A stretch of DNA of 64,000 nt, from positions 246,597 to 310,596 of the forward strand of contig JAJVIK010000011.1 in NCBI GenBank assembly GCA_022072055.1, given 5' to 3'. Within the stretch, counting starts at the first letter, position 1. Each line of letters opens with the position of its first letter. Source of the DNA: a bacterium (lineage in GTDB: Bacteria; Hinthialibacterota; Hinthialibacteria; OLB16). Both the position numbers and the translations under genes were made by a program. The notes beneath the pieces are model-generated. The model saw only the letters and a program-made list of their open reading frames with translations, was not told where the DNA came from and did not search any database. Of this stretch, positions 1-64,000 are shown piece by piece.

Positions 1-743
1 ACCATCCCCGCGCTGATCTGCTGACAGCAGCCGATGATCTCGATGGCGTTGATGTTCGGACCCTTGCCGGTCAGATCTTGGACCGTGTGCAGGTGGGCGA
101 AAACTCGCGAGTCATCCACGGTCCCGGTCTGGGGCAGCGTGGCGAGGACCTTGAACTTAGCGCCCATCACCTCGATGGAATCCCCCTCTTTCAGGTCGAG
201 ACTTAAGGCCACATCGGCTCCAACGAGCGCATCGTCGGGGGCGAGATCCTGGATAACCCTCTTGCGAACCAGCGACTGATCGGCGATCTCGGCCCCGACC
301 CCCAATACATCAGCTCCACATCCGAGCGGGCGGTTAAAAACCCCGGCTCCGGCCCACGCGGCCTTGGCCTGGAACTCCGAGAGGGGCAGAATTCCGGTCA
401 AAAGAAACTTCCTCCCTCCCAGCTCGATGGGGGCGGAGAGCTTGGGCGACAGGTTGTCCACTCCCTCGATCGAGGACATGGCGATGCGTGTGACATATTC
501 CTCAGGCAGAAGCTCGCTCTGCATGTCGGCGCTGTAGTAATCCTGGAGTGTCACCGATTTCGGCAAGATCAGGACATTCGCCCCGAGGGCATCCAGCTCG
601 CGCGCCACCGCTTTCTCGGAAAAATAGCTGATGTTCTTGATCGACACGATCACCGTGATCCCGAGAAGAATCGCCATCAGGCTGGTGGTCAGTTGGTTCT
701 TGCGCTCAAAAAGCTCGCGCAACACCAGTGTGCGCAGGGTCAT
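1..743 (-). CDS. ABC transporter permease, MacB/FtsX type (partial, N-terminal part)
   Basis: The gene starts at an ATG on the minus strand (743) and runs off the left edge, so about 247 N-terminal residues are visible. The layout is that of MacB/FtsX-family permeases: a short cytoplasmic start (MTLRTLVLRELFERKNQ), one membrane helix at about residues 17-37, then a soluble MacB-type periplasmic domain. The remaining helices and any ATPase lie beyond the edge. Such permeases act with an ATPase in outward transport or lipoprotein handling; the substrate cannot be read. It is the last visible gene of the minus-strand run that begins at the ArsR-type regulator, 45 bases after the thioredoxin-fold gene. 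Confidence 0.8.
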   Translation of the reverse strand, partial: MTLRTLVLRELFERKNQLTTSLMAILLGITVIVSIKNISYFSEKAVARELDALGANVLILPKSVTLQDYYSADMQSELLPEEYVTRIAMSSIEGVDNLSPKLSAPIELGGRKFLLTGILPLSEFQAKAAWAGAGVFNRPLGCGADVLGVGAEIADQSLVRKRVIQDLAPDDALVGADVALSLDLKEGDSIEVMGAKFKVLATLPQTGTVDDSRVFAHLHTVQDLTGKGPNINAIEIIGCCQQISAGM

Positions 744-788
744 GTCCGTTCTCCTTGTTTCCCGCTCGCCCAGGAGTTCCACTCCCCC

Positions 789-1814
789 TCACTGACTGAA
801 GGCTCCCGCCACCTTGGAGAAGAAGCGCTTCACCGCCCCGGGTTGTTGCGCCTGCGCGGTCGCGCTTTGCGGGTTCGCGGCGGGCGGCCCGCACTTTCCT
901 CCCGCGCATCCCCCGGGACCACATCCGCCCGAGGCCTGGAGCTTGGATAGGAGCATGGTCTTGGTGGTTCCCCCCATGAACTTCCCAACCGCCGAACCGG
1001 GGGGGGCAAGCATGACGGTTTGAGCCACCTTCACGGTCGGATCGACCTGCAACTGGACGAGGAACCGCGCCTCGTTGGGGTCGGCCGGATCGATATACAC
1101 CAGTCTCACCGCTCCCGAGATATCAGGATCGGCCTGAAGCTCCTGAATGCCGTACATGGCCGCTTCATTCTTCTCGGTGGTCGGATTCCGCACGCAGACA
1201 AACACCAGCCTGCGCTCCTGCAGGAACTTCATGGTCTGTTCCATGCCGGGTGTGCCGAAGGCTGCAAGGAGCTGGGTCTCTTCAAACTTGGTCGGAAAGC
1301 CCCCCATGATCGCCCCGTTGGGAGCCACCGCCAGGACGAGCGGCATGGGCGCGCGGTCCACTCCGTATTGGTGAACAATTTGTTGTTCCGCCGGATCGGT
1401 GATGTTGACAGCGACTTGCTCCGCGCGCGCGGCCGCTTGGGTCATCGCGGACTGATAGACCGCCCACATCGCATCTGTCTGCTCGTTCTTCCCGTTGTGG
1501 AAGAAGATAAAGAGGTATCGATTGGCCTGGCCGGCGCGCGCGAGCGCGGCCATTCCCGGCCCGAGCGCGCCTGGGCCCGCCGTCCCCACGGGGGCGGGGG
1601 AGGTTTGTCCCGGGGCCGTGGAGGATTCACCGGGCCGGGCTTGGCTGCCGGCCGTCGCTGGAGATGCCGGCGGGGAAATGCCCCATGGGTCCACAGCTTG
1701 GCCAACGGCTGCCATCGGGCTAAGGATGCAGACCAGGGCGAGGCCCGTGCTGAGAGTGGAACGAGTTGATTTCACTTGGGCTACCCTCCTTCCAAGGGTT
1801 CTTGCGCTTGCCAT
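789..1814 (-). CDS. Secreted thioredoxin-fold protein with Cys/Gly-rich tail
   Basis: About 341 residues with an N-terminal signal peptide ending near AAVGQA. I start it at ATG 1814, preceded by AGAGGGGA at good spacing; the frame is open to 1910 but the extra residues look non-coding. Two thioredoxin-like segments follow a Pro/Ala/Gly-rich linker, the first recognisable from YLFIFFHNGKN. Neither has the usual CxxC at the helix start, so this is probably not an ordinary disulfide oxidoreductase. The tail has Cys in the pattern GGCGPGGCAGGKCGPP, suggesting a metal or thiol site. It lies between a flavin reductase and an ABC permease in the ArsR-headed run. Function is not known from sequence. 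Confidence 0.72.
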   Translation of the reverse strand: MASARTLGRRVAQVKSTRSTLSTGLALVCILSPMAAVGQAVDPWGISPPASPATAGSQARPGESSTAPGQTSPAPVGTAGPGALGPGMAALARAGQANRYLFIFFHNGKNEQTDAMWAVYQSAMTQAAARAEQVAVNITDPAEQQIVHQYGVDRAPMPLVLAVAPNGAIMGGFPTKFEETQLLAAFGTPGMEQTMKFLQERRLVFVCVRNPTTEKNEAAMYGIQELQADPDISGAVRLVYIDPADPNEARFLVQLQVDPTVKVAQTVMLAPPGSAVGKFMGGTTKTMLLSKLQASGGCGPGGCAGGKCGPPAANPQSATAQAQQPGAVKRFFSKVAGAFSQ

Positions 1815-1952
1815 GGCATTCCCCTCTGACCCCGGGGATTGGGGGCGATTCGATGAACCCTCCATAACTGATTCTTCGCCATGTATCGAAGTGGCTAATA
1901 ATCGCAACACAGCACCTCTAAGTCAATAAGACTTTCACGGTCCCCAACTCAC

Positions 1953-2651
1953 TCAGCGCCTGTTGAGCGCCACCTCCGCCACTCGTTTCCCCAGGTTTCG
2001 CGCGGTCGTGAGGCCAAATTCATCCGCTGCCACGCTGTCATCCTTGCTCCACAGCGTGCCGCCCCAATGGGCGGTCGGCCTTCCCTCCCCCACGACCAGC
2101 ATCTCGTGCGCCATGAGAACTGTCTGAACCGACTGAATGGTGAGCTCCTGTCCGCCGTTGCGCGAACCGCCCACCGCGAGCACCGCGCCAATCTTTCCGG
2201 AAAGCGCGAAGTTGTTCTGGCGGAAGGTAATCCACCGGTCCAGAAACGCCTTGCACAAGTAAGTCATGTTCCCGAAATAGACCGGAGTGCCGAGGATGAT
2301 CGCGGCTACGCCAGGGTCGGAGAGCTTGGGCGCCAACTCGGGGAAATCATCGCGCTCCCCCTCATCAAGAGGGATTCCCACGGCCACTTGGCCGGGAATC
2401 TTAAGTCCGGCCAGTTCGATCAGCTCGATTTCGATGGCGTCCGAAACCTTCCGAGCTTCCTCGAGGCAAATCCCAAGCGCTTCCGCCGTGGACTTGCCTT
2501 TGCGAGGACTGCAAGACACGCCCACAACCTTGATCTTCTTCCCGCCTCCCCCCTCCCCTTGGGCTTGGGCGAGGAGGGTGTCTCCGACAGCCAGTCCGAA
2601 GGCCGCGCCCGCGCTTCCGATGAATCTACGCCTGCTCACATCATCCGTCAT
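1953..2651 (-). CDS. Tat-exported NADPH-dependent FMN reductase / flavodoxin-fold protein
   Basis: 232 residues. The N-terminus carries a twin-arginine signal (SRRRFIG, then a hydrophobic stretch to about residue 30), so the folded protein is probably exported with its flavin bound. The core matches the NADPH-dependent FMN reductase/flavodoxin-like fold: VVGVSCSPRKGKST is the phosphate-binding loop, and ILGTPVYFGNMTYLCKAFLDR is the typical iron-sulfur-flavoprotein/WrbA-like segment. A good Shine-Dalgarno (GGAGAGAA) precedes the ATG. It follows ccdA by 56 bases in the same direction, so it may feed or accept electrons in the thiol-redox operon. The partner is unknown. Confidence 0.8.
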   Translation of the reverse strand: MTDDVSRRRFIGSAGAAFGLAVGDTLLAQAQGEGGGGKKIKVVGVSCSPRKGKSTAEALGICLEEARKVSDAIEIELIELAGLKIPGQVAVGIPLDEGERDDFPELAPKLSDPGVAAIILGTPVYFGNMTYLCKAFLDRWITFRQNNFALSGKIGAVLAVGGSRNGGQELTIQSVQTVLMAHEMLVVGEGRPTAHWGGTLWSKDDSVAADEFGLTTARNLGKRVAEVALNRR

Positions 2652-2707
2652 GGGATTCTCTCCTTTCAGATCGATTCATGCACTCCATGGTCTGGGCGAC
2701 TCTCCAT

Positions 2708-3385
2708 CTACATGACCAACAGGCCGATCCCCACCATCAGGATCAGCCCCCCCGCGAGTTTGCGTGACCACTCTATTCCGCGTGTCCAGCCCTTGGAATC
2801 CGCGATGGCCTGCACCAAGCCCGCGGAGGTTCCGCCCGCGATGATCAGTCCGCAGTGCCCCAAGCTGTAGGCCGCAAGCAGAAGCCCCCCGAAAACAGCT
2901 CCCTTGAGCGGAACCAGGGCAAGCAGAGCCAGCAGGATCGGCCCCGCGCAAGGGAGCGAAGCGAGTCCAAACAGCAGCCCCAGGAAAAGCGCCCCCAGAT
3001 ACCCCTTGTGTTTGGGGGAGACTGCTCGGGGAGCGGGGATCTCGAAGCGGATAATCCCCAAGAGATGGAGCCCCATCAGCAGGCAAACCAACGCGGCGAC
3101 ATACCCCCACCAAGTGGCCCGGAGGATGGAGCCGGCAGCCCAAGTCGCGAGGAAAAGGATGAGAAACATCACGGTAATCCCAACCGAGAAGGCCAACGAC
3201 AGCAGCAAGGATCTCCCCACCGAGCGCTGCTCCTGCCCCGCCACATAGGCCACCATCAAGGGCGCCATCGCCAACACGCAGGGGTTCGCGGCGGTCAGAA
3301 GGCCCCCCGCGAAGGCCGCGAATGGAGCCAGCCATGCACGCGCCTCGATCAGCCCCAGAAGCGATTGGGTGGCCTGTTCCAACAT
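2708..3385 (-). CDS. ccdA: CcdA/DsbD-like transmembrane electron carrier
   Basis: 225 residues, about six membrane helices, the size of CcdA. The two Cys that shuttle electrons in this family are both present: one in NPCVLAMAPLM near residue 36 and one in LPCAGPILLAL in the second half. The known role is moving reducing equivalents from cytoplasmic thioredoxin to thiol proteins outside the membrane. The start ATG follows directly on the stop of the membrane-tethered thioredoxin gene (TGAATG), implying translational coupling and a functional pair. There is no cytochrome c maturation gene nearby, so the target is more likely another protein of this operon. Confidence 0.85.
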   Translation of the reverse strand: MLEQATQSLLGLIEARAWLAPFAAFAGGLLTAANPCVLAMAPLMVAYVAGQEQRSVGRSLLLSLAFSVGITVMFLILFLATWAAGSILRATWWGYVAALVCLLMGLHLLGIIRFEIPAPRAVSPKHKGYLGALFLGLLFGLASLPCAGPILLALLALVPLKGAVFGGLLLAAYSLGHCGLIIAGGTSAGLVQAIADSKGWTRGIEWSRKLAGGLILMVGIGLLVM

Positions 3386-3808
3386 TCAACGAACCCCCAT
3401 TTCGCCAAGTTTTAAGACAATTTCCTCGCGGGTCAGGGTTCCCTCGTTTCGCCAGAATTCTTCCCCATTGCTCTTCAGAAAAACCTGGGTCGGGATCAGC
3501 CGAACAGCGTAAATCTTCTGCGCCAGGGGAACCTTCTCAAGGTCGATGGTCTCCACCTCCAAACGCCCCGAGTACTCTGCCTTGATGGACTCCAGAATCG
3601 GGGCCATCTCCCGACATGGGATGCATTTCTCCCCTCCGATCTCGACAAGCCGAGGAAGGGAGGCGCTTGCGCTGGTCGGAGAGGTCACGCCGCCGGTAGG
3701 AATGATCGGAGAAGGGCGACCGTCCCTCTGGCGGAGGAGCGCGACAACGATCACAAGGAGTAAGACCCCCACCACGATCACCGAGGCGCGCGCGTTGTTG
3801 GTTTCCAT
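3386..3808 (-). CDS. Membrane-tethered thioredoxin
   Basis: 140 residues. One N-terminal membrane helix at about residues 8-26 anchors it with the thioredoxin domain outside. The active site is CIPC within GGEKCIPCREMAPIL, and the cis-Pro region (RLIPTQVFL) is intact. Role by family: reduce or exchange disulfides of extracytoplasmic proteins, probably recharged by the CcdA-like protein whose gene abuts it. It lies 23 bases after the small thioredoxin gene. Confidence 0.85.
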   Translation of the reverse strand: METNNARASVIVVGVLLLVIVVALLRQRDGRPSPIIPTGGVTSPTSASASLPRLVEIGGEKCIPCREMAPILESIKAEYSGRLEVETIDLEKVPLAQKIYAVRLIPTQVFLKSNGEEFWRNEGTLTREEIVLKLGEMGVR

Positions 3809-3831
3809 CTCCGCCTCCCCTCGATCCGCCG

Positions 3832-4080
3832 TCAGGAAACGGGGATTCGACCGATCAGGAGCCTTTCCACATCGTCGGGGCTGAGCGCTTTCCCCATGCT
3901 GAGGAGGTCGCCATCCACGATTAACGCCGGGGTCATCATCACCCCCCTTTTGACGATCTCGGCAAGTGAAGTGACCTTTTCGAGCTCAAACTCAAGCCCC
4001 AGTTTTTCGGCCGCGCTCCGGGTGTTCTCCTCAAGGGCGCGACACTTGGCGCACCCGGTTCCAAGGATTTCGATCTTCAT
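3832..4080 (-). CDS. Small cytoplasmic thioredoxin/glutaredoxin-like protein (TM0996/MTH895 type)
   Basis: 82 residues from ATG 4080, which has GGGAGGG upstream. The sequence MKIEILGTGCAKCRALEENT has the CxxC motif (CAKC) of the small redox-active disulfide protein 2 family, and MMTPALIVDG holds the cis-Pro. These proteins are often encoded beside DUF318-type permeases in arsenic or metal operons, as here. Likely a cytoplasmic thiol donor or metal-thiolate carrier. No export signal is present. Confidence 0.85.
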   Translation of the reverse strand: MKIEILGTGCAKCRALEENTRSAAEKLGLEFELEKVTSLAEIVKRGVMMTPALIVDGDLLSMGKALSPDDVERLLIGRIPVS

Positions 4081-4098
4081 CGCATGCCCTCCCATGGG

Positions 4099-4470
4099 TC
4101 ATCGGACCAAGGCGTGCAACCCGGCTTGGACCTTTTGGACGATTCGATGGACATCCTCGCCCATGTGCGGCTTATCGGGTTTCTTCAGGATTCCGATGTC
4201 GGTCGCCACAACATGAACCGAGGGGACGAAACCGGCGCGCTCCAACGCCCGTCGGCAGCAGTGATCCTCGCACCCATCGATCGCGACAAGGACTCCGGCT
4301 GCGCGCGTCCGCGCAGTTTTCTCGGGGATTTCCGCGGTCAGGGCCGCCAGGCAAAACAGGCTGCCGTCCTGCTGATGCATAAGCTGAACCCCCGCTTGGT
4401 TGGCCGCCTGGCCCACATGCGAGGCGCCCGCGCAGGTGAAGATCAAGGTTTCTCCATTTCCAATGGGCAT
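4099..4470 (-). CDS. DGC-domain putative zinc-binding protein
   Basis: 123 residues from ATG 4470, preceded by AAAGGAG. It has the pattern of the DGC family (named for a conserved Asp-Gly-Cys): FTCAGASHVGQAANQAG near the start, FCLAALTAEIP in the middle and IDGCEDHCCRRALE, which gives several conserved Cys and a His. The family is predicted to bind zinc and is found with metal permeases and thioredoxins; its biochemistry is poorly known. It starts 16 bases after the permease stop codon, so the two are almost certainly co-transcribed. Confidence 0.82.
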   Translation of the reverse strand: MPIGNGETLIFTCAGASHVGQAANQAGVQLMHQQDGSLFCLAALTAEIPEKTARTRAAGVLVAIDGCEDHCCRRALERAGFVPSVHVVATDIGILKKPDKPHMGEDVHRIVQKVQAGLHALVR

Positions 4471-4486
4471 TCTCTCTGCTCCTTTC

Positions 4487-5791
4487 TCAGAAGATCGCTC
4501 CAAAGCTCCACCCCACCAGCGTGGACATGACCACAACCAGCGCGGCGAACACCGTAGTTTTCTTGGGACCCATCACCCGGATCAGGACCAACAAACTTGG
4601 GAGCGACAGCGCCGGTCCCGCCAGCAGCAGAGCAAGCGCGGGACCCCGACCCATGCCAAGACGAATCAACATTTCGGTGATCGGGATTTCTGTGAGGGTG
4701 GCGAAGTACCAGATCATTCCGGTGAACGAGGCCACCAGATTGGAGGGCAGACTGTTCCCCCCCACGAGAGTGGCCACGGTCTTCTCAGGAATCAAAGCCC
4801 CGACAAAGCCCGTGAGAAACACTCCGCCGAAAAGAAGAGGAACAATCAGTTTGGCGTAGTCCCAGGTGGCGCTCAGCCACTCCACCACCTCGGCGCGGGA
4901 AAACCACTGCCAAAGCATGAAGAGGATCGCAAGTCCCACGGCCGCCGCGAGCTCCCACTTATGGGCGTGGATGGTCATGACCGGGCTGGGGATGGGCTCC
5001 ATCGACTCGATCTCCTGCGTGGGGAGGCGCCGCACCTCCCCGAGTTCTCCATCCCCGTCAAGTACAAAGAACTCCAGGGCGTCGCGGGTCTCAAGGCGAA
5101 CCTTGGCGCTGAACTCGGCGCCATCCCGGAGACGGATTGAGACATCGTTGGTGTTGTACCAATCGCTGAACACCAAAAAGAGGATCATCGCGGCCAGGAA
5201 CACGGAGGTCTGCCAAAGGCGGCGTGGGCTTGGTGGCGGCTCCGGCATCCGAAGAGCGGCCTTGGTCCTTGCGACCTCCTCCCGTCTGAACAGGAAGGCC
5301 ATGAGCAACCCGATCACGACCGCGAACAAGATCGCTCCGATGATCCGGGCGAGGCCCAGGTCGAACCCCAGAACCCGCGCCGAAAGAAACACCGCCATGA
5401 CATTGATCGCGGGGCCGGAATAGAGAAACGCGCTTGCGGGGCCGAGTCCGGCGCCTAGGGTGTAGATCCCCGCGAACATCGGCAGCACGCTGCACGAACA
5501 GACCGCGAGGATGAACCCAGCCACCGCGCCCACTCCGTAGGCCAAGGTCCGGTTTGAGTTGGGACCGAGATAGCGGATCACCGAACCATGCGACAGGAAG
5601 GTGGAAATCGCGCCCGCGATGAACATGGCGGGAACCACACAAGGGAGGGTGTGCTCGCGGGTATACCATTGCAACAAGGTGAAGGCCTCCAGGATGGCGT
5701 GCTCCACCTTGGGGTTCCCCAAAGGGAGGAACCAGGCGACAAGGAAGGTTGCTATCAGGATGAATAATACCGTTATATCTCTCAACTTCAT
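4487..5791 (-). CDS. Permease of the DUF318/ArsP (SO_0444 Cu/Zn efflux) type
   Basis: 434 residues from ATG 5791; the frame is open further upstream but MKLRDITVLFILIATFLVAW is a clear membrane N-terminus. The family signature CSCSVLPMFAGI lies at residues 98-109, followed by GAGLGPASAFLYSGPAINV. A second copy-like half near residues 320-430 contains GPALSLPSLL. About 68 hydrophilic residues (211-278) are inserted between the halves. Relatives export methylated arsenicals (ArsP) or Cu/Zn (SO_0444); the substrate here is not decided. Control by the adjacent ArsR-type regulator fits a metal or metalloid resistance role. Confidence 0.85.
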   Translation of the reverse strand: MKLRDITVLFILIATFLVAWFLPLGNPKVEHAILEAFTLLQWYTREHTLPCVVPAMFIAGAISTFLSHGSVIRYLGPNSNRTLAYGVGAVAGFILAVCSCSVLPMFAGIYTLGAGLGPASAFLYSGPAINVMAVFLSARVLGFDLGLARIIGAILFAVVIGLLMAFLFRREEVARTKAALRMPEPPPSPRRLWQTSVFLAAMILFLVFSDWYNTNDVSIRLRDGAEFSAKVRLETRDALEFFVLDGDGELGEVRRLPTQEIESMEPIPSPVMTIHAHKWELAAAVGLAILFMLWQWFSRAEVVEWLSATWDYAKLIVPLLFGGVFLTGFVGALIPEKTVATLVGGNSLPSNLVASFTGMIWYFATLTEIPITEMLIRLGMGRGPALALLLAGPALSLPSLLVLIRVMGPKKTTVFAALVVVMSTLVGWSFGAIF

Positions 5792-5843
5792 GGGACTGAT
5801 CCTTCCGTTCAGTCGGTGGGTGGGGTGAGCTGTGGTCGCAGTC

Positions 5844-6179
5844 TCATTCCCGATCTCCAACCCACACCTTGTCGGCTTCCCATCGCTCCCGTAGAACCAT
5901 CTCGACACATTGGAAGAACCCGTTAAGGCACTTGATCCTGGGTCGGTAGTACACCTGCGCCCCTTCCTTACGGGTCTCCAGGAGTCCCACATTCCTCATG
6001 ATCGCCAAGTGCTTGGAGACCGTGGACTGGTCCGCGCCCACCAGCTCAGTGAGCTCGCAGACGCATCGCTCTCGCTCGGAAAGCGCCTCCAGGATCATCA
6101 GGCGGCTGGGGTGCGAGAGGGCCTTGGCCACCTCCGCCCGGGCCTCGTAATAACGAATTGGCTTCGTTTCAATTACCAT
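5844..6179 (-). CDS. ArsR/SmtB-family metal-responsive repressor
   Basis: 111 residues, winged helix. The ALSHPSRLMILEAL start and ELVGADQSTVSKHLAIMR recognition helix are typical. RCVCEL carries the Cys pair that binds As(III) or similar ions in ArsR-type sensors. Position is first gene of the minus-strand run, 52 bases before the permease, so it probably represses itself and the whole operon and releases DNA when the metal or metalloid binds. The start codon lies inside a repeated AT-rich element (6172-6197), the likely operator. Confidence 0.88.
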   Translation of the reverse strand: MVIETKPIRYYEARAEVAKALSHPSRLMILEALSERERCVCELTELVGADQSTVSKHLAIMRNVGLLETRKEGAQVYYRPRIKCLNGFFQCVEMVLRERWEADKVWVGDRE

Positions 6180-6197
6180 ATGGCCATATTACCATAT
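6172..6197 (-). promoter_or_regulatory. Probable ArsR operator overlapping the start codon
   Basis: On the minus strand the 10-mer ATATGGTAAT occurs twice, 16 bases apart (6172-6181 and 6188-6197), and a perfect 12-base palindrome ATATGGCCATAT (6178-6189) lies across the junction. The downstream copy contains the ArsR start codon. This AT-rich block stands out from the GC-rich surroundings. Repeated plus dyad symmetry in front of a dimeric winged-helix repressor suggests autoregulation; overlap with the ATG would also allow a leaderless or very short leader transcript. Confidence 0.6.
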
Positions 6198-6293
6198 TCT
6201 ACTGGCGTGTCAAGCAGGCTCATGGGGTCTGATCCGCAACCTGTTGGTCTTGAGTCTCAACACTCATTGGGGGGCCGCTCATGGCGGGGGGGT

Positions 6294-6671
6294 TCAGTAG
6301 GATTCAAACACGTTCTCGGGGCTGAGTGGCGAACCGCAGTAAAGGCACTGTTTGCGCGCGCTATTGCCCTTCCTTCCACATCTCTCGCAGATCACGACCT
6401 CCCGGGAAATCTTGCCGTCAGCCCGCCCGTCCCGAAGGTCAATTTCTTCCATCTTCTTGAGAATCATGTCGTCGCTCAGGCCGACCTCGCCTCGCAAGAC
6501 CTCCCACAGCGCCTGACAGGCGATGGTGAGCGCGTCGGCTTTCCGCTGGAGGTCCAGGATTTCGCTTTTGAGGAACTTGGTGTCCAGCGCGGCATCCGAG
6601 GCTCGCCGTTCCGCATCCGCAATCTTCCGGTTTTGGTACAAGTCAATGACAAGACCTGGGAATTGGTACAT
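6294..6671 (-). CDS. Hypothetical coiled-coil protein with C-terminal zinc ribbon
   Basis: 125 residues. The first half is charged and helical (about residues 15-60, heptad-like, probably a short coiled coil). The C-terminus has two CxxC pairs, CERC and CLYC, about 14 residues apart, which form a zinc-ribbon. No signal peptide or membrane helix is seen, so it is probably cytoplasmic. It stands alone between the ArsR operon and the ThuA-fusion gene. I do not recognise a named family and cannot assign a function. Confidence 0.6.
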   Translation of the reverse strand: MYQFPGLVIDLYQNRKIADAERRASDAALDTKFLKSEILDLQRKADALTIACQALWEVLRGEVGLSDDMILKKMEEIDLRDGRADGKISREVVICERCGRKGNSARKQCLYCGSPLSPENVFESY

Positions 6672-6705
6672 GCCGGTCCACCCCCTTCGTTGTGCTTCAG
6701 AACCA

Positions 6706-8217
6706 CTAGCGTTGTCTCAGCGCCGTTACCAAGTCGCCTGAGGATGTGCTCGGAGCCCAGTATCTCTCGATATGCCGCACCACAAGGTCGGTCCCCTCCT
6801 CATGGGAGACCTGTGGCGGATCCTTGGGATCATACATCGTGTCGGTGAGATCGCGGACCAGAATGCAGTCAAGGCCCCAACGGGTCATCCGGCGAATCCC
6901 GAAGGATCGCCCCAGCACACACATGTTTGTGTGCACCCCAACCACGAAAAGGTGCTTGATACCGTAATGGGCCAACAGGTTGTACACCTCTCGGCCATTG
7001 TCCGAGATCATGTCGTCCTCATCGATTCGGATCGCGGGGTTCTGACGTGTCCAAGATTGATATTGAGGTTGATCGTCGGTGTCGCACCCGCCATCCGAGC
7101 TATCGATGGGGAGCGGCGGCTCCTCGCGCATGGGCCCTTCCTCAGGCTCGACCACGGGGGCAAGCTGCGCCCGCCAACGCGCGGGATGATCACAGTAGAA
7201 GCCCATTGTCTCCGAGGGGGCATGAACGATAAGGATGCCCCGTCGACGGGCAAGTTCGACAATCGGTTCCATCCTTTCCGCAAGCGCTTGGCAACGCTCG
7301 GTGGCTCCACGGCACCAGTGACGGTCCCACATGTCGCAGATCAGAAGGGCGGTTTCCGCGAGTGGCAGGGCCCGTGTCTCGGTTTGCGCCATCCAGCCTC
7401 CCTTGTTATCCGGGCTTTCCATTCGGAGGCGCACGGACAGCGGAATGCTTCCCTTCGGCAATTTCCGTTCGAGCGTGACCAGGGGGACCTCCTTGCGCGC
7501 CACTTCCCTTCCCGCCGCCCAGAACAAGGAGTTGGCCAAGAGACGTTTGAAGGTGTCGTTCTCGAAGTCGCTCACTCCCCCAATCGAGATGTAGACAACG
7601 CGGCCTCCATTGCGGGTGCGTGTCCAGACCACCGGTTCAGTCGCCGTCGAAGGGGTCTCGCCACGCATCAGAACCTCGCAGTCCTCGGCAATCGGGGAAA
7701 CCTGGTAGAGACTTTCCTTTGAAAAGAGAGTGTCCACTCCGCTCAGAATCGGGTGGTCGCTCCTCTCCGGGACCGGGGAAATCTTCTGAGTGATGCCGGC
7801 CCCATGGTGACCGTGGTAGTTCCCCCCAAAGACCTCCTTATCGAATTCGAGGAATTTCTGGAAACCATGATTGGCGGTCCGGACCCCCACAAGCGGCTTG
7901 TCAGAACGAACATACCGCTTGATCCGCTCCAGCTGCTCGCCATCGATCTCCAGACGCCGGGTGAAGAAGAGCGCGACATCGCAATCCTCCAGCGCCTCAA
8001 GCCCGGGAAGGTCCTGCCAGTTCCCGTTCGCTGAAAGGAAGGTCACCTCGGCGTGATAGCGCGCCTCCAGATGCCGCTTGAATGGAATGAGGGATTGGTC
8101 CGAGTGGTATTCGAACGAACCGGAGACAAAACAGACCTTCAGGGGTGGATCTCCGGATTCGGCGGGCGAGGACATGACCCAGCCGAGCAGGATGAGGACA
8201 ACGATCCGAGGACCCAT
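6706..8217 (-). CDS. Secreted ThuA-like domain fused to isochorismatase-like hydrolase
   Basis: 503 residues with a short signal peptide (cleavage near residue 20). Residues about 25-245 match ThuA-like (class I glutamine amidotransferase fold) proteins, e.g. KVCFVSGSFEYHSD and GVRTANHGFQKF. Residues about 290-495 match the isochorismatase/cysteine hydrolase superfamily: the catalytic Asp is in LLICDMWDRHW and the nucleophile Cys in GVHTNMCVLGRSFG. Both domains are usually separate proteins. ThuA-like domains are abundant in planctomycete-type genomes near sugar genes; the reaction of the fusion cannot be predicted. The start is ATG 8217, divergent from the DUF4838 gene. Confidence 0.78.
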   Translation of the reverse strand: MGPRIVVLILLGWVMSSPAESGDPPLKVCFVSGSFEYHSDQSLIPFKRHLEARYHAEVTFLSANGNWQDLPGLEALEDCDVALFFTRRLEIDGEQLERIKRYVRSDKPLVGVRTANHGFQKFLEFDKEVFGGNYHGHHGAGITQKISPVPERSDHPILSGVDTLFSKESLYQVSPIAEDCEVLMRGETPSTATEPVVWTRTRNGGRVVYISIGGVSDFENDTFKRLLANSLFWAAGREVARKEVPLVTLERKLPKGSIPLSVRLRMESPDNKGGWMAQTETRALPLAETALLICDMWDRHWCRGATERCQALAERMEPIVELARRRGILIVHAPSETMGFYCDHPARWRAQLAPVVEPEEGPMREEPPLPIDSSDGGCDTDDQPQYQSWTRQNPAIRIDEDDMISDNGREVYNLLAHYGIKHLFVVGVHTNMCVLGRSFGIRRMTRWGLDCILVRDLTDTMYDPKDPPQVSHEEGTDLVVRHIERYWAPSTSSGDLVTALRQR

Positions 8218-8351
8218 TCATTCTCCTCCATTCGAGATTAAGGCGACGCTAAGTATCCCCATTTCGCGGCGCTCCATCAACAACCCTGTATTGACCACCA
8301 AGCCGGGGGTATCTTTGCGAGTCGCCCAGTTCTTACAACCGGAGGCCTGTC

Positions 8352-10658
8352 ATGCGCTGTCCCACCGCTTCCTTCCTCATCCCGGTCCTGGTCTTTTCTG
8401 GAATCGCGCTCGGAAATGGTCGCGCTCCCAGTTTCGCCGCGGAATCCGTGCTCCTTGCCGAGGGCGGCAAACCTCGGGTCTATATCCAGAGCGACAGCTC
8501 CATTGACAGTGTCAACCAGGGCGCGATTCAGGAGCTCTCCGTCTATCTCCACCGGATCACCGGCGCGGAGTTTCCCTCGAAATCGGACCAGGGGCTGATT
8601 CCCCTTTATGTTGGGGAACCCTCCGAGTTCAGCAACCTCGGGGTCCCAGTCCCCAAACTTGAACGGGAAGGTTTCCTCTTCAAGGTCACACCGAAGGCGA
8701 TCTATCTCTTGGGCGGGAGTCCACTCGGAACCCAGCACGCGGTTTACACCCTGCTGCGTGACCTTGGCTGCCGCTGGATCATGCCGGGGGAGATCGGCGA
8801 GTGTATTCCCGGAAACTCAAGCCCCTTACTTGCGGTGGGCGAGCGAGTCGAGACGCCGGACTTTGAGTATCGGATTGTCTGGTACGCTTATGGCTCTTCC
8901 CCGGAGGCCGCGGCGCGCTATGACGATTGGCTTCGCCGCAACCGCATGGGCAAGCCCAAGGTGATGCACGGCCACAACCTGACCCAGACCTTGGCGCGCA
9001 AAGCCACCTTCGAGCAGCATCCGGAATACTATTCCCTGGTGAGCGGCAAGCGGACCCAACAACAGATTTGCACCTCAAACCCGGAAGTGGTTCGGTTGGT
9101 GATCGAGAGCATCCGGGAGTATCTGGACCAGTATCCCGACACGGTTTCCTATTCGCTCTGCCCGGACGACAACACCGATTTTTGCGAGTGTGAACACTGC
9201 AGGGCCCTCGATGTCGGCCACATGGACCGTGGCGGCTTGCCGAGCATATCGGACCGCTACCAGGTTTTTCTGAACCAGGTCTTGGAGGGCCTAGAAAAGA
9301 CCCACCCCGGCGCGCGGGTGACCACCTATTCCTACAACCGCAATCACACCGATCCGCCCCAGAAGACCAAGGTCCATCCGAACACAACCGTGTTCATCAC
9401 CTCCAGCGCATTCTGTTCCGCGCATGGGATCGGCGATGAGTTCTGCGAGTCGCGCCAGGATTTCCGCAAGCTCATCACCGAGTGGACCCATCACACCAAG
9501 CACCTGGTGATCTATGAGTACGATCCGGTCCCCTACAGTGGAGCGCTCCCGTGGCCGATGTGGGACGCCCACATCCGAGAAATGAAGATCTACAAGGAGC
9601 TGGGGATCGATGGAGTCTCCGCCGAGGGGCAGAACTCCTGGGCCGCATACTTCCCGAACTACTACATCGCCGGTCAATTGATGTGGGATGCCGAGCAAGA
9701 CGGAGGCGAGCTCTGGGCCGACATGTTGGATTCCTTCTTTGGAGAATCCTCCGAGGCGATGCGTGGGTATTACAGCGCTCTTTCGAGCGTGATCGGGAAC
9801 TTCAAACCCAAGGTCGAATGGGGCCTGATCCAGTATCCGGAATTGTTCCCGACTGGTGTTGTCGAACAGGCGGAGGAAAGCCTGTCCCGGGCGGAGTCGC
9901 TCGCCAAGTCTGAAATGGTGAGGAAACGCCTAGAGATGGTCCGATTGTCCTTCGAGGAGATGAAGGCCTACCTCAAGGTCCGTGATCCCAAACGAACCGG
10001 AGGCTTCCCCGAATACAAAGCCAGCGTGGAAAAGATGCGCGAGTCCATCGATAAGCTCGCATCCATCAACGAGGATTATATCCTGGCCAAGATCGCCCAC
10101 GAAAAGACCGGCAAGGCGGTGGGGGAGAACTATGGGCGCGAGTTCGGATACATCAACAGTTGGCAGCTTTGCGGCCCCTTCGAGAACATCGGCATGGAGG
10201 GGCACGACACCCCCTATCCTCCCGAGACCAATCTCGACCTTTCATCCAGACACACCGGAAAGGGTGGAGTGGATGCGCTCTGGAAGCTGAGATCCTCGCC
10301 GGAATGGCGCGCCTTTGTGGACCTGCGCGCCGAGTATGAGCAGAAGGACAATGTGTGCGCCTACGCCCTTTGCTGGGTGACCATCCCGGATGGACCCAAG
10401 CAGGTCGAATTTCGGATGGGCAGTAATGATTCGATCAAGGCATTCTTGAACGGGAAGGAAATTTGGAACAACAAGGTGCAGCGGGTCGGCGCGCCGGATG
10501 AGGATCGAACCACGGTCACGCTACCGGAGGGAACCTCCACCGTGCTCCTCAAGATCTGCCAGACCGGACTCAACTGGGGGTTCTACTTCCGGATCATGGA
10601 GCCGGGTAAGGAAGAGCCGCTGGCCGGACTCAAGGCCTCGCCTTATCCGCCCAAGTGA
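8352..10658 (+). CDS. Secreted DUF4838 protein (putative glycoside hydrolase-like)
   Basis: 768 residues, ATG at 8352 with GGAGG just upstream, signal peptide of about 31 residues. The N-terminal part resembles the small alpha/beta domain found before GH20 and GH67 catalytic domains (GTQHAVYTLLRDLGCRW). The following DUF4838 domain contains SLCPDDNTDFCECEHC and later IYEYDPVPYSGALPWPMW, as in related predicted carbohydrate-active proteins. The C-terminus (about residues 620-760) looks like a jelly-roll sugar-binding domain (FRMGSNDSIKAFLNGKEIW). Probably a periplasmic or surface glycosidase-like enzyme; substrate unknown. Confidence 0.78.
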   Translation: MRCPTASFLIPVLVFSGIALGNGRAPSFAAESVLLAEGGKPRVYIQSDSSIDSVNQGAIQELSVYLHRITGAEFPSKSDQGLIPLYVGEPSEFSNLGVPVPKLEREGFLFKVTPKAIYLLGGSPLGTQHAVYTLLRDLGCRWIMPGEIGECIPGNSSPLLAVGERVETPDFEYRIVWYAYGSSPEAAARYDDWLRRNRMGKPKVMHGHNLTQTLARKATFEQHPEYYSLVSGKRTQQQICTSNPEVVRLVIESIREYLDQYPDTVSYSLCPDDNTDFCECEHCRALDVGHMDRGGLPSISDRYQVFLNQVLEGLEKTHPGARVTTYSYNRNHTDPPQKTKVHPNTTVFITSSAFCSAHGIGDEFCESRQDFRKLITEWTHHTKHLVIYEYDPVPYSGALPWPMWDAHIREMKIYKELGIDGVSAEGQNSWAAYFPNYYIAGQLMWDAEQDGGELWADMLDSFFGESSEAMRGYYSALSSVIGNFKPKVEWGLIQYPELFPTGVVEQAEESLSRAESLAKSEMVRKRLEMVRLSFEEMKAYLKVRDPKRTGGFPEYKASVEKMRESIDKLASINEDYILAKIAHEKTGKAVGENYGREFGYINSWQLCGPFENIGMEGHDTPYPPETNLDLSSRHTGKGGVDALWKLRSSPEWRAFVDLRAEYEQKDNVCAYALCWVTIPDGPKQVEFRMGSNDSIKAFLNGKEIWNNKVQRVGAPDEDRTTVTLPEGTSTVLLKICQTGLNWGFYFRIMEPGKEEPLAGLKASPYPPK

Positions 10659-10696
10659 GGCGCTCGGAGCGCGCGGCATGGGTGGGTGGCGTGCGT

Positions 10697-10740
10697 AGTT
10701 CAACTCCGCGTCCAGGTTCCGCACCGGAGTTCAACTCCGG
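10697..10740. repeat. Short repeat AGTTCAACTCCG (x2) with palindrome
   Basis: In the intergenic space between two convergent genes, the 12-mer AGTTCAACTCCG occurs at 10697-10708 and again at 10728-10739 (period 31). The second copy sits in a near-perfect palindrome, CCGGAGTT-C-AACTCCGG (10724-10740). This looks like a fragment of a small interspersed palindromic element rather than a terminator, since no T-run follows. Confidence 0.5.
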
Positions 10741-10790
10741 GGCGAGCGCTTTCACGGGGGAGGGAGCAAGCGAAAGGCTGTGCGTGTGGG

Positions 10791-12428
10791 TTACGTTCCG
10801 GGCGAGACCACTCGATTGGGTGAGTCCCACCAGCGGTTTTCAACAACCCGCGCCCCCTTGGCCTTGCCTTCCTCATCCAGCTTGCGGGCAATCTCTTTGG
10901 CCTCGCTCACATCCTCATAGGCCCCAAGGACCACCTTCACCCAAGAGACCCCTTGCGGGGAGATCCACGGTACCAGATACACCGGCCCCATCCGGTTGAC
11001 CTCCTTGGCTGCTTGGCGCGCTTTCTCGATGGTCTTGAGCGAGGCAATCTGGACACCGTACTTGGTCCCTTCCCGCTTGCTCTCGGCGGATTTCGATTCC
11101 GACCGAGGAGCAGGGTTTTCAGGCTCGGTCTGAACAGAAGCCTCTTTCGGGGGCAGCGATGACCCTTGCGGAATCGAGGACTCCACTTTGGGGAGAGGCG
11201 CCGACGCGAGCTCAGGCTCCTTCGCGGGAGCCGGGGATCCGCTCGACACTTGGGGCCGTGCCGGCTCGGGTTCCACGGTTCGCGGCATCTTGGGCGCAAG
11301 GTCCTCCTCGGAAAGCAGGCTCTGAACCGCGGGACGGGGCGACGCGCCAGAGGGGATCCCATTCTCCTCCTTTTGCGCCGTTTCCGGCTCCACACTTGCC
11401 TCCGAGAGAATCGGCAAGTCGCTTGAGATGTTTGCGGCGGTCGAGGTGGCGTGCGCCACTTGCTCGCGCGGCGAAAGGAGGGCTCCGAAGACTTGATTTC
11501 TGAAGTTCCAGCCGGTGAGCGCCAGGGCGCAGAGAAAACAGAAGGCTCCCGCAAGCGCGGGAGCTAGTACCCGTCGCCGATAGATACGTTCCAGTTGACG
11601 TGGCCTGGAGGCTGGGAGGCGGCTGGCGTGAAGCCCAATCGCCTCGCGCGCGATCTTCGCGCTAACCACGTGGGTCTCCTCGGTGAAGGCAATCACCAGG
11701 CAATAGTCGCAGAGAATGCTGATCAGCCTTGGAATCCCACCTGAGACTTTGTGAATGAGGCTTAGCGCCCCCGGGGCGAACGACACCTCGTTTTCCGCTC
11801 CACCGGCCACCAGCAGGCGGTGACGCACATACGCTTCAGTGTCCGCGCGCGAGAGGGGTCCCAGGTGGTGCCTCGCGTTGATCCGTTGGTTGAGCTGCCG
11901 CAAGGGGGGGAGCTTGAGGAGCAGGTTGAGCTCCGGCTGCCCCACCAGGATGATTTGAAGGAGCTTCGTCCCGGCGGTTTCTAGGTTGGAAAGCAGGCGC
12001 AGCCGCTCCAGCGCCTGGATGGAAAGGTTCTGGCTTTCATCCACGATGATCACCACCCGTCTTCCGGCCTCATGCTCCCCGATCAGGAAGCGCACGAAGG
12101 CGTCCATCTTCTCGGAGAGCTCCATTTCCGGCTCGATGGGAACTTCAAGGTCTATCAAAATCGCGGTCACCAGATCATCCGGATCAAGGACCGGATTGAG
12201 GATCAGGGCGCGCCGCACCTCCGGTCCGAACTCGGAAAGCAGGAGGCGGATCAGGTGGGTCTTCCCGGAGCCGACCTCGCCCGAAAGCACCATGAACCCC
12301 AAGCCCTCGCGCATGGCGAAGCGCAGGTGCGCGAGCCCCTCGCGGTGCGACTCGCTGGGATGGAAGAACTCCGGATCAGGAGTCACCGCGAACGGTTTCT
12401 TGCGAAATCCAAAATAGCTCTCGTACAT
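10791..12428 (-). CDS. ExeA/GspA-like AAA ATPase with C-terminal SPOR domain
   Basis: 545 residues. It starts with MYESYFGFRKKPFAVTPDPE, the hallmark of the ExeA/GspA secretion-ATPase family. Walker A is GEVGSGKTH (about residues 50-58) and Walker B VVIIVDES (about 125-132). One membrane helix lies at about residues 285-305, then a long Pro/Ser/Glu-rich periplasmic linker, then a SPOR peptidoglycan-binding domain at about 455-535 (YGVQIASLKTIEKARQAAKE). ExeA with ExeB helps type II secretin assembly through the cell wall. Here the SPOR domain may replace the separate wall-binding domain. No other secretion gene is adjacent; the gene begins 10 bases after the dockerin protein gene and is probably co-transcribed. 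Confidence 0.85.
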   Translation of the reverse strand: MYESYFGFRKKPFAVTPDPEFFHPSESHREGLAHLRFAMREGLGFMVLSGEVGSGKTHLIRLLLSEFGPEVRRALILNPVLDPDDLVTAILIDLEVPIEPEMELSEKMDAFVRFLIGEHEAGRRVVIIVDESQNLSIQALERLRLLSNLETAGTKLLQIILVGQPELNLLLKLPPLRQLNQRINARHHLGPLSRADTEAYVRHRLLVAGGAENEVSFAPGALSLIHKVSGGIPRLISILCDYCLVIAFTEETHVVSAKIAREAIGLHASRLPASRPRQLERIYRRRVLAPALAGAFCFLCALALTGWNFRNQVFGALLSPREQVAHATSTAANISSDLPILSEASVEPETAQKEENGIPSGASPRPAVQSLLSEEDLAPKMPRTVEPEPARPQVSSGSPAPAKEPELASAPLPKVESSIPQGSSLPPKEASVQTEPENPAPRSESKSAESKREGTKYGVQIASLKTIEKARQAAKEVNRMGPVYLVPWISPQGVSWVKVVLGAYEDVSEAKEIARKLDEEGKAKGARVVENRWWDSPNRVVSPGT

Positions 12429-12438
12429 CCTCTCACCC

Positions 12439-14580
12439 CTATTCCCCGGACCAATTTTCCAGGAGTTGAATCACATCGGCGGCATCAATGGTCCCAGAGC
12501 CATCGACATCCCCGAATTCCTTTATCCCTGGAGCAATCGACTCTTCGCGCCAGCGGCGCCCGTACTCAAACAAGTCCTGGAAATCGAGCACTCCATCAAT
12601 GTGCAGATCAAACGGTTCAGGGTCGCCGCTGTTGGTCGGATCGGTCCTTGCCGCGAGCTCCTCGCGATCATCGAGTCCATCCCCGTCGGTGTCGGCCAAG
12701 AGTGTGTTGGTCACCACTCCAGACCCCACTCCCACCTGGTAACCGCCGGTATTGTCCCCATACTGGCCGATGCGTTCGTTATAGCTCAGGTAGAGGGCGT
12801 TCCTCGGCCCGGTGAAGGGGAGCTTGACCTGGATCATGCGAACCATGAAATCGTCATAGTCCGGCAGCGATGACCCCAGGACGCTCCGGACCTCCACCCG
12901 GTTGCTTCCGATCTGAAGAAGGGAAACCGGGAAGTCGATGGAACACTGTTGCCAATAGTCCGGGAGCCGTCTCGCGCGCTGGCAGAGGGATCCGATTTCA
13001 TTCCCGTTCACTAGGACCGGTATGGGTGGGCGGCGCGTGGTGACATCGAAGGAGTCAATCAATAGCTGCGCTGTTCCGGTGTCGGGAAGATGGGTCAAAG
13101 TAAAATTGAAACCGAGCGAAGTCCCCTCGGGCGAAGGAACCTCAAAAGCTGAGACGGTTTCATCGCCGATGTGGTGGGGCTGAATCTCGATATAGCGATA
13201 GTCCGGCGGCTCGAACTCAAGGACCACGTTCCGTATCTGGAAATCATCCAGGAGGGAGGAAGTGTCCAGGGGGTCATCATCAAAACCCGCGGAAATCTGG
13301 AGAGTGTTGTTCCCCACCCGGAAAAGCGATGCCGGAACCAGGATCTCGCATGGCTCGAAGGTGGTGTCCCGGTTCACGCACAGCCTGCCGAAGATACCGC
13401 TGTTCAGGATGACCCGGTTGTCCTCTCGGCTGCTCCAGACCTCCAGTTTGAGCAAAGCGTCAGTGACAGGACGTCGGTCCAGCTGAAACGTGAAGGTGGC
13501 GCGAGTTCCCTCCGGTCGGACAACCTCCCAGCTCCGAACCTCGTTGTCCCCCACATGCCGTGTCCCCACCCCTAGACTGATGTTGGCGGGAAACCCGATG
13601 GTGGAGGTGGCCTCCATGGGAAACCACTCGCTGTTGCCGATTCGGCCGATGAGCTGGTAAATGGAAGCCGAAAGAGTGGTCAGCACCAAGCTTTCGGTGT
13701 CGATGTCGGCGCGCCCCTCCGGCGTGGAGGACTCCAAGTTCGCGCCATCCGTGATGGTCCCCGTGGCGGAAAAAGTCGGGAATTCTCCCCCGACCAGGTG
13801 GAGTCCGGTGTCGATCATGGGAATCGAGGGTGGATTCCCGGTGGCCGGAAGGGTGAACACCTGACCGATCTCTTCCGAGTCAAAAAGGCCATCCCCATCG
13901 TCATCCGGATCGAGATTATCGCCGATTCCATCCCCATCGGTGTCCAAATGCTCGGTGGGGTCGGTGGGCGCGCCGTCGACTCCATCCAAGAAGCCATCTC
14001 CATCCGAGTCCGGGTTGTCCGGATCGGAACCGAGGTCGCGTCCCAGGCGGATATCAAACGACCCAGTGTTGTTTTGGAAGCTGCCCACGACATCATTGAC
14101 CGCGAAGATCAGCTCACCGGTCCCTGAGGCCTCGATGATTCGGTCCGCCCCGACCGCAAACCAGGGACCCGCGCCGATCCTCGCGATCAGGGACAGATGG
14201 CGGGCAGTATTGAGGACTCTCGGGAAGCTGGGCGTTTGGCTGAGTCCGCTGGGACCCGAAAACAGGTCGAGTGCGGCATCGCCGTTCACGGTGCCCGTGG
14301 CGCGCGCGCGCACGGGGCTCCCTTCCGAAATCAGGCAGCCGGAGGGAACCGAGAACACCTCCAGGCTTGATGGACCGGCCGACACCGACAAGGTGACCGC
14401 CTGCTCATCCACATCCGGGAGACCATCCGCATCCCGGTCCGAACGGAGATCGGTCAACGCGAAAGCCGTTCCCAAAGGGAGGATCCCGAGGAGAATCACC
14501 AGACTTGAGGTTAGGAGATGAAGGATGCTCCGAGCGCGGGATAGCCCACGCCCAAGCCCCCCCTCATGGACAGCGGTCAT
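12439..14580 (-). CDS. Secreted protein with calcium-binding repeats and C-terminal dockerin
   Basis: 713 residues from ATG 14580 with a signal peptide (hydrophobic about 20-40). Thrombospondin type 3-like Asp-rich repeats occur near the N-terminus (DRDADGLPDVDE), in the middle (PDSDGDGFLDGVDG, DTDGDGIGDNLDPDDDGDG) and before the end (DTDGDGLDDREE). Two similar beta-rich domains of about 110 residues begin with HVGDNEVRSWEV and HIGDETVSAFEV. The last 60 residues form a dockerin-like pair of EF-hand loops (HIDGVLDFQDL and DVDGSGTIDAADV). Likely a surface or extracellular calcium-binding protein. It is divergent from glnB. Confidence 0.78.
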   Translation of the reverse strand: MTAVHEGGLGRGLSRARSILHLLTSSLVILLGILPLGTAFALTDLRSDRDADGLPDVDEQAVTLSVSAGPSSLEVFSVPSGCLISEGSPVRARATGTVNGDAALDLFSGPSGLSQTPSFPRVLNTARHLSLIARIGAGPWFAVGADRIIEASGTGELIFAVNDVVGSFQNNTGSFDIRLGRDLGSDPDNPDSDGDGFLDGVDGAPTDPTEHLDTDGDGIGDNLDPDDDGDGLFDSEEIGQVFTLPATGNPPSIPMIDTGLHLVGGEFPTFSATGTITDGANLESSTPEGRADIDTESLVLTTLSASIYQLIGRIGNSEWFPMEATSTIGFPANISLGVGTRHVGDNEVRSWEVVRPEGTRATFTFQLDRRPVTDALLKLEVWSSREDNRVILNSGIFGRLCVNRDTTFEPCEILVPASLFRVGNNTLQISAGFDDDPLDTSSLLDDFQIRNVVLEFEPPDYRYIEIQPHHIGDETVSAFEVPSPEGTSLGFNFTLTHLPDTGTAQLLIDSFDVTTRRPPIPVLVNGNEIGSLCQRARRLPDYWQQCSIDFPVSLLQIGSNRVEVRSVLGSSLPDYDDFMVRMIQVKLPFTGPRNALYLSYNERIGQYGDNTGGYQVGVGSGVVTNTLLADTDGDGLDDREELAARTDPTNSGDPEPFDLHIDGVLDFQDLFEYGRRWREESIAPGIKEFGDVDGSGTIDAADVIQLLENWSGE

Positions 14581-14729
14581 CTCTCCCATCCCAGAAAGAG
14601 AATTACTCTAGCTGGTATTATCGGTCGCTTTGGGCCAAAACTTCACTCCTTTGGGTTCATTTGCTATGGTTTCGCGGACTGTCGGGGGTCTCGGGCAGAC
14701 CCATGCCACCCTTGGAAGATAGGAAAACC

Positions 14730-15068
14730 ATGAAAATCATCGTCGCGGTCATCCGTCCCAGTAAGGTCGAATCGGTCAAGGCCGCCCTTGAAGAGGCGGG
14801 CATTCGTGGCCTGACCATCTCCGAGGTTCGCGGTCACGGACGCCAAAAAGGGCACAAAGAGATCTTCCGCGGCAAGGAGTACTCCGTGGACATGCTTCCC
14901 AAGGCGCGACTGGAGGTGGCGGTGACCGACACTCAGGTGGAGGGGGTGGTCCAAGCCCTGATCGAATCCGCCCGGACCGGCGATGTCGGCGATGGCAAGA
15001 TCTTCATCCTCCCCATGGAAAACGCCTACCGGATCCGCACCGGGGAAACCGGCGTCGACGCCATCTAA
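14730..15068 (+). CDS. glnB: Nitrogen regulatory protein P-II
   Basis: 112 residues, the normal P-II length. The T-loop has the uridylylatable Tyr at exactly position 51 (GKEYSVDMLPKARLE), the N-terminus MKIIVAVIRPSKVESVK fits, and the C-terminal signature TGDVGDGKIFILPME is present. P-II proteins sense 2-oxoglutarate and ATP/ADP and control nitrogen uptake and assimilation. I start it at ATG 14730, not at the longer open frame from 14505. No amtB or glnA is adjacent; instead a GH4 glycosidase begins 16 bases after the stop codon. Confidence 0.93.
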   Translation: MKIIVAVIRPSKVESVKAALEEAGIRGLTISEVRGHGRQKGHKEIFRGKEYSVDMLPKARLEVAVTDTQVEGVVQALIESARTGDVGDGKIFILPMENAYRIRTGETGVDAI

Positions 15069-15084
15069 CGCTCACCCTCCAGCG

Positions 15085-16386
15085 ATGCCCAAAATCAGCT
15101 TCATCGGCGCGGGGAGCACGGTCTTTGTCAAGAATGTGCTTGGGGACTGCCTTCGGACGTATTCCCTGCGAGACTCCGTGATCGCGCTGATTGACATCGA
15201 TCCCGAACGGCTCCGCGATTCCCAGGTCATGCTGGAGAACCTCCGCCGCACAGCTGGGGCAAGCGCCAAAATCGAAGCGTTCCAGGCCAAATCGGCGCGC
15301 GAGGCGCTCGATGGCTCGGACTATGTGGTCAACGCCATTCAAGTCGGGGGCTATGAACCCGCGACCGTGATCGATTTCGAGATTCCCAAGAAATACGGGC
15401 TCCGCCAAACCATCGGGGACACGCTGGGAATTGGAGGAATCTTTCGCGGGTTGCGCACGATCCCAGTCCTCCTCGATTACTGCCGGATTCTGGAGGAAGT
15501 CGCTCCGAAGGCGTTGCTGCTCAACTACTCCAACCCGATGGCAATGCTCACTGGGGCAATCCTCAAGGCCACTGGAATCCGGGCCGTGGGGCTGTGCCAT
15601 AGCGTCCAGGTTTGCGCGAGACATCTGTGCGCCGAGCTCGACCTGCCCACGGACAACCTTCGCTGGAGGATCGCGGGGATCAACCACCAGGGGTGGCTGC
15701 TGGAGATCTCTCGAAATGGGGTCGACCTGTACCCGGAGATCAAGCGCCGCGCCGAGTTGCCGGAGTATAAACGGAAGGACGCGGTCCGGTTTGAGATCCT
15801 GAAATGGTTCGGGCATTACCTCACCGAGTCCAGCGAACACTCGAGCGAATATGTCCCCTGGTTCATCAAGAGCAAGGCCCCTGAGCTGATCGAGAGATTT
15901 CACATCCCCCTGGACGAGTATCCTCGTCGCTGCGTCCGCCAGATTGAGGGCTGGAAAAAGATGCGCGAGGAACTTGTGTCTGATCAGCCAGTCCTTCATG
16001 AACGCTCGGAGGAGTACGCCTCCTATATCCTTGAGGCGGTGGAAACCGGAATCCCCTACACCTTCGGGGGGAATGTTTTGAATGAGGGCTTGATCACTAA
16101 CCTCCCACAGGGGGCCTGCGTGGAAGTGATGTGCGTGGCCGACCGGAATGGAGTCACCCCCACCCGGTTTGGGCCCCTGCCGCCGCAATGCGCCGCGCTC
16201 AATCGGACAAACATCAATGTCCAAGAGATGGTCATTGAAGCCGCTCTCACCCGCCGAAAAGAGGCGATCTACCAGGCAGCGTTGCTGGACCCGCACACCG
16301 CCGCGGAACTGACCATCGACGAGACAGTGGCCCTTTGCGAGGATCTCATCGCGGCCCATGGGCGCTTTCTTCCCGAATACCATTGA
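15085..16386 (+). CDS. GH4 family NAD-dependent glycosidase (alpha-galactosidase/glucosidase type)
   Basis: 433 residues from ATG 15085. The Rossmann start MPKISFIGAGSTVFVKNVLGD binds NAD. The metal and redox site is GLCHSVQ (Cys171, His172) followed by the GINHQGW His, and LLNYSNPMAM is typical. GH4 enzymes cleave glycosides by a transient oxidation at C3, using NAD and Mn2+; this sequence is closer to MelA-type alpha-galactosidases than to phospho-glucosidases as far as motifs allow. Cytoplasmic: no signal peptide. It is 16 bases after glnB and 61 before pssA, so it probably belongs to one transcript. Confidence 0.85.
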   Translation: MPKISFIGAGSTVFVKNVLGDCLRTYSLRDSVIALIDIDPERLRDSQVMLENLRRTAGASAKIEAFQAKSAREALDGSDYVVNAIQVGGYEPATVIDFEIPKKYGLRQTIGDTLGIGGIFRGLRTIPVLLDYCRILEEVAPKALLLNYSNPMAMLTGAILKATGIRAVGLCHSVQVCARHLCAELDLPTDNLRWRIAGINHQGWLLEISRNGVDLYPEIKRRAELPEYKRKDAVRFEILKWFGHYLTESSEHSSEYVPWFIKSKAPELIERFHIPLDEYPRRCVRQIEGWKKMREELVSDQPVLHERSEEYASYILEAVETGIPYTFGGNVLNEGLITNLPQGACVEVMCVADRNGVTPTRFGPLPPQCAALNRTNINVQEMVIEAALTRRKEAIYQAALLDPHTAAELTIDETVALCEDLIAAHGRFLPEYH

Positions 16387-16447
16387 ACTGTTGTTGGACT
16401 TGACTTTTCCGCCCGGGCTGACAGATTCTTGTCAGGGCCTTCAATCC

Positions 16448-17206
16448 ATGAGACGCATCGCCTTTCTGCCGAATCTCTTCACCACCGGGAACATGGTCTG
16501 CGGGGTTTCCGCGATTCTACTTTCCTTGGGGGGAACCACCGAGGATTTGGAGCGCGCCTGCTGGATGATTCTGCTCGCCATCCTGCTGGACGGGCTGGAT
16601 GGGATCATCGCGGTCCTGACCCGCAGCTGCACGAAGTTCGGCATTCAATACGACTCATTGGCGGACCTGGTTTCCTTTGGAGTCGCCCCCGCGATGTTGC
16701 TTGTGGCGGACTTTCGCCTGGTGGAGGGCGAAATGGCGCGGGTCACCCGGGAATATTGGGCCATCAGCGTGGTCCTGGTGGTTTGCGTGGCGCTGCGTCT
16801 GGCGCGGTACAATGTTCAGGCTTACACCGGGGAGCTCAAGAGTTTTCAAGGGCTTCCCTGCCCCACTCCCGCCGGGTTCATCGCCCTACTCTTGCTAAGC
16901 TTCACGAAGTACGGCTACCACCTTCCTCCCGAGGCCCTGATGGTCATCGTGATCGCGCTGGGCATCCTGATGGTGTCCAGCGTGCGCTATCCAAGCCTCA
17001 AGAAATCCGATTTCTTCAAGACTCAGCCGCTTTCGAGCTTCCTCCTGGTGGTCCTCGGCTTCGGCCTGGTGGTGATGGAGCCGATTGCATCGCTGCTGTT
17101 GATTCTCTCCGGGTATATCCTATTCGGGGTCCTCAACCGGCTGGTTCCGACCCCACTCCTTGAGCACCTTCACCGCTTCGCCGACGCCGGAAAGCGCCCG
17201 CTTTGA
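16448..17206 (+). CDS. pssA: CDP-diacylglycerol-serine O-phosphatidyltransferase
   Basis: 252 residues from ATG 16448 (MRRIAFLPNLFTTGNMVCG), several membrane helices. It makes phosphatidylserine, the precursor of phosphatidylethanolamine. The CDP-alcohol phosphotransferase core is at residues 51-73: Asp51-Gly52, Ala55, Gly65, Asp69 and Asp73 all fit the consensus, but the residue after Ala55 is Val56 where the family has Arg. The following SFGVAPAML is typical of PssA. The rest of the protein looks intact. The change is described in the findings. Confidence 0.87.
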   Translation: MRRIAFLPNLFTTGNMVCGVSAILLSLGGTTEDLERACWMILLAILLDGLDGIIAVLTRSCTKFGIQYDSLADLVSFGVAPAMLLVADFRLVEGEMARVTREYWAISVVLVVCVALRLARYNVQAYTGELKSFQGLPCPTPAGFIALLLLSFTKYGYHLPPEALMVIVIALGILMVSSVRYPSLKKSDFFKTQPLSSFLLVVLGFGLVVMEPIASLLLILSGYILFGVLNRLVPTPLLEHLHRFADAGKRPL

Positions 17207-17356
17207 TCGCCCTCCCCCGCATCCGGCTCACCCACTTTCCGGCCTCTTGGTGACTCGCTTCGGTTGCGATAAGCTTAAGTCATTCCGTTGAACCACGCCC
17301 CAGCGTAGAAACCGCCGGGGTTTGATCGGAAGACACAGAAGAGAAGGAACACGCCG

Positions 17357-18448
17357 ATGACCAGTCTCCTCGAACGGCCCGTGTTCGATGCCCTCGAGCA
17401 CTACAGCCGGATGAGCTCGGAGGAGCTCACAGAGATTATCCGTGAGCACAAGAAGCGCCTCGGAAACCGTCTTCTCATCCTTGGTCATTTCTATCAGAAA
17501 CCCGAGGTCTTCGATTTGGCGGATGTAACCGGGGATTCGTATGGTCTCTCCAAGGCGGCCGCCGAGGCCGAGGAATGCGAGACCATCCTTTTCTGTGGGG
17601 TCCATTTCATGGCCGAATCGGCGCGAATCCTGGCGCGCGAGGATCAAGTCGTGCTCCATCCGGACCTCCGCGCCGGGTGTCCGATGGCCGACATGGCCAA
17701 CCTCGACACGGTCACCCAAGCCTGGGAGGAACTGTCCGAGGTGACCGACATCAACCGGGTGGTCCCGGTCACCTACATGAACAGCGACGCCGACCTCAAG
17801 GCCTTTTGCGGAGAGCGAGGTGGGATTGTTTGCACCTCTTCAAACGCGGCCAAGGTCTATGACTGGTGCTACGAACGCGGGGACCGGATACTTTTCTTCC
17901 CGGACGAACACCTGGGCCGAAACACCGGAAACCAACGTGGCATCCCCTCTGAGCGGATGCCTGTCTGGGATTGGAAGGAGTATCGAGGCGGACTATCCGA
18001 GAACCAGATCCGTGACGCCAAGGTCTTGCTCTGGAAGGGGTTCTGCCATGTCCATACCCATTTTACGGTCGAACAGATTCGTCGCGTTCGCGAGAACGAA
18101 CCGGAGGCGGTGATTCTCGTTCATCCCGAATGCCCGGAGGAGGTGGTGGCGCTCGCGGATGGGTGTGGCTCGACCGACTATATGCGGAAGCAGGTCCTAG
18201 CCGCCGCGCCGGGAACCACGGTTTATCTCGGAACCGAGATGAACCACGCGCTCAATCTCCAGAATCGCCGTCCGGACCTCACCGTGAAATATCTTTCCCG
18301 CTCGCTTTGCCCAAACATGTGGAAGATCGGTTTGAACGACATGGCGTACACGCTGGACATGGAGGGGCGAGTCAATCGGGTCGAGTTGCCGGAAGAAATC
18401 ATCCGCCCGGGACGGCTGGCGCTTGAGAGGATGCTGGAGGTGGCGTGA
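17357..18448 (+). CDS. nadA: Quinolinate synthase
   Basis: 363 residues, the usual size for NadA. It condenses iminoaspartate with dihydroxyacetone phosphate to quinolinate in NAD synthesis. The three Cys expected to hold the [4Fe-4S] cluster are present in context: RAGCPMADM (Cys108), KGFCHVHTHF and RSLCPNMWKIGLNDM near the C-terminus. The start LLILGHFYQKPEVFD and THYM-type segments fit the family. ATG 17357 follows GAGAAGGAA. No nadB or nadC is in the window. Confidence 0.93.
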   Translation: MTSLLERPVFDALEHYSRMSSEELTEIIREHKKRLGNRLLILGHFYQKPEVFDLADVTGDSYGLSKAAAEAEECETILFCGVHFMAESARILAREDQVVLHPDLRAGCPMADMANLDTVTQAWEELSEVTDINRVVPVTYMNSDADLKAFCGERGGIVCTSSNAAKVYDWCYERGDRILFFPDEHLGRNTGNQRGIPSERMPVWDWKEYRGGLSENQIRDAKVLLWKGFCHVHTHFTVEQIRRVRENEPEAVILVHPECPEEVVALADGCGSTDYMRKQVLAAAPGTTVYLGTEMNHALNLQNRRPDLTVKYLSRSLCPNMWKIGLNDMAYTLDMEGRVNRVELPEEIIRPGRLALERMLEVA

Positions 18449-18458
18449 GGGGAACGAA

Positions 18459-19136
18459 ATGGGACTGCTCCTATCCATTTGTGTCCTCGCGTGGGCACTC
18501 GCGGATGCGAGCGCCTCCTTGGTTCCCGTGGGAACTGGATCCCGCTATGCCGAGGTCCTTTTATTCGGCATGTGGGGGGGGTTGCTCTCGTGGCTGCTCA
18601 GTGTGTGGACCAAGAGACAATCTAATGCTTGGCTTGCCTGCCATTCGAAATTCCCGGATTCAAGCCTCACGCTAACTGCGGGGACATGGGGCATGCTTGA
18701 TTTCGGGGGCCTGCTCCTGGTCGCCGTGGTTTCGCTGGTGTACACGGCGATTTCCTTCTTCGAACCACTCCTCGATTGGAATTCGGTGGTATTCGGGGGG
18801 GCAGTTTCCACGATGCTCCTGATCCTCCTCGGTTTCGATTGGCTTGCACTCAAGACCACTGTCATCATCAATCACAATTCGATCCTCGTTCTTGAATGGA
18901 CCGGAAGAGGTGAGGCGCCCACGAACGGGACCCGCATTTCGCTTGAGGATATCGCGAGGTGGGAGGTAAAGTTACTTGGTTTCTCGATAGACCTCTGGAC
19001 AAAGGATGGCGCGAAACATTCTTTCTCGACTCCTGGATGTAATCCGGTGTGGGAGGAGGTTACCCGGATCGCCCTTAGTGAGGCTCCGATCAAGTCCACC
19101 GATTTGGAGGGCGCCGGACACGAGCGCATGGGATAG
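18459..19136 (+). CDS. Hypothetical membrane protein
   Basis: 225 residues from ATG 18459, which has GGGGAACG upstream and lies 10 bases after nadA. Four hydrophobic stretches occur in the first 140 residues (about 1-20, 30-50, 80-100, 112-132), then a soluble C-terminal part of about 90 residues with a beta-rich look (ISLEDIARWEVKLLGFSIDLW), similar in style to small PH-like membrane-associated domains. I do not recognise a family. Its codon use is slightly less GC-rich than the neighbours. Confidence 0.55.
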   Translation: MGLLLSICVLAWALADASASLVPVGTGSRYAEVLLFGMWGGLLSWLLSVWTKRQSNAWLACHSKFPDSSLTLTAGTWGMLDFGGLLLVAVVSLVYTAISFFEPLLDWNSVVFGGAVSTMLLILLGFDWLALKTTVIINHNSILVLEWTGRGEAPTNGTRISLEDIARWEVKLLGFSIDLWTKDGAKHSFSTPGCNPVWEEVTRIALSEAPIKSTDLEGAGHERMG

Positions 19137-19291
19137 GGATGCCGAATACGCCTTGAGGCCTGCGACGCGACGCCCCCCCAAACCGAACCCACCCATGCTA
19201 TCCTCCCCCCATTCTCTGTTCCGCTGGGGGGCTGACCTATTCCGGCGCGAGTCCCCTCGGAACAGACTGCAATGCCTTGGAGGGTCTCCCC

Positions 19292-22084
19292 GTGCCGAAG
19301 AAATACGAAATCCATGTGGTCTCGAACACTCACTGGGATCGGGAATGGCTGTATGACTTTCAGGAAACCCGGATGATGCTGGTTGAGTTCTTCGATCAGC
19401 TCCTGAATATCCTGGACAACGAACCCCGCTATCGAGCCTTCCTCCTCGATTCCCAAACCGTTCCGATTGAGGACTACCTGGAGGTCCGTCCGGAGGCACG
19501 CGAGCGGATCAAGCGCCATGTCGCCGCCGAGCGACTCTTTGTCGGACCGTGGTACACCTGCCCGGAAGGCTTCATCGTGGCCGGGGAGTCCCTGGTTCGG
19601 AATCTCCTGTATGGACACAAGGTCGCGGACGAATTCGGCAAGCCGATGAAGGTCGGCCACACCCCCTTCTCCTACGGGCAGAACTCACAGATGCCTCAGA
19701 TCTACGCCGGTTTCGGAATCGACAGCATCCTCTTCTATCACGGGGTCTCGCATGAGGATGTGGCCAACGAATTCACCTTCGAGGGCGCCGACGGGACTCG
19801 TCTTTTCGCCTCGCAGATGAGCTCCTTCGCGCGCTACAACTATTATTTCGCGGTCTATCGCCCGGTCCTATTCGGAACCTCCATTGACCAGCGCGGCCAT
19901 GATTGGAGAAAGGGCGGCCTGCCCTTCCACCTCTGTTCCGAGGACCGCTGCATGGGTCACCACTATCTTCTCGACGCGCCGCGGGGGTATCGAGCGGACC
20001 TGCTCGAAGGGGCCCTTCAGGAGCTGAAGGAGCGCGAAATCAAGGCTGGAACCACGCCCATCCTGGCCTTCATGATGGGTCACGACAGCAGCGTCGCGGA
20101 CCTGGACGAGGTCCGGATCCTGGAGGATGCCAAGAAGGTTTTGGCGGATGACCATGTCATTCACAGCACGCTTCCCGACCTTGTGGCCAAGGTCAAGGCG
20201 CGCGCCAGGAATCTGGTGATTCTGCGCGGGGAGCGCCGAGTGCCCAAGATGATGAACGGGCGACTCCATCTTTACAGCGATGTGCTTTCCAGCCGGACTC
20301 GCGTCAAACGCTTGAACGCCCTTGCCGAATCTGGTTTACAGCGGCGGGCCGAACCGTACGCGGCGCTGGCCTGGCTGCTGGGGGCCGAATACCCATCGTC
20401 CCTTCTGGACCTCGCCTGGAAATCGATGCTTCAGTCGCACGCCCATGACAGCATCGCGGGAAGCGGCGTGGATGAAATCGAGCGGGATGTCACCTACCGG
20501 CTCCGTCAGACCATCAACATTTCACAGGGTGTCGCTCGCCGTGGAATGGAGGCGGTCCAGCGGCGAATCCAGACGATCGCAAAGGCGCCGGAGGATGTCT
20601 TCTTGACCGTTTTCAATGCCTCGCTTGTCGCTCGCTCGGAGGTTTTGACCGTGGTCGCGGATCTTCCCCGGACGAGCGGCTTGGCGAAGTTTCAACTTGT
20701 CGAGGAGGGCGGCAAAGAGACCCTTCCCGTGCAGGTGTCCACGCGCAGGCCGCACAACGCCGTGATCAACCATGCGGGGGATGCCCCCACCATGATGGAG
20801 TGCGAGCGGGTGAAGTTTCATTTCGAGGCCCGGAGCATCCCCGGCCTTGGTTACAACGTGTACCGATTTGTCCCCGGCGGGGATTTCCTTCGCGGTGGCC
20901 TTGTTTCGGGGCGCAACGCGATGGAGAACGAGCATCTCGCGGTGACGATCAATTCCAACGGCTCCCTTTCGCTGGTGCACAAGGAAACCAATCGGCGCTA
21001 CGACGATCTGCACTACTTCGAGGATGGCGGAGAAGCCGGCCATGCCTGGATGCATATCGAACCGGCGGAGGACCTGATCCTCACAAGCCTTGGGACTCCC
21101 GCGCTGATTGGGCTTGAGGAAAACGGCCCCCTGCTCGCGCGCTACAGGGTTGAGTATCGGATGGAGATTCCAGCCGCTCCGGACGAAAACGGAGGCGACC
21201 CCTGGCAGCGATTGGATGGCTCGGGGAGCGCCTGTCGACGTTCACGGGAGACTGTTCCGCTCACGATTGTGTCCCACATCACGCTGAGGAAGGGCGCGCG
21301 CGCCTTGGAAGTGACGACCCGCCTGGAGAACCGCGCCGAAAATCACCGCCTTCGAGTGGTTCTTCCCACACGACTCAAGGCCCGGGTCTGCCACGCCGAG
21401 AGCGCCTTTGACGTGGTCGAACGGGAAATCATCTACGGTCCCGGAAGTCCCTGGCACGGTGGAGTCAACGCCACCTTTCCGATGCAGCGCTTCGTGGATG
21501 TCAGCGATGGGAAGGCGGGGTTGGCGTTTATCAGCGACGGACTGCGAGAGTACCAAGTGACCCAGGATGCGGATCGAGCTATCGCGATCACGCTTCTGCG
21601 GGCCTTTCAAGTGTCGCTCACGACAGTGAGCAAGCGCTGGGAGCCTCACCCCGAAATGAAACTCTCGCAATCGCCGGGAGAGCACGAGTTTCGCTATTGG
21701 ATTTACCCCCACGCCGGGAACTGGGAAAAGGGCGGCGTGTTTACCGAGGTCGAGCGGTTCACTGTCGGCCTGGAGCCCGCGCAGGCCGGCGCGCATGCAG
21801 GTGATCTTCCGACCCGCCTCAGTTTTCTCAGCGTGGAACCATCTCAACTCGTGGTCACGGCCCTTAAGAGGTCCGAGGATGGGAAGGGGGTTCTCCTTCG
21901 GGTGTTTAACCCAGGGTCGAAGGCGGTGACGGGCAAAGTCCGGGCCTATCGCCCGCTCCGCTCGGCGTGCTATCTCACCCTCGAGGAGAAGGAGAGCGGA
22001 CCGATCAAAGTCCAGGGAGGTCAAGCGACCTTCAAAGCCGGTCCCAAGCAGATTGTGACCCTCAAGCTGGTCGTCGAGAGGTAA
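19292..22084 (+). CDS. GH38 alpha-mannosidase family protein with altered catalytic site
   Basis: About 930 residues. I choose GTG 19292, which has GGAGGG seven bases upstream. N-terminal SNTHWDREW (His14, Asp16) is the GH38 zinc-binding start, and AHDSIAGSGVDEIERD in the middle holds the later His/Asp. GH38 proteins cleave alpha-mannosides using a zinc and an Asp nucleophile, normally in a P-D-(S/T)-F-G-Q-type motif. Here the matching segment is VGHTPFSYGQNSQMPQIY with Phe126 in place of that Asp. The C-terminal beta domains (to residue 930) look complete. No signal peptide. Convergent with the GH116 gene. Confidence 0.85.
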   Translation: MPKKYEIHVVSNTHWDREWLYDFQETRMMLVEFFDQLLNILDNEPRYRAFLLDSQTVPIEDYLEVRPEARERIKRHVAAERLFVGPWYTCPEGFIVAGESLVRNLLYGHKVADEFGKPMKVGHTPFSYGQNSQMPQIYAGFGIDSILFYHGVSHEDVANEFTFEGADGTRLFASQMSSFARYNYYFAVYRPVLFGTSIDQRGHDWRKGGLPFHLCSEDRCMGHHYLLDAPRGYRADLLEGALQELKEREIKAGTTPILAFMMGHDSSVADLDEVRILEDAKKVLADDHVIHSTLPDLVAKVKARARNLVILRGERRVPKMMNGRLHLYSDVLSSRTRVKRLNALAESGLQRRAEPYAALAWLLGAEYPSSLLDLAWKSMLQSHAHDSIAGSGVDEIERDVTYRLRQTINISQGVARRGMEAVQRRIQTIAKAPEDVFLTVFNASLVARSEVLTVVADLPRTSGLAKFQLVEEGGKETLPVQVSTRRPHNAVINHAGDAPTMMECERVKFHFEARSIPGLGYNVYRFVPGGDFLRGGLVSGRNAMENEHLAVTINSNGSLSLVHKETNRRYDDLHYFEDGGEAGHAWMHIEPAEDLILTSLGTPALIGLEENGPLLARYRVEYRMEIPAAPDENGGDPWQRLDGSGSACRRSRETVPLTIVSHITLRKGARALEVTTRLENRAENHRLRVVLPTRLKARVCHAESAFDVVEREIIYGPGSPWHGGVNATFPMQRFVDVSDGKAGLAFISDGLREYQVTQDADRAIAITLLRAFQVSLTTVSKRWEPHPEMKLSQSPGEHEFRYWIYPHAGNWEKGGVFTEVERFTVGLEPAQAGAHAGDLPTRLSFLSVEPSQLVVTALKRSEDGKGVLLRVFNPGSKAVTGKVRAYRPLRSACYLTLEEKESGPIKVQGGQATFKAGPKQIVTLKLVVER

Positions 22085-22123
22085 ACCGGGTTCGTCGCGG
22101 TCCACTGGGAGCACGCGGGGGGT

Positions 22124-24571
22124 TCACTCTCCTCCCCTGGCCGCATTCATCACTCGCGCGACGAGACCCCCGTCTTGGCATGGCCCGGAAAGATCTTGTT
22201 CGCGGATCGCCGCCGGGAGGGACCAAAGCATCATGTCCTGGTAGTAGTCGTTTCCGAAGGTCCGCTCGCCGGTGTCCACATCCCCTCGCAGGATATTGGG
22301 CATGTCCCAGGTGTATCCCTGGACACAGATCAGGTTGTGCCAGGTTTTCCGCGCGAGTTCGAGCCCAAATTCCATCTCCCCGTTGTACATATAAGTCATC
22401 GCGAGCATCAGGGCCTCAGGCGGGAAATAACTGAAGCGACCATAATCCCAGGTCCCCGCTTTGGCCTGCGGACGTGGAGTGCCATCCGGATTGGCGTAAT
22501 TCACCGCGCCGTGCCTCGAAAGCGCCACATTGCAGCGCTTGATGGTTGCGAGCGTGGTATTCACCCGATCCTGGGGTAGCCCCTCCTCCAGTCCATGATG
22601 GTCGATGACCCACTCGCCATCGAGCTGATACCCGAACACATACTCCGATTTGATGCCGGTTTCTGGTTCGAAGAAATTCAAATAATGGGACCCGGTCCAG
22701 AGTCGTTTCTCCATCGCCTCCCGGGCGGCGGCAATCCACTCCGCGCACTGGGCGGCGAACTCCGTGTCCCCAGCCCCCTTCGCCATTCGCTCCGCGATTC
22801 GGAGTTCCGCCAGATGCAGCGAGCCAACATGGGCGGTCATTCCGCTCCAGCCCGGTTCGGCGGCCTCGAACCACTCCGAGCCTTCATTCTTGTCCGGCAT
22901 CGAGAGGATCCGCTCACCGATGGTGTATTCCGGGGTGGTTCTCAAGCCCACAGTTCGCAGCATGCTCTTCTTGACCATCGGGTAGAGCTCCGCCAGGACC
23001 TTCCGATCCGGAGTGTCGTGGACCATCAGGAACTGATCCACCAGCGAGGCGAGCGAGATCCCATTGGTGGCAAACTGATAGCCGCGTGTCGGGGAAGCGA
23101 AATCAATATACGGAGTGCTCCCGGTGCAGCCGCCGAAGACCCACACCGGCGCGCCATCCTCATATTGGAACCCCTGATAGCCGCGCAGGGTGGACAGTGC
23201 GAGATCGGGGAAAAAATACGCAATCGGCAGGCTGCCGTAAAAGCTGCACGGGATGCACTCGATCTGCGGACACCCGCGCGGGCATTCGTTCATCCCAAAA
23301 AGGCCATCCTCCGCGCGCACCCAATCCGGGAGAGGATGCCCGGCCTGGGCCCAGAGGCTGTCCTCGGTGAACAGATAGAGGACATTGACCAACGAGTCGC
23401 GCAGCCAAACCGGCAGCGATTCGTCCGTATAGACCTCCGCCTGCCAGGCCAAGATCCGCATGAGCAGAGACTCGTGGCTCTCGGCCACCCGCTTCGCGGT
23501 TTCGACCGGGTCCGGGTAAAACTTGGCGTACATGTGCTTGAAGGCGCGCGGTTCGCCACTATACTTCTCGGGAACTGCCGTGGCGGTCGGGAATCCCACT
23601 CCGTTCCATTCCGGCGCGCACCAGGTGAGAACAAACCGAATCACCCGATTCTCCGAAGGCTTAAGCGCAAAATCAGCGGCCACCGAACTGCCCGCATGTG
23701 AGCCATCGGCATCCGGGAGCCGAGTGGCGATTTGCTCCCAAGCACTTCCGGTCGACCCCAATTCCCCTCCACTCCGGACCTTCTCGGCTCCAAGGACGGT
23801 CACCGAATACGAGGCGAGGTCCCCTCTCACCGAGATCCCGGGTAGAGCCTCGCCGAGCTCTCTTCTGTCAAACTGCATGTGTTGAACCTCCCAGGTTGCG
23901 GGACCAGGGAAAGAGAAGGCGAGAGTCCCTTGGCAAGGCTCGGAGGTTCGGTTTCGGAGGCGGACCTCAAAGACCGTCGCGGGCAGAATCGAGCTCAGGG
24001 TGTCGCCTGGAAGGAAGGGGGCCCAGGCGCGCAAGGCGACGCCCACCGGGGCCTCGATCTCATACTCCAGATCGGCCACCGGATAATGCCCCCAGTAACG
24101 GATCGCCTTCGGCGTCTTAACCCCCCCGAGGTCCAATGCGCCCCCGACCGGGAAGATCGGGACTCGCTTCGGGTTCACCTGGTAGTCCCCCCACCCCTGC
24201 TTGATCTGCTTCGGATCGCACAGCACCCAGGTTGTCTCCCCCACGGACACCCCCAAGAAGGGGAGGTTCATCGGCCCGCGACGAGGAACATGCGAGTTGA
24301 AGATCGTGCAGTAACCAAGGAGGCCGCTGGTTTCGAGGTCGAGGCAGCCGGTGTCGATTCCCCCAAGGGCGAGCCCGTTGGTGACCGGATCGTCCTGGTT
24401 GTAGATCACCCCACAGACCGGCTTGGAAAACCCGGCGGCTTCAAACTGAAGCCATTCCCGGCATGGGAGGTTGCTCGGGAACAGTTCTCCCTTCACAACG
24501 GCCTGGCCGTTAACCGCGTCCATGAGGAATAAGCTCAACACCAGCAGACTTCTTGTTGATGAAATCGACAT
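22124..24571 (-). CDS. Secreted GH116 family protein (beta-glucosidase/glucosylceramidase-like)
   Basis: 815 residues with a signal peptide of about 22 residues. The N-terminal domain resembles the beta-sandwich of GH116/GBA2-type enzymes (CGVIYNQDDPVTNGLALGGIDTGCLDLE), and the C-terminal half is an (alpha/alpha)6-type domain with LASLVDQFLMVHDTPDRKVL and YEDGAPVWVFGGCTG. Family members are beta-glucosidases, xylosidases or glucosylceramidases; the substrate here is open. Probably periplasmic or extracellular. It faces GH38 tail to tail, 39 bases apart, and is divergent from the GH28-like gene. Confidence 0.78.
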   Translation of the reverse strand: MSISSTRSLLVLSLFLMDAVNGQAVVKGELFPSNLPCREWLQFEAAGFSKPVCGVIYNQDDPVTNGLALGGIDTGCLDLETSGLLGYCTIFNSHVPRRGPMNLPFLGVSVGETTWVLCDPKQIKQGWGDYQVNPKRVPIFPVGGALDLGGVKTPKAIRYWGHYPVADLEYEIEAPVGVALRAWAPFLPGDTLSSILPATVFEVRLRNRTSEPCQGTLAFSFPGPATWEVQHMQFDRRELGEALPGISVRGDLASYSVTVLGAEKVRSGGELGSTGSAWEQIATRLPDADGSHAGSSVAADFALKPSENRVIRFVLTWCAPEWNGVGFPTATAVPEKYSGEPRAFKHMYAKFYPDPVETAKRVAESHESLLMRILAWQAEVYTDESLPVWLRDSLVNVLYLFTEDSLWAQAGHPLPDWVRAEDGLFGMNECPRGCPQIECIPCSFYGSLPIAYFFPDLALSTLRGYQGFQYEDGAPVWVFGGCTGSTPYIDFASPTRGYQFATNGISLASLVDQFLMVHDTPDRKVLAELYPMVKKSMLRTVGLRTTPEYTIGERILSMPDKNEGSEWFEAAEPGWSGMTAHVGSLHLAELRIAERMAKGAGDTEFAAQCAEWIAAAREAMEKRLWTGSHYLNFFEPETGIKSEYVFGYQLDGEWVIDHHGLEEGLPQDRVNTTLATIKRCNVALSRHGAVNYANPDGTPRPQAKAGTWDYGRFSYFPPEALMLAMTYMYNGEMEFGLELARKTWHNLICVQGYTWDMPNILRGDVDTGERTFGNDYYQDMMLWSLPAAIREQDLSGPCQDGGLVARVMNAARGGE

Positions 24572-24757
24572 GGGGGCAATCCTCCATTGAAGGGCATGGC
24601 ATTGGGAAACCGGAACCGCATGGACCCCATCGTAGCAAGCGGCGCGGATCCGCGCAGCTCAAAAATCCCGAGGGCGCAGTGACTCGAATTGGCGGCCTTC
24701 TGGTGAGACAATACCAATCCCCAGATCGAGAATACCTGATCTTCCCAGGAGGTCACG

Positions 24758-26461
24758 ATGCAAATGGAAAAACCCGGACCGAGCAACCGGTCGGACAGGA
24801 AGGGGGCCCTATTGAGAGTGTTGACACTCGTGTTCTGCTGCGCCCAACTCTGCGCGTTCTCAATCGATTCCCATTCGGCAACCTATTCGATCCGGGATTA
24901 CGGCGCAAAGGGGGATGGCCAAACCTCCGACACGGCGGCGATCCAGGCCGCCATTGAGGCTTGCGCGAACGCCGGAGGGGGAACCGTCCTGTTCCCCCCT
25001 GGGAGATTCCTCTCCGGGACAATCTTCCTCCGGAGCCATGTCACCCTGGAGTTCGACACGGGTTCCACCCTACTTGGCGGCACCCGCCTGGAGGACTATC
25101 CGCTCACTCTGTGCGCCTTTGCCTCATACACCGACCGTTACTGCGGACGCGCGCTGATCTGGGGCGAGGGGCTTGAGGATGTCGGAATTGTCGGTCGGGG
25201 AACCATCGATGGCCAGGGCGCGGCCTTCAAGGACAACCGCCCCTCGGATGAAGTGGCCGCCGAGATCGCCAAAGACTGGACCGACCCCTCGCGCCATGTC
25301 CCGAAAGGGGTTTATATCAATCGTCCCTATCTGATTCGCCTGGTCAGTTGCAGTGGGGTCCGAGTGGAAGGGCTCACCCTGCGCGATTCGGCGATGTGGA
25401 TGCAGCACTACCTGAACTGCGACTTTGTCGCCATCCGCGGGATCACGGTCTACAACCACTGCGCGGCGAATAACGACATGATCGACATCGACTGTTGCCG
25501 CGAGGTGCTTATCTCCGATTGTTTCGGGGACACCGATGATGACGCTCTGACCCTCAAGAGCACCGCCGACTGTCCCACCGAAAATGTCACGGTCACCAAC
25601 TGCGCCCTCAGTTCGCACTGCAACGCGATCAAGCTGGGCACCGAGTCGAGCGGGGGCTTTAAGAACATCACCATCTCCAACTGTGTGATCCGGCCATCGA
25701 GGGATCGCGAGGCCATGGCGGGCCGAAATGAAGGACTCGCGGGGATCGCGCTGGAGATGGTCGACGGCGGGAGCCTGGAGCGAGTGGCGATCTCCAATGT
25801 CGCCATGTACGGTCAAACCACGCCAATCTTCATTCGCCTCGGAAACCGCGCGCGACCCTTCAAGACGGACATGGAGAAACCTGGAGTTGGGACCCTTCGC
25901 GATGTCATCCTGGGCAACATTGTGGCCACCGGGGCGGGAGGCATCGGCTGCTCGATCACCGGGCTTCCGGACCACCCGGTGGAGAATGTCACGCTCTCCA
26001 ATATCCGGATCGAGTACAAAGGGGGCGTGGCGCGCCTTCCGAAGCTCTCGGAGGTCCCGGAGGTTCCGGAAAAGTACCCGGAGTCCGCGATGTTCGGGAC
26101 GCTTCCCGCGTATGGGCTCTATTGCCGCCATGTGAAGGGTCTGCGCTTGGAATCCCTCGACTTGGCGACCGAAAAGCACGATGCCCGCCCCGCGCTGGCA
26201 TGCGAGGATGTCCGTGACTTGGAGCTCGCGCGCTTCCGGGGATCGGTCTCACCCTCTGTCCCAATGGTGGCGGTGTTCAAGGACGTTTCAGATGCGTTGA
26301 TTTCCGGCTGTGTGTCCCCGGAGGTCGCCACATTCCTGCGTTTCGAAGAGAAAGTCCGCCAAGTGCGCCTGACCGGCAATGACCTCAGCCGCGCCGGCGC
26401 TCCCTTCGAAGCGGTGGCGGGCGCGGACGCGAAGGAAGTCATTATCGTCGGCGATCGTTAA
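24758..26461 (+). CDS. Secreted GH28-like right-handed beta-helix protein
   Basis: 567 residues. ATG 24758 has a perfect AGGAGGT seven nucleotides upstream. A signal peptide is followed by YSIRDYGAKGDGQTSDT, the classic start of pectin-lyase-fold proteins, and FPPGRFLSGTIFL. Candidate catalytic Asp residues in the GH28 positions are NNDMIDID and TDDDALTLKST, but the GHG His motif is not seen as such (SHCNAIKLGTESSGG instead), so it may be a GH28 relative with other specificity. Beta-helix rungs continue to about residue 550. Likely acts on acidic or decorated polysaccharides, next to a sulfatase. Confidence 0.78.
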   Translation: MQMEKPGPSNRSDRKGALLRVLTLVFCCAQLCAFSIDSHSATYSIRDYGAKGDGQTSDTAAIQAAIEACANAGGGTVLFPPGRFLSGTIFLRSHVTLEFDTGSTLLGGTRLEDYPLTLCAFASYTDRYCGRALIWGEGLEDVGIVGRGTIDGQGAAFKDNRPSDEVAAEIAKDWTDPSRHVPKGVYINRPYLIRLVSCSGVRVEGLTLRDSAMWMQHYLNCDFVAIRGITVYNHCAANNDMIDIDCCREVLISDCFGDTDDDALTLKSTADCPTENVTVTNCALSSHCNAIKLGTESSGGFKNITISNCVIRPSRDREAMAGRNEGLAGIALEMVDGGSLERVAISNVAMYGQTTPIFIRLGNRARPFKTDMEKPGVGTLRDVILGNIVATGAGGIGCSITGLPDHPVENVTLSNIRIEYKGGVARLPKLSEVPEVPEKYPESAMFGTLPAYGLYCRHVKGLRLESLDLATEKHDARPALACEDVRDLELARFRGSVSPSVPMVAVFKDVSDALISGCVSPEVATFLRFEEKVRQVRLTGNDLSRAGAPFEAVAGADAKEVIIVGDR

Positions 26462-26480
26462 GGCGAACCGACTCCCCGTG

Positions 26481-26536
26481 GGACAGGCATCTTGCCTGTC
26501 TTCCATATGGCACGGACAGGCAGGGATGCCTGTCCT
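26481..26536. repeat. Paired palindromic repeat (REP/BIME-like)
   Basis: Two hairpins in the gap between the GH28-like gene and the sulfatase: GACAGGCA-TCT-TGCCTGTC (26482-26500) and GGACAGGCA-GGGA-TGCCTGTCC (26514-26535). The two are inverted copies of one unit, since the reverse complement of the second starts GGACAGGCATCCCTGCC. Spacing between them is 13 bases. No T-tract follows. This arrangement is like the bacterial interspersed mosaic elements spread by REP-associated transposases. Confidence 0.7.
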
Positions 26537-26570
26537 ACGATGGGGGGCCAAGATGTCCTAAAGTCCCCCC

Positions 26571-27941
26571 ATGAATCGCAGAGATTATCTCCACACCCTT
26601 TCCGCCGGAGCCGCGGGGGCGGCCCTGGGACAACCGAGGCGCGCAACCGCCCAACCGAGCCGGAGGCCCAATGTCATCCTGATCTATACCGACGACCAGG
26701 GGTCCATCGACGCCGGGGTCTATGGGGCGCGGGATATCGAGACCCCGAACATCGACCGCCTCGCGGCCGAGGGGGTTCGATTCACCCAGTTCTATGCCCC
26801 CTCGCCGATCTGCTCCCCATCCCGCGCGGGGCTGCTCACCGGTCGCTATCCGTGGCGCGCCGGCACCCCGGGCAACTGCGACTCCAAACCGGGGAAGCCC
26901 GGGATGCCCACCGAGCAGGTCACCCTGGCCGAGGTCTTCCAGCGCGCCGGATACGCCACCGCACATGTCGGCAAATGGCACTTGGGGTACACCCCCGACA
27001 CAATGCCGAACGCGCAGGGGTTCGAGCACTCCTTCGGTCACATGGGGGGCTGCATCGACAATTATTCGCACTTCTTTTACTGGAGCGGCCCGAACCGTCA
27101 CGACTTGCACCGGAACGGAGCCGAGGTTTTCGCGGACGGGCGCCACTTCCAGGACCTGATGCAGGAGGAGGCTTCCGCCTTCCTGGAGGGCCACCGCGCG
27201 GACCCGTTCTTCCTCTACTTCGCGCTCAACGCCCCGCACTACCCCTATCAGGGGGAGGCCCGCTGGCTGGCCCACTACCGCGAGCGCGGGGTTCCCTATC
27301 CGCGCGACCTGTACGCGGCCTTTGTCTCCACGCTGGATGAGCACATTGGGGAGCTGCTCGCGAAGGTCGAGGAGCTCGGGCTATCCCAGGACACCATCGT
27401 TGTGTTTCAGTCGGACCAGGGGCACTCGGTGGAGGAGCGCGCGCATTTCGGCGGGGGTAGCGCCGGGATCTGGCGTGGGGCGAAGTTCAGCCTGTTCGAG
27501 GGGGGCATCCGGGTCCCGGCGATCATCCGCCGGCCCGGGCATCTCCCCACGGGGGCGGTCCGGGGGCAAATTGCGCACGGCTGTGACTGGTTTCCAACGC
27601 TGGCGGAGTTGTGCTCGGTTCCGGTCGGAGAGCTTGCGCTCGATGGGCGGAGCCTGGTGGAGGTGTTGCGCTCCGAGGAGGCGCCCACGCCGCACGATGT
27701 CCTGCACTGGCAGGTCAGCGGCGGGGGCGAGGTTCAGTGGGCGGTGCGCGAGGGAGATTGGAAGCTGATCGGAAATCCGGTCGATCCGACCCAAGATCAG
27801 CCGCTCGCCGAACGGGACAGGCTCTATCTGACCAACCCGGTCACCGATCCAAGCGAACGCCACAACTTGATCGATGCCAATCCGGAAATCGCCGCGCGCC
27901 TCGAGAAATTGCACGACCAATGGGTGCGGGAGGGAGGCTGA
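26571..27941 (+). CDS. Tat-exported arylsulfatase family protein
   Basis: 456 residues. The N-terminus MNRRDYLHTLSAGAAGAALG is a Tat signal. The type I sulfatase signature is complete: CSPSRAGLLTGR with Cys81 as the residue converted to formylglycine, the metal Asp pair in LIYTDDQGS, and VGKWHLG. The closest type by motifs is the N-acetylgalactosamine-6-sulfatase/arylsulfatase A group. It removes sulfate from sulfated sugars and depends on a formylglycine-generating enzyme encoded elsewhere. It follows the beta-helix gene across the palindromic repeat. Confidence 0.9.
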   Translation: MNRRDYLHTLSAGAAGAALGQPRRATAQPSRRPNVILIYTDDQGSIDAGVYGARDIETPNIDRLAAEGVRFTQFYAPSPICSPSRAGLLTGRYPWRAGTPGNCDSKPGKPGMPTEQVTLAEVFQRAGYATAHVGKWHLGYTPDTMPNAQGFEHSFGHMGGCIDNYSHFFYWSGPNRHDLHRNGAEVFADGRHFQDLMQEEASAFLEGHRADPFFLYFALNAPHYPYQGEARWLAHYRERGVPYPRDLYAAFVSTLDEHIGELLAKVEELGLSQDTIVVFQSDQGHSVEERAHFGGGSAGIWRGAKFSLFEGGIRVPAIIRRPGHLPTGAVRGQIAHGCDWFPTLAELCSVPVGELALDGRSLVEVLRSEEAPTPHDVLHWQVSGGGEVQWAVREGDWKLIGNPVDPTQDQPLAERDRLYLTNPVTDPSERHNLIDANPEIAARLEKLHDQWVREGG

Positions 27942-28002
27942 TTCCCCCAAACCCTGATACCCTAAGGCAGGTTCGCACACCGATTCCGAGGAGGGGGCCA
28001 CC

Positions 28003-28884
28003 ATGAGAGCGAAAACCTCCCTTCGTCAGATTTCAAACCTCACCGCCATCTTCCTGGTGGGAGCATCGCTGGTGTTCCCGGGATGTTCCGACCAAAGCGG
28101 GACCGCGCCGATTGCTCGGAGCGATGGGCGCGCAACTCCGGTCCTCGCTTCAAGCGCGCCGGCTCCCGCTGAGGTTACTTCCTCAACTTCCGCCGGGAAC
28201 ATCGGGTCCGGGTCCCCGGAATGGATTCGCCCCCGTTCCGAGGAGCGCAAGGCCGAACGCCTGGAAATGGTTCGGACTCAGATCGAAGGGCGCGGGGTTT
28301 CCGATCCCAAGACCCTGGAGGCCATGCGGAATGTCCCTCGGCATTGGTTCGTTCCGGACTCGGAATCGAGTGACGCCTACTCGGATTCCCCCCTGCCAAT
28401 CGGGCGCGGACAGACCATTTCTCAACCCTACATTGTCGCCTTGATGACTCAGGCGCTCGCGCTTTCGGACTCCGATAAAGTGCTGGAGGTGGGAACCGGC
28501 TCCGGATACCAGGCCGCGGTGCTTGCGGAAATCACTCCGCATGTTTGGAGCATTGAGATCGAGGAGGCGCTGGCGGCGCGCGCCGCGAAAACCCTTGAAG
28601 CGCGGGGATACTCCACGGTCCGAGTTCGAGCGGGCGATGGCTATCTGGGATGGCCGGAAGCGGCGCCGTTTGACGCCATCATTGTCACCTGCGCGCCAAA
28701 TCGGATCCCTCAGCCCTTGATCGACCAACTCCGCCCGGGTGGGAGGATCTGCATTCCGGTCGGGGAAACGGGAGGGATCCAGCATTTGGTCCTGGTCACC
28801 AAGACCCCGGAGGGAGCGCTCTCCTCCAGGACCCTTGAGCTGGTTCGCTTTGTTCCGATGATGGGCATCAGTCAGAAGGAGTAG
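28003..28884 (+). CDS. pcm: Protein-L-isoaspartate O-methyltransferase, putative lipoprotein
   Basis: 293 residues, about 80 longer than cytosolic PCMT. The catalytic part begins near residue 75 and is complete: GRGQTISQPYIVALMTQAL, then the SAM-binding VLEVGTGSGYQAAVLAEI. The extra N-terminus is a lipoprotein-type signal (hydrophobic stretch ending LVFPGC, Cys28) followed by a flexible Ser/Ala-rich linker. The enzyme repairs isoaspartyl residues using SAM, so export would be surprising. ATG 28003 follows GAGGAGGGGG. Convergent with signal peptidase. Confidence 0.88.
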   Translation: MRAKTSLRQISNLTAIFLVGASLVFPGCSDQSGTAPIARSDGRATPVLASSAPAPAEVTSSTSAGNIGSGSPEWIRPRSEERKAERLEMVRTQIEGRGVSDPKTLEAMRNVPRHWFVPDSESSDAYSDSPLPIGRGQTISQPYIVALMTQALALSDSDKVLEVGTGSGYQAAVLAEITPHVWSIEIEEALAARAAKTLEARGYSTVRVRAGDGYLGWPEAAPFDAIIVTCAPNRIPQPLIDQLRPGGRICIPVGETGGIQHLVLVTKTPEGALSSRTLELVRFVPMMGISQKE

Positions 28885-28916
28885 CCCGGCGCCGCCATCC
28901 CGGTGAATGCGAGCGT

Positions 28917-29543
28917 TCAGTCTTGGTCAAGCCTTCCCACTCGATTAGGCGGGAACAGGATGGAGATGGCGCGGCCATGGACCGCCTTCCTTGGGAAGGG
29001 CCCCGTGGAGCGGCTGTCGCTGGCCTCACCCCGGTTGTCGCCGACCAGATAGAGCTCATTCCCTTCAAGCGCCACCGGTTCCGGAGGGGTCCGGTCCACC
29101 CGGAAGTCGCGCTCGGAAAGCATCGGGTGACGGGTGAAGGTGGACCCGTTGATCTGGAGCTCCCCGCTGGCATCGAAGGACACGCTTTCCCCGCCAAGCC
29201 CGGCCACGCGAAGGAAGCGCTTGGACTCCTCCTCCCGCTCTCCCGCCGAGACCATCCAGACGATATGCCCACGCTCGACCTCTTCGCGCGTGTAGTAGCT
29301 CCGGTCCACCAGGACCCAATCCCCAGCCTGAATCGTGGGACTCATGTCCTCGGAAAGGACATGGATATACGCGAATTCGCTGGGGTGACGGACCACGCCG
29401 ACCTTGTAGCCATACGCAAACAGGATGGTGAACAGCGCGACAAGGAGCACCCCCACCAGGCAGCCCCCCGAACAACACCCGCAGGACAACGAGAAACATC
29501 CCCTGTCTTGGGGAGGCGGCGGGGCGTAGTAGGGGATGTTCAT
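28917..29543 (-). CDS. lepB: Signal peptidase I (S26)
   Basis: 208 residues. The catalytic Ser68 is in SEDMSPTIQAGDW and the general-base Lys108 in ESKRFLRVAGLGGE; the GDNR box (VGDNRGEASDSRSTGPF) follows. A single membrane helix lies at about residues 29-45. It cuts signal peptides of exported proteins. Unusual: the cytosolic N-terminus has five Cys (16, 21, 23, 24, 28) just before the helix, and the protein is on the small side. Confidence 0.88.
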   Translation of the reverse strand: MNIPYYAPPPPQDRGCFSLSCGCCSGGCLVGVLLVALFTILFAYGYKVGVVRHPSEFAYIHVLSEDMSPTIQAGDWVLVDRSYYTREEVERGHIVWMVSAGEREEESKRFLRVAGLGGESVSFDASGELQINGSTFTRHPMLSERDFRVDRTPPEPVALEGNELYLVGDNRGEASDSRSTGPFPRKAVHGRAISILFPPNRVGRLDQD

Positions 29544-29620
29544 GGCGCGGACCGTTCCTTCTCTACCGGGGGAAACGTATCAATTTTCAGCGACTGCCAC
29601 AAGTTTACGGCCCCTTTGAA

Positions 29621-32600
29621 TCAGGGGGCGGATCCTTTGCTGTCCGGGGGCCGGGCGGGAGGTTCAAAACCCATCGGGCTGTACCATTCACTCAGGCGTT
29701 GAAAGATGACAAAGGCCATGGGAATGAAGAGCACGGCGAGAAAGGTGGCGCTGAGCATCCCCCCGAATACGGTCGTTCCGAGGGATTGGCGGCTCGCGGC
29801 GCCCGCGCCCGTCGCGATCACGAGAGGCCAGACCCCCATGATGAAGGCAAACGAGGTCATCAGAATCGGGCGCAAACGAACGAGGGCGGCATCAATCGCG
29901 GATTCCGCGATCCCCTTCCCTCCATGACGCATTTCGCGCGCGAACTCGACAATCAGGATGGCGTTCTTGCAGGCCAGCGCCACCAGCAGGACCAATCCGA
30001 TCTGGGTGTAGACATTCACCTCCATGCCGCGAATCTCATGGGCCGCCACGGTTCCAACCAAGGCCAGCGGGACACTGAGGATCACCGCCGCGGGACTGGT
30101 CCAACTCTCATACTGAGCCGCAAGGACCAGGAGCACCAGGGTGATCGCAAGAAGCAGAATCCAGGCCCCTTGGGATCCGACCATGCGCTCCTGGTAGGAC
30201 ATCCCCGTCCATTCAAACCCAAGCGAGCTCGGCAGCATCCTCCCCAGCATTCCCTCCATGATTCGGAGCGCCTGCCCCGAACTGAAACCCGGCGCCGCTT
30301 CGCCTGTGATCGCGGCGGTGGGGTATAGATTGTATCGACTCACCACCTGAGGTCCGAGCGTGTCGCGGACATTCACCAGAGTCCCCAGTGGGATCATCTT
30401 GTCGTTCGCGCTGCGAACCTCCAATCGCCGAATGTCTTCAGGTTTCACTCGAAACTCGTGATCGGCCTGAACCTTGACCTGGTAGGTGCGCCCGAACTGG
30501 TTGAAATCATTGACATAGGCTGAGCCGAGGAACGCTTGGAGGGTCCCGAAGACCGTGCTCAAAGGCACGTTCAGGTTCTTGACCTGCTCACGGTCGATGT
30601 CGGCGAAGATCTGCGGGACATTGGCGCGAAAAGTGGTGTTCAGCGCGGCAAGGCCGGTCTGAGTGTTTCCCAGGCGAGTGATTTCCTGGGCGACTTCCTG
30701 GAGGGTGGCCATCCCCGTTCCCCCCTGATCCTGGAGCTGGAGTTGAAACCCACCGGCCACTCCCACCCCACGGATCGCGGGAGGGGGGAAGGCGATGATC
30801 GAGGCCTCTTGGATCGAGTCAAACCGCGAGCGCAGTGCTCCCAGAATCGCGAACTGGGAAAGGTTTGGGGCAAGCCGCTCCTCCCAATCGTCCAAGACCA
30901 GAAAACTGGTCATCGAGTTTGAGGACATTCCCCCATCCAAGAGGGAGAACCCCACGATTGAAACCCAATCATGGATCCCTTCCGTCTCGGCATAGACCTG
31001 GTTGAGCTTGGCGGCCACTTCAGTGGTTCGCTCCAGGGAAGCGGCATCCGGCAATTGGACGGACGCGATCATGTAGCCCTGGTCCTCGAGTGGGAGAAAT
31101 CCGGTCGGCATGGAGGAAAAACGCCACCAAGTGGGAGCGACCAGAGCGAATAGGAGGATCACCCCCAAGACCAGGTGTCTCGTGAATCGGCGCACAATTC
31201 GTCTGTAGAGCGAGGTTCCGCCATCAAAAAGGAAGTTGAACCCCCGGAAAAACAGACTCCGCCTCTCGGGAGATTTGCGCAACACAATGGCGCAGAGCGC
31301 CGGAGATAGGGATAGGGCGTTGAACGCGCTGAAGACGGTTGAGGCGGCGATAGTGAGAGCGAACTGACGGTAGAGGCGGCCGGTGATCCCCGGCATGAAC
31401 GCGCTGGGCACAAACACCGCCAGGATCACGAAGGTCGTGGCCACAATCGGCCCGGTCACCTCTCGCATCGCCAGGATCGTGGCCTCGCGGGCGGACATGC
31501 CACTCTCCTCGATGTGCCTTGAGGCGTTCTCAACCACCACGATGGCGTCATCCACCACGATCCCGATGGCCAAAACCAACCCGAAAAGCGTCAGCATGTT
31601 GATCGAGAACCCCAGCGCCACCATCACCGCGAAGGTCCCGATCAGCGAAACCGGGATGGTGACCGCCGGAATCAGCGTGGCGCGCCAGTCTTGCAGAAAC
31701 ACGAAGATGACCAGGAACACAAGAAGCGAGGCCTCAACGAGCGTTTTGACCACCTCGCGGATCGCCACATCAACAAACTTGGTGGTGTTGAAGGGGATTG
31801 AGTACTTCACCCCTTCGGGAAAAGTCTTTCCGAGACGCTCCATCGCGAAGGACACCCGCTTCGCCACATCAATCGCGTTGGCTCCCGGCAGCTGGTAGAC
31901 CCCGATGCTGGCCGAGGGAACTCCGTTCATCTGGGAGGAGGTGTTGTATTCCTGGGCGCCGAGTTCGACGCGGGCGACATCCCGAACGCGGGTCACACGC
32001 CCCCCCTCCGCAGTCTTGATGATGATTTCCTCGAACTCGCGCGCCTCGGCCAGGCGCCCGTGGGTGTTGATGGTGTACTGGAAGACCTGCCCCGCCGGGG
32101 CGGGCGGTTGGCCGATCTGGCCCGCCGCGACCTGCACGTTTTGTTCGCGGATCGCATCCACCACATCCTGAGTGGTGAGATCTCGGGCCTTGAGCTTGTC
32201 CGGATCCAGCCAGATTCGCATGCTGTAAGCGGCGCTGCCGAAGACCATCACCTCTCCCACGCCGTCGATGCGTGAGAGTTCATCCCGGATTCGCAGCGTG
32301 GCGAAATTGCTCAGGAACAGGTCGTTGTAATGTCCATCCGGGGAGGTCAGACTGATAAACATCAGGATATCGGGAGACTGTTTCTTGACCACTATCCCCT
32401 GCCTGCGGACATCCTCGGGCAATTTCTGAGCCGCCACCACAACCCGGTTGTTCACCAGGATGGAGGCCATGTCGAGATCCGTTCCGACCTTGAAGGTGAT
32501 GGTCAGGCGGTACGAGCCGTCATTGCCGCAACTGGAGGACATGTACAGCATCCCCTCAACGCCGTTGACTTCCTGCTCAATGGGGGCCGCCACGGTGTCG

Positions 32601-32776
32601 GCCACCACGCCGGCGTTCGCGCCGGGGTAAATGGTGGAAACTTGAACGGTGGGCGGAGTGATCTCGGGGTATTGCGCCACCGGAAGAAAAGCAATCGAAA
32701 CCACGCCCGCGATCACGATCACGATCGAGATCACGGTGGCGAAGATGGGACGGTCAATGAAGAATCGGGAAAACAT
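29621..32776 (-). CDS. RND efflux pump inner-membrane transporter (HAE1/AcrB type)
   Basis: 1051 residues, the full AcrB length with twelve membrane helices. The proton-relay Asp pair is in GIVVDDAIVVVENASRH and the Lys in ACKNAILIVEFA, both intact. It exports drugs, solvents or other amphiphiles as a trimer with an adaptor and a TolC-like channel. The start ATG 32776 follows the adaptor gene by 17 bases. No outer-membrane factor gene is present next to the pair, so a channel encoded elsewhere must be used. Confidence 0.95.
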   Translation of the reverse strand: MFSRFFIDRPIFATVISIVIVIAGVVSIAFLPVAQYPEITPPTVQVSTIYPGANAGVVADTVAAPIEQEVNGVEGMLYMSSSCGNDGSYRLTITFKVGTDLDMASILVNNRVVVAAQKLPEDVRRQGIVVKKQSPDILMFISLTSPDGHYNDLFLSNFATLRIRDELSRIDGVGEVMVFGSAAYSMRIWLDPDKLKARDLTTQDVVDAIREQNVQVAAGQIGQPPAPAGQVFQYTINTHGRLAEAREFEEIIIKTAEGGRVTRVRDVARVELGAQEYNTSSQMNGVPSASIGVYQLPGANAIDVAKRVSFAMERLGKTFPEGVKYSIPFNTTKFVDVAIREVVKTLVEASLLVFLVIFVFLQDWRATLIPAVTIPVSLIGTFAVMVALGFSINMLTLFGLVLAIGIVVDDAIVVVENASRHIEESGMSAREATILAMREVTGPIVATTFVILAVFVPSAFMPGITGRLYRQFALTIAASTVFSAFNALSLSPALCAIVLRKSPERRSLFFRGFNFLFDGGTSLYRRIVRRFTRHLVLGVILLFALVAPTWWRFSSMPTGFLPLEDQGYMIASVQLPDAASLERTTEVAAKLNQVYAETEGIHDWVSIVGFSLLDGGMSSNSMTSFLVLDDWEERLAPNLSQFAILGALRSRFDSIQEASIIAFPPPAIRGVGVAGGFQLQLQDQGGTGMATLQEVAQEITRLGNTQTGLAALNTTFRANVPQIFADIDREQVKNLNVPLSTVFGTLQAFLGSAYVNDFNQFGRTYQVKVQADHEFRVKPEDIRRLEVRSANDKMIPLGTLVNVRDTLGPQVVSRYNLYPTAAITGEAAPGFSSGQALRIMEGMLGRMLPSSLGFEWTGMSYQERMVGSQGAWILLLAITLVLLVLAAQYESWTSPAAVILSVPLALVGTVAAHEIRGMEVNVYTQIGLVLLVALACKNAILIVEFAREMRHGGKGIAESAIDAALVRLRPILMTSFAFIMGVWPLVIATGAGAASRQSLGTTVFGGMLSATFLAVLFIPMAFVIFQRLSEWYSPMGFEPPARPPDSKGSAP

Positions 32777-32793
32777 CGAATGTCCCCGGCTGC

Positions 32794-34044
32794 TCAGCGC
32801 CCTTGTTCCTCGGCGTGGGTCGAATCCACATGGGAAACGTGGACATCGGCATCCGAACCAACCGCCGCTTCGGGTTGAACGACCATTCCGGGACGGGCTC
32901 TTTGAATCCCGCTCACGATCACGCGGTCCTCCTCCGAAATTCCTTTCCGAATGACTCGTTCACCATCCACGAGGTCCCCAAGCTCAACAGGCCGCTTTTC
33001 AACTATGTTCTTGGAATTGACGACCAGCAGGTACCGACCCCCCTGGTCCATCCCCAACGCGCGTTCATCCACAAGCAGGGCATCCACCTCCGCCGAAACT
33101 GGCGCGCGGATGCGCGCGAAGAACCCCGGCAGGAGCGGACGTTGGGGGGTTGCCGGGTTCGTGAAGATTCCCCGAACCAGAATAGTCCCAGTGGATGGGT
33201 CCAGCCCCAGATCGACAAAATCGACCTTTCCTTCGTGCGGGTAACCGTCCTCATCGGCCAATCCGAGGAAGAGGGGGCGCCCCTCGGCCGAGCTCGTTTC
33301 CGGGGTGGAAGATGGGTTGGCGCGTCGATACTCAAGCACATCCCGCTCGCTAACCGCGAAATAGGCATACATCGGGTCGAGCGCCTTGATGGTCGCGAGC
33401 AGTGTCGGCTCACTCCCACCGACCAGGTTTCCCACATCCACCTCGGTCTTACCGATCCGTCCGCTGATCGGGGCATGGATCCGGCAATAACCGAGATCGA
33501 GGCTGGCCTCCTTGACTTGCGCCTCGGCGGCCTGAACCGCCGCGCCGGCGGCGTCCCGGTCCGAGCGAACCTGGGTCATTTCCTCTTCTGAGATCACATT
33601 CTCCTTGAATAAAGCCACCTTGCGGGTGAAAACCGAATCGGCATTCATGAGCTGGGCGCGGTTTCGGGAAAGCTCCGCGCTGGCGCGCTCAAGTGCCGCC
33701 TTGAAAGGTTTCGGGTCAATGACATAGAGGATGTCGCCCTTCTTGACCTCCGCCCCTTCCTGAAAGTGAATACTCTCGAGGAAACCCTTGACCCGCGCGC
33801 GCACATCCACCGAGGCGACTTCCACGGTTCTTCCGGTAAAATGCAGGTAATGGGTGACCGCTTTGCGAGCCGGACGCGCCACGCTGACCACTGGGGGAGG
33901 CGGCTCTTGGTAAACATTCTGCTCCCGCGAGCATCCGGTCATGATGACCGCGCCGAGGATGAAAATCGCTTGCCAACACCAATGAGGGAGGTTCGGGCGG
34001 CTCAAGATGGGTCCCTTCTGGCCGATGACTGCCTCATCGGTCAT
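32794..34044 (-). CDS. RND efflux periplasmic adaptor lipoprotein (AcrA type)
   Basis: 416 residues. A lipoprotein signal ends in the lipobox VIMTGC, so it should be anchored by lipid. The barrel-sandwich halves are recognisable (GFLESIHFQEGAEVKKGDILYVID and GYCRIHAPISGRIGKTEVDVGN) around a coiled-coil hairpin. It connects the RND pump to an outer-membrane channel. It precedes the pump gene and is divergent from the dockerin protein gene. Confidence 0.93.
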   Translation of the reverse strand: MTDEAVIGQKGPILSRPNLPHWCWQAIFILGAVIMTGCSREQNVYQEPPPPVVSVARPARKAVTHYLHFTGRTVEVASVDVRARVKGFLESIHFQEGAEVKKGDILYVIDPKPFKAALERASAELSRNRAQLMNADSVFTRKVALFKENVISEEEMTQVRSDRDAAGAAVQAAEAQVKEASLDLGYCRIHAPISGRIGKTEVDVGNLVGGSEPTLLATIKALDPMYAYFAVSERDVLEYRRANPSSTPETSSAEGRPLFLGLADEDGYPHEGKVDFVDLGLDPSTGTILVRGIFTNPATPQRPLLPGFFARIRAPVSAEVDALLVDERALGMDQGGRYLLVVNSKNIVEKRPVELGDLVDGERVIRKGISEEDRVIVSGIQRARPGMVVQPEAAVGSDADVHVSHVDSTHAEEQGR

Positions 34045-34140
34045 TCAGCAGAATGGAGGTATTTTCCCTCCAAAATTGCCCGTGCGCAAGCTTTGCGGTC
34101 ATGGAAAGACCTGTCGCGGATGTTGGAATCCCCGTTAAGC

Positions 34141-36678
34141 ATGATCCCGTTCCGATTTCGCCACCCCTTCCTCTGGATCGGTCTTCTCGTGGTCTCCCTA
34201 CCCCTCCCCGCGGCTCCACCCAGCAATGACCGCTGCAACAACGCGGCCGTCCTTTTCTTGGATTCGCTTCCGCTTCAGGAAGTCGGCTCGACCCTTGAGG
34301 CCGGCGACCACGGTCGCAGCGTGGGATGCCCGGCTCAGGCCGGTGGGAAGGACGTGGTCTACCAATTCAGTTTGACTCAGACGACCAGCCTTTCGATTTC
34401 CACGGACGGCTCCGTGTTCGACACGGTTCTTTCTGTCTGGAGCGCCTGCTCGAATGGAAACCTGTCTGGAGAGGTGGGCTGCAACGACGATTTCGACGGC
34501 ATTTCATCTCGTGTGGATCTGTATCAAGCTCCCCCTGGAACATACTACATTCTCCTGGATGGGTTTGATGGCAGCCAGTCGGGGACCTTTGTGCTGACTC
34601 TCAGCCCCCCTTCCCCGCCCCCGAATGACGCCTGCTCCGGAGCACAGCCGATTCTGCTCAATTCCACGGTTTACGGGACCACGCTCGGAGCGGATAACTC
34701 GCAGCAGCAATTCTGCGGCGCCAAGCTGACCAACGGGCCGGAGGTCTTTTACACCTTCACCAGCCCGGATGGCGCCGATGTCCGGGTGGACACGCTCGGA
34801 AGCGATCTGGACACGGTCATCACCTTCCGCCAGGTCAGCTGTGTCGGTTCGGTGCTGGCCTGCAATGATGACTTCGGAGGGACCAAGCAATCACAGATCA
34901 CCATCGGGGGCCTCCTTCCGGATTTCACGTATTACATTCAGGTGGACAGTGACGAAAGCGAGGCGGGAACCTTCCGTCTCAATTTGAACGAAGTCCAGCC
35001 GCCCCCCGCCAATGACAGTTGCGCGGCCGCGCAACTCGCGGCGGCGCCGTCCGAGCAGTTCGGCTCGACCCTGTTCGCCGAGAACGATTCCTCCTCACCC
35101 ACCCATGGGGGCGCAGGCCCGGATGTGGTATTCCGGATCACCCTGGCGCAAACCACCCATCTGGTGCTGGATACTTTGGGCAGCGAATTCGACACGGTCC
35201 TGTACATTCGCTCCGGCTCATGCTCCGGCGCGGAGATCGGGGGAAATGACGACGCGCTCGGTCGGAGGACTTCGCGGGTGGTTCTGTCCTCCCTGTCCGC
35301 CGGGGACTACTTTGTATTTGTGGATGGAAAAAGCGTGGCCGAGAGGGGAAACTTCCGCCTTTCAATCGGGGTGGGAACCCCGCCGCCGAACGACAGTTGC
35401 GAAAGCGCCACCCAGATTCAGGTCCCCTCCGTTCAGACCGGCTCGATTCGGTTCGCGCAAGACAACACCAATGTTTTCGAGAGCGGATGCGAGAGTACAG
35501 GTCTCGATGTTGTCTTTCGCTTCACCCTGGATTCCCCGCGCCAACTCCTGTTCAGCACTCTCGGGAGCGAGTACGACACGGTCCTATACCTCCTCCCGGA
35601 CGATTGCGGCTCGGGGGAGGTCCTGGCCTGTAATGATGACGGAGCGGGGGCTTTTGGGGTGGCCTCGTTCATCGATGATTTCCGAACCAACCCCCTGCCT
35701 CAGGGGAGCTACCGTCTCTTTCTCGATTCCAATGAGGTCTCGGACGGGAATTACACGCTTCAGGTCCTTGACCTTTCCACGCCGACCCCGGTCCCTTCAC
35801 GCACCCCGACCCCATCGACCAGCGCGACCCCGACCCGGTCCTCGACTCGGACTAGAACCAACAGCGCGACTGTCACGGAGACGGGAACCCTGAGTCACAC
35901 AGCCACGGTGACCTCCACACCCACGTCGACCCCAACCCTGGGCATGACGCCAACCCCCTCAAGAACTCAATCCGCCACCCAGACGAGAACTCCGACCTTT
36001 AGCCGGACCTCGACCCCCACCGCCTCGCCCCAGCCCACCGTGACGGAGACCACTTCTGTAACGGCCACTCCCTCCGCCACCTCCAACGGCTCGCGCACAC
36101 ACACCCCTTCGGCGAGCCTCACTCGCACGCGGACCTTCACCCCCACATCCAGTTTCACGGGGAACCCCACGGCCACGGTCACTCAAACCCAATCGGCCAC
36201 CTCGGAGCCATCGGCCACTTCCACTCCCACTCCCTCCTCGGAAAATTCGCCCACCGTGACTTTCACCCAGTCCGCCACGGGAGAACCGACCTTCACGCCC
36301 ACCTCTGAGGAAACCGTGACTGTGACCCCCGACCTTTCGGAAAGCCCCACGCACACTGCTTCGACGACCGAGAGCGAGACACGGGCGGTAACCGAAACTC
36401 CGACCGAGACCCCCCCGGTTTCTCCAACGGAAACAACTCAACCCACCGAGACATCCGTTTTCCCAAGTGAAACGTCGACCGCGACTGGACCTCCCTCCCC
36501 GGACCTCAACGGCGATCACAGGGTTGGACCGGCGGACCTTCTCCTCTTCCTGGCCGAGTGGAAAGCTCCCGCGGGAGGCCAAACGAGTCGCGCGGACTTC
36601 AACGAAGATGGCGCGGTGGACGAGGCCGACCTCCAGGTTCTCGCGCTTGCCTGGCAGCGCGTTCAACAATCCCGCTGA
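34141..36678 (+). CDS. Secreted four-repeat protein with Thr-rich stalk and C-terminal dockerin
   Basis: 845 residues from ATG 34141 (MIPFRFRHPFLW, signal peptide to about residue 24); ATG 34120 is also possible. Four tandem repeats of about 130 residues each start with a PP-N-D-x-C motif (PPSNDRCNNA, PPPNDACSGA, PPANDSCAAA, PPPNDSCESA) and share DTV and NDD motifs like pre-peptidase C-terminal or PKD-type beta-sandwich domains. A low-complexity stalk of about 240 residues rich in Thr, Pro and Ser follows, then an approximate dockerin (DLNGDHRVGPADLL and DFNEDGAVDEADLQ). Likely a cell-surface or extracellular structure protein. Confidence 0.82.
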   Translation: MIPFRFRHPFLWIGLLVVSLPLPAAPPSNDRCNNAAVLFLDSLPLQEVGSTLEAGDHGRSVGCPAQAGGKDVVYQFSLTQTTSLSISTDGSVFDTVLSVWSACSNGNLSGEVGCNDDFDGISSRVDLYQAPPGTYYILLDGFDGSQSGTFVLTLSPPSPPPNDACSGAQPILLNSTVYGTTLGADNSQQQFCGAKLTNGPEVFYTFTSPDGADVRVDTLGSDLDTVITFRQVSCVGSVLACNDDFGGTKQSQITIGGLLPDFTYYIQVDSDESEAGTFRLNLNEVQPPPANDSCAAAQLAAAPSEQFGSTLFAENDSSSPTHGGAGPDVVFRITLAQTTHLVLDTLGSEFDTVLYIRSGSCSGAEIGGNDDALGRRTSRVVLSSLSAGDYFVFVDGKSVAERGNFRLSIGVGTPPPNDSCESATQIQVPSVQTGSIRFAQDNTNVFESGCESTGLDVVFRFTLDSPRQLLFSTLGSEYDTVLYLLPDDCGSGEVLACNDDGAGAFGVASFIDDFRTNPLPQGSYRLFLDSNEVSDGNYTLQVLDLSTPTPVPSRTPTPSTSATPTRSSTRTRTNSATVTETGTLSHTATVTSTPTSTPTLGMTPTPSRTQSATQTRTPTFSRTSTPTASPQPTVTETTSVTATPSATSNGSRTHTPSASLTRTRTFTPTSSFTGNPTATVTQTQSATSEPSATSTPTPSSENSPTVTFTQSATGEPTFTPTSEETVTVTPDLSESPTHTASTTESETRAVTETPTETPPVSPTETTQPTETSVFPSETSTATGPPSPDLNGDHRVGPADLLLFLAEWKAPAGGQTSRADFNEDGAVDEADLQVLALAWQRVQQSR

Positions 36679-36803
36679 GGCCGGCCGTCGCGCGGCCAGC
36701 CTCCATATCAGTCGGATATCCCAATCGCCCTTTACGATATGGACCTCGCCCCCGTTGGCGAGCCGGAACCGGCAAATCCAGCCGAATCATTCGTCATGAT
36801 GAG

Positions 36804-36820
36804 TTGGCACGCGCAGTGCG
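36804..36820 (+). promoter_or_regulatory. Putative sigma-54 promoter for the Tyr/His-rich gene
   Basis: TTGGCACG-CGCA-GTGCG: the -24 element TTGGCACG is perfect and the -12 element keeps TGC; GG and GC are separated by exactly 10 bases. It lies 130 bases before the start at 36950. A sigma-54 promoter needs an activator, which is not identified here. Confidence 0.5.
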
Positions 36821-36949
36821 TATCCGGTCGGCATCGGTCGAATAGAGAGCCAAGAAGCCTCAGACAATGAATCGACCGCCGCTGAAGTCTCGAACGACGC
36901 CAACGGGAAAGAGAAACAGATCCAATCGCGATCAAGGAGGAATAAAATC

Positions 36950-37240
36950 ATGCGAATCTCCACCCTTCAGAAAATTGCCGGTCTTTCGATCATCGCCCTG
37001 GTTGCCATCGCCCTCGTGGTCCCCACCCCGGTTCAGGCCGCAAGTTGGTCCCTGAGCGTGGGTTCCGGCCCCGTGGTGGTCGGTTACGGTCACGGGCTTC
37101 GCCGGTACTATCATGCCCCGGTGATTGTCCCGCCGGTCACCCCCTACCGCAGCTTGGTTTGGCACGGCGACCACTATGATGTGATTCACCGCGCTCCGGT
37201 TGTGTACCCCTACCCCGTTTATGGCCCGCTGTATTGGTAA
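36950..37240 (+). CDS. Small secreted Tyr/Pro/His-rich protein
   Basis: 96 residues with a clear signal peptide (cleavage near VQA, residue 30). The mature part is Gly, Tyr, His and Pro rich, with GYGHGLRRYYHAP and VYPYPVYGPLYW. AAGGAGG at 36934-36940 is a strong ribosome site, 9 bases before ATG. A perfect terminator follows, so it is probably a one-gene unit. It is a paralog of the next gene, sharing the signal peptide style and the ending YPYPVYGP. Function unknown. Confidence 0.72.
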   Translation: MRISTLQKIAGLSIIALVAIALVVPTPVQAASWSLSVGSGPVVVGYGHGLRRYYHAPVIVPPVTPYRSLVWHGDHYDVIHRAPVVYPYPVYGPLYW

Positions 37241-37272
37241 TCCCGAACGGGTCCATCCGAAACGAGTTCAGG

Positions 37273-37308
37273 ACGCCCCCCGAGGAAACTTGGGGGGCGT
37301 TTTCGTTT
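37273..37308 (+). terminator. Rho-independent terminator
   Basis: Stem ACGCCCCCC/GGGGGGCGT (37273-37281 and 37292-37300), extended by three more pairs closing a GAAA tetraloop, followed by TTTCGTTT. Perfect 9-base core. Confidence 0.9.
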
Positions 37309-37422
37309 GATGCTGGGCTTCCTGAAAACCCGGCTTGGATTGAATAAACAGACTGGGTGCTGAGTCCTATCCATTACGAAAAGGATGGCCAATCCCAATT
37401 TGACTCAAAGGAGGGAAAACTC

Positions 37423-37728
37423 ATGAAAGTCGTTCCGAAACTGGCTCTCGTTGGATTCCTGGTGACCGCTCTGGTGGCGGTATGGACGCTGGCGGCCCCA
37501 CAGCCCGCCCAGGCTGGCGACTGGTCCTTCAGCATTGGGCCGGGGTACATCGGGGTCGGGCACGGGCATGGGCATCATGGGCACGGGTACTATGGCCACG
37601 TCGGGTACCACGGATACTACGGTCGCCCGTATGCCTACCGGCACCGGGCTTACTCGTACGGTTACCGTCCATATCCGGTCTACCCATATCCGGTGTACGG
37701 CCCGTACTACGGTCCGGTCTGCTGGTAA
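37423..37728 (+). CDS. Small secreted His/Tyr/Gly-rich protein
   Basis: 101 residues from ATG 37423 with AAAGGAGG ideally spaced upstream. Signal peptide ends near AQA (residue 31). The mature chain is nearly all Gly, His, Tyr, Pro and Arg, e.g. GHGHGHHGHGYYGHVGYHGY and YPVYPYPVYGPYYGP, which could bind metal ions or form a low-complexity matrix. Paralog of the gene at 36950. A weak hairpin (37753-37778) follows. Function unknown. Confidence 0.72.
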   Translation: MKVVPKLALVGFLVTALVAVWTLAAPQPAQAGDWSFSIGPGYIGVGHGHGHHGHGYYGHVGYHGYYGRPYAYRHRAYSYGYRPYPVYPYPVYGPYYGPVCW

Positions 37729-37752
37729 GCGCGCAAGCGAGTTCGCCGCGTG

Positions 37753-37778
37753 AACCTCCCGGGGGAGCCTGGGAGGTT
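37753..37778 (+). terminator. Possible terminator hairpin
   Basis: AACCTCCC/GGGAGGTT, an 8-base perfect stem with a 10-base loop (37753-37760 and 37771-37778). Only TTT follows, so it is a weak candidate, possibly serving both convergent genes. Confidence 0.45.
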
Positions 37779-37791
37779 TGCGCGGCCTGAG

Positions 37792-38799
37792 TTATTCCCC
37801 CAGGTGAATGCTCAGAAAACTCAGAACCCTGTCAAACACCACCCGGACCTCCGGGTTCCCCTTTAAACCCCCATTGGCATGGTCAAAAACATGCGGCCCT
37901 TTGGGGATGGTCACAAGCTCATGGGGCACGCCGTGCCGGGCGAGTTCCTCGGCCATCAAGACGGACTCCTGATAGGGCACATCCGTGTCCGCATCTCCAT
38001 GCAAAAGGAGCGTCGGCGGATACTCCGGCGTCACGTTGCGGAGGGGGCAATAGGGAACAAAAAAGGAAGGATCGGAAACCGGATCGTGGCCGGAAACCTC
38101 CCGAGGCCACAGCCCGTTCTGCCGACAATAAAGATAGAACTTGAAGCGCTCCGGGCCGAGTCCTTCTCCGGCGGTTTCCGTGGAACCGACTCCAGCCAGC
38201 GCCTCTTCCCTGCTCACCGCGGGGCGACTGCTGTAGTACGGGTCCGGTTTGGAGTACCAATCTCCCACGATGTCCCCATAGCCATAGAAGGAGACCAAGG
38301 CCTTCGGCCTCGGCTTGACTCGAAAGCCCGCCATCAAGGTGAGATATCCACCGGCGGAGTGCCCGATCACCGCCAACCGGTCCGGGTCGATTGGGTAAAC
38401 CTTCGGCGCCTCCTCCCGGATCCAGGCGAAGGCATCCTCCAGGTCCGCGATGATCTCCGGGAGCTTGGTTTCCGGCGCCAACCGATAGTCAATGGAAACC
38501 ACCGCATATCCGGCCTTCCGGTAGAGCGCGAGCTGGTCCTTGGAGAGATTGTTTCGGTTCCCGCCCATGAGCGCGCCGCCATGAATCCAGACAAGGACCG
38601 GCTGCCGCGCCTCTCCGGTGGCCGCGTGGATGTCGGCCTTGATCTCCAGGTCCCCTGCCCGTTTGAAAGTCATGGTCCGCATGGAAGCATCCGGGGAGGT
38701 TGAATCAGCAAATACGGGAAGCGTCGCCCATGTCAGGAGGGTGGAGGCCAAGACCGGTCCGAACCCCCTCAATCTTCTCCGCGGTTGACTCGGTGCCAT
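37792..38799 (-). CDS. Secreted alpha/beta hydrolase (esterase/lipase family)
   Basis: 335 residues with a signal peptide to about residue 31. The oxyanion motif HGG is at 73-75 (VWIHGGALMGG) and the nucleophile Ser148 in GHSAGG; the acid (HGDADTDVPY) and His (GPHVFDHANGG) regions are intact. The family includes carboxylesterases and acetyl-xylan-type deacetylases. Its 5' end overlaps the carB gene by 31 bases on the same strand, so the two are coupled. Confidence 0.85.
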   Translation of the reverse strand: MAPSQPRRRLRGFGPVLASTLLTWATLPVFADSTSPDASMRTMTFKRAGDLEIKADIHAATGEARQPVLVWIHGGALMGGNRNNLSKDQLALYRKAGYAVVSIDYRLAPETKLPEIIADLEDAFAWIREEAPKVYPIDPDRLAVIGHSAGGYLTLMAGFRVKPRPKALVSFYGYGDIVGDWYSKPDPYYSSRPAVSREEALAGVGSTETAGEGLGPERFKFYLYCRQNGLWPREVSGHDPVSDPSFFVPYCPLRNVTPEYPPTLLLHGDADTDVPYQESVLMAEELARHGVPHELVTIPKGPHVFDHANGGLKGNPEVRVVFDRVLSFLSIHLGE

Positions 38800-40655
38800 T
38801 CCTGGAGCGACCGGACCTCTTTTGAATGATCCGAATTGAGGTGACGAATGGCCTCCACCATGACCTTGGCGGCGGGCATGGTGGTGGCGTAGGGAACCCC
38901 GGCCTCGATCACCGCTCTGCGGATGGAACGCTCATCCCCCTTTGAGGCCGCTCCCAAGGGAGTGTTGATGACCAGATGAATCTCGTTGCTCTTGATCCGG
39001 TCCACAATGTTGGGGCGGCCCTCATGGACTTTATAGATTCGCTCACTCTCAATTCCATTCTCAGCCAGAGTCTCCGAGGTCCCCTCCGTGGCGACCAAGT
39101 CAAAGCGCATCTTCCGAAGCTCCTTGGCGATGGGAACCAGGGCGGATTTGTGCCGGTTATTGACCGACAGAAACGCGCGCTTGGTTTCGCCCTCGGCTGG
39201 AGGAGAGGGCAACCCGGATCCGGAGGCCGCCTGGGCCTTCCCGAAGGCCACCGCGAAGCTATCGGAAATCCCCATCACCTCTCCGGTGGAGCGCATCTCC
39301 GGTCCGAGCAACGGATCGACATCCCGGAACTTCACGAACGGGAGCACCGCCTCCTTGACCGAGAAGAACTTCACCCCGGGCTCCTCGACAAGCCCCAGTT
39401 CTTCCAGGCTCTTCCCGACCATCACGAGTGCTGCGAGGCGCGCCAATGGAACCCCGGTGGCCTTGCTGACAAACGGCACCGTGCGTGAGGCGCGTGGATT
39501 GACCTCGAGGACATACACGCGGCCATCCGGCTCCTCCGGGCAGTGTTGGACCGCGTATTGAACATTCATCAACCCCTTGACCCCGAGGGCGAGCGCGATT
39601 CTCTTCGTGTGATCGCGGATTTCCGCCAGAACTCGATCAGACAAGGTGCGGGGAGGCAGAACACAGGCGCTATCCCCGGAGTGGATGCCCGCCTGCTCGA
39701 TGTGTTCCATGATCCCGCCGATTACGGCGCGCTCGCCGTCACAGATCGCGTCCACATCCACCTCGATGGCGTCATCCAGGAACCGATCGATGAGGATCGG
39801 ACGCTCCGGCGAGGCCTCCACGGCGCGGGCCACGTACTGCCGCAGGGAATCCTCGTCGTACACAATCTCCATCGCGCGCCCGCCGAGCACGAAACTCGGT
39901 CGGACCAGGACCGGGAAGCCGATCCGGCGCGCCACCTCCACCGCCTCCTCAAAATCGGTGGCGGTTCCGCCATCGGGCTGACGGATGCCCATCTCATTCA
40001 GGAAGTGTCCAAAGAATTTCCGGTCCTCGGTGCAGTCGATGGATTTCGGGCTGGTTCCGAGAATGGGCACGCCGGCGGCTTCGAGCTTGAGAGCGAGGTT
40101 CAGGGGGGTCTGTCCGCCGAATTGGACGATCACTCCGATTGGGTCCTCGACCTCGACCACGTTCAGGATGTTCTCGAAGGTGAGCGGCTCGAAGTAGAGG
40201 CGAGTGGAGGTGTCGTAGTCGGTGGAGACGGTTTCCGGGTTGGAGTTCACCATCACCGTGTCATACCCGGCATCCCTGAGCGCGAAGGCGGCATGGCAGC
40301 AGCAATAGTCGAATTCGATCCCTTGCCCGATGCGGTTGGCTCCGCCTCCCAGGATGATCACCGTGGGACGTCCGCTTTTGCGTATCTCACTCTCCGAGAA
40401 GGGGGAAAAGCTCCCTTCCGGACCCCGGACACGGCTGGGGGTTTCGTAAGTCGAGTAGTAGTACGGGGTGTAGGCTTCGAATTCCGCCGCGCAGGTGTCC
40501 ACCAGTTTGAAGACCGGCCAAACTCCCGCTCGGCGACGGAGCTCGCGGACCTCCAACTCGGTCAGGTTCCAGCGGCGGGCGATTTGAACATCGGAAAAAC
40601 CGTACTGTTTCGCATTCCAAAGAAGGGCTATGTTTTCAGGAGAAAGTTCGATCAT
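38769..40655 (-). CDS. carB: Carbamoyl-phosphate synthase large subunit, C-terminal half (split form)
   Basis: 628 residues from ATG 40655. It matches the second half of CarB: end of the oligomerisation domain (GFSDVQIARRWNLTELEVRE), second ATP-grasp domain (GQGIEFDYCCCHAAFALRD, RPSFVLGGRAMEIVYDEDSL, GIMEHIEQAGIHSGDSAC) and the C-terminal allosteric MGS domain. The whole N-terminal half (about 440 residues, first ATP-grasp) is absent and not adjacent. Split large subunits of this kind are known in Aquifex and Methanocaldococcus, so a carB1 elsewhere is likely. Motifs are intact, which argues against a pseudogene. Confidence 0.9.
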   Translation of the reverse strand: MIELSPENIALLWNAKQYGFSDVQIARRWNLTELEVRELRRRAGVWPVFKLVDTCAAEFEAYTPYYYSTYETPSRVRGPEGSFSPFSESEIRKSGRPTVIILGGGANRIGQGIEFDYCCCHAAFALRDAGYDTVMVNSNPETVSTDYDTSTRLYFEPLTFENILNVVEVEDPIGVIVQFGGQTPLNLALKLEAAGVPILGTSPKSIDCTEDRKFFGHFLNEMGIRQPDGGTATDFEEAVEVARRIGFPVLVRPSFVLGGRAMEIVYDEDSLRQYVARAVEASPERPILIDRFLDDAIEVDVDAICDGERAVIGGIMEHIEQAGIHSGDSACVLPPRTLSDRVLAEIRDHTKRIALALGVKGLMNVQYAVQHCPEEPDGRVYVLEVNPRASRTVPFVSKATGVPLARLAALVMVGKSLEELGLVEEPGVKFFSVKEAVLPFVKFRDVDPLLGPEMRSTGEVMGISDSFAVAFGKAQAASGSGLPSPPAEGETKRAFLSVNNRHKSALVPIAKELRKMRFDLVATEGTSETLAENGIESERIYKVHEGRPNIVDRIKSNEIHLVINTPLGAASKGDERSIRRAVIEAGVPYATTMPAAKVMVEAIRHLNSDHSKEVRSLQEWHRVNRGED

Positions 40656-40766
40656 AATTTGAGTCGGCAACGTAGGCTAAGGAGCGGTCCGCCCTTTGTC
40701 AACCAAAGCGGATAACCGCTGGGCAACCGCTTCGCCAGGGTCTGTCCAGGATGTGGGGAGTCACCC

Positions 40767-42581
40767 GTGACCGGAAATCTGAGTCCTCTTAGACTATCTG
40801 GGGTCGCCCGTCTCACGACCCTTCTCCTCCTTTGTTGGCTGTGCCCTTCCACCCCCGCGCCGGCCCATCCGCTGGACAGTTTCGCGATTGATCAGTATGT
40901 GGATATTCGTTTCTCCAAAGAGCGGATCGACCTGCTTCACCGGATCGAGTTCTCCGATATCCCCACGGCTGCCGAGCTTCCGCATGTGGACAAGAACGCC
41001 GACCTGTTGTTGTCCTCCGATGAGAGCGAGCCGTACCTCAAGCGGCTGGTCCAGGAACTGTTGGAGGAGTTGGCTCTCACCATCGACGAGGCGGGTCTCC
41101 CACTCACCTACGAGAATGGGAAGTTGTCGCTTGTCACCTCCCCCTCGCCGAGGCTTGTGGGGGTTTCCTCCTATTTCGCAGCCATGCCGGATATGGGACG
41201 GCGGGGACTCGATTTTCAGTTCTTCCTGAAACACAGGCCCACACTCCAAGGGGACCGTCAGATCCGACTGATCTGCCGAGGCAAGTTTGCTCTTGATGCC
41301 GTGTGGAGCTCGCAGCCGGATCAGCCGGTCGGCATGGCCCCCCCCTACATCGGCTCAGCCACGGCTCTGGTGTATGGGCATGTCACCCGCTGGAAACTGC
41401 TGCCCTCCGAGGTTGAGCAAAGCCCGTTCGTGCCGGAGATATCTCCGGGCACGGCCACTTTGGTCGTGCGTCCGGAGAATCCGTTCATGGGCTTGAACGA
41501 ACGCGGTTTCGGAGCGGATCTTCCCGATGTGTTCCCCTTGGAGGACACCAGCCTGCCTCCATCCACGACGGCTCAGCGGGCGGCTTCGCCCGCTGGTCGT
41601 TCCGAAAGTGGCAGTGGAACCGCGGCTTCCCTGGAGACCCCGGAGTCCGGCCGTGTCAGCCAGGAGACTTGGGCGGATCGGAGTTTTCGCAACCTCTTCA
41701 CGCGCCGCGACAAGGGCCTCTGGTTCTTGCTCACCGCAAGCCTGCTTTCGCTCCTGTATGGCGCGGCGCACGCCCTCGAACCGGGGCACGGGAAGACCGT
41801 GGTGGGGGCCTATCTGGTGGGAAGTCGCGGCACGGCTTTCCATGCCGTGGTCCTCGCGCTGATCGTGACCTTTACTCACACCTTCTCGGTTTACATCCTC
41901 GGCCTGATCGCGCTCACGAATCTCGAAAGGGTCCGCGGGACATATCTTCCGATTCTCGAGTGCGGCTCATGGGCGCTGATCGCGATCATGGGCTTGTGGC
42001 TCTTCCTAAAGTATTACAAAGAGTACTCGATCGGTCTGCTCGCGGACCCCTTTTACCACTCCCACGGATTTGGGCCGGGGCATTCGCACGCCCCGCATGT
42101 TCACGCCCATGAGCACACGCACCCGCGTTCCCATGTGGAAATGGAGGTCCATGAGCATGATGGACTTCCCCCGCACGCGCATGGTCACCCCCACGTCCAC
42201 GATGAGAGTGCAGGCGGCCTGGAGGAAGCGATCGAACCGCGCCCGGACGATGTCAGTTTCTGGAGCCTGCTCACGCTGGGTGTCACCGGGGGGATTGTCC
42301 CCTGCCCCGGCGCCTTGTTTGTGATGATGATCGCCCTCAACACCGGGGATGCCGCTGTGGGGCTTTACCTGATCACGGTCTTCAGCGTGGGCCTAGCTCT
42401 CACCCTGATGGGGGTGGGGATCGCGATGGTCCACTCGCGCGGACTGGCGGATCGTTTCTCGCCCAATAGCCGGATTGTGCAGCTCCTGCCGGTCCTGACC
42501 AGCGTGCTGATCCTCCTGGTCGGCGCGGGCTTCTTCGTGAACGGATTGATCAAGTACGGTATTGTGCGGATTCAGATCTGA
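40767..42581 (+). CDS. NicO-family Ni/Co exporter with extracytoplasmic domain and His-rich loop
   Basis: 604 residues, GTG start at 40767. A signal peptide is followed by about 270 residues of extracytoplasmic domain (start HPLDSFAIDQYVDIRF). The membrane part has the NicO metal motif HALEPGHGK and VTFTHTFSVYILG. A long cytoplasmic loop near residues 430-475 is packed with His (GHSHAPHVHAHEHTHP and PHAHGHPHVHDE), likely a metal buffer. It should export Ni2+ or Co2+. Divergent from carB. An 11-base bidirectional terminator follows. Confidence 0.88.
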   Translation: MTGNLSPLRLSGVARLTTLLLLCWLCPSTPAPAHPLDSFAIDQYVDIRFSKERIDLLHRIEFSDIPTAAELPHVDKNADLLLSSDESEPYLKRLVQELLEELALTIDEAGLPLTYENGKLSLVTSPSPRLVGVSSYFAAMPDMGRRGLDFQFFLKHRPTLQGDRQIRLICRGKFALDAVWSSQPDQPVGMAPPYIGSATALVYGHVTRWKLLPSEVEQSPFVPEISPGTATLVVRPENPFMGLNERGFGADLPDVFPLEDTSLPPSTTAQRAASPAGRSESGSGTAASLETPESGRVSQETWADRSFRNLFTRRDKGLWFLLTASLLSLLYGAAHALEPGHGKTVVGAYLVGSRGTAFHAVVLALIVTFTHTFSVYILGLIALTNLERVRGTYLPILECGSWALIAIMGLWLFLKYYKEYSIGLLADPFYHSHGFGPGHSHAPHVHAHEHTHPRSHVEMEVHEHDGLPPHAHGHPHVHDESAGGLEEAIEPRPDDVSFWSLLTLGVTGGIVPCPGALFVMMIALNTGDAAVGLYLITVFSVGLALTLMGVGIAMVHSRGLADRFSPNSRIVQLLPVLTSVLILLVGAGFFVNGLIKYGIVRIQI

Positions 42582-42597
42582 CCGCAAAAAGGGACCG

Positions 42598-42630
42598 ACG
42601 GGGGCCGGAAACCCGGCCCCCGTTCCTCTT
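42598..42630. terminator. Bidirectional terminator between convergent genes
   Basis: Perfect 11-base stem ACGGGGGCCGG (42598-42608) and CCGGCCCCCGT (42613-42623) with a 4-base loop, followed by T-rich TCCTCTT. It sits between the NicO gene and the PEP-CTERM gene. Confidence 0.8.
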
Positions 42631-42652
42631 CGGTTGGGACTGACTGTCGATT

Positions 42653-43339
42653 TCAGGCAATCCGGCGACGACGCCCAGCCGCGAGGCTGAGAAGTCCCGC
42701 CGCCAGGAGACCCACCGTGGCAGGCTCAGGAACCACGCCATTGTTCACAAAGCTTTCACTGCCACCGTTCCGAAACCCTTGCACGTGAATCCCAATGCGC
42801 AGATCGCCATCGGCGATGTCCGCGAGAACATCCGCGAAGGTCTTTCCGGAAAGCAGGTTGAACACCACGCCCAGCCACTCACCGGGATTCACGCCGCGCG
42901 CCTGAATCGGGCTATCCGAGTCGGCGGAGAACCCTGTGGTGACTTGGAACCCCACAGCGCTCCCGCCGGGGAGGTTGCTGGGCACCGCGGGCGGAGTGAA
43001 GTCCACCCCGTTGTGCCCGCCAACACCATCATCTCGGTCGATCAGACCAGCCAAGTTCAGGAACGTCTCAGCCGGGTTCCCGTTGTCAAAATAGACATCG
43101 GTGATCGAGCAGGCCGCCAGACCGATATTCAGGAACTTGAACAGCACTTGACCTGGGGCGTAGCTTAACACCTCCACGAAGAGCTGCGCCTCGCCGATAG
43201 CCGCATTCGTCGCGTTGTTGTTCGTTATGTTGTCAAATGTGTAGAGTGTCGCGTTTGCGTGGGGAGCCGCGAAGGCCAGCATCACCACGACTGACAGACC
43301 CAACCACCACCGGAGTCGATTTCCACCTTTCATCTTCAT
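42653..43339 (-). CDS. PEP-CTERM sorting protein
   Basis: 228 residues with signal peptide (cleavage near ANA, residue 30) and a C-terminal PEP-CTERM tag: VPEPATVGLLAAGLL then a membrane stretch and Arg cluster. Such proteins are exported and then processed by an exosortase, usually for a biofilm or exopolysaccharide matrix. The middle is a beta-rich domain of unknown role (about 150 residues). A sigma-54-like site lies 44 bases before the start. No exosortase is in the window. Confidence 0.88.
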   Translation of the reverse strand: MKMKGGNRLRWWLGLSVVVMLAFAAPHANATLYTFDNITNNNATNAAIGEAQLFVEVLSYAPGQVLFKFLNIGLAACSITDVYFDNGNPAETFLNLAGLIDRDDGVGGHNGVDFTPPAVPSNLPGGSAVGFQVTTGFSADSDSPIQARGVNPGEWLGVVFNLLSGKTFADVLADIADGDLRIGIHVQGFRNGGSESFVNNGVVPEPATVGLLAAGLLSLAAGRRRRIA

Positions 43340-43791
43340 TCACCTCATGTTTGGTCTCTGCTCACCGAGCATCCTTGCCTTAAGCAAAGCACAGGCCATC
43401 CTGCCGAGATTGCCCGCGCTTCCGCGAAACCATTCTTTGCGCCAAGAAAAACCGCATTCTGACGTGGCTCACCCCGATGCCCGTCACGGAGACGCGAACC
43501 CATGTTTGTCGCCGCTGAATAACATTCACTCAGCCATGGGGCCGAGAGGGAGCCTTGAGGCAGGCGCACATGGCGGAACCCTGCCCAAGGAGCGCCCTCG
43601 ATTCACGCCGCCTCGAAAGCAGATCGGATGGGCCCCAATGAACTCATTCTGTTTCATTTCTTTGCAACCCCTCTTGAGGTTGTATCTTGGGGTTCTCCGT
43701 TAACTCATTGAAATTGAACTTGTTTCGATTTTCACGCAAACTTGCATCCCTTTTGCAGAGGAAAGAAGCAGACTCAATGGGAGACCCGACC
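43340..43791. other. Intergenic region (about 450 bases) with sigma-54 site
   Basis: No convincing gene. It contains the sigma-54-like promoter of the PEP-CTERM gene (43383-43398) and the leader of the pilin cassette, for which no clear promoter is seen. Confidence 0.5.
43383..43398 (-). promoter_or_regulatory. Putative sigma-54 promoter of the PEP-CTERM gene
   Basis: On the minus strand: TGGCCTGTGCTTTGCT, matching TGGCAC-N5-TTGCW with GG-N10-GC spacing exact. It is 44 bases upstream of the ATG at 43339. PEP-CTERM proteins are RpoN-dependent in some species, so this is a good fit. Confidence 0.65.
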
Positions 43792-44319
43792 ATGAACAAG
43801 GCCCAGACCGCCCAACGGAAGCCGTCCTCTCAAACGACCACCACCCCAAGGGTGAATGGCCCGAACCGAGGCTTTTCGCTGCTTGAGGCGGTGGTGGCCA
43901 TGGGTCTGATCGCCGGCGTGGGTCTCCTGGTGGGAATGGCGTTCTCGTTCAGCCTCCTCTCGGAGCGGGAAGCTCGCGCCGAGATGGAGGCTGCGCGAAG
44001 CGCCGGGCAGATCTTGGAGATCTTGCGCGGAACCAGTTACGACTCGTTGGACTTGGTGGAGGACGGAAGCCTGACGGTCAACCCGTTGGGTCGCTTCCAG
44101 CAACTCATCCTATCCGACCTTGAGGATCGTCTGTCCGAGGAAGGACTTTCGGTCTATTTGACCGTCCGCAACCACCAAGCAAGAAGCGAGGCCAAGCAGG
44201 TCTTTATCACGATCGTGTCGAGCGACACCGACCCGCACATTTCCCTCAAGGAGCTCCCACCGGGGAAAGTCCTGGTCAAGCAATCCACGATCATGACTCG
44301 GAAGGGGATCAATCCATGA
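43792..44319 (+). CDS. Type IV pilin-like minor protein (PilV type)
   Basis: 175 residues from ATG 43792, with GGGAG eight bases before it. The prepilin motif is RGFSLLEAVVAMGLIAG: cleavage after Gly27, then Phe and Glu at +5. One N-terminal helix then a soluble part of about 120 residues. Minor pilin-like proteins prime a pilus or pseudopilus. It overlaps the next gene by four bases (ATGA) and is the first gene of a three-gene cassette. Confidence 0.8.
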   Translation: MNKAQTAQRKPSSQTTTTPRVNGPNRGFSLLEAVVAMGLIAGVGLLVGMAFSFSLLSEREARAEMEAARSAGQILEILRGTSYDSLDLVEDGSLTVNPLGRFQQLILSDLEDRLSEEGLSVYLTVRNHQARSEAKQVFITIVSSDTDPHISLKELPPGKVLVKQSTIMTRKGINP

Positions 44320-45077
44320 AGCCGCGACGATCTGGAACCCGCTCGGGTGGGTTCACCCTCACCGAAATGCTGGTGGCCTTCGCGGTCACGACCCTGGTCA
44401 TGGCGGGCGTCTTTCAGGGAATGAGCCATTTTTTGCTCATTAACGCCCAGGATGAAATTCATCAAAATCTCCGGAATGACCTGCTGCTCACGATGGGCCA
44501 GATCTGCAAGGACATCAATCTCTCCACCAATGTGGTGTCCCAGGCCGGGACGATGACCACGGACAACACGACCTTGGTGCTGCGGCAGCCGGTGGTGGGC
44601 GCCACGGAGGAGATCGAGAACGACACATTCCAGTATGTCATCTACACGATTCGCTCCGGGGTCAGTGAACGCGGCCTTCTTCGGCAGGTGTGGCTCGCGG
44701 AGGACGCCGAGGAGCCTTCGGAGTCCAGGATTTTGAACGATTCGATCGTGGCGCTCGGATTCCTCTTTGGCGGCAAGCCAAGCACCCAGGTGACCAATTT
44801 TCACACCATCCGGGACATCGAGGTGATCCTTGTTTCAGGTCGCGAGACGGGGCTTCGACTGGCGAGCGGAGACTATAATTCCACGGCGGAGTACTCGGAT
44901 CTGAGCATCCTGAACTCCCTTCTCGACTACGGCCTGGATTTCAGCTCATTGCGGAATTACATCGATTACATGAACGGCGAGCGCGTGGATGTCACCATTG
45001 CGGCGACAATGGGGGCTTCCACCTTCCGTAACAAGAAGGCGCTGGGGATCAAAACAACCTCGGCGCCGACATCGTAA
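44316..45077 (+). CDS. Prepilin-type protein (PilW/GspJ-like)
   Basis: 253 residues. The prepilin site is SGGFTLTEMLVAFAVTTLV: Gly12/Phe13 with Glu at +5. The rest looks like the PilW-type beta domain (TMGQICKDINLSTNV, ESRILNDSIVALGFLFGG). It is translationally coupled to the previous gene. Function: minor component of a type IV filament or secretion pseudopilus. Confidence 0.82.
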   Translation: MKPRRSGTRSGGFTLTEMLVAFAVTTLVMAGVFQGMSHFLLINAQDEIHQNLRNDLLLTMGQICKDINLSTNVVSQAGTMTTDNTTLVLRQPVVGATEEIENDTFQYVIYTIRSGVSERGLLRQVWLAEDAEEPSESRILNDSIVALGFLFGGKPSTQVTNFHTIRDIEVILVSGRETGLRLASGDYNSTAEYSDLSILNSLLDYGLDFSSLRNYIDYMNGERVDVTIAATMGASTFRNKKALGIKTTSAPTS

Positions 45078-45104
45078 GCCCGAGTGGATTGGAGGGGCTC
45101 GATC

Positions 45105-46454
45105 ATGACAACACAAACACATCAATTCGGAGGCCAGCGGGGAGTTGCCCTGCTGATGGCTCTCTTCCTCACCATGGTGGTGGCGCTCCTGCTTCCGCCC
45201 GTCCTGCAGAGGTGCGTGTTCCAGCACAACAACGCCTTTCGCGAAAACCGATTCATCACCGCCCTGCATTTGGCGGAGGCCGGGATCGAGGAGGGGATCT
45301 GGCATCTTTCCTACGACAAACAGGACGCCTGGACGGGCTGGAACATATCGAACGCGGCCCAATACATCAAACCGACCAGCGCCCTGCTCGATGTGGACGG
45401 CGAGCAGATCGGGGAATACACCATCACAATCGATGATCCGATCCCGTTGGGAACCTCGATCAATTTGGGTGGTCTTGGCGGGGCGCTGCCCTTTCCGGTG
45501 ACCAGTAAGAGCGAACCGACCGTGACCGCGCGAGCAGGGGTCCCGGACCTCGAATCCGCGGGGAGCGAAATCCGCGAGGTGGTGGTGAAAGCGCGGGCGC
45601 GGACGATCTTTTCCCTGGGCCTGTTCAGCGACCAGGACTTGGAGCTCGGCGGAACCACCGAAGTCAACAGCTACGATTCCCGTCTCGGCCCATACAATGA
45701 GACCACCAATTCCGGCCATAATGGGGATGCCGGGTCCAACAACAACATCCTCCTCAACGGCACCCCGCTCATCGACGGCGACGCCGCCGCCGGAGGGAGC
45801 ATTGTGCTCACCGGTCAAAACGCCGAAATCACCGGCGAGGTTGAGGGGGGCATGACCAAGATCGACCTTCCGGCGGTGAACGCCTATGTCGAGGCGGCGA
45901 AACTGAACAACAACAACAACGAGATCCCCAAGGCGGTCAAGCCCAACGGCCAACAGAGCAACGCCTACAATCCGGCCACGGGCTTCCTGGATGTCGCGGC
46001 AAATTGCACGCTCACCCTCCCCGGAGGGACCAAGGAAAACCCGAAGGTCTATTACCTCTCCGGCGCGAAGCTAAACGGCAATTCAAAGATCGTGATGGAC
46101 GGCTACGCGATCATCTACACTGACGGCAACCTGGATTTCTCCGGTGGCACGGTCATCAACAACGCGGGCAACGGACCCCCGGAGCGCTTGGTGGTATACT
46201 CCAGCGGCAACATCAATACCGAGGTGAAGATCAACGGCGGAGCGGGCTTCTCGGGGGTGGTTTACGCTCCCGACGCGCAGGTCACCTTCAGCGGTGGCGG
46301 CAACATTTTCGGAGCCGCGGTCGGCGGGAAGGTCAACATGCAGGGCAACGCCCAGTTCCACTATGACGAGGCCCTCGGTGAGGTCGGCCTGATCGCCTAC
46401 TTCGAAGTGCGCGAGTGGGTCGAGAAGGCCTCCCCGAACCCCTCCTCGGGATAG
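45105..46454 (+). CDS. PilX-like N-terminal protein with beta-helix-type domain
   Basis: 449 residues from ATG 45105 with GGAGGGG upstream. RGVALLMALFLTMVVALLLP is a PilX-type N-terminus without the usual Glu at +5. The remaining 350 residues have many Gly and Asn turns (NNNILLNGTPLIDGDAAAGG, GNIFGAAVGGKVNMQGNAQF), like the domain often found in such large pilin-like proteins that form parallel beta rungs. Third gene of the pilin cassette. Confidence 0.75.
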   Translation: MTTQTHQFGGQRGVALLMALFLTMVVALLLPPVLQRCVFQHNNAFRENRFITALHLAEAGIEEGIWHLSYDKQDAWTGWNISNAAQYIKPTSALLDVDGEQIGEYTITIDDPIPLGTSINLGGLGGALPFPVTSKSEPTVTARAGVPDLESAGSEIREVVVKARARTIFSLGLFSDQDLELGGTTEVNSYDSRLGPYNETTNSGHNGDAGSNNNILLNGTPLIDGDAAAGGSIVLTGQNAEITGEVEGGMTKIDLPAVNAYVEAAKLNNNNNEIPKAVKPNGQQSNAYNPATGFLDVAANCTLTLPGGTKENPKVYYLSGAKLNGNSKIVMDGYAIIYTDGNLDFSGGTVINNAGNGPPERLVVYSSGNINTEVKINGGAGFSGVVYAPDAQVTFSGGGNIFGAAVGGKVNMQGNAQFHYDEALGEVGLIAYFEVREWVEKASPNPSSG

Positions 46455-46478
46455 CGAGGCGAGTCGCACAGGTCCGCC

Positions 46479-47975
46479 CTACCAGATGGACTTGAGCGTG
46501 TACGCCTCGAAGGAGGCCACCTCCACAATTCCTCCCTCGGCGAAGAGCTCCACGCCGAGGTCGGTTTCCGGGACGCTCAGGACCCGTGTGATCGCGGTCT
46601 CTCCCCCATTTACAAAGACCTCCAGGACTGACCTGTCCAGGTAAACCCACAGCTCAATTGGGTCCATCCGTTGGCTGCCTTCGAGGGGAACGCGAAGACC
46701 GCCAACCTCCAGGTCCTTGCCGACCAGCGCAACCCTCACCGCTCGGGTCGCATCATCGGAGCGTCGGAGACGCATCCCAAAGGCCGTCGCGGACCCCGGA
46801 CGAAACGAAGCCCGAATCTCGAGCGTATCGCCCGAAAGCCCTGGGAGCACCTTGGATTCCGAATTCAGCCCCATCGCGGGGATCGCGAGCGGAGCTCCGC
46901 GGAGGGTTTCAAGCGCTGGAACGGGGCGCTGAATCGGCCTGCCTTCCGTGGAAAGAGTCAGCACGCGCGGGAGCGCGAGGCACCCGTTCCAGCCGCGCCC
47001 TTCGGGAAAACCGCGCACCCAGCCGAACAGGATGCACTCGCCCGATGGTCCGAAGGCCACATTGCTGGCATAGAACTGATCGCTCGCGTCCAGTTTGCCT
47101 TCCTGTTCGGGAGTGAACGTGAGCTTCTCCCGGTCGAACCTCCCCACGGCATACTCGACCGGACGGTAAGGGGAGTAGAACAGCACCCACTTGTCTCCAA
47201 GCTGAAAGAAATTCGGACACTCGAAGAACGGAACCTCGGACTTCGGGCGACGGTACAGGATGCCTCGATAGACCCATTTGGAGAGGTCCCCATCCGGGGC
47301 CTCATAGATGGGGATCACCGCCTCCTCCCCAAGATCGGCCCCCAGAACCAGGAAGGTCCGACCCGCGTCGCGAAAGACAAATGGGTCCCGCCAAGCCCCC
47401 CCCAATCGCGGAGCTCCGCTCTGATCGAGGGTGATCACCGGATTGCCTGGATGCTTTTCCCACGTTCTCAGGTCATCCGAACCCATTGCCGCCCACTGCT
47501 CATGCGGACGGTCTTCCGCCTTTGGGGGAACCGAGGTGTACAGGAGGAACGGTTTCCCGCTCTTGTCAATCGCGGCGCACCCGGAAAAACAGTGCCCCTC
47601 CCCTTTCTCCTCGGAGGGCCAAAGCGCGATCGGAAGATGCTCCCAATGAACCAGGTCCTTGGACCTTGCGTGCCCCCAGTGCATGTGCCCCCACATGTCC
47701 CCGAACGGATTGTGCTGATAGAACACATGGAAGAATCCTCCATGGAACAGGGTTCCATTGGGATCGTTCATCCACCGCGCCGGTGGGCGGAAATGGAAGA
47801 CCGGCCTTTGGGGGTCGGCCTCGGCGCGCGCGCGCTCCTGCTCGACCGACTCCGAGGCCTTCAGAATCGCCGGATTCGCGGCGGGTTCCGTTGCCGCGCA
47901 GATTGGTGGCCCCATCAAAGAAATCAGCGTGATCATTCCAATCCCTGACCGAAATCCATGCTTGTGGTTCCTCAT
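46479..47975 (-). CDS. Secreted GH32 fructosidase
   Basis: 498 residues with signal peptide (about 28). The GH32 nucleophile Asp71 is in WMNDPNG, the transition-state Asp in WRDPFVF, and the acid/base Glu in FECPNFF. A C-terminal beta-sandwich starts near residue 360 (TLEIRASFRPGS). It probably hydrolyses fructans (levan or inulin) or sucrose. It is convergent with the pilin cassette, 24 bases apart. Confidence 0.92.
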   Translation of the reverse strand: MRNHKHGFRSGIGMITLISLMGPPICAATEPAANPAILKASESVEQERARAEADPQRPVFHFRPPARWMNDPNGTLFHGGFFHVFYQHNPFGDMWGHMHWGHARSKDLVHWEHLPIALWPSEEKGEGHCFSGCAAIDKSGKPFLLYTSVPPKAEDRPHEQWAAMGSDDLRTWEKHPGNPVITLDQSGAPRLGGAWRDPFVFRDAGRTFLVLGADLGEEAVIPIYEAPDGDLSKWVYRGILYRRPKSEVPFFECPNFFQLGDKWVLFYSPYRPVEYAVGRFDREKLTFTPEQEGKLDASDQFYASNVAFGPSGECILFGWVRGFPEGRGWNGCLALPRVLTLSTEGRPIQRPVPALETLRGAPLAIPAMGLNSESKVLPGLSGDTLEIRASFRPGSATAFGMRLRRSDDATRAVRVALVGKDLEVGGLRVPLEGSQRMDPIELWVYLDRSVLEVFVNGGETAITRVLSVPETDLGVELFAEGGIVEVASFEAYTLKSIW

Positions 47976-48106
47976 GAAGGCCGCCCTTTCGCCCCAGCGG
48001 GTTTAAGGGATGATGGCACGGGAACACTCGCCGTTGAACAGCCACGGCCCGCCTCTGGACATCCACCGCGCGGTTGCTAAGTTCCCTTCCGGATTTCCTG
48101 GAAGAC

Positions 48107-49066
48107 ATGTCGCGCGAGGCCCGGTTCCAATGGCTTGGAACGCTCATCTTGATCGGCTCGATCCTCTGCTGGTCCGCCATGCCCCCGATGCTGAAGGCCC
48201 TCACCCCGCATCTGGACGGTTGGGTGACCAACGGGGTGCGCTACCCGTTTGCCGCGCTGCTGTGGCTTGGCCCACTGATCCACCAGTTCCGTCGCGGAGG
48301 CATCAATCATCGGATCTGGACCCGCGCCTTGGCGCCGACCTGCTTTAATGTGGTTGCGCAGGTCCTGTGGGCGTGGATTCCCTACTTCTTGGACGCGACC
48401 TTGATGGGCTTTCTGGTGCGCATCTCGGTGGTCTTCTCCATCGGAGGCGGCTTTCTACTTTTCCCGGACGAGCGACGGCTCGCGGGTCACCCGATCTTCT
48501 GGCTGGGAGTCATCGCCAGTGGACTCGGATTCGGTCTCATGAGTTTCGGCGGCGGGGAGGTCCGGGGATCCGCAACGCTCGTGGGCATTCTGCTCGTGCT
48601 TTCGTGCGGGGCCTTTTACGGCCTCTACGCCGTGGCGGTTCGTTATAGCCTCGAAGGCTCGCGCCCTTGGGTGGCCTTCCCGGTGATTTCGATCTACACC
48701 TCCATCGCACTCTTTCTACTGATGTTTGTCTTTGGAGAACCGAGGCGCTTGTTCGATCTTTCAATGGGTTGGGTTGGGTTTCTGCTTCTCTCCGCCGCGA
48801 TTGGGATCGCCTCGGCCCACACCCTCTTCTATATGGCGATTGAAAGATTGGGGGTGGCGATCAGCTCCAGCACCCAACTGGTGTCCCCCTTTCTCACCTT
48901 CCTCTGGGCCTTTCTTTTCCTCGGGGAGAGACTAACCTCCCTCGAGTGGGTGGGGGGGAGCATCCTGCTCGGAGGAGGCATGCTCTTGGTCTGGTCGCAG
49001 ACTCATTTCATCCCCGCCGCGCTTGATCCCAAGAGGTCGCCGGTGGAGCCGGAGCCGGGAGATTGA
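48107..49066 (+). CDS. EamA/DMT-family transporter
   Basis: 319 residues, about ten membrane helices in two EamA repeats (first WLGTLILIGSILCWSAMPPM, second near residue 170). Start ATG 48107. The family transports small metabolites such as nucleotide sugars or amino acids; the substrate is not known. It ends 3 bases before ribE and probably shares its transcript. Confidence 0.82.
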   Translation: MSREARFQWLGTLILIGSILCWSAMPPMLKALTPHLDGWVTNGVRYPFAALLWLGPLIHQFRRGGINHRIWTRALAPTCFNVVAQVLWAWIPYFLDATLMGFLVRISVVFSIGGGFLLFPDERRLAGHPIFWLGVIASGLGFGLMSFGGGEVRGSATLVGILLVLSCGAFYGLYAVAVRYSLEGSRPWVAFPVISIYTSIALFLLMFVFGEPRRLFDLSMGWVGFLLLSAAIGIASAHTLFYMAIERLGVAISSSTQLVSPFLTFLWAFLFLGERLTSLEWVGGSILLGGGMLLVWSQTHFIPAALDPKRSPVEPEPGD

Positions 49067-49069
49067 CCC

Positions 49070-49714
49070 ATGTTCACCGGCCTGGTTGAAGGTGTCGGGC
49101 GTGTGGAAGCGTTTGAGGCGGACCCTCATTGCGGCGGCCGGATCCGAATCAGCTCTCTTCCCTGGAGCGAACCGCTCAGCAAGGGAGAGAGCGTCGCGGT
49201 GAACGGTGTCTGTCTTACCGTGGTCGCCCCGGACCGAGAGTCCTTTGTCGCCGACCTCTCCCCAGAAACCCTCGCAAGAAGCAACCTGTCCCTGCTGAAG
49301 CCGCGCGACGAGGTCAACCTGGAACGTCCGCTCCGAATCGGGGACCGCCTCGGCGGGCATTTTGTGCTCGGGCACGTGGATGGGATCGGACGGGTTTCAT
49401 CCATTGAACCCCAAGGCGAGTTTTGGACTGTCGAGGTTCACTGGCCCGAGGAACTGGCCCGTTACGCTGTCGAGAAGGGTTCCATCGCCGTGGATGGAAT
49501 CAGTCTGACCATTGCCTCCCTGACCCCCGTCGGATTCACCGTGGCGATTATCCCCAAGACCTGGGAGACCACAAACCTGAAGACCAGAACCGTCGGCGAT
49601 CCCGTCAACCTGGAAGTGGACATGATCGCCAAGCATGTCGAGCGACTCCTCGGACCCGGATCCGGAGAGTCCCCCATCACACCGAGCTTTCTGAAGGAGC
49701 ATGGCTTCTTCTAG
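49070..49714 (+). CDS. ribE: Riboflavin synthase alpha chain
   Basis: 214 residues. MFTGLVEGVGRV is the classic start, and the two lumazine-binding repeats each carry their V-x-G-x-C/S-L-T-I/V signature (VAVNGVCLTV, IAVDGISLTI) plus GHFVLGHVDGIG and IPKTWETTNL. It converts lumazine to riboflavin. No FMN riboswitch or other rib gene is adjacent; it follows the EamA gene with a 3-base gap. Confidence 0.95.
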   Translation: MFTGLVEGVGRVEAFEADPHCGGRIRISSLPWSEPLSKGESVAVNGVCLTVVAPDRESFVADLSPETLARSNLSLLKPRDEVNLERPLRIGDRLGGHFVLGHVDGIGRVSSIEPQGEFWTVEVHWPEELARYAVEKGSIAVDGISLTIASLTPVGFTVAIIPKTWETTNLKTRTVGDPVNLEVDMIAKHVERLLGPGSGESPITPSFLKEHGFF

Positions 49715-49757
49715 CGAGACTTTGGAAGAGTTCCTTTTCGCAGGGAGGGCTGGTCCG

Positions 49758-50192
49758 ATGAAAAAGGTGTTAATCGCCATCGTGGCGGTCTTTGTGGCGT
49801 GGTCGGTCCTGGATATTTTGATCCACGGCGTGATGTTGAGGCCATCGTACGAGGCTTCCGCGAGCCTTTGGCGACCGGAGGCTGAGATGAAGATGGGTCT
49901 TCTCTATGTGGTCACGCTGATCTGCGCGGTCACCTTCGTCCTGATTTACCACCTCCTGATTTCGAGCAAGTCGCTCGCGAAGGGGATCCAATATGGCCTC
50001 TTGTACGGAATCGGGACCGGGATTGGGATGGGCTATGGAAGCTACGCGTTTATGCCGATGCCGTACCTGATGGCCCTGGTCTGGTTCCTGGGGAGCGTGG
50101 TCGAATGTGTGGTGGCGGGGGTCATTGTCGGGGCAATCGTGACTGAGGATCAAGGTGCGGGCCACTTCCAAGCTGGGGAAGGCTCGGTATAA
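49758..50192 (+). CDS. Small integral membrane protein
   Basis: 144 residues from ATG 49758 with GGGAGGG upstream. Four membrane helices at about residues 3-22, 43-64, 72-92 (Gly-rich) and 102-126. The Gly-rich third helix GIGTGIGMGYGSY is striking. Family not recognised. Its end overlaps the -10 box of the tRNA-Thr gene. Confidence 0.6.
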   Translation: MKKVLIAIVAVFVAWSVLDILIHGVMLRPSYEASASLWRPEAEMKMGLLYVVTLICAVTFVLIYHLLISSKSLAKGIQYGLLYGIGTGIGMGYGSYAFMPMPYLMALVWFLGSVVECVVAGVIVGAIVTEDQGAGHFQAGEGSV

Positions 50193-50193
50193 T
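50188..50193 (+). promoter_or_regulatory. -10 box for tRNA-Thr
   Basis: TATAAT, perfect consensus, 10 bases before the tRNA 5' end and overlapping the last codons of the previous gene. No strong -35 is seen at the right spacing. Confidence 0.6.
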
Positions 50194-50203
50194 CGAGAAT
50201 CGA

Positions 50204-50279
<76 letters not shown>

Positions 50280-50309
50280 GCGTTACAGTAGTTGCGGGGA
50301 GAAGTTTCC

Positions 50310-50726
50310 ATGGAAATGGCGAAGTGCGTCCGGTGCGGGAAGCTCTTCAACAAGGTTCGGCTTCCTGTGTGTCAGCCCTGTGAACTTGAGGAAGAGAAGG
50401 AAATCTTCGCGGTCCAGTGCCATCTGCGTGATCATCCGGGAGAGTCCTTGGAGGAGGCATCGGACGCCCTGAACATTTACCTGGAGGACATTGAGCGCTG
50501 GATCACCGAAAAGCGCCTTACCGTGCACTATGCAGTGGGACAGGGCCTCAAGTGTTTGTTCTGCGGGGCGCCGATTGTGACCGGCCGCATCTGCGCCCAG
50601 TGCGCCGAGAAGGCGGGGGTGACACCCGATCAGAGCCCGCGCTCTTCAAGGCCATCGACAACCCCGGCCCGCTCCCGACGTGATGACGATGGCGCGGGTT
50701 CGGCCACCAAATACCGTCGAGAATAG
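50310..50726 (+). CDS. YvyF-like zinc-binding protein
   Basis: 138 residues from ATG 50310. Two zinc-like CxxC pairs at the start (CVRCGKLF, CQPCELEEE), then a helix-turn-helix-type middle (EEASDALNIYLEDIERWI), then another two CxxC pairs (CLFCGAPIV, CAQC). This resembles YvyF/TIGR03826 proteins found in flagellar operons of Bacillus; here there are no flagellar genes. Basic disordered tail. Likely a regulator, not proven. Confidence 0.6.
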   Translation: MEMAKCVRCGKLFNKVRLPVCQPCELEEEKEIFAVQCHLRDHPGESLEEASDALNIYLEDIERWITEKRLTVHYAVGQGLKCLFCGAPIVTGRICAQCAEKAGVTPDQSPRSSRPSTTPARSRRDDDGAGSATKYRRE

Positions 50727-50821
50727 CGTGCCCCCCCGGGACACCTGGCTGACAATCCGCGGTCGCCTTCCGAAACCCTAGACAGAAGGCGGGGGAGTCG
50801 TGTAGGTTCAGGAAATGACAG

Positions 50822-50897
<76 letters not shown>

Positions 50898-51027
50898 TCC
50901 CACGATCCATAAGCTCCTCGATCTGAATATCCCCGTTGCGGCATGACCCGCTCTTCTGCCTTGTCAGACAGCGAGGTTTTGGAAGGGACCGGGATCGGAG
51001 AATAACACCTGCCTCGGAGCCAGCGGC

Positions 51028-51663
51028 CTACCAGGAAGGTGGTTTGTGGAATCGCCCCTGCCTGTCTTCCAACTCGTCGGGAAACTGACACCCACGGAGA
51101 GCATTCTCCTTGAGGTGCTTGTAAAACGTGGCCACTTCGCGCAGTCGAATAGAGGGTTTCCGTTGTGGATTCCAAACACCAATCTTCTTTGAGAGCGGTG
51201 GCTGTCTGACTACTCGGATCGGCTCGGCAAGGTCACTGTCTCCCGAGATGACAATCCCAAGATCGAATTCATCCCGGAAAGCATCCACCAGGAGGTGAGT
51301 GGCAAGGTTCACGTCCGAGCCTTTCTCCTCGGTCTTGATTACTTCCACAGTCCGGGGACCTGGCCCAGAATAATTTGCCAAGGGCATCCTTACTGGGTGG
51401 GAAAGAAAATGCCCGAAGATGATCTCTACATCGGGAAGTGTCCGCAGGGCGCGGAGAAATGTTTCCTGTCTTTGCCGTTGACCGAGATCGAGGGCGTGGG
51501 GCTGGACCAAGGCCGTGAAGTACTTGATCGCCCGGAGGTCATCCTCTGACCTGAGAAGTGCGCGACAAAGGGCGGATAGATTCAACCAACGGTAGGGAGT
51601 TTTCCGAACCGCGCCGTAGTACAGGTTGAAGGCGTCCACATAGATGATGGTTCGGAGGCCCAT
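51028..51663 (-). CDS. NYN-domain (PIN-like) ribonuclease family protein
   Basis: 211 residues. The acidic catalytic set of NYN/LabA-type domains is present: IYVDAFNLYYG (Asp10), EKGSDVNLATHLLVDAF and LGIVISGDSDLAEP. Such domains are predicted metal-dependent RNases, sometimes in RNA processing, toxin or defence contexts. It is a stand-alone gene beside the 3' end of tRNA-Phe and opposite to it. Slightly less GC-rich than its neighbours. A GC-rich hairpin lies just before its start. Confidence 0.82.
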   Translation of the reverse strand: MGLRTIIYVDAFNLYYGAVRKTPYRWLNLSALCRALLRSEDDLRAIKYFTALVQPHALDLGQRQRQETFLRALRTLPDVEIIFGHFLSHPVRMPLANYSGPGPRTVEVIKTEEKGSDVNLATHLLVDAFRDEFDLGIVISGDSDLAEPIRVVRQPPLSKKIGVWNPQRKPSIRLREVATFYKHLKENALRGCQFPDELEDRQGRFHKPPSW

Positions 51664-51672
51664 AAACGCAAA

Positions 51673-51692
51673 GGCCGCCCCTTGGGACGGCC
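51673..51692 (-). terminator. GC-rich hairpin before the NYN gene
   Basis: GGCCGCCC/GGACGGCC (51673-51680, 51685-51692) with one mismatch, followed on the minus strand by TTTGCGTTT and then the ATG of the NYN gene. It could stop read-through from the glycosyltransferase operon or affect translation start. Confidence 0.4.
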
Positions 51693-51828
51693 CGCTCCCT
51701 TCACCGAAGATCCGGGGTAGTGCGGTTTACTATCGGGCGGATTGACCGAATCGTCAAGGGGATCGAGGCCCGTTTTCCGGTCTCTGGAAGAGCCATCCCG
51801 CACCAGATAGGGCACGCTCCCGAAGCCC

Positions 51829-53883
51829 CTACTTGACCGAATCCCTCAGCCTATACAGTCTTGTCTCTCCCCGTTCGTACAGCGGATCAAAGTGCTCCGC
51901 GAGGAGTCTGTCGAGGCCGAGACGCCTTGTGATCGGGTGGTTCTTCTCGTTGGCGATACGGAGATAGTAGCCCACCCCAAGCTCCCTCAACCTGGATAAG
52001 ACCACGTCACCGCTCTTGCCGTAGTAAGGGACCAAGCGGTAATCATCCAGGTGGATCAACTTGAGATCATCCCGGAGGTAGTAGTGTCGGTTGTCATGGG
52101 TCAGGATGATCGCGCCCTCCGGAAGGCGGGCATTCATCCACTCCCAAGCCGAATACTCCGGGAGCGAGAGGCTCAGGAACGCCTCGGGACTGGTCCCAGG
52201 GTGGAGGGTGTGCTCAAGGCCGGGGTTAGTGTACTTGGCTCCCATCATCGCCGCGGGAAGCCCCACGCTCCCAGCGACCAGGAGAACCAGCAAGGTGTGA
52301 AAACGCCCTGTCAGTCCTCCCATCCGATCCAGTTTGGACATCCAACCACAAGCGGCGAGCGCCATCAGCGGGACCAGCGACATCACATGATAGAGGTAGA
52401 AAGAGGAAATCGCGTACTCGTAGAAGAAAAGGAGCGCGCCGTAGGCCGCGAGGCCGAGTCGGAAGCTGTCCCATCGGCGTGACCACCCACACCAAATCAG
52501 CCCTGGAAGGAACCAGCCCAGCGGGAGCGTGGCCCACTTCGCGCTCGTGTTGGGGTCGAAAAGAAAGTAGCGCGGTGTCCCCAGAATCCGGCCCCACAGG
52601 CTGGACCCCACTTGGGAAAGCCCGTCGCCGTTGGCGATCCATTCCACCTGGCAGGAGCGCAAGACCTCCGGGTCGATGTGGATCCCACCAAAGATTTCGG
52701 GGAAGAAGGCATAGACCGGGTTTCCGGTGACCACCTCGTTGCGGATGAACCAGCTCGAGGAAAGCGCCATCCCGATGAGAAACAGGATTGCTGTCTGAAC
52801 GCTCCATTTCTCCTCTCGAAGGCTTCCCCAGCCGATCAGCGGGAACAACCACAGCGAGGCCATCAGGTAGTTCAAGTGGCACCCCGCCGCCGCGATGAGG
52901 ATCAGGCAGGTGAGTTGGGTTCGGCTCGGCCTGGCATCGAGCAAGGCCAGCCCGGCCACGGTGAGCCACACCGCGAGTGGGTAATCGCTCACCCAGTTTT
53001 GGTAGAAAAGCCAGTATGGAACGGATTGGACAAGCACCATGGCCCAAAGCCCGACCCGTTCGCTCCGCCAGCGACTCCGCGCGATACGGTAGACCAGGAG
53101 TGCGGTGGCCAACCCGGCCAGCGGGGCGAACCATTGGCCGGGAAAGGGACTCCACTCACCGAAGGCGATGCAAGTGGCCGCCTGCCACAGGCGAAAGAGG
53201 GGAGGATAGTTGGCTCCTATCCCCAGACCCACCTGACACTGCACAAGTTCCTCAAAACCATTCGGATCGGTCGGAAACGGGATGCCATGGGACTGGAAAA
53301 CCAGCTTCGGATAGTACAGGTAATAGAGCAGGGAGTCCCAGTAATTCTCCGGATAGAAGAGGGCATGCAGAAAAGAGAAGCCGCAGAGGAGGGCAAAGGC
53401 CCCCCAAGCCCCGAGTCGCAGTCGCCAGCCGCAAGGTTCGACTTCGGGACCGGGTTCGCTTGGGTTGGGCGTGGACCGGAAGACAAGAGCCAGGCCGGCC
53501 GCCGCGGACAAGGCATACAGCAGCCAAACAGCGGTGGCGGTTAGGATGCCTCCCATCGCCAGGAATTCGATGGCCACTCCAGTCAGTCCGATTCCCACGG
53601 GGAACGCAACGAGAAACCGGGCTATTCGATCCGGAAGAGTGTTCCCCAGAAGGCCCCATCCCAAGAGCCAGATCGGGATGATTCCCACCGCGGTTCGGAG
53701 CATCCAGGTAAAAAACCCTTCGGGAAACTCCAGTCGGAACTCCAGGATCCGAAAGACAAAGCGGAACGGGACAAAAAGAAAGCCTCCCTCGAACCCGAAT
53801 GCCAGGCAGTTGACGCCATGGAAGAGCGTTAGAGCGATCAGCGGAAATAAGAGGGAAAGCCCAAGGAATGTGCGCGCCCTCAT
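51829..53883 (-). CDS. Membrane glycosyltransferase (GT-C fold, ArnT/PMT-like)
   Basis: 684 residues with about twelve membrane helices in the first 580 and a soluble C-terminal part of about 110 residues. The early loop has a candidate acidic site (YPENYWDSLLYYLYYPKLV). GT-C enzymes use polyprenyl-linked sugar donors to decorate lipids or proteins. Overlaps the preceding flippase-like gene by four bases (ATGA), so the two proteins probably act together. Confidence 0.72.
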   Translation of the reverse strand: MRARTFLGLSLLFPLIALTLFHGVNCLAFGFEGGFLFVPFRFVFRILEFRLEFPEGFFTWMLRTAVGIIPIWLLGWGLLGNTLPDRIARFLVAFPVGIGLTGVAIEFLAMGGILTATAVWLLYALSAAAGLALVFRSTPNPSEPGPEVEPCGWRLRLGAWGAFALLCGFSFLHALFYPENYWDSLLYYLYYPKLVFQSHGIPFPTDPNGFEELVQCQVGLGIGANYPPLFRLWQAATCIAFGEWSPFPGQWFAPLAGLATALLVYRIARSRWRSERVGLWAMVLVQSVPYWLFYQNWVSDYPLAVWLTVAGLALLDARPSRTQLTCLILIAAAGCHLNYLMASLWLFPLIGWGSLREEKWSVQTAILFLIGMALSSSWFIRNEVVTGNPVYAFFPEIFGGIHIDPEVLRSCQVEWIANGDGLSQVGSSLWGRILGTPRYFLFDPNTSAKWATLPLGWFLPGLIWCGWSRRWDSFRLGLAAYGALLFFYEYAISSFYLYHVMSLVPLMALAACGWMSKLDRMGGLTGRFHTLLVLLVAGSVGLPAAMMGAKYTNPGLEHTLHPGTSPEAFLSLSLPEYSAWEWMNARLPEGAIILTHDNRHYYLRDDLKLIHLDDYRLVPYYGKSGDVVLSRLRELGVGYYLRIANEKNHPITRRLGLDRLLAEHFDPLYERGETRLYRLRDSVK

Positions 53884-54863
53884 GGCGCTTGCTCCTCCTC
53901 CGCCAGCGCCCGGTCCAGGTCCTCGGCCACCGGTAGCGGGCAGAAGAACAGGGCGACGAATCCGATGGCCGCCGCGAACCAGAGGGTCGCCACCCGGACC
54001 AGGACTGTCGCCAGGCTGGCGACTGCGGCGGGGGTGTGCGCGATCTCCCGGAGCAGTCCGACCATCGTGGCTTCAGTCCCTCCGATACCTCCCGGCATGA
54101 AGAACAGGAGCGCCCCCGCAAGGGTTGCGAAGGTGTATATGAAGGTCGCCTCGACCCACCCGATCTCCGCGCCGAAACCCTTGAGGATCACAAGCAGGCT
54201 GACACACTCCGCGAACCAGGCCAGCGCGGACACGACAGTCCCAAGCAGGAGGGGGCCGGGAGTGAGCAGGGCCGAGAGGCTGTCGTAGGTTCGGGTGAGC
54301 CGTCCCATCCAACGCTCCCCGGTCACACCCCCAGCCAAGGCGAACAAGGAGTGCATCCAGCCTTTCCGCGTGATCAGCCAAAGACCCACGGCAAGGAACA
54401 GCCAAAGCATCGCCACCATCCAGGGGCGTGCCGCGACCGCCGAAAGGCTGAGCGTGGCCAACACCAGGGTGCCGCTCAAGTCGGTCAAGCGCTCCACTAG
54501 AACCACCGGCACGGTGCGGGAGATCGGGACCCCGCGCGCCAGCTTCACCAGATAGGCCTTGAAGAGCTCCCCCGCCTTTCCGGGAGTCACTGAAAGCATC
54601 AGACCGATGAGGAAAATCGAAAGGCTCTCGGAGACCTTGATCGTGGTTCCCAGGTGGAGGAGGAACCAGTGCCAGCGCGCGGCCCGAATCAGGTAGTTGA
54701 CTCCAGCCAAAGAGAGCGCCAGCGGTAGGAAGCGCCACTGGAAGGACCCCACCGCGGCGGCGATCTCATGACGTTCGGGAAGCAGCGCCAGAATGAGGAA
54801 GACCCCAGCGCCGAGGCCGATACAAATCAGCAATTTGCGCCGAAAACTCCTCGGAACCGCCAT
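53880..54863 (-). CDS. YbhN/lysylphosphatidylglycerol synthase TM-type protein (flippase-like)
   Basis: 327 residues, about eight membrane helices. Family motifs include LLSVTPGKAGELFKAYL and FMPGGIGGTEATMVGLL. Members are membrane domains of LPG synthase or stand-alone putative lipid translocators. It probably supplies or flips a lipid-linked substrate for the glycosyltransferase encoded next in the operon. Divergent from the SSS symporter gene. Confidence 0.85.
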   Translation of the reverse strand: MAVPRSFRRKLLICIGLGAGVFLILALLPERHEIAAAVGSFQWRFLPLALSLAGVNYLIRAARWHWFLLHLGTTIKVSESLSIFLIGLMLSVTPGKAGELFKAYLVKLARGVPISRTVPVVLVERLTDLSGTLVLATLSLSAVAARPWMVAMLWLFLAVGLWLITRKGWMHSLFALAGGVTGERWMGRLTRTYDSLSALLTPGPLLLGTVVSALAWFAECVSLLVILKGFGAEIGWVEATFIYTFATLAGALLFFMPGGIGGTEATMVGLLREIAHTPAAVASLATVLVRVATLWFAAAIGFVALFFCPLPVAEDLDRALAEEEQAP

Positions 54864-54936
54864 CTTGTCCTATTCCCCTCCGCGGATGGATGGAGACTGC
54901 CATGTTTTTGGCCATCCGGCTACACTGGCTCCCCTC

Positions 54937-56607
54937 ATGGCCCAACCCCTGGCCCTCGCCGACCACGCGATCATTGTCGGGTTCTTTGTGGTGATGCTCG
55001 CCATTGGGTTCTATTTTTCCTCGCGCATGAAGGACCTCAAGGACTACTTCAGCGGGGGTCGGGAGGTTCCCTGGTGGCTGTCGGGCGCATCCCTCTACAT
55101 GAGCTCCTTCAGCGCCTTTGCGTTCGTCTCCTATTCGGCGCTGGCGTACCGGTATGGATTTGTGTCATTGACCCTCTGGTGGGTGACCGTGCCCGCCATG
55201 ATCCTGAGCGCGACCGTGTTCGCCGCCCGCTGGCGGCGCGCCGCGAGCACCAGCCCTTTGGAATACATCGAGGAGCGCTATGGTCCGGCGTTGCGCCAGG
55301 GCCTTGCCTGGCTCGGGGTTCCGATGACCCTGCTCGACGACGGTCTTAAGCTCTTCGCGATCGGCGCGCTGGTGGCCGCCGCTCTCGGCACTGAGCTCAA
55401 CACCGCCATCCTGATCTCAGGCGGACTGGTGCTCGCCTACACGTTCATGGGCGGTCTGTGGGCCGTGTTGGTCACCGATTTCGTCCAATTTGTGGTCATG
55501 GTGGCTGCGGTCCTTGTATTGGTTCCGCTTACTTTTTCGCGCGTCGGCGGGTGGGGGAACTTCATGGATGGGATTCCCGACGGCTTCTTCGCCGCCACCG
55601 CGGACAAGTATGGGCCGCTCTATTTGCTCGCTTTCCTCGCCATCATGGCCCTCGGATATTGCACGCGATGGTCGTTCGTGCAGCGCTACTACGCGGTGCC
55701 CACCGACGGTGACGCCCGCAAGGTGGGTTACATGGTCGCGGCGTTGAATCTCGTAAGCGCCCCATTGATGTTTTTTCCGGCGATGGCGGCGCGGGTTTAT
55801 ATGCCTGGCATTGAAGACACCAATCAGGTCTACGCGCTTGTCTGTAAGGAACTGTTGCCCGTGGGGATGGTGGGGATGATGATAGCGGCCATGTTCTCGG
55901 CAACCATGTCCATGCTTTCAGGCGATTACAATGTGGTCGCCTCGGTGCTCACCAACGATGTCTACAAGCGGCTGGTGGCGCCGATGGCTTCGGATCAACA
56001 CCTGGTGCGGGCTGGAAGGGCGGCCACGATCCTTGCCGGGTTGATCTCATTGGGGGTCGGGCTGTTGGTCGCCGGGGCGCAAGGCGAGGATGACCTGTTT
56101 CAGTTGATGGTCCGTTTGTTCGGAGTGTTCCTGCCCCCCATCGCCATTCCAATGATGCTTGGTCTCCTAAGCCGGCGCGTCTCCTACCCAGGGGCGATGT
56201 CGGGGTTCCTGTTTGGGATAGCGGTGGGGCTGGCCGCCTACTTCCTCGGGGGTTTCCACCCGAATCTCCGATGGGAGCCGGTCATTACAACCCTTACAGT
56301 TTCGGCCACTCTGGTGGGAGTGATCGGGGGGACCTGGGCCACGCCCAATTCCCCGCAACGGTCGGAGCGAATCGACCAATTCCTCGCGGGGCTTTCCGCG
56401 CATGAGATCCGCCACTCCCCTCGGGAAAGAAAGCAGGTGAATGTGTTCCCGGTGATTGGGGTCTCCGTGGCTGCTTTGGGCGGAGTCACCGTGGCCGCGC
56501 TTCTTCTCACCGCGCCGCTTTCCCAATCCTTCATGGGGATAACGGTCGGCGGCGCCATGCTCTTGGTCGGTCTGGCTTGTGGCCTCTGGCCAAGAATGCG
56601 AGGATGA
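54937..56607 (+). CDS. Sodium:solute symporter (SSS family)
   Basis: 556 residues from ATG 54937 (MAQPLALADHAIIVGFFVVM), about thirteen membrane helices. The SSS start DYFSGGREVPWWLSGASLYMSSFSAFAFVS is typical of SGLT-type sugar or organic-acid carriers. It likely imports a sugar or sugar acid for the downstream dehydrogenase and aminotransferase genes. Ends 10 bases before the Gfo/Idh gene. Confidence 0.92.
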   Translation: MAQPLALADHAIIVGFFVVMLAIGFYFSSRMKDLKDYFSGGREVPWWLSGASLYMSSFSAFAFVSYSALAYRYGFVSLTLWWVTVPAMILSATVFAARWRRAASTSPLEYIEERYGPALRQGLAWLGVPMTLLDDGLKLFAIGALVAAALGTELNTAILISGGLVLAYTFMGGLWAVLVTDFVQFVVMVAAVLVLVPLTFSRVGGWGNFMDGIPDGFFAATADKYGPLYLLAFLAIMALGYCTRWSFVQRYYAVPTDGDARKVGYMVAALNLVSAPLMFFPAMAARVYMPGIEDTNQVYALVCKELLPVGMVGMMIAAMFSATMSMLSGDYNVVASVLTNDVYKRLVAPMASDQHLVRAGRAATILAGLISLGVGLLVAGAQGEDDLFQLMVRLFGVFLPPIAIPMMLGLLSRRVSYPGAMSGFLFGIAVGLAAYFLGGFHPNLRWEPVITTLTVSATLVGVIGGTWATPNSPQRSERIDQFLAGLSAHEIRHSPRERKQVNVFPVIGVSVAALGGVTVAALLLTAPLSQSFMGITVGGAMLLVGLACGLWPRMRG

Positions 56608-56617
56608 GCCTTCACCC

Positions 56618-57658
56618 ATGACTTCCTCCGGCACTTTTTTGGGGGTGGGCCTGATCGGCTCCGGTTTCATGGGGCGGACCTACGCGGAGACGGTCGCGAG
56701 GTTCGTTCCCGATGCGCGCCTGGTGGGAGTGACTTGCGGTTCGAGAGCCGAGGCGCTCGCCAAGGACTATGGGATTCCCCACTTCCCGGATTTGGGGTCT
56801 CTCCTTGGCCAGGAAGACCTTGACGCGGTCATGATCGCCACCCCGCACGCCCTCCATGCCGAGCAGGCGCTTCTTGCCGCCGAGGCCGGGAAGCACATGC
56901 TGATCGAGAAACCGATGGCTGGCTCTGTCGCGGAGTGCGATGCGATCCTGGCGGCGTGCTCCTCAAGCGGCCTTCGGTGCTCGATTGGCTTCAGCCAGCG
57001 CACGCGGACCTGCAATCTCAGGGCCAAGGAACTGCTCAGTTCCGGGGAGCTGGGGAAAGTCCTCCACATCCGCGCCACCCAGCTTGTCCCAGAGGGGATG
57101 GCGAACCTCCCCAAGTGGCAGTTCGAAGAAGCCAACCTCGGGACCCTTTTCGGGCACGGGATTCACAATTTCGATATGATTCGGTTTCTCACCGGCCAGG
57201 AGATTGTCGCCGTAAGGGCCCGCTGCCGATCCCTCGATCCAAACACCCCCACTGAGGGAACCTCGGATGTTCTGATGGACCTCTCGGATGGAACGATTGC
57301 CTACTTCTTCTGTTCCTTCCAGATACCCAAACCCGGATTTCCGCGATCCCAGTTCTCGTGTCAAATTGCCTGTGAGAAAGGGTTGCTGGATATCGACGCC
57401 TACGGGGAGCTGCGGGTCTCGCTCCATGGGAAGAGCTGGGAGGTCCTGGCGGTTCAGGAGCCGATTGACTGGCAGGGGAAGGGGTTCCTCGACCCTGTTC
57501 GGCTCCAGACCTATATCCTTCATGTCACAGACTTCTCGAACTCAATCCGCGAGGGCCGCGAACCGTCAATCACCGGCTGGGATGGGCGCCAGGCGGTCGC
57601 GGCCGCTCTCGCGGCCTATGAATCGAGCAGGACGGGGCGCGAAGCGCGCCCCAGTTAG
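56618..57658 (+). CDS. Gfo/Idh/MocA family oxidoreductase
   Basis: 346 residues from ATG 56618. NAD(P) binding: GLIGSGFMGRTYAE. The family EKP motif is HMLIEKPMAGS (Lys in the active site). The C-terminal sheet is complete (FGHGIHNFDMIRFL holds the catalytic-type His/Asp). It probably oxidises or reduces a sugar or inositol-like substrate. Part of a likely operon with the symporter and the aminotransferase. Confidence 0.9.
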   Translation: MTSSGTFLGVGLIGSGFMGRTYAETVARFVPDARLVGVTCGSRAEALAKDYGIPHFPDLGSLLGQEDLDAVMIATPHALHAEQALLAAEAGKHMLIEKPMAGSVAECDAILAACSSSGLRCSIGFSQRTRTCNLRAKELLSSGELGKVLHIRATQLVPEGMANLPKWQFEEANLGTLFGHGIHNFDMIRFLTGQEIVAVRARCRSLDPNTPTEGTSDVLMDLSDGTIAYFFCSFQIPKPGFPRSQFSCQIACEKGLLDIDAYGELRVSLHGKSWEVLAVQEPIDWQGKGFLDPVRLQTYILHVTDFSNSIREGREPSITGWDGRQAVAAALAAYESSRTGREARPS

Positions 57659-57707
57659 CGCTTTGCTTTCTGGGGTGTGAGTCGATTCTCGCGCCTGGGG
57701 TGCCACA

Positions 57708-59018
57708 ATGAACCTGACACGCTCTCAAGAACTCCACGAACGCTCCAGGCGGGTGATCCCGGGCGGCATTTCGAGCAATGTCCGCGCGAATTGGAAGCCG
57801 TTCCCGCTCTTCTACGCGCGCGGCCAAGGTTCGCATGTCTGGGATGCGGATGGAAACGAATCCATCGACTATGTGCTCGGACGGGGCCCGATGCTCCTCG
57901 GTCACACCCCACATCGGGTGATCGAGGCGATGAAGGCGCAACTTGAGCGCGGGATGCACTTCGCCGGGCAGACCGAACTGGAGGTGCAAGTCGCGGAGAA
58001 GATTGTCGAGCTGGTCCCCTGCGCGGAGATGGTCCGTTTCAATTCCACCGGCTCGGAGGCGGTTCATGCCGCGCTTCGACTTGCCCGCGCCGCGACCGGA
58101 AGAAAGCGGATTCTGCGTTTCGAGGGGCAGTATCACGGTTGGTTCGACAACATCGCCTGGAGCTTCGCGCCCCCGATTGAAGCCGCCACTCCCAGATACC
58201 ATGCCCCCCTTCGCCCCACAACCCTGGGCCAGTGCGAGGAGGATGGAGCGAACCTGTTTGTCCTCCCGTGGAACGACTTGGACCTTGTGAGCCGCCTCTT
58301 TAAGGAGAATGGATCGGAGATCGCGGGAGTCATCACCGAGCCGGTGATGTGCAACTGGGGATGCATCCAACCCGAACCGGGGTTCCTTGCCGGGTTGCGC
58401 GACTTGTGCGACCGCCACGGCAGCCTCCTGATCTTCGATGAGGTCATCACAGGGTTCCGTCTCTCACTCGGCGGGGCGCAGGGGCTATTCGGGATCACCC
58501 CCGATCTGGCCACCTTCGCCAAGGCGGTCGGCGCGGGGAGCATCTTGAGCGCGCTCGCGGGCAAGGAACGCTTCATGAAGATGTTCGGCGAACTCAAGAC
58601 CGTTCACGCGGGAACCTACAACGCCAATCCGGTGGCGATGGCCGGGGCATTGGCCGCCCTGGGTCAGCTTTCCGAAAACAACGGCGCGGAGCTCGCCAAA
58701 GCCCACCGGTCCGCCGCCCGCCTCATCGAGGGAATCCGAGAGGTCGCGCTGGAGAAAGAGTCCAATCTGGTGGTGCGGGGTCTTCCGCCGGTGTTTTCCA
58801 CCACGTTCCTTCCTCCGGGGAGCAAGCCGGTGACCGACTATCGTTCCGCCCTCCAGGCCGACTCGACGCGGACCGCGCGCTACTGGGCCGAACTTCAAGA
58901 CCGCGGGGTTCGGATCACCCCGGAGGGAACCTGGTTTGTGTCCACGGCCCACACCGAGGAGGACATCGCGAGGAGCCTCGCGGCGGTCGGCGAAGCTCTG
59001 GAGGCGGTCAGAGACTAA
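57708..59018 (+). CDS. Class III aminotransferase (HemL-like)
   Basis: 436 residues. PLP Lys272 is in FAKAVGAGSILSA, and the cofactor Asp244 in LLIFDEVITGFRL; the start RSRRVIPGGISSNVR is like glutamate-1-semialdehyde aminomutases. But HemL itself has a GG-x-P Lys loop different from this one, and the gene is in a sugar-use context, so a keto-sugar or diamino-compound aminotransferase is more likely than haem synthesis. Ends 23 bases before the large hydrolase gene. Confidence 0.82.
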   Translation: MNLTRSQELHERSRRVIPGGISSNVRANWKPFPLFYARGQGSHVWDADGNESIDYVLGRGPMLLGHTPHRVIEAMKAQLERGMHFAGQTELEVQVAEKIVELVPCAEMVRFNSTGSEAVHAALRLARAATGRKRILRFEGQYHGWFDNIAWSFAPPIEAATPRYHAPLRPTTLGQCEEDGANLFVLPWNDLDLVSRLFKENGSEIAGVITEPVMCNWGCIQPEPGFLAGLRDLCDRHGSLLIFDEVITGFRLSLGGAQGLFGITPDLATFAKAVGAGSILSALAGKERFMKMFGELKTVHAGTYNANPVAMAGALAALGQLSENNGAELAKAHRSAARLIEGIREVALEKESNLVVRGLPPVFSTTFLPPGSKPVTDYRSALQADSTRTARYWAELQDRGVRITPEGTWFVSTAHTEEDIARSLAAVGEALEAVRD

Positions 59019-59041
59019 GCACGGATCAAGGAGGCAGTCAA

Positions 59042-62000
59042 ATGGGAACTCGCGCGGAAATCCGGAAGGGCTGCCTTCTGATCCTGATGGTTATCGGAGG
59101 AATTCTGTTTCCGATGCGGTCACTTGCCGTGGACGTAAACCTGCCTCCGTTCGATATCGCGCCCTTCGCGCTCCCGAATTGCCCGCCCGGGGAATTCATC
59201 TTCGAGGAGCCGCGCGACATCCGGCGCGTGGTGGTCAGCTTCAAACAGGACGCCCCCGTGCAGCTGGGTGTTTCCTATCTCCAAAACACCTGGCCGAAGA
59301 GTCGATTCGAGGCCATGCGCCCCTTCGACAACCCCTGCACCTTCGGCTGGTTTCCGATTGATGACTGGTTTAACTCGGAGTGGAAAGCGGCGAACACACG
59401 CATCGAGAGGATCGACCCTCGAACGCTGTCGATCACGTTCCAGCCCCTCTCAAGCGAGTTTGAGAGTCTCGAGGACTATGATGTCACCATCCGCCGAACA
59501 TTGGGGATTCGGATTGATCCGACCGAGATGGAGCGAATCGAAAAGGTGGAGATCCACACAGTCTCCCCCCCAGTCGAGACCCGCGGAGTCCGAGTCGAGC
59601 TTGACGCGGGATCGCGGACGCCCGGAGAAGGGATCGAAATCTCCGGTTACAATGTCGAAATTCAACGGGCGGCGCCCGAGCAAGGGGTCGAGGTGGAGGG
59701 TCTCGCGGTGCGCTTGGGTTCGGCCCCAAAGCGCTCTTTCCTGCTGAACATCCGCCATATGCAACCCGCGCACTATTTCTCCGGCGATGACGGCCATGTC
59801 ACGTTTTCATGGGGGGAGGAGGCCTTCACCATCTCCCTCTCCCAGCTCGCGCAGGAAGGGCCAATCTGGTTTGAGGAGCTCGGGGTGTACCTCACCGCTC
59901 CCGCCCGGCGCGAAACCTTCGAGGAATACCAGCGCCGGATTGAAGGGGACAAGACCATTAACGGGCGTGTCCTGGAGCATGAAGAGCAGAGCCTTGGGGG
60001 CGCGATGAACGGGCAACCGGCGCGTCACCGGGTCGCCCAACACCTCGGCTGCAAGTATGCCCGCGAGCGGTTCTGGGTGGAGCCGAGCGGAGACATCCTT
60101 CTTCGCGAAGGGGATCTCCATCGGATTCCGGGCAAGGACACCGAGCGCTACAAGGTGGAGGGTGACGCCCGTTTCTTTTTCGGCTTGGAACGCTGGATTG
60201 TGCGCGAGTGGTCCAGCGATCCAGGTCCGATCCTGTCCTCCAATCTGAAGGTCGAAAAAGACTCCCTCGAGGTCCGCCAAAAGGTGGTCGTGGTTCCGCT
60301 CGATCTGTCCGACCTGAAGACGGGCCATGCCCCCGATGATCCAATGGTCGCGCTGGCGAGGTTCACCTTCACGAACACGGGGCGGGAGTCGGCCAGGGCC
60401 GAGCTTCCGATCCGGTTTTCCAGCAACTCTCGACGCTCGGAGAATCGATTCTCGGCGCGGCGGGGCGGATACAGCGGCAACCTCATTCCTCTCGGCGATT
60501 TTGACCCCCTCACTCTTCGAGAAGACTGCCTCTATTCGGACTGGAAGGGGGAAAACGTCCTTCGGCTCCGTTATCAGACCGCGATGACAGCCACTCTTCA
60601 TGGAGAGGGAGTCCTTTTCTCACGCGAGCTCCCGCCGGGCGCAAGCTGCGAGTTGGCGCTGAAGATCCCCTACATCGCCCTGGAATCCGAGGAGGAGTTC
60701 GCCAAACTCAAGAGCCTTGAGTTCGAGAGCGCCGACCGAGAGGCATCCGCGGCCTGGGTCGAGTCATCAGGCGGCGCGCGAGTGAAAACACCCGAGCCGA
60801 TCCTGGACTCTGTCCATGCGGCGCACCTCTCGCATGTGTTTCTGACCGATATTCCCATGCCGGATGATCCCGATCTGATCAACACCTCGGTGGGAACCTC
60901 GGTTTATGGCAATTTCGCCAACGAGTCGTGCATGATCATCCACGACCTGGATGAGCGCGGACTCCACGAGGAGGCGCGCCGTCGGCTCGATCTCTGGATC
61001 AAGTATCAGGGCACGGTCGGCACGCTGGGGAACTTCACCGACCACGATGGGGTCTTTTTCGGCGCGGGCGGCTTCGAGCATGGCCACACTTACAACCAGC
61101 ATCACGGCTGGGTTCTGTGGTGCCTCGCGGAGCATTACTTCCTGTCCGGGGACACGGATTGGCTGCGCAAGGTGGCGGAGCCGATGGTGAAAGGGGTGGA
61201 GTGGGTCTTCCGTCAGCGCAAGGAGACGATGAAGCCGCGCCCTTGCTCGCGCGGCTGGGAATACGGTTTTCTCCCGGAGGGCGCGCTCGAGGATGTGGGG
61301 GACTACTTCTACTGGCTTTCCACCAACGCGCTCACCTGGCGGGGGGTGGACTCCGCGGCCAAGGCGCTGGCCGCCATCGACCACCCCGAGGCCGCAAGAC
61401 TCCAGGGCGAGGCTGATGCTTACCGGCGCGACCTGATCCGGGGATTCGAGACCATGCGAAAACACACTCCGCTCGCAAGGCTCCGTAATGGCCGCTGGGT
61501 TCCGATCTATCCGAGTCGCCTGTACCTGCGCGGGCGGGACATCGGCTGGATTCGGGAGATTCTGGAAGGCTCCGTGTATCTCCTGATCTCCGGACTGTAT
61601 CCCGTTGAGGGCAAGGAGGCGAAATGGATATTGGATGACTTCCAGGATAACCGCTACATGAACCCGCCCTTCGGGTATCCTGTTCCCGACCCGGAGGCGG
61701 CCTGGTTCGATCACGGGGGTCTGTCGATTCAGCCGAACCTTCTGGCGGGGCTGATGCCTCACCTCGACCGGGATGAGCCGGAAATCTTCTTGTGGATGTT
61801 TTTCAACTGCTGGGCGGCCTGCTATAGCCCGGAGCTGAATGGGATGGTGGAGCACCCGCACCCGTTCCTTGGGTTTTCCAACACGGCGCAGTTCAAGACC
61901 AGCGATGAGGCCAACGCCACGAGCTGGCTTCGGAGCATGTTCGTATACGCCCGAGGAGACCTGCTCCATTTCGGGCGCGCGCTTCCACGCGAATGGTTCG

Positions 62001-62281
62001 CCCAAGAAACCCCCTTGTCGGCGGAGGGGGTGGTCACTCGCTTCGGAAAGGTGAGTGTGACCTACGAACCCCTATCGCCCGAAGGCGTCATCCGGGCGGA
62101 ATTGGATCTCGGATTAAGGAGCGCGCCCGGAAAGGCGCTCATTCGATTTCGACATCCCGAGGCATCGCCGATCCGCTCGGTCCGGTTGAATGGGAAGGAG
62201 TCCGAGCGCTTCGATCCGGTGAAGGGGGACGTGGAGATCACGGGCCTCGATGGGCGCATCACGGTCGAGGCGCGCTTCTAG
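59042..62281 (+). CDS. Large secreted putative glycoside hydrolase (six-hairpin type)
   Basis: 1079 residues with a signal peptide (about 30). The N-terminal 550 residues are beta-rich; the C-terminal part from about residue 600 has an (alpha/alpha)6-type domain with [23 protein letters not shown] and [22 protein letters not shown]. This is like rhamnosidase-type or other six-hairpin glycosidases, but I do not assign a GH number. It ends with a TAG that overlaps the next gene's stop. Confidence 0.72.
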
Positions 62282-64000
62282 CGCCGCCCGGAATCCAGAT
62301 GCAACCCGAGCGACCGGATCGTCGGGCACGCGAGCGATTTTTCGATCACCAATCGGACCTTGTCGGCGGCTACGGTCTCGAATCGGTCGAGTTTCTTGCG
62401 GCCGATCGTGGTCCCTTCCGTAATCTTCTTCCACTCTCCGTCTACCCGGGCTTCCAGGCGGTACTTCTCCACCCGCTGACCGAGCGAAATCATCTCCTCC
62501 AACCGCGCCACATTGAAGGTCTTGGGGGATCCCAGGTCCACCTCCAACGAAGCCTCGGTAACACTGTCATCGGTGGCCCAGTAGCTCCCGGCGCTGGTGT
62601 CCGTGGCGTTCCCCGGGTGATAGGCGCGGTCACCGCCGCGCGAGTTGCTCGCGGTGCAGGGTTTCCCGAGCGCGAAGTCCAGGGAGAAGATCGCCTCCAA
62701 CGCGGCGCGAAACTCACGCAGCCTGGCGACATCCGGCGCGGGGAGAAGTCCTTCGTTGTTCGGCGGGACATTGAGCAGGAGCAGCGAGTTGCGTCCCACG
62801 GACTTGTAGTAAACATCCATCAGGGTCCCCAGGGACTTGACCTTGTCATCCTGGTCGGCGTGCCAGAACCAACCGGGACGAATTGAGGTGTCGCATTCCG
62901 CCGGATACCACACCTTGGAACTTCCGGCTCCATGGAAGGAGGGGTTCGCGGGCTGGACACTCCACTCCGTCTCGCGCGCGACTCCGTCCTCATTGCCCAC
63001 CCAGCGCACATCCGGTCCGCAAATGGCGATCACGGCATCCGGTTGAAGTCTCCGGATCAAGGCGTAGTAGCCGGGAAAATCGTACACATGCCCTTCGCTT
63101 CCCGCGCCATCGAACCACACCTCGGAGATCGGACCATAGTTGCTCAGGAGCTCGGTGAGCTGGGCCTTGAAGTATTCGTCATAGGCCGGAGAGTCGTTAT
63201 AGCGCGGTTCGTGACGGTCCCACGGAGAGAGATACAGACCCAGGCGCAGCCCTTCCTCGCGGCAGGCCTCCGCGAGCTCAGCGACCACATCCCCCTTCCC
63301 TTCCAGCCACGGACTGTTGCGGACACTGTGCTCCGTGTGCGCGCTTGGCCACAGGCAGAAGCCATCATGGTGCTTGGCGGTGAGGATCACCCACTTGAAG
63401 CCCGCGTGTTTGGCCTCGCGCGCCCATTGCCTCGCGTCGAGTCGAGTCGGGTTGAATTGTTTGGGGTCCTCCGTTCCCTCTCCCCACTCCCGATTGGTGA
63501 AGGTGTTCATTCCGAAATGGAGGAACATCACAAGTTCGGCCTCCTGCCAAGCCAACTGTCTGGCCGTGGGAACCGGCTCAAGGGGCGTTGGGGGCGCTGT
63601 CCGCGCGGGAAGGAATTTCTGAAGGGTGAGCCAATCCTCCAAGCGCGCGGGCCACGCCGAGAGGATCGGATCGTTGAGCGCCAGACCGACCCCATGGCGA
63701 CCCTGCTGGAAGACATGCAACTCATACGGGACACCCGCCTTGCGGAGCGCCTCGGCGAACGCCAGGCTGTTTCCGGCGTCCACTCCTCCGTCATCGGCGG
63801 TGTGAAAAAGAAAGGTCGGCGGTGTCCGTGGGGTCACCTGCTTTTCATTCGAAAGCAGCTCCACCAGCTCCTCGGAGGGGTTCTCCCCCAAGAGGTTCTT
63901 GCGCGAACCTTTGTGGCCCAGGTCCCCCATGGAGATCACCGGATAACAGAGGATCAGGAGATCGGGACGAGAGCCGGCGCGCTCGATGGGATCCTCGTCC
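62278..64000 (-). CDS. Esterase-GH29 alpha-L-fucosidase fusion (partial, N-terminus off the right edge)
   Basis: At least 573 residues; the frame is open to 64000. The first about 130 visible residues are the C-terminal part of an alpha/beta-hydrolase (acetyl-xylan-esterase/BD-FAE type: [22 protein letters not shown], triad Asp in HTADDGGVD and His in QGRHGVG). Then a complete GH29-type fucosidase with Asp in [10 protein letters not shown] as nucleophile, and a C-terminal F5/8-type (discoidin) sugar-binding domain. The esterase nucleophile is beyond the edge. One protein would remove an acyl group and a fucose. Confidence 0.85.

Follow-up and report, generated by a model that had tools for sequence, protein, structure and literature searches.

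A widespread GH38-fold clade without the aspartate nucleophile and with an arginine-bearing insert, possibly an inverting phosphorylase

The gene considered here lies on the forward strand at positions 19292..22084 of the window, by which we mean the whole stretch of 64,000 nucleotides analysed, and encodes a GH38-fold protein of 930 aa, counted from a GTG start, that lacks the Asp nucleophile. A Shine-Dalgarno-like GGAGGG (19279..19284, forward strand), read directly, stands 5′ of the GTG at 19292 with a spacing of 7 bases; an alternative TTG start at 19277 on the same strand would shift the residue numbering and turn Phe126 into residue 131. Pfam recognised GH38N (2.3e-28), the middle domain, GH38C and GH38C2 in the protein, and its AlphaFold2 model (pLDDT 93.3, pTM 0.94) had 2wyh as best PDB match, with a Z of 45.3 and an rmsd of 2.1 Å over 853 aligned residues. 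By these domains and this match the window protein is GH38 in both sequence and fold. Its sole NCBIfam match was mannosylglycerate hydrolase, at 450.8 bits against a cut-off of 1138. Upstream of the gene are a GH4 gene (14983-16386, forward strand), PssA and NadA, the last two named by eye, and on the other side lie a GH116-type gene (22124-24571, reverse strand) and a GH28/pectate-lyase-type gene (24758-26461, forward strand). The GH38 gene forms no clear operon with any of these neighbours, and promoter-like and terminator-like sites around it occurred at or below chance.

The consulted part of the description of SpGH38, the Streptococcus pyogenes enzyme (PMC2815779), gives His13, Asp15, Asp125 and His351 as metal ligands, Asp125 as nucleophile and Asp232 as acid/base, with Arg149 and Tyr192 acting on Asp125, the latter by a hydrogen bond to the nucleophile. 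In our alignment the column of D125, nucleophile and fourth zinc ligand at once, holds Phe126 in the window protein (TTC, 19667..19669, forward strand). An earlier sequence-only reading had taken VGHTPFSYGQ for the GH38 nucleophile motif with Phe in the place of Asp, and this identification stands, for phmmer set 'ghtPFsyG' of the window protein against 'gyfPDtfG' of 3lvt and 2wyh without a gap and E. coli MngB shows GYLPDSFG in the same column. The same reading had held that the zinc-type His and Asp of HWDREW and HDSIAG remain, which the alignment bore out. HWDREW (19331..19348, forward strand) contains H14 and D16, equivalent to the zinc ligands H13 and D15 of SpGH38, and W19, equivalent to W18, the roles being those given in the consulted part of PMC2815779; the zinc ligand His385 (SpGH38 H351) and Asp386 (SpGH38 D352) are encoded at 20444..20449 of the forward strand. 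Kept as well, and unmentioned earlier, is the catalytic acid/base position (SpGH38 D232), here Asp265 (20084..20086, forward strand), and the column of R149 carries His150 (19739..19741, forward strand). The window protein thus retains, according to the sequence alignment, three of the four zinc ligands and the acid, and lacks the nucleophile. With respect to what defines a GH38 retaining mannosidase, the zinc ligand pattern and the Asp acid/base were found in the sequence and the Asp nucleophile was looked for and is absent; therefore, as far as the alignment indicates, its mechanism is not that of a GH38 retaining mannosidase.

Phe126 had been treated as a feature of one odd protein, a view that has to be given up. 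The sequence-only reading had proposed counting the homologues that share the motif, and nearly all of the best 80 relatives from bacterial and archaeal genomes read (S/T)-P-F-(S/G)-(Y/W/N)-G-Q. Going by record titles, these relatives belong to Hydrogenedentota, Hinthialibacteria, Omnitrophota, Calditrichota, Ignavibacteria, Sumerlaeota, Lentisphaerae, Kiritimatiellales, Balneolaceae, Marinimicrobia, Latescibacterota, Armatimonadota, Sedimentisphaerales and others, and Asp-less GH38 proteins were found in more than 10 phyla. We aligned 172 GH38 rows, comprising the best relatives, the GH38s of the window's phylum, samples from other phyla and E. coli MngB as a yardstick; near-copies from overlapping sequence regions are counted inside the 172, and 155 distinct rows entered the tree. 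ORFs shorter than 400 aa and the half-genes of L059 and L077 were left out, and so were, as remote or partial, L084, L094, L096, L097, L098, L109, L115, L119, L121, L128, L129, L132, L149 and L152. Among the remote rows the nucleophile column reads D in L084, L094, L096, L097, L109, L115, L121, L128 and L129. L098, with E in this column, and L119 and L132, with G, are remote GH38N-like proteins with a degraded zinc motif that form a separate set and are likely odd relatives.

None of the 125 clade rows carries Asp at column 126 (F 106, T 7, S 4, C 4, N 3, A 1), far from anything chance would produce; Glu and His never occur there either. H14 and D16 are present in 124/124 readable rows, H385 in 125/125 and D265 in 124/125, and column 150 is always basic (R 75, H 42, K 8 of 125). 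That the motif has been misaligned, another Asp near it being the true nucleophile, is very improbable; the match to 3lvt, 2wyh and MngB is gap-free, no clade-specific invariant Asp or Glu was found near the motif in the alignment, and we found nothing in favour of such an artefact.

The FastTree phylogeny of the 155 distinct rows, 109 without Asp (91 F, 7 T, 4 S, 4 C, 2 N, 1 A) and 46 with D, was built with the nucleophile and insert columns excluded. One change of state suffices to explain it, with a support of only 56 for the branch between the Asp and Asp-less groups and a loose placement of row L144, and the sequences are compatible with a single origin of the Asp-less GH38s. The clade is under strong purifying selection, as dN/dS ranged from 0.03 to 0.15 in 12 informative close pairs, a thirteenth pair (L079/L080) being near-identical and uninformative. 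In 109 of 124 clade rows the catalytic His follows an in-frame ATG by 20 residues or fewer, which leaves no room for a signal peptide, and judged by this N-terminal length the clade enzymes appear to be cytoplasmic.

Loss of the Asp goes together with a second change. A clade-specific insert region occupies residues ~178-238 in the alignment (19823..20005, forward strand), and in the subset of rows compared the spacing between columns 151 and 265 is 113-124 aa in Asp-less proteins versus 68-103 in Asp-type ones. All 125 Asp-less rows combine a long stretch (at least 105 residues between these columns) with R or K at position 181, and all 47 Asp-bearing rows have a shorter stretch and neither residue at 181. 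Arg181 itself (19832..19834, forward strand) is R in 124 and K in 1 of the 125 clade rows, and Arg190 (19859..19861, forward strand), which the alignment and the AlphaFold2 model place in an insert helix, is R in 111/125. Counting from the conserved Asp of the 'DG/DN' turn, Tyr192 of SpGH38 stands at +13 and R181 of the window protein at +14, with the insert next, so that in the sequence alignment R181 is one residue past the Tyr192 position. The basic residue of column 150 is kept in the clade although its carboxylate partner is lost. Because R181 is invariant and lies by the Tyr192 position, and because a basic residue persists at 150, an anion is likely to be bound at the R181/150 site. In our view the clade consists of ancient and widespread cytoplasmic GH38-fold zinc enzymes, the metal being predicted from its ligands, in which the Asp was lost along with the gain of the invariant-Arg insert.

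The two options offered by the sequence-only reading, an inactive binder and a different reaction, fared unequally in the light of these data. PDB entry titles record GMII D204A and Bl_Man38A nucleophile mutants solved with sugar bound, so a GH38 site deprived of its nucleophile can bind. An inactive binder (pseudoenzyme) is nevertheless unlikely, since D265 persists in 124 of 125 rows and a mere binder would not be expected to retain the acid; near-invariant zinc ligands, the strong purifying selection and the coupled insert also speak against it. The suggestion of a different reaction is favoured by the insert with its invariant Arg, the kept acid/base and a link to a HAD protein described below.

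The same fold might carry out another reaction, such as an elimination, a de-acylation or the hydrolysis of a phosphorylated or carboxylated glycoside that places its own anion on R181. The substrate of MngB is a 6-phospho glycoside, and the GH38 and deacetylase folds are distant kin. The invariant Arg suggests an anion under this explanation too, and MngB, a D-type relative, is an alpha-mannosidase encoded beside the 2-O-alpha-mannosyl-D-glycerate PTS transporter MngA; the HAD protein aside, however, we found no gene context specific to such chemistry, and we regard this explanation as somewhat doubtful. We consider it rather doubtful that the enzymes are inverting hydrolases that use water, bound to the zinc or held by R181, for a direct attack on C1. 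The H14/D16/H385 triad is complete, and, judging from the SpGH38 ligands in the consulted part of PMC2815779, loss of the Asp ligand should free a site at the zinc, but column 126 offers no Asp, Glu or His as a base anywhere in the clade, Arg next to the site makes a poor base, and the HAD link would be left unexplained.

This link was seen first in gene order. A HAD gene lies directly upstream of the Asp-less GH38 gene in 18 loci of an Ignavibacteria-type branch; in other phyla, 5 loci combine the clade with a second, related HAD group. The best sequence matches of the second group are beta-phosphoglucomutases, far below the naming cut-off; the first HAD member reached 30 bits with beta-phosphoglucomutase TIGR01990 (NCBIfam), whose cut-off is 189.4, and counts as no more than a relative, and the sole PDB match of the first HAD group, TM1254, is weak. 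We followed the HAD family, initially defined from clade neighbours, with three profiles (A3, A2, A4) through four phylum samples. Pooled, these contained the HAD in 21 of 540 genomes, and all 21 also had an Asp-less GH38. In the sample of 288 genomes, the 11 with a HAD all fell within the 16 with an Asp-less GH38 and none within the 22 with Asp-type GH38s only, 8 of these 22 being classed by absent insert coverage with the residue itself unread; in several of the 11 the HAD and GH38 genes are not adjacent. The 4 HAD genomes of the 198-genome sample were the same 4 that held an Asp-less GH38, with only the best 3 or 4 candidates scored here and in the 288 sample for genomes with many. In the 40-genome sample both HAD genomes were among the 3 with an Asp-less GH38, loci being called Asp-less from the full-length score in this and the 198 sample and also read in the latter, and among 14 genomes of the window's phylum all 4 HAD genomes fell within the 7 with an Asp-less GH38. 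Fisher values for the association ignore relatedness. Conversely, 21 of the 30 genomes with an Asp-less GH38 had the HAD and 9 did not. Since no HAD family member was found in the window's own genome or in its relatives G011 and G013, all three with an Asp-less GH38, the partner is not universal in the clade. At L221 of G012, a genome of the same family, the HAD partner (1551-3290) is followed by a gene (3402-4622) that by eye is similar to a phosphofructokinase at its start.

Further members of the Ignavibacteria-type operon are a GH94 phosphorylase (13 loci), a phosphohexomutase (11), NanE (9), an FAD oxidoreductase (10) and a NAGPA-domain protein (11); at L079 the NAGPA phosphodiester-glycosidase with a type IX sorting tail and the FAD_oxidored protein are found at 10196-11842 and 850-2157. 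Together with a GlcNAc 2-epimerase in 2 clade loci, NanE points to N-acetylmannosamine (ManNAc) in part of the clade, and hence to a hydrolase assisted by its substrate, in which C1 would be attacked on its beta face by the 2-acetamido group of an alpha-ManNAc glycoside, which is trans to the leaving group, or by a 2-OH bound to the zinc. Such a hydrolase would require no enzymic nucleophile, Phe, Thr or Ser at column 126 would pack on the acetamide, and the retained D265 and zinc ligands would be put to use. This explanation is doubtful all the same, as it leaves both the invariant R181 and the HAD partner unexplained and as NanE, missing from the window's genome, exceeds the cut-off in a single one of 14 genomes of the same phylum. 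By this distribution we also ruled out ManNAc as the only sugar for the whole clade. The GH94 neighbour was discarded as a clue to the sugar, cellobiose phosphorylase (507 bits) and chitobiose phosphorylase (484) matching it about equally well. Likewise rejected was the argument from a missing kinase to a phosphorylase, because ROK kinases occur in 8/8 Ignavibacteria-type genomes tested.

A kept zinc site and acid, a lost carboxylate, a gained Arg, a cytoplasmic location and the HAD link are together best fitted by an inverting phosphorylase. Its sequence hallmarks, namely no enzymic nucleophile or base, a kept acid and a predicted cytoplasmic location, are found in the clade; for inverting phosphorylases a single catalytic residue, the acid, suffices, according to the consulted part of PMC8950772. 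We therefore favour, at a rough probability of 0.37, a zinc enzyme of GH38 fold in which an external nucleophile, most likely phosphate, attacks an alpha-mannoside-type substrate with inversion. The enzyme would be active and cleave alpha-manno-configured glycosides, the nucleophile entering from the beta face at the place of the former Asp carboxylate. Inorganic phosphate, the most likely nucleophile, would be held by R181 and the basic residue 150, which in a normal GH38 is the partner of the Asp; D265 would protonate the leaving group and the zinc would hold O2/O3. The reaction would yield a beta-sugar-1-phosphate, which the HAD partner may convert to the 6-phosphate in many of these bacteria, and in the operon that combines HAD, GH38, GH94 phosphorylase, phosphohexomutase and NanE the sugar may be N-acetylmannosamine. 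The fuller form of the proposal, in which alpha-mannosides or alpha-N-acetylmannosaminides yield a beta-mannose-type 1-phosphate, the Asp has been traded for an Arg-lined phosphate site and the HAD is a dedicated beta-phosphomannomutase, is more tentative.

Several points weigh against the phosphorylase. Phe126, present in most members, may crowd the phosphate site. The HAD, far below the beta-phosphoglucomutase cut-off, could be a phosphatase instead of a mutase, and with ROK kinases in all eight genomes a hydrolase plus kinase route is possible. The window's genome itself has no HAD family member, no NanE and no operon context for the GH38 gene.

Compared with known systems, the window protein shares with the bacterial GH38 alpha-mannosidases SpGH38 (2wyh/2wyi) and Enterococcus faecalis 3lvt/5kbp the whole fold, the H/D/H zinc ligands, the acid Asp, W19 and D386, and differs from SpGH38 in D125 replaced by Phe126, the Y192 site by R181 plus the insert, and R149 by His150. 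The motif order is also that of MngB of the E. coli mng operon, which differs in its PDSFG and short loop and from whose equivalog, mannosylglycerate hydrolase, the window protein stays far below the cut-off. The proposed logic resembles that of GH130 mannoside phosphorylases and hydrolases, where, in the consulted part of PMC4599007, basic residues versus carboxylates at the site decide between phosphorolysis and hydrolysis, that is, between phosphate and water, and the phosphorylases draw on intracellular phosphate; GH130, however, has an unrelated fold, acts on beta-mannosides and yields alpha-mannose-1-phosphate. The proposed pairing with a beta-phosphomutase recalls GH65 inverting alpha-glucoside phosphorylases, and maltose phosphorylase provides beta-glucose-1-phosphate for beta-phosphoglucomutase (consulted part of PMC9257631); GH65 differs in its unrelated fold, and in the Asp-less clade the HAD is a putative mutase.

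In the open-licence literature searched we found no description of a nucleophile-free GH38 clade or of a GH38 phosphorylase, and the consulted parts of a glycoside-phosphorylase review (PMC8950772), which places phosphorylases in 11 CAZy families, never mention GH38. By that literature the GH38 fold and family are known, and the nucleophile-free clade with its insert appears to be new. If the proposal is correct, a textbook family of retaining zinc mannosidases holds a large branch with a changed mechanism, for which annotation by family name would mislead, because the sole NCBIfam match of the window protein lies far below its cut-off. No row among the 172 mixes the two states, Asp going with a short loop and its absence with an Arg insert in every case, and the clade would be a direct test of a change from hydrolase to phosphorylase.

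A few members depart from the common pattern: L045 reads FSFGH, L144 combines Ser at the nucleophile position with Lys181, and L165 has Ala in the place of the acid D265. The window's genome also encodes a second Asp-less GH38 (L082, TPFSYGQ, G000:C16:22017-22907) and an ordinary Asp-type GH38 (L081, VADIFGH, G000:C27:7551-8354).
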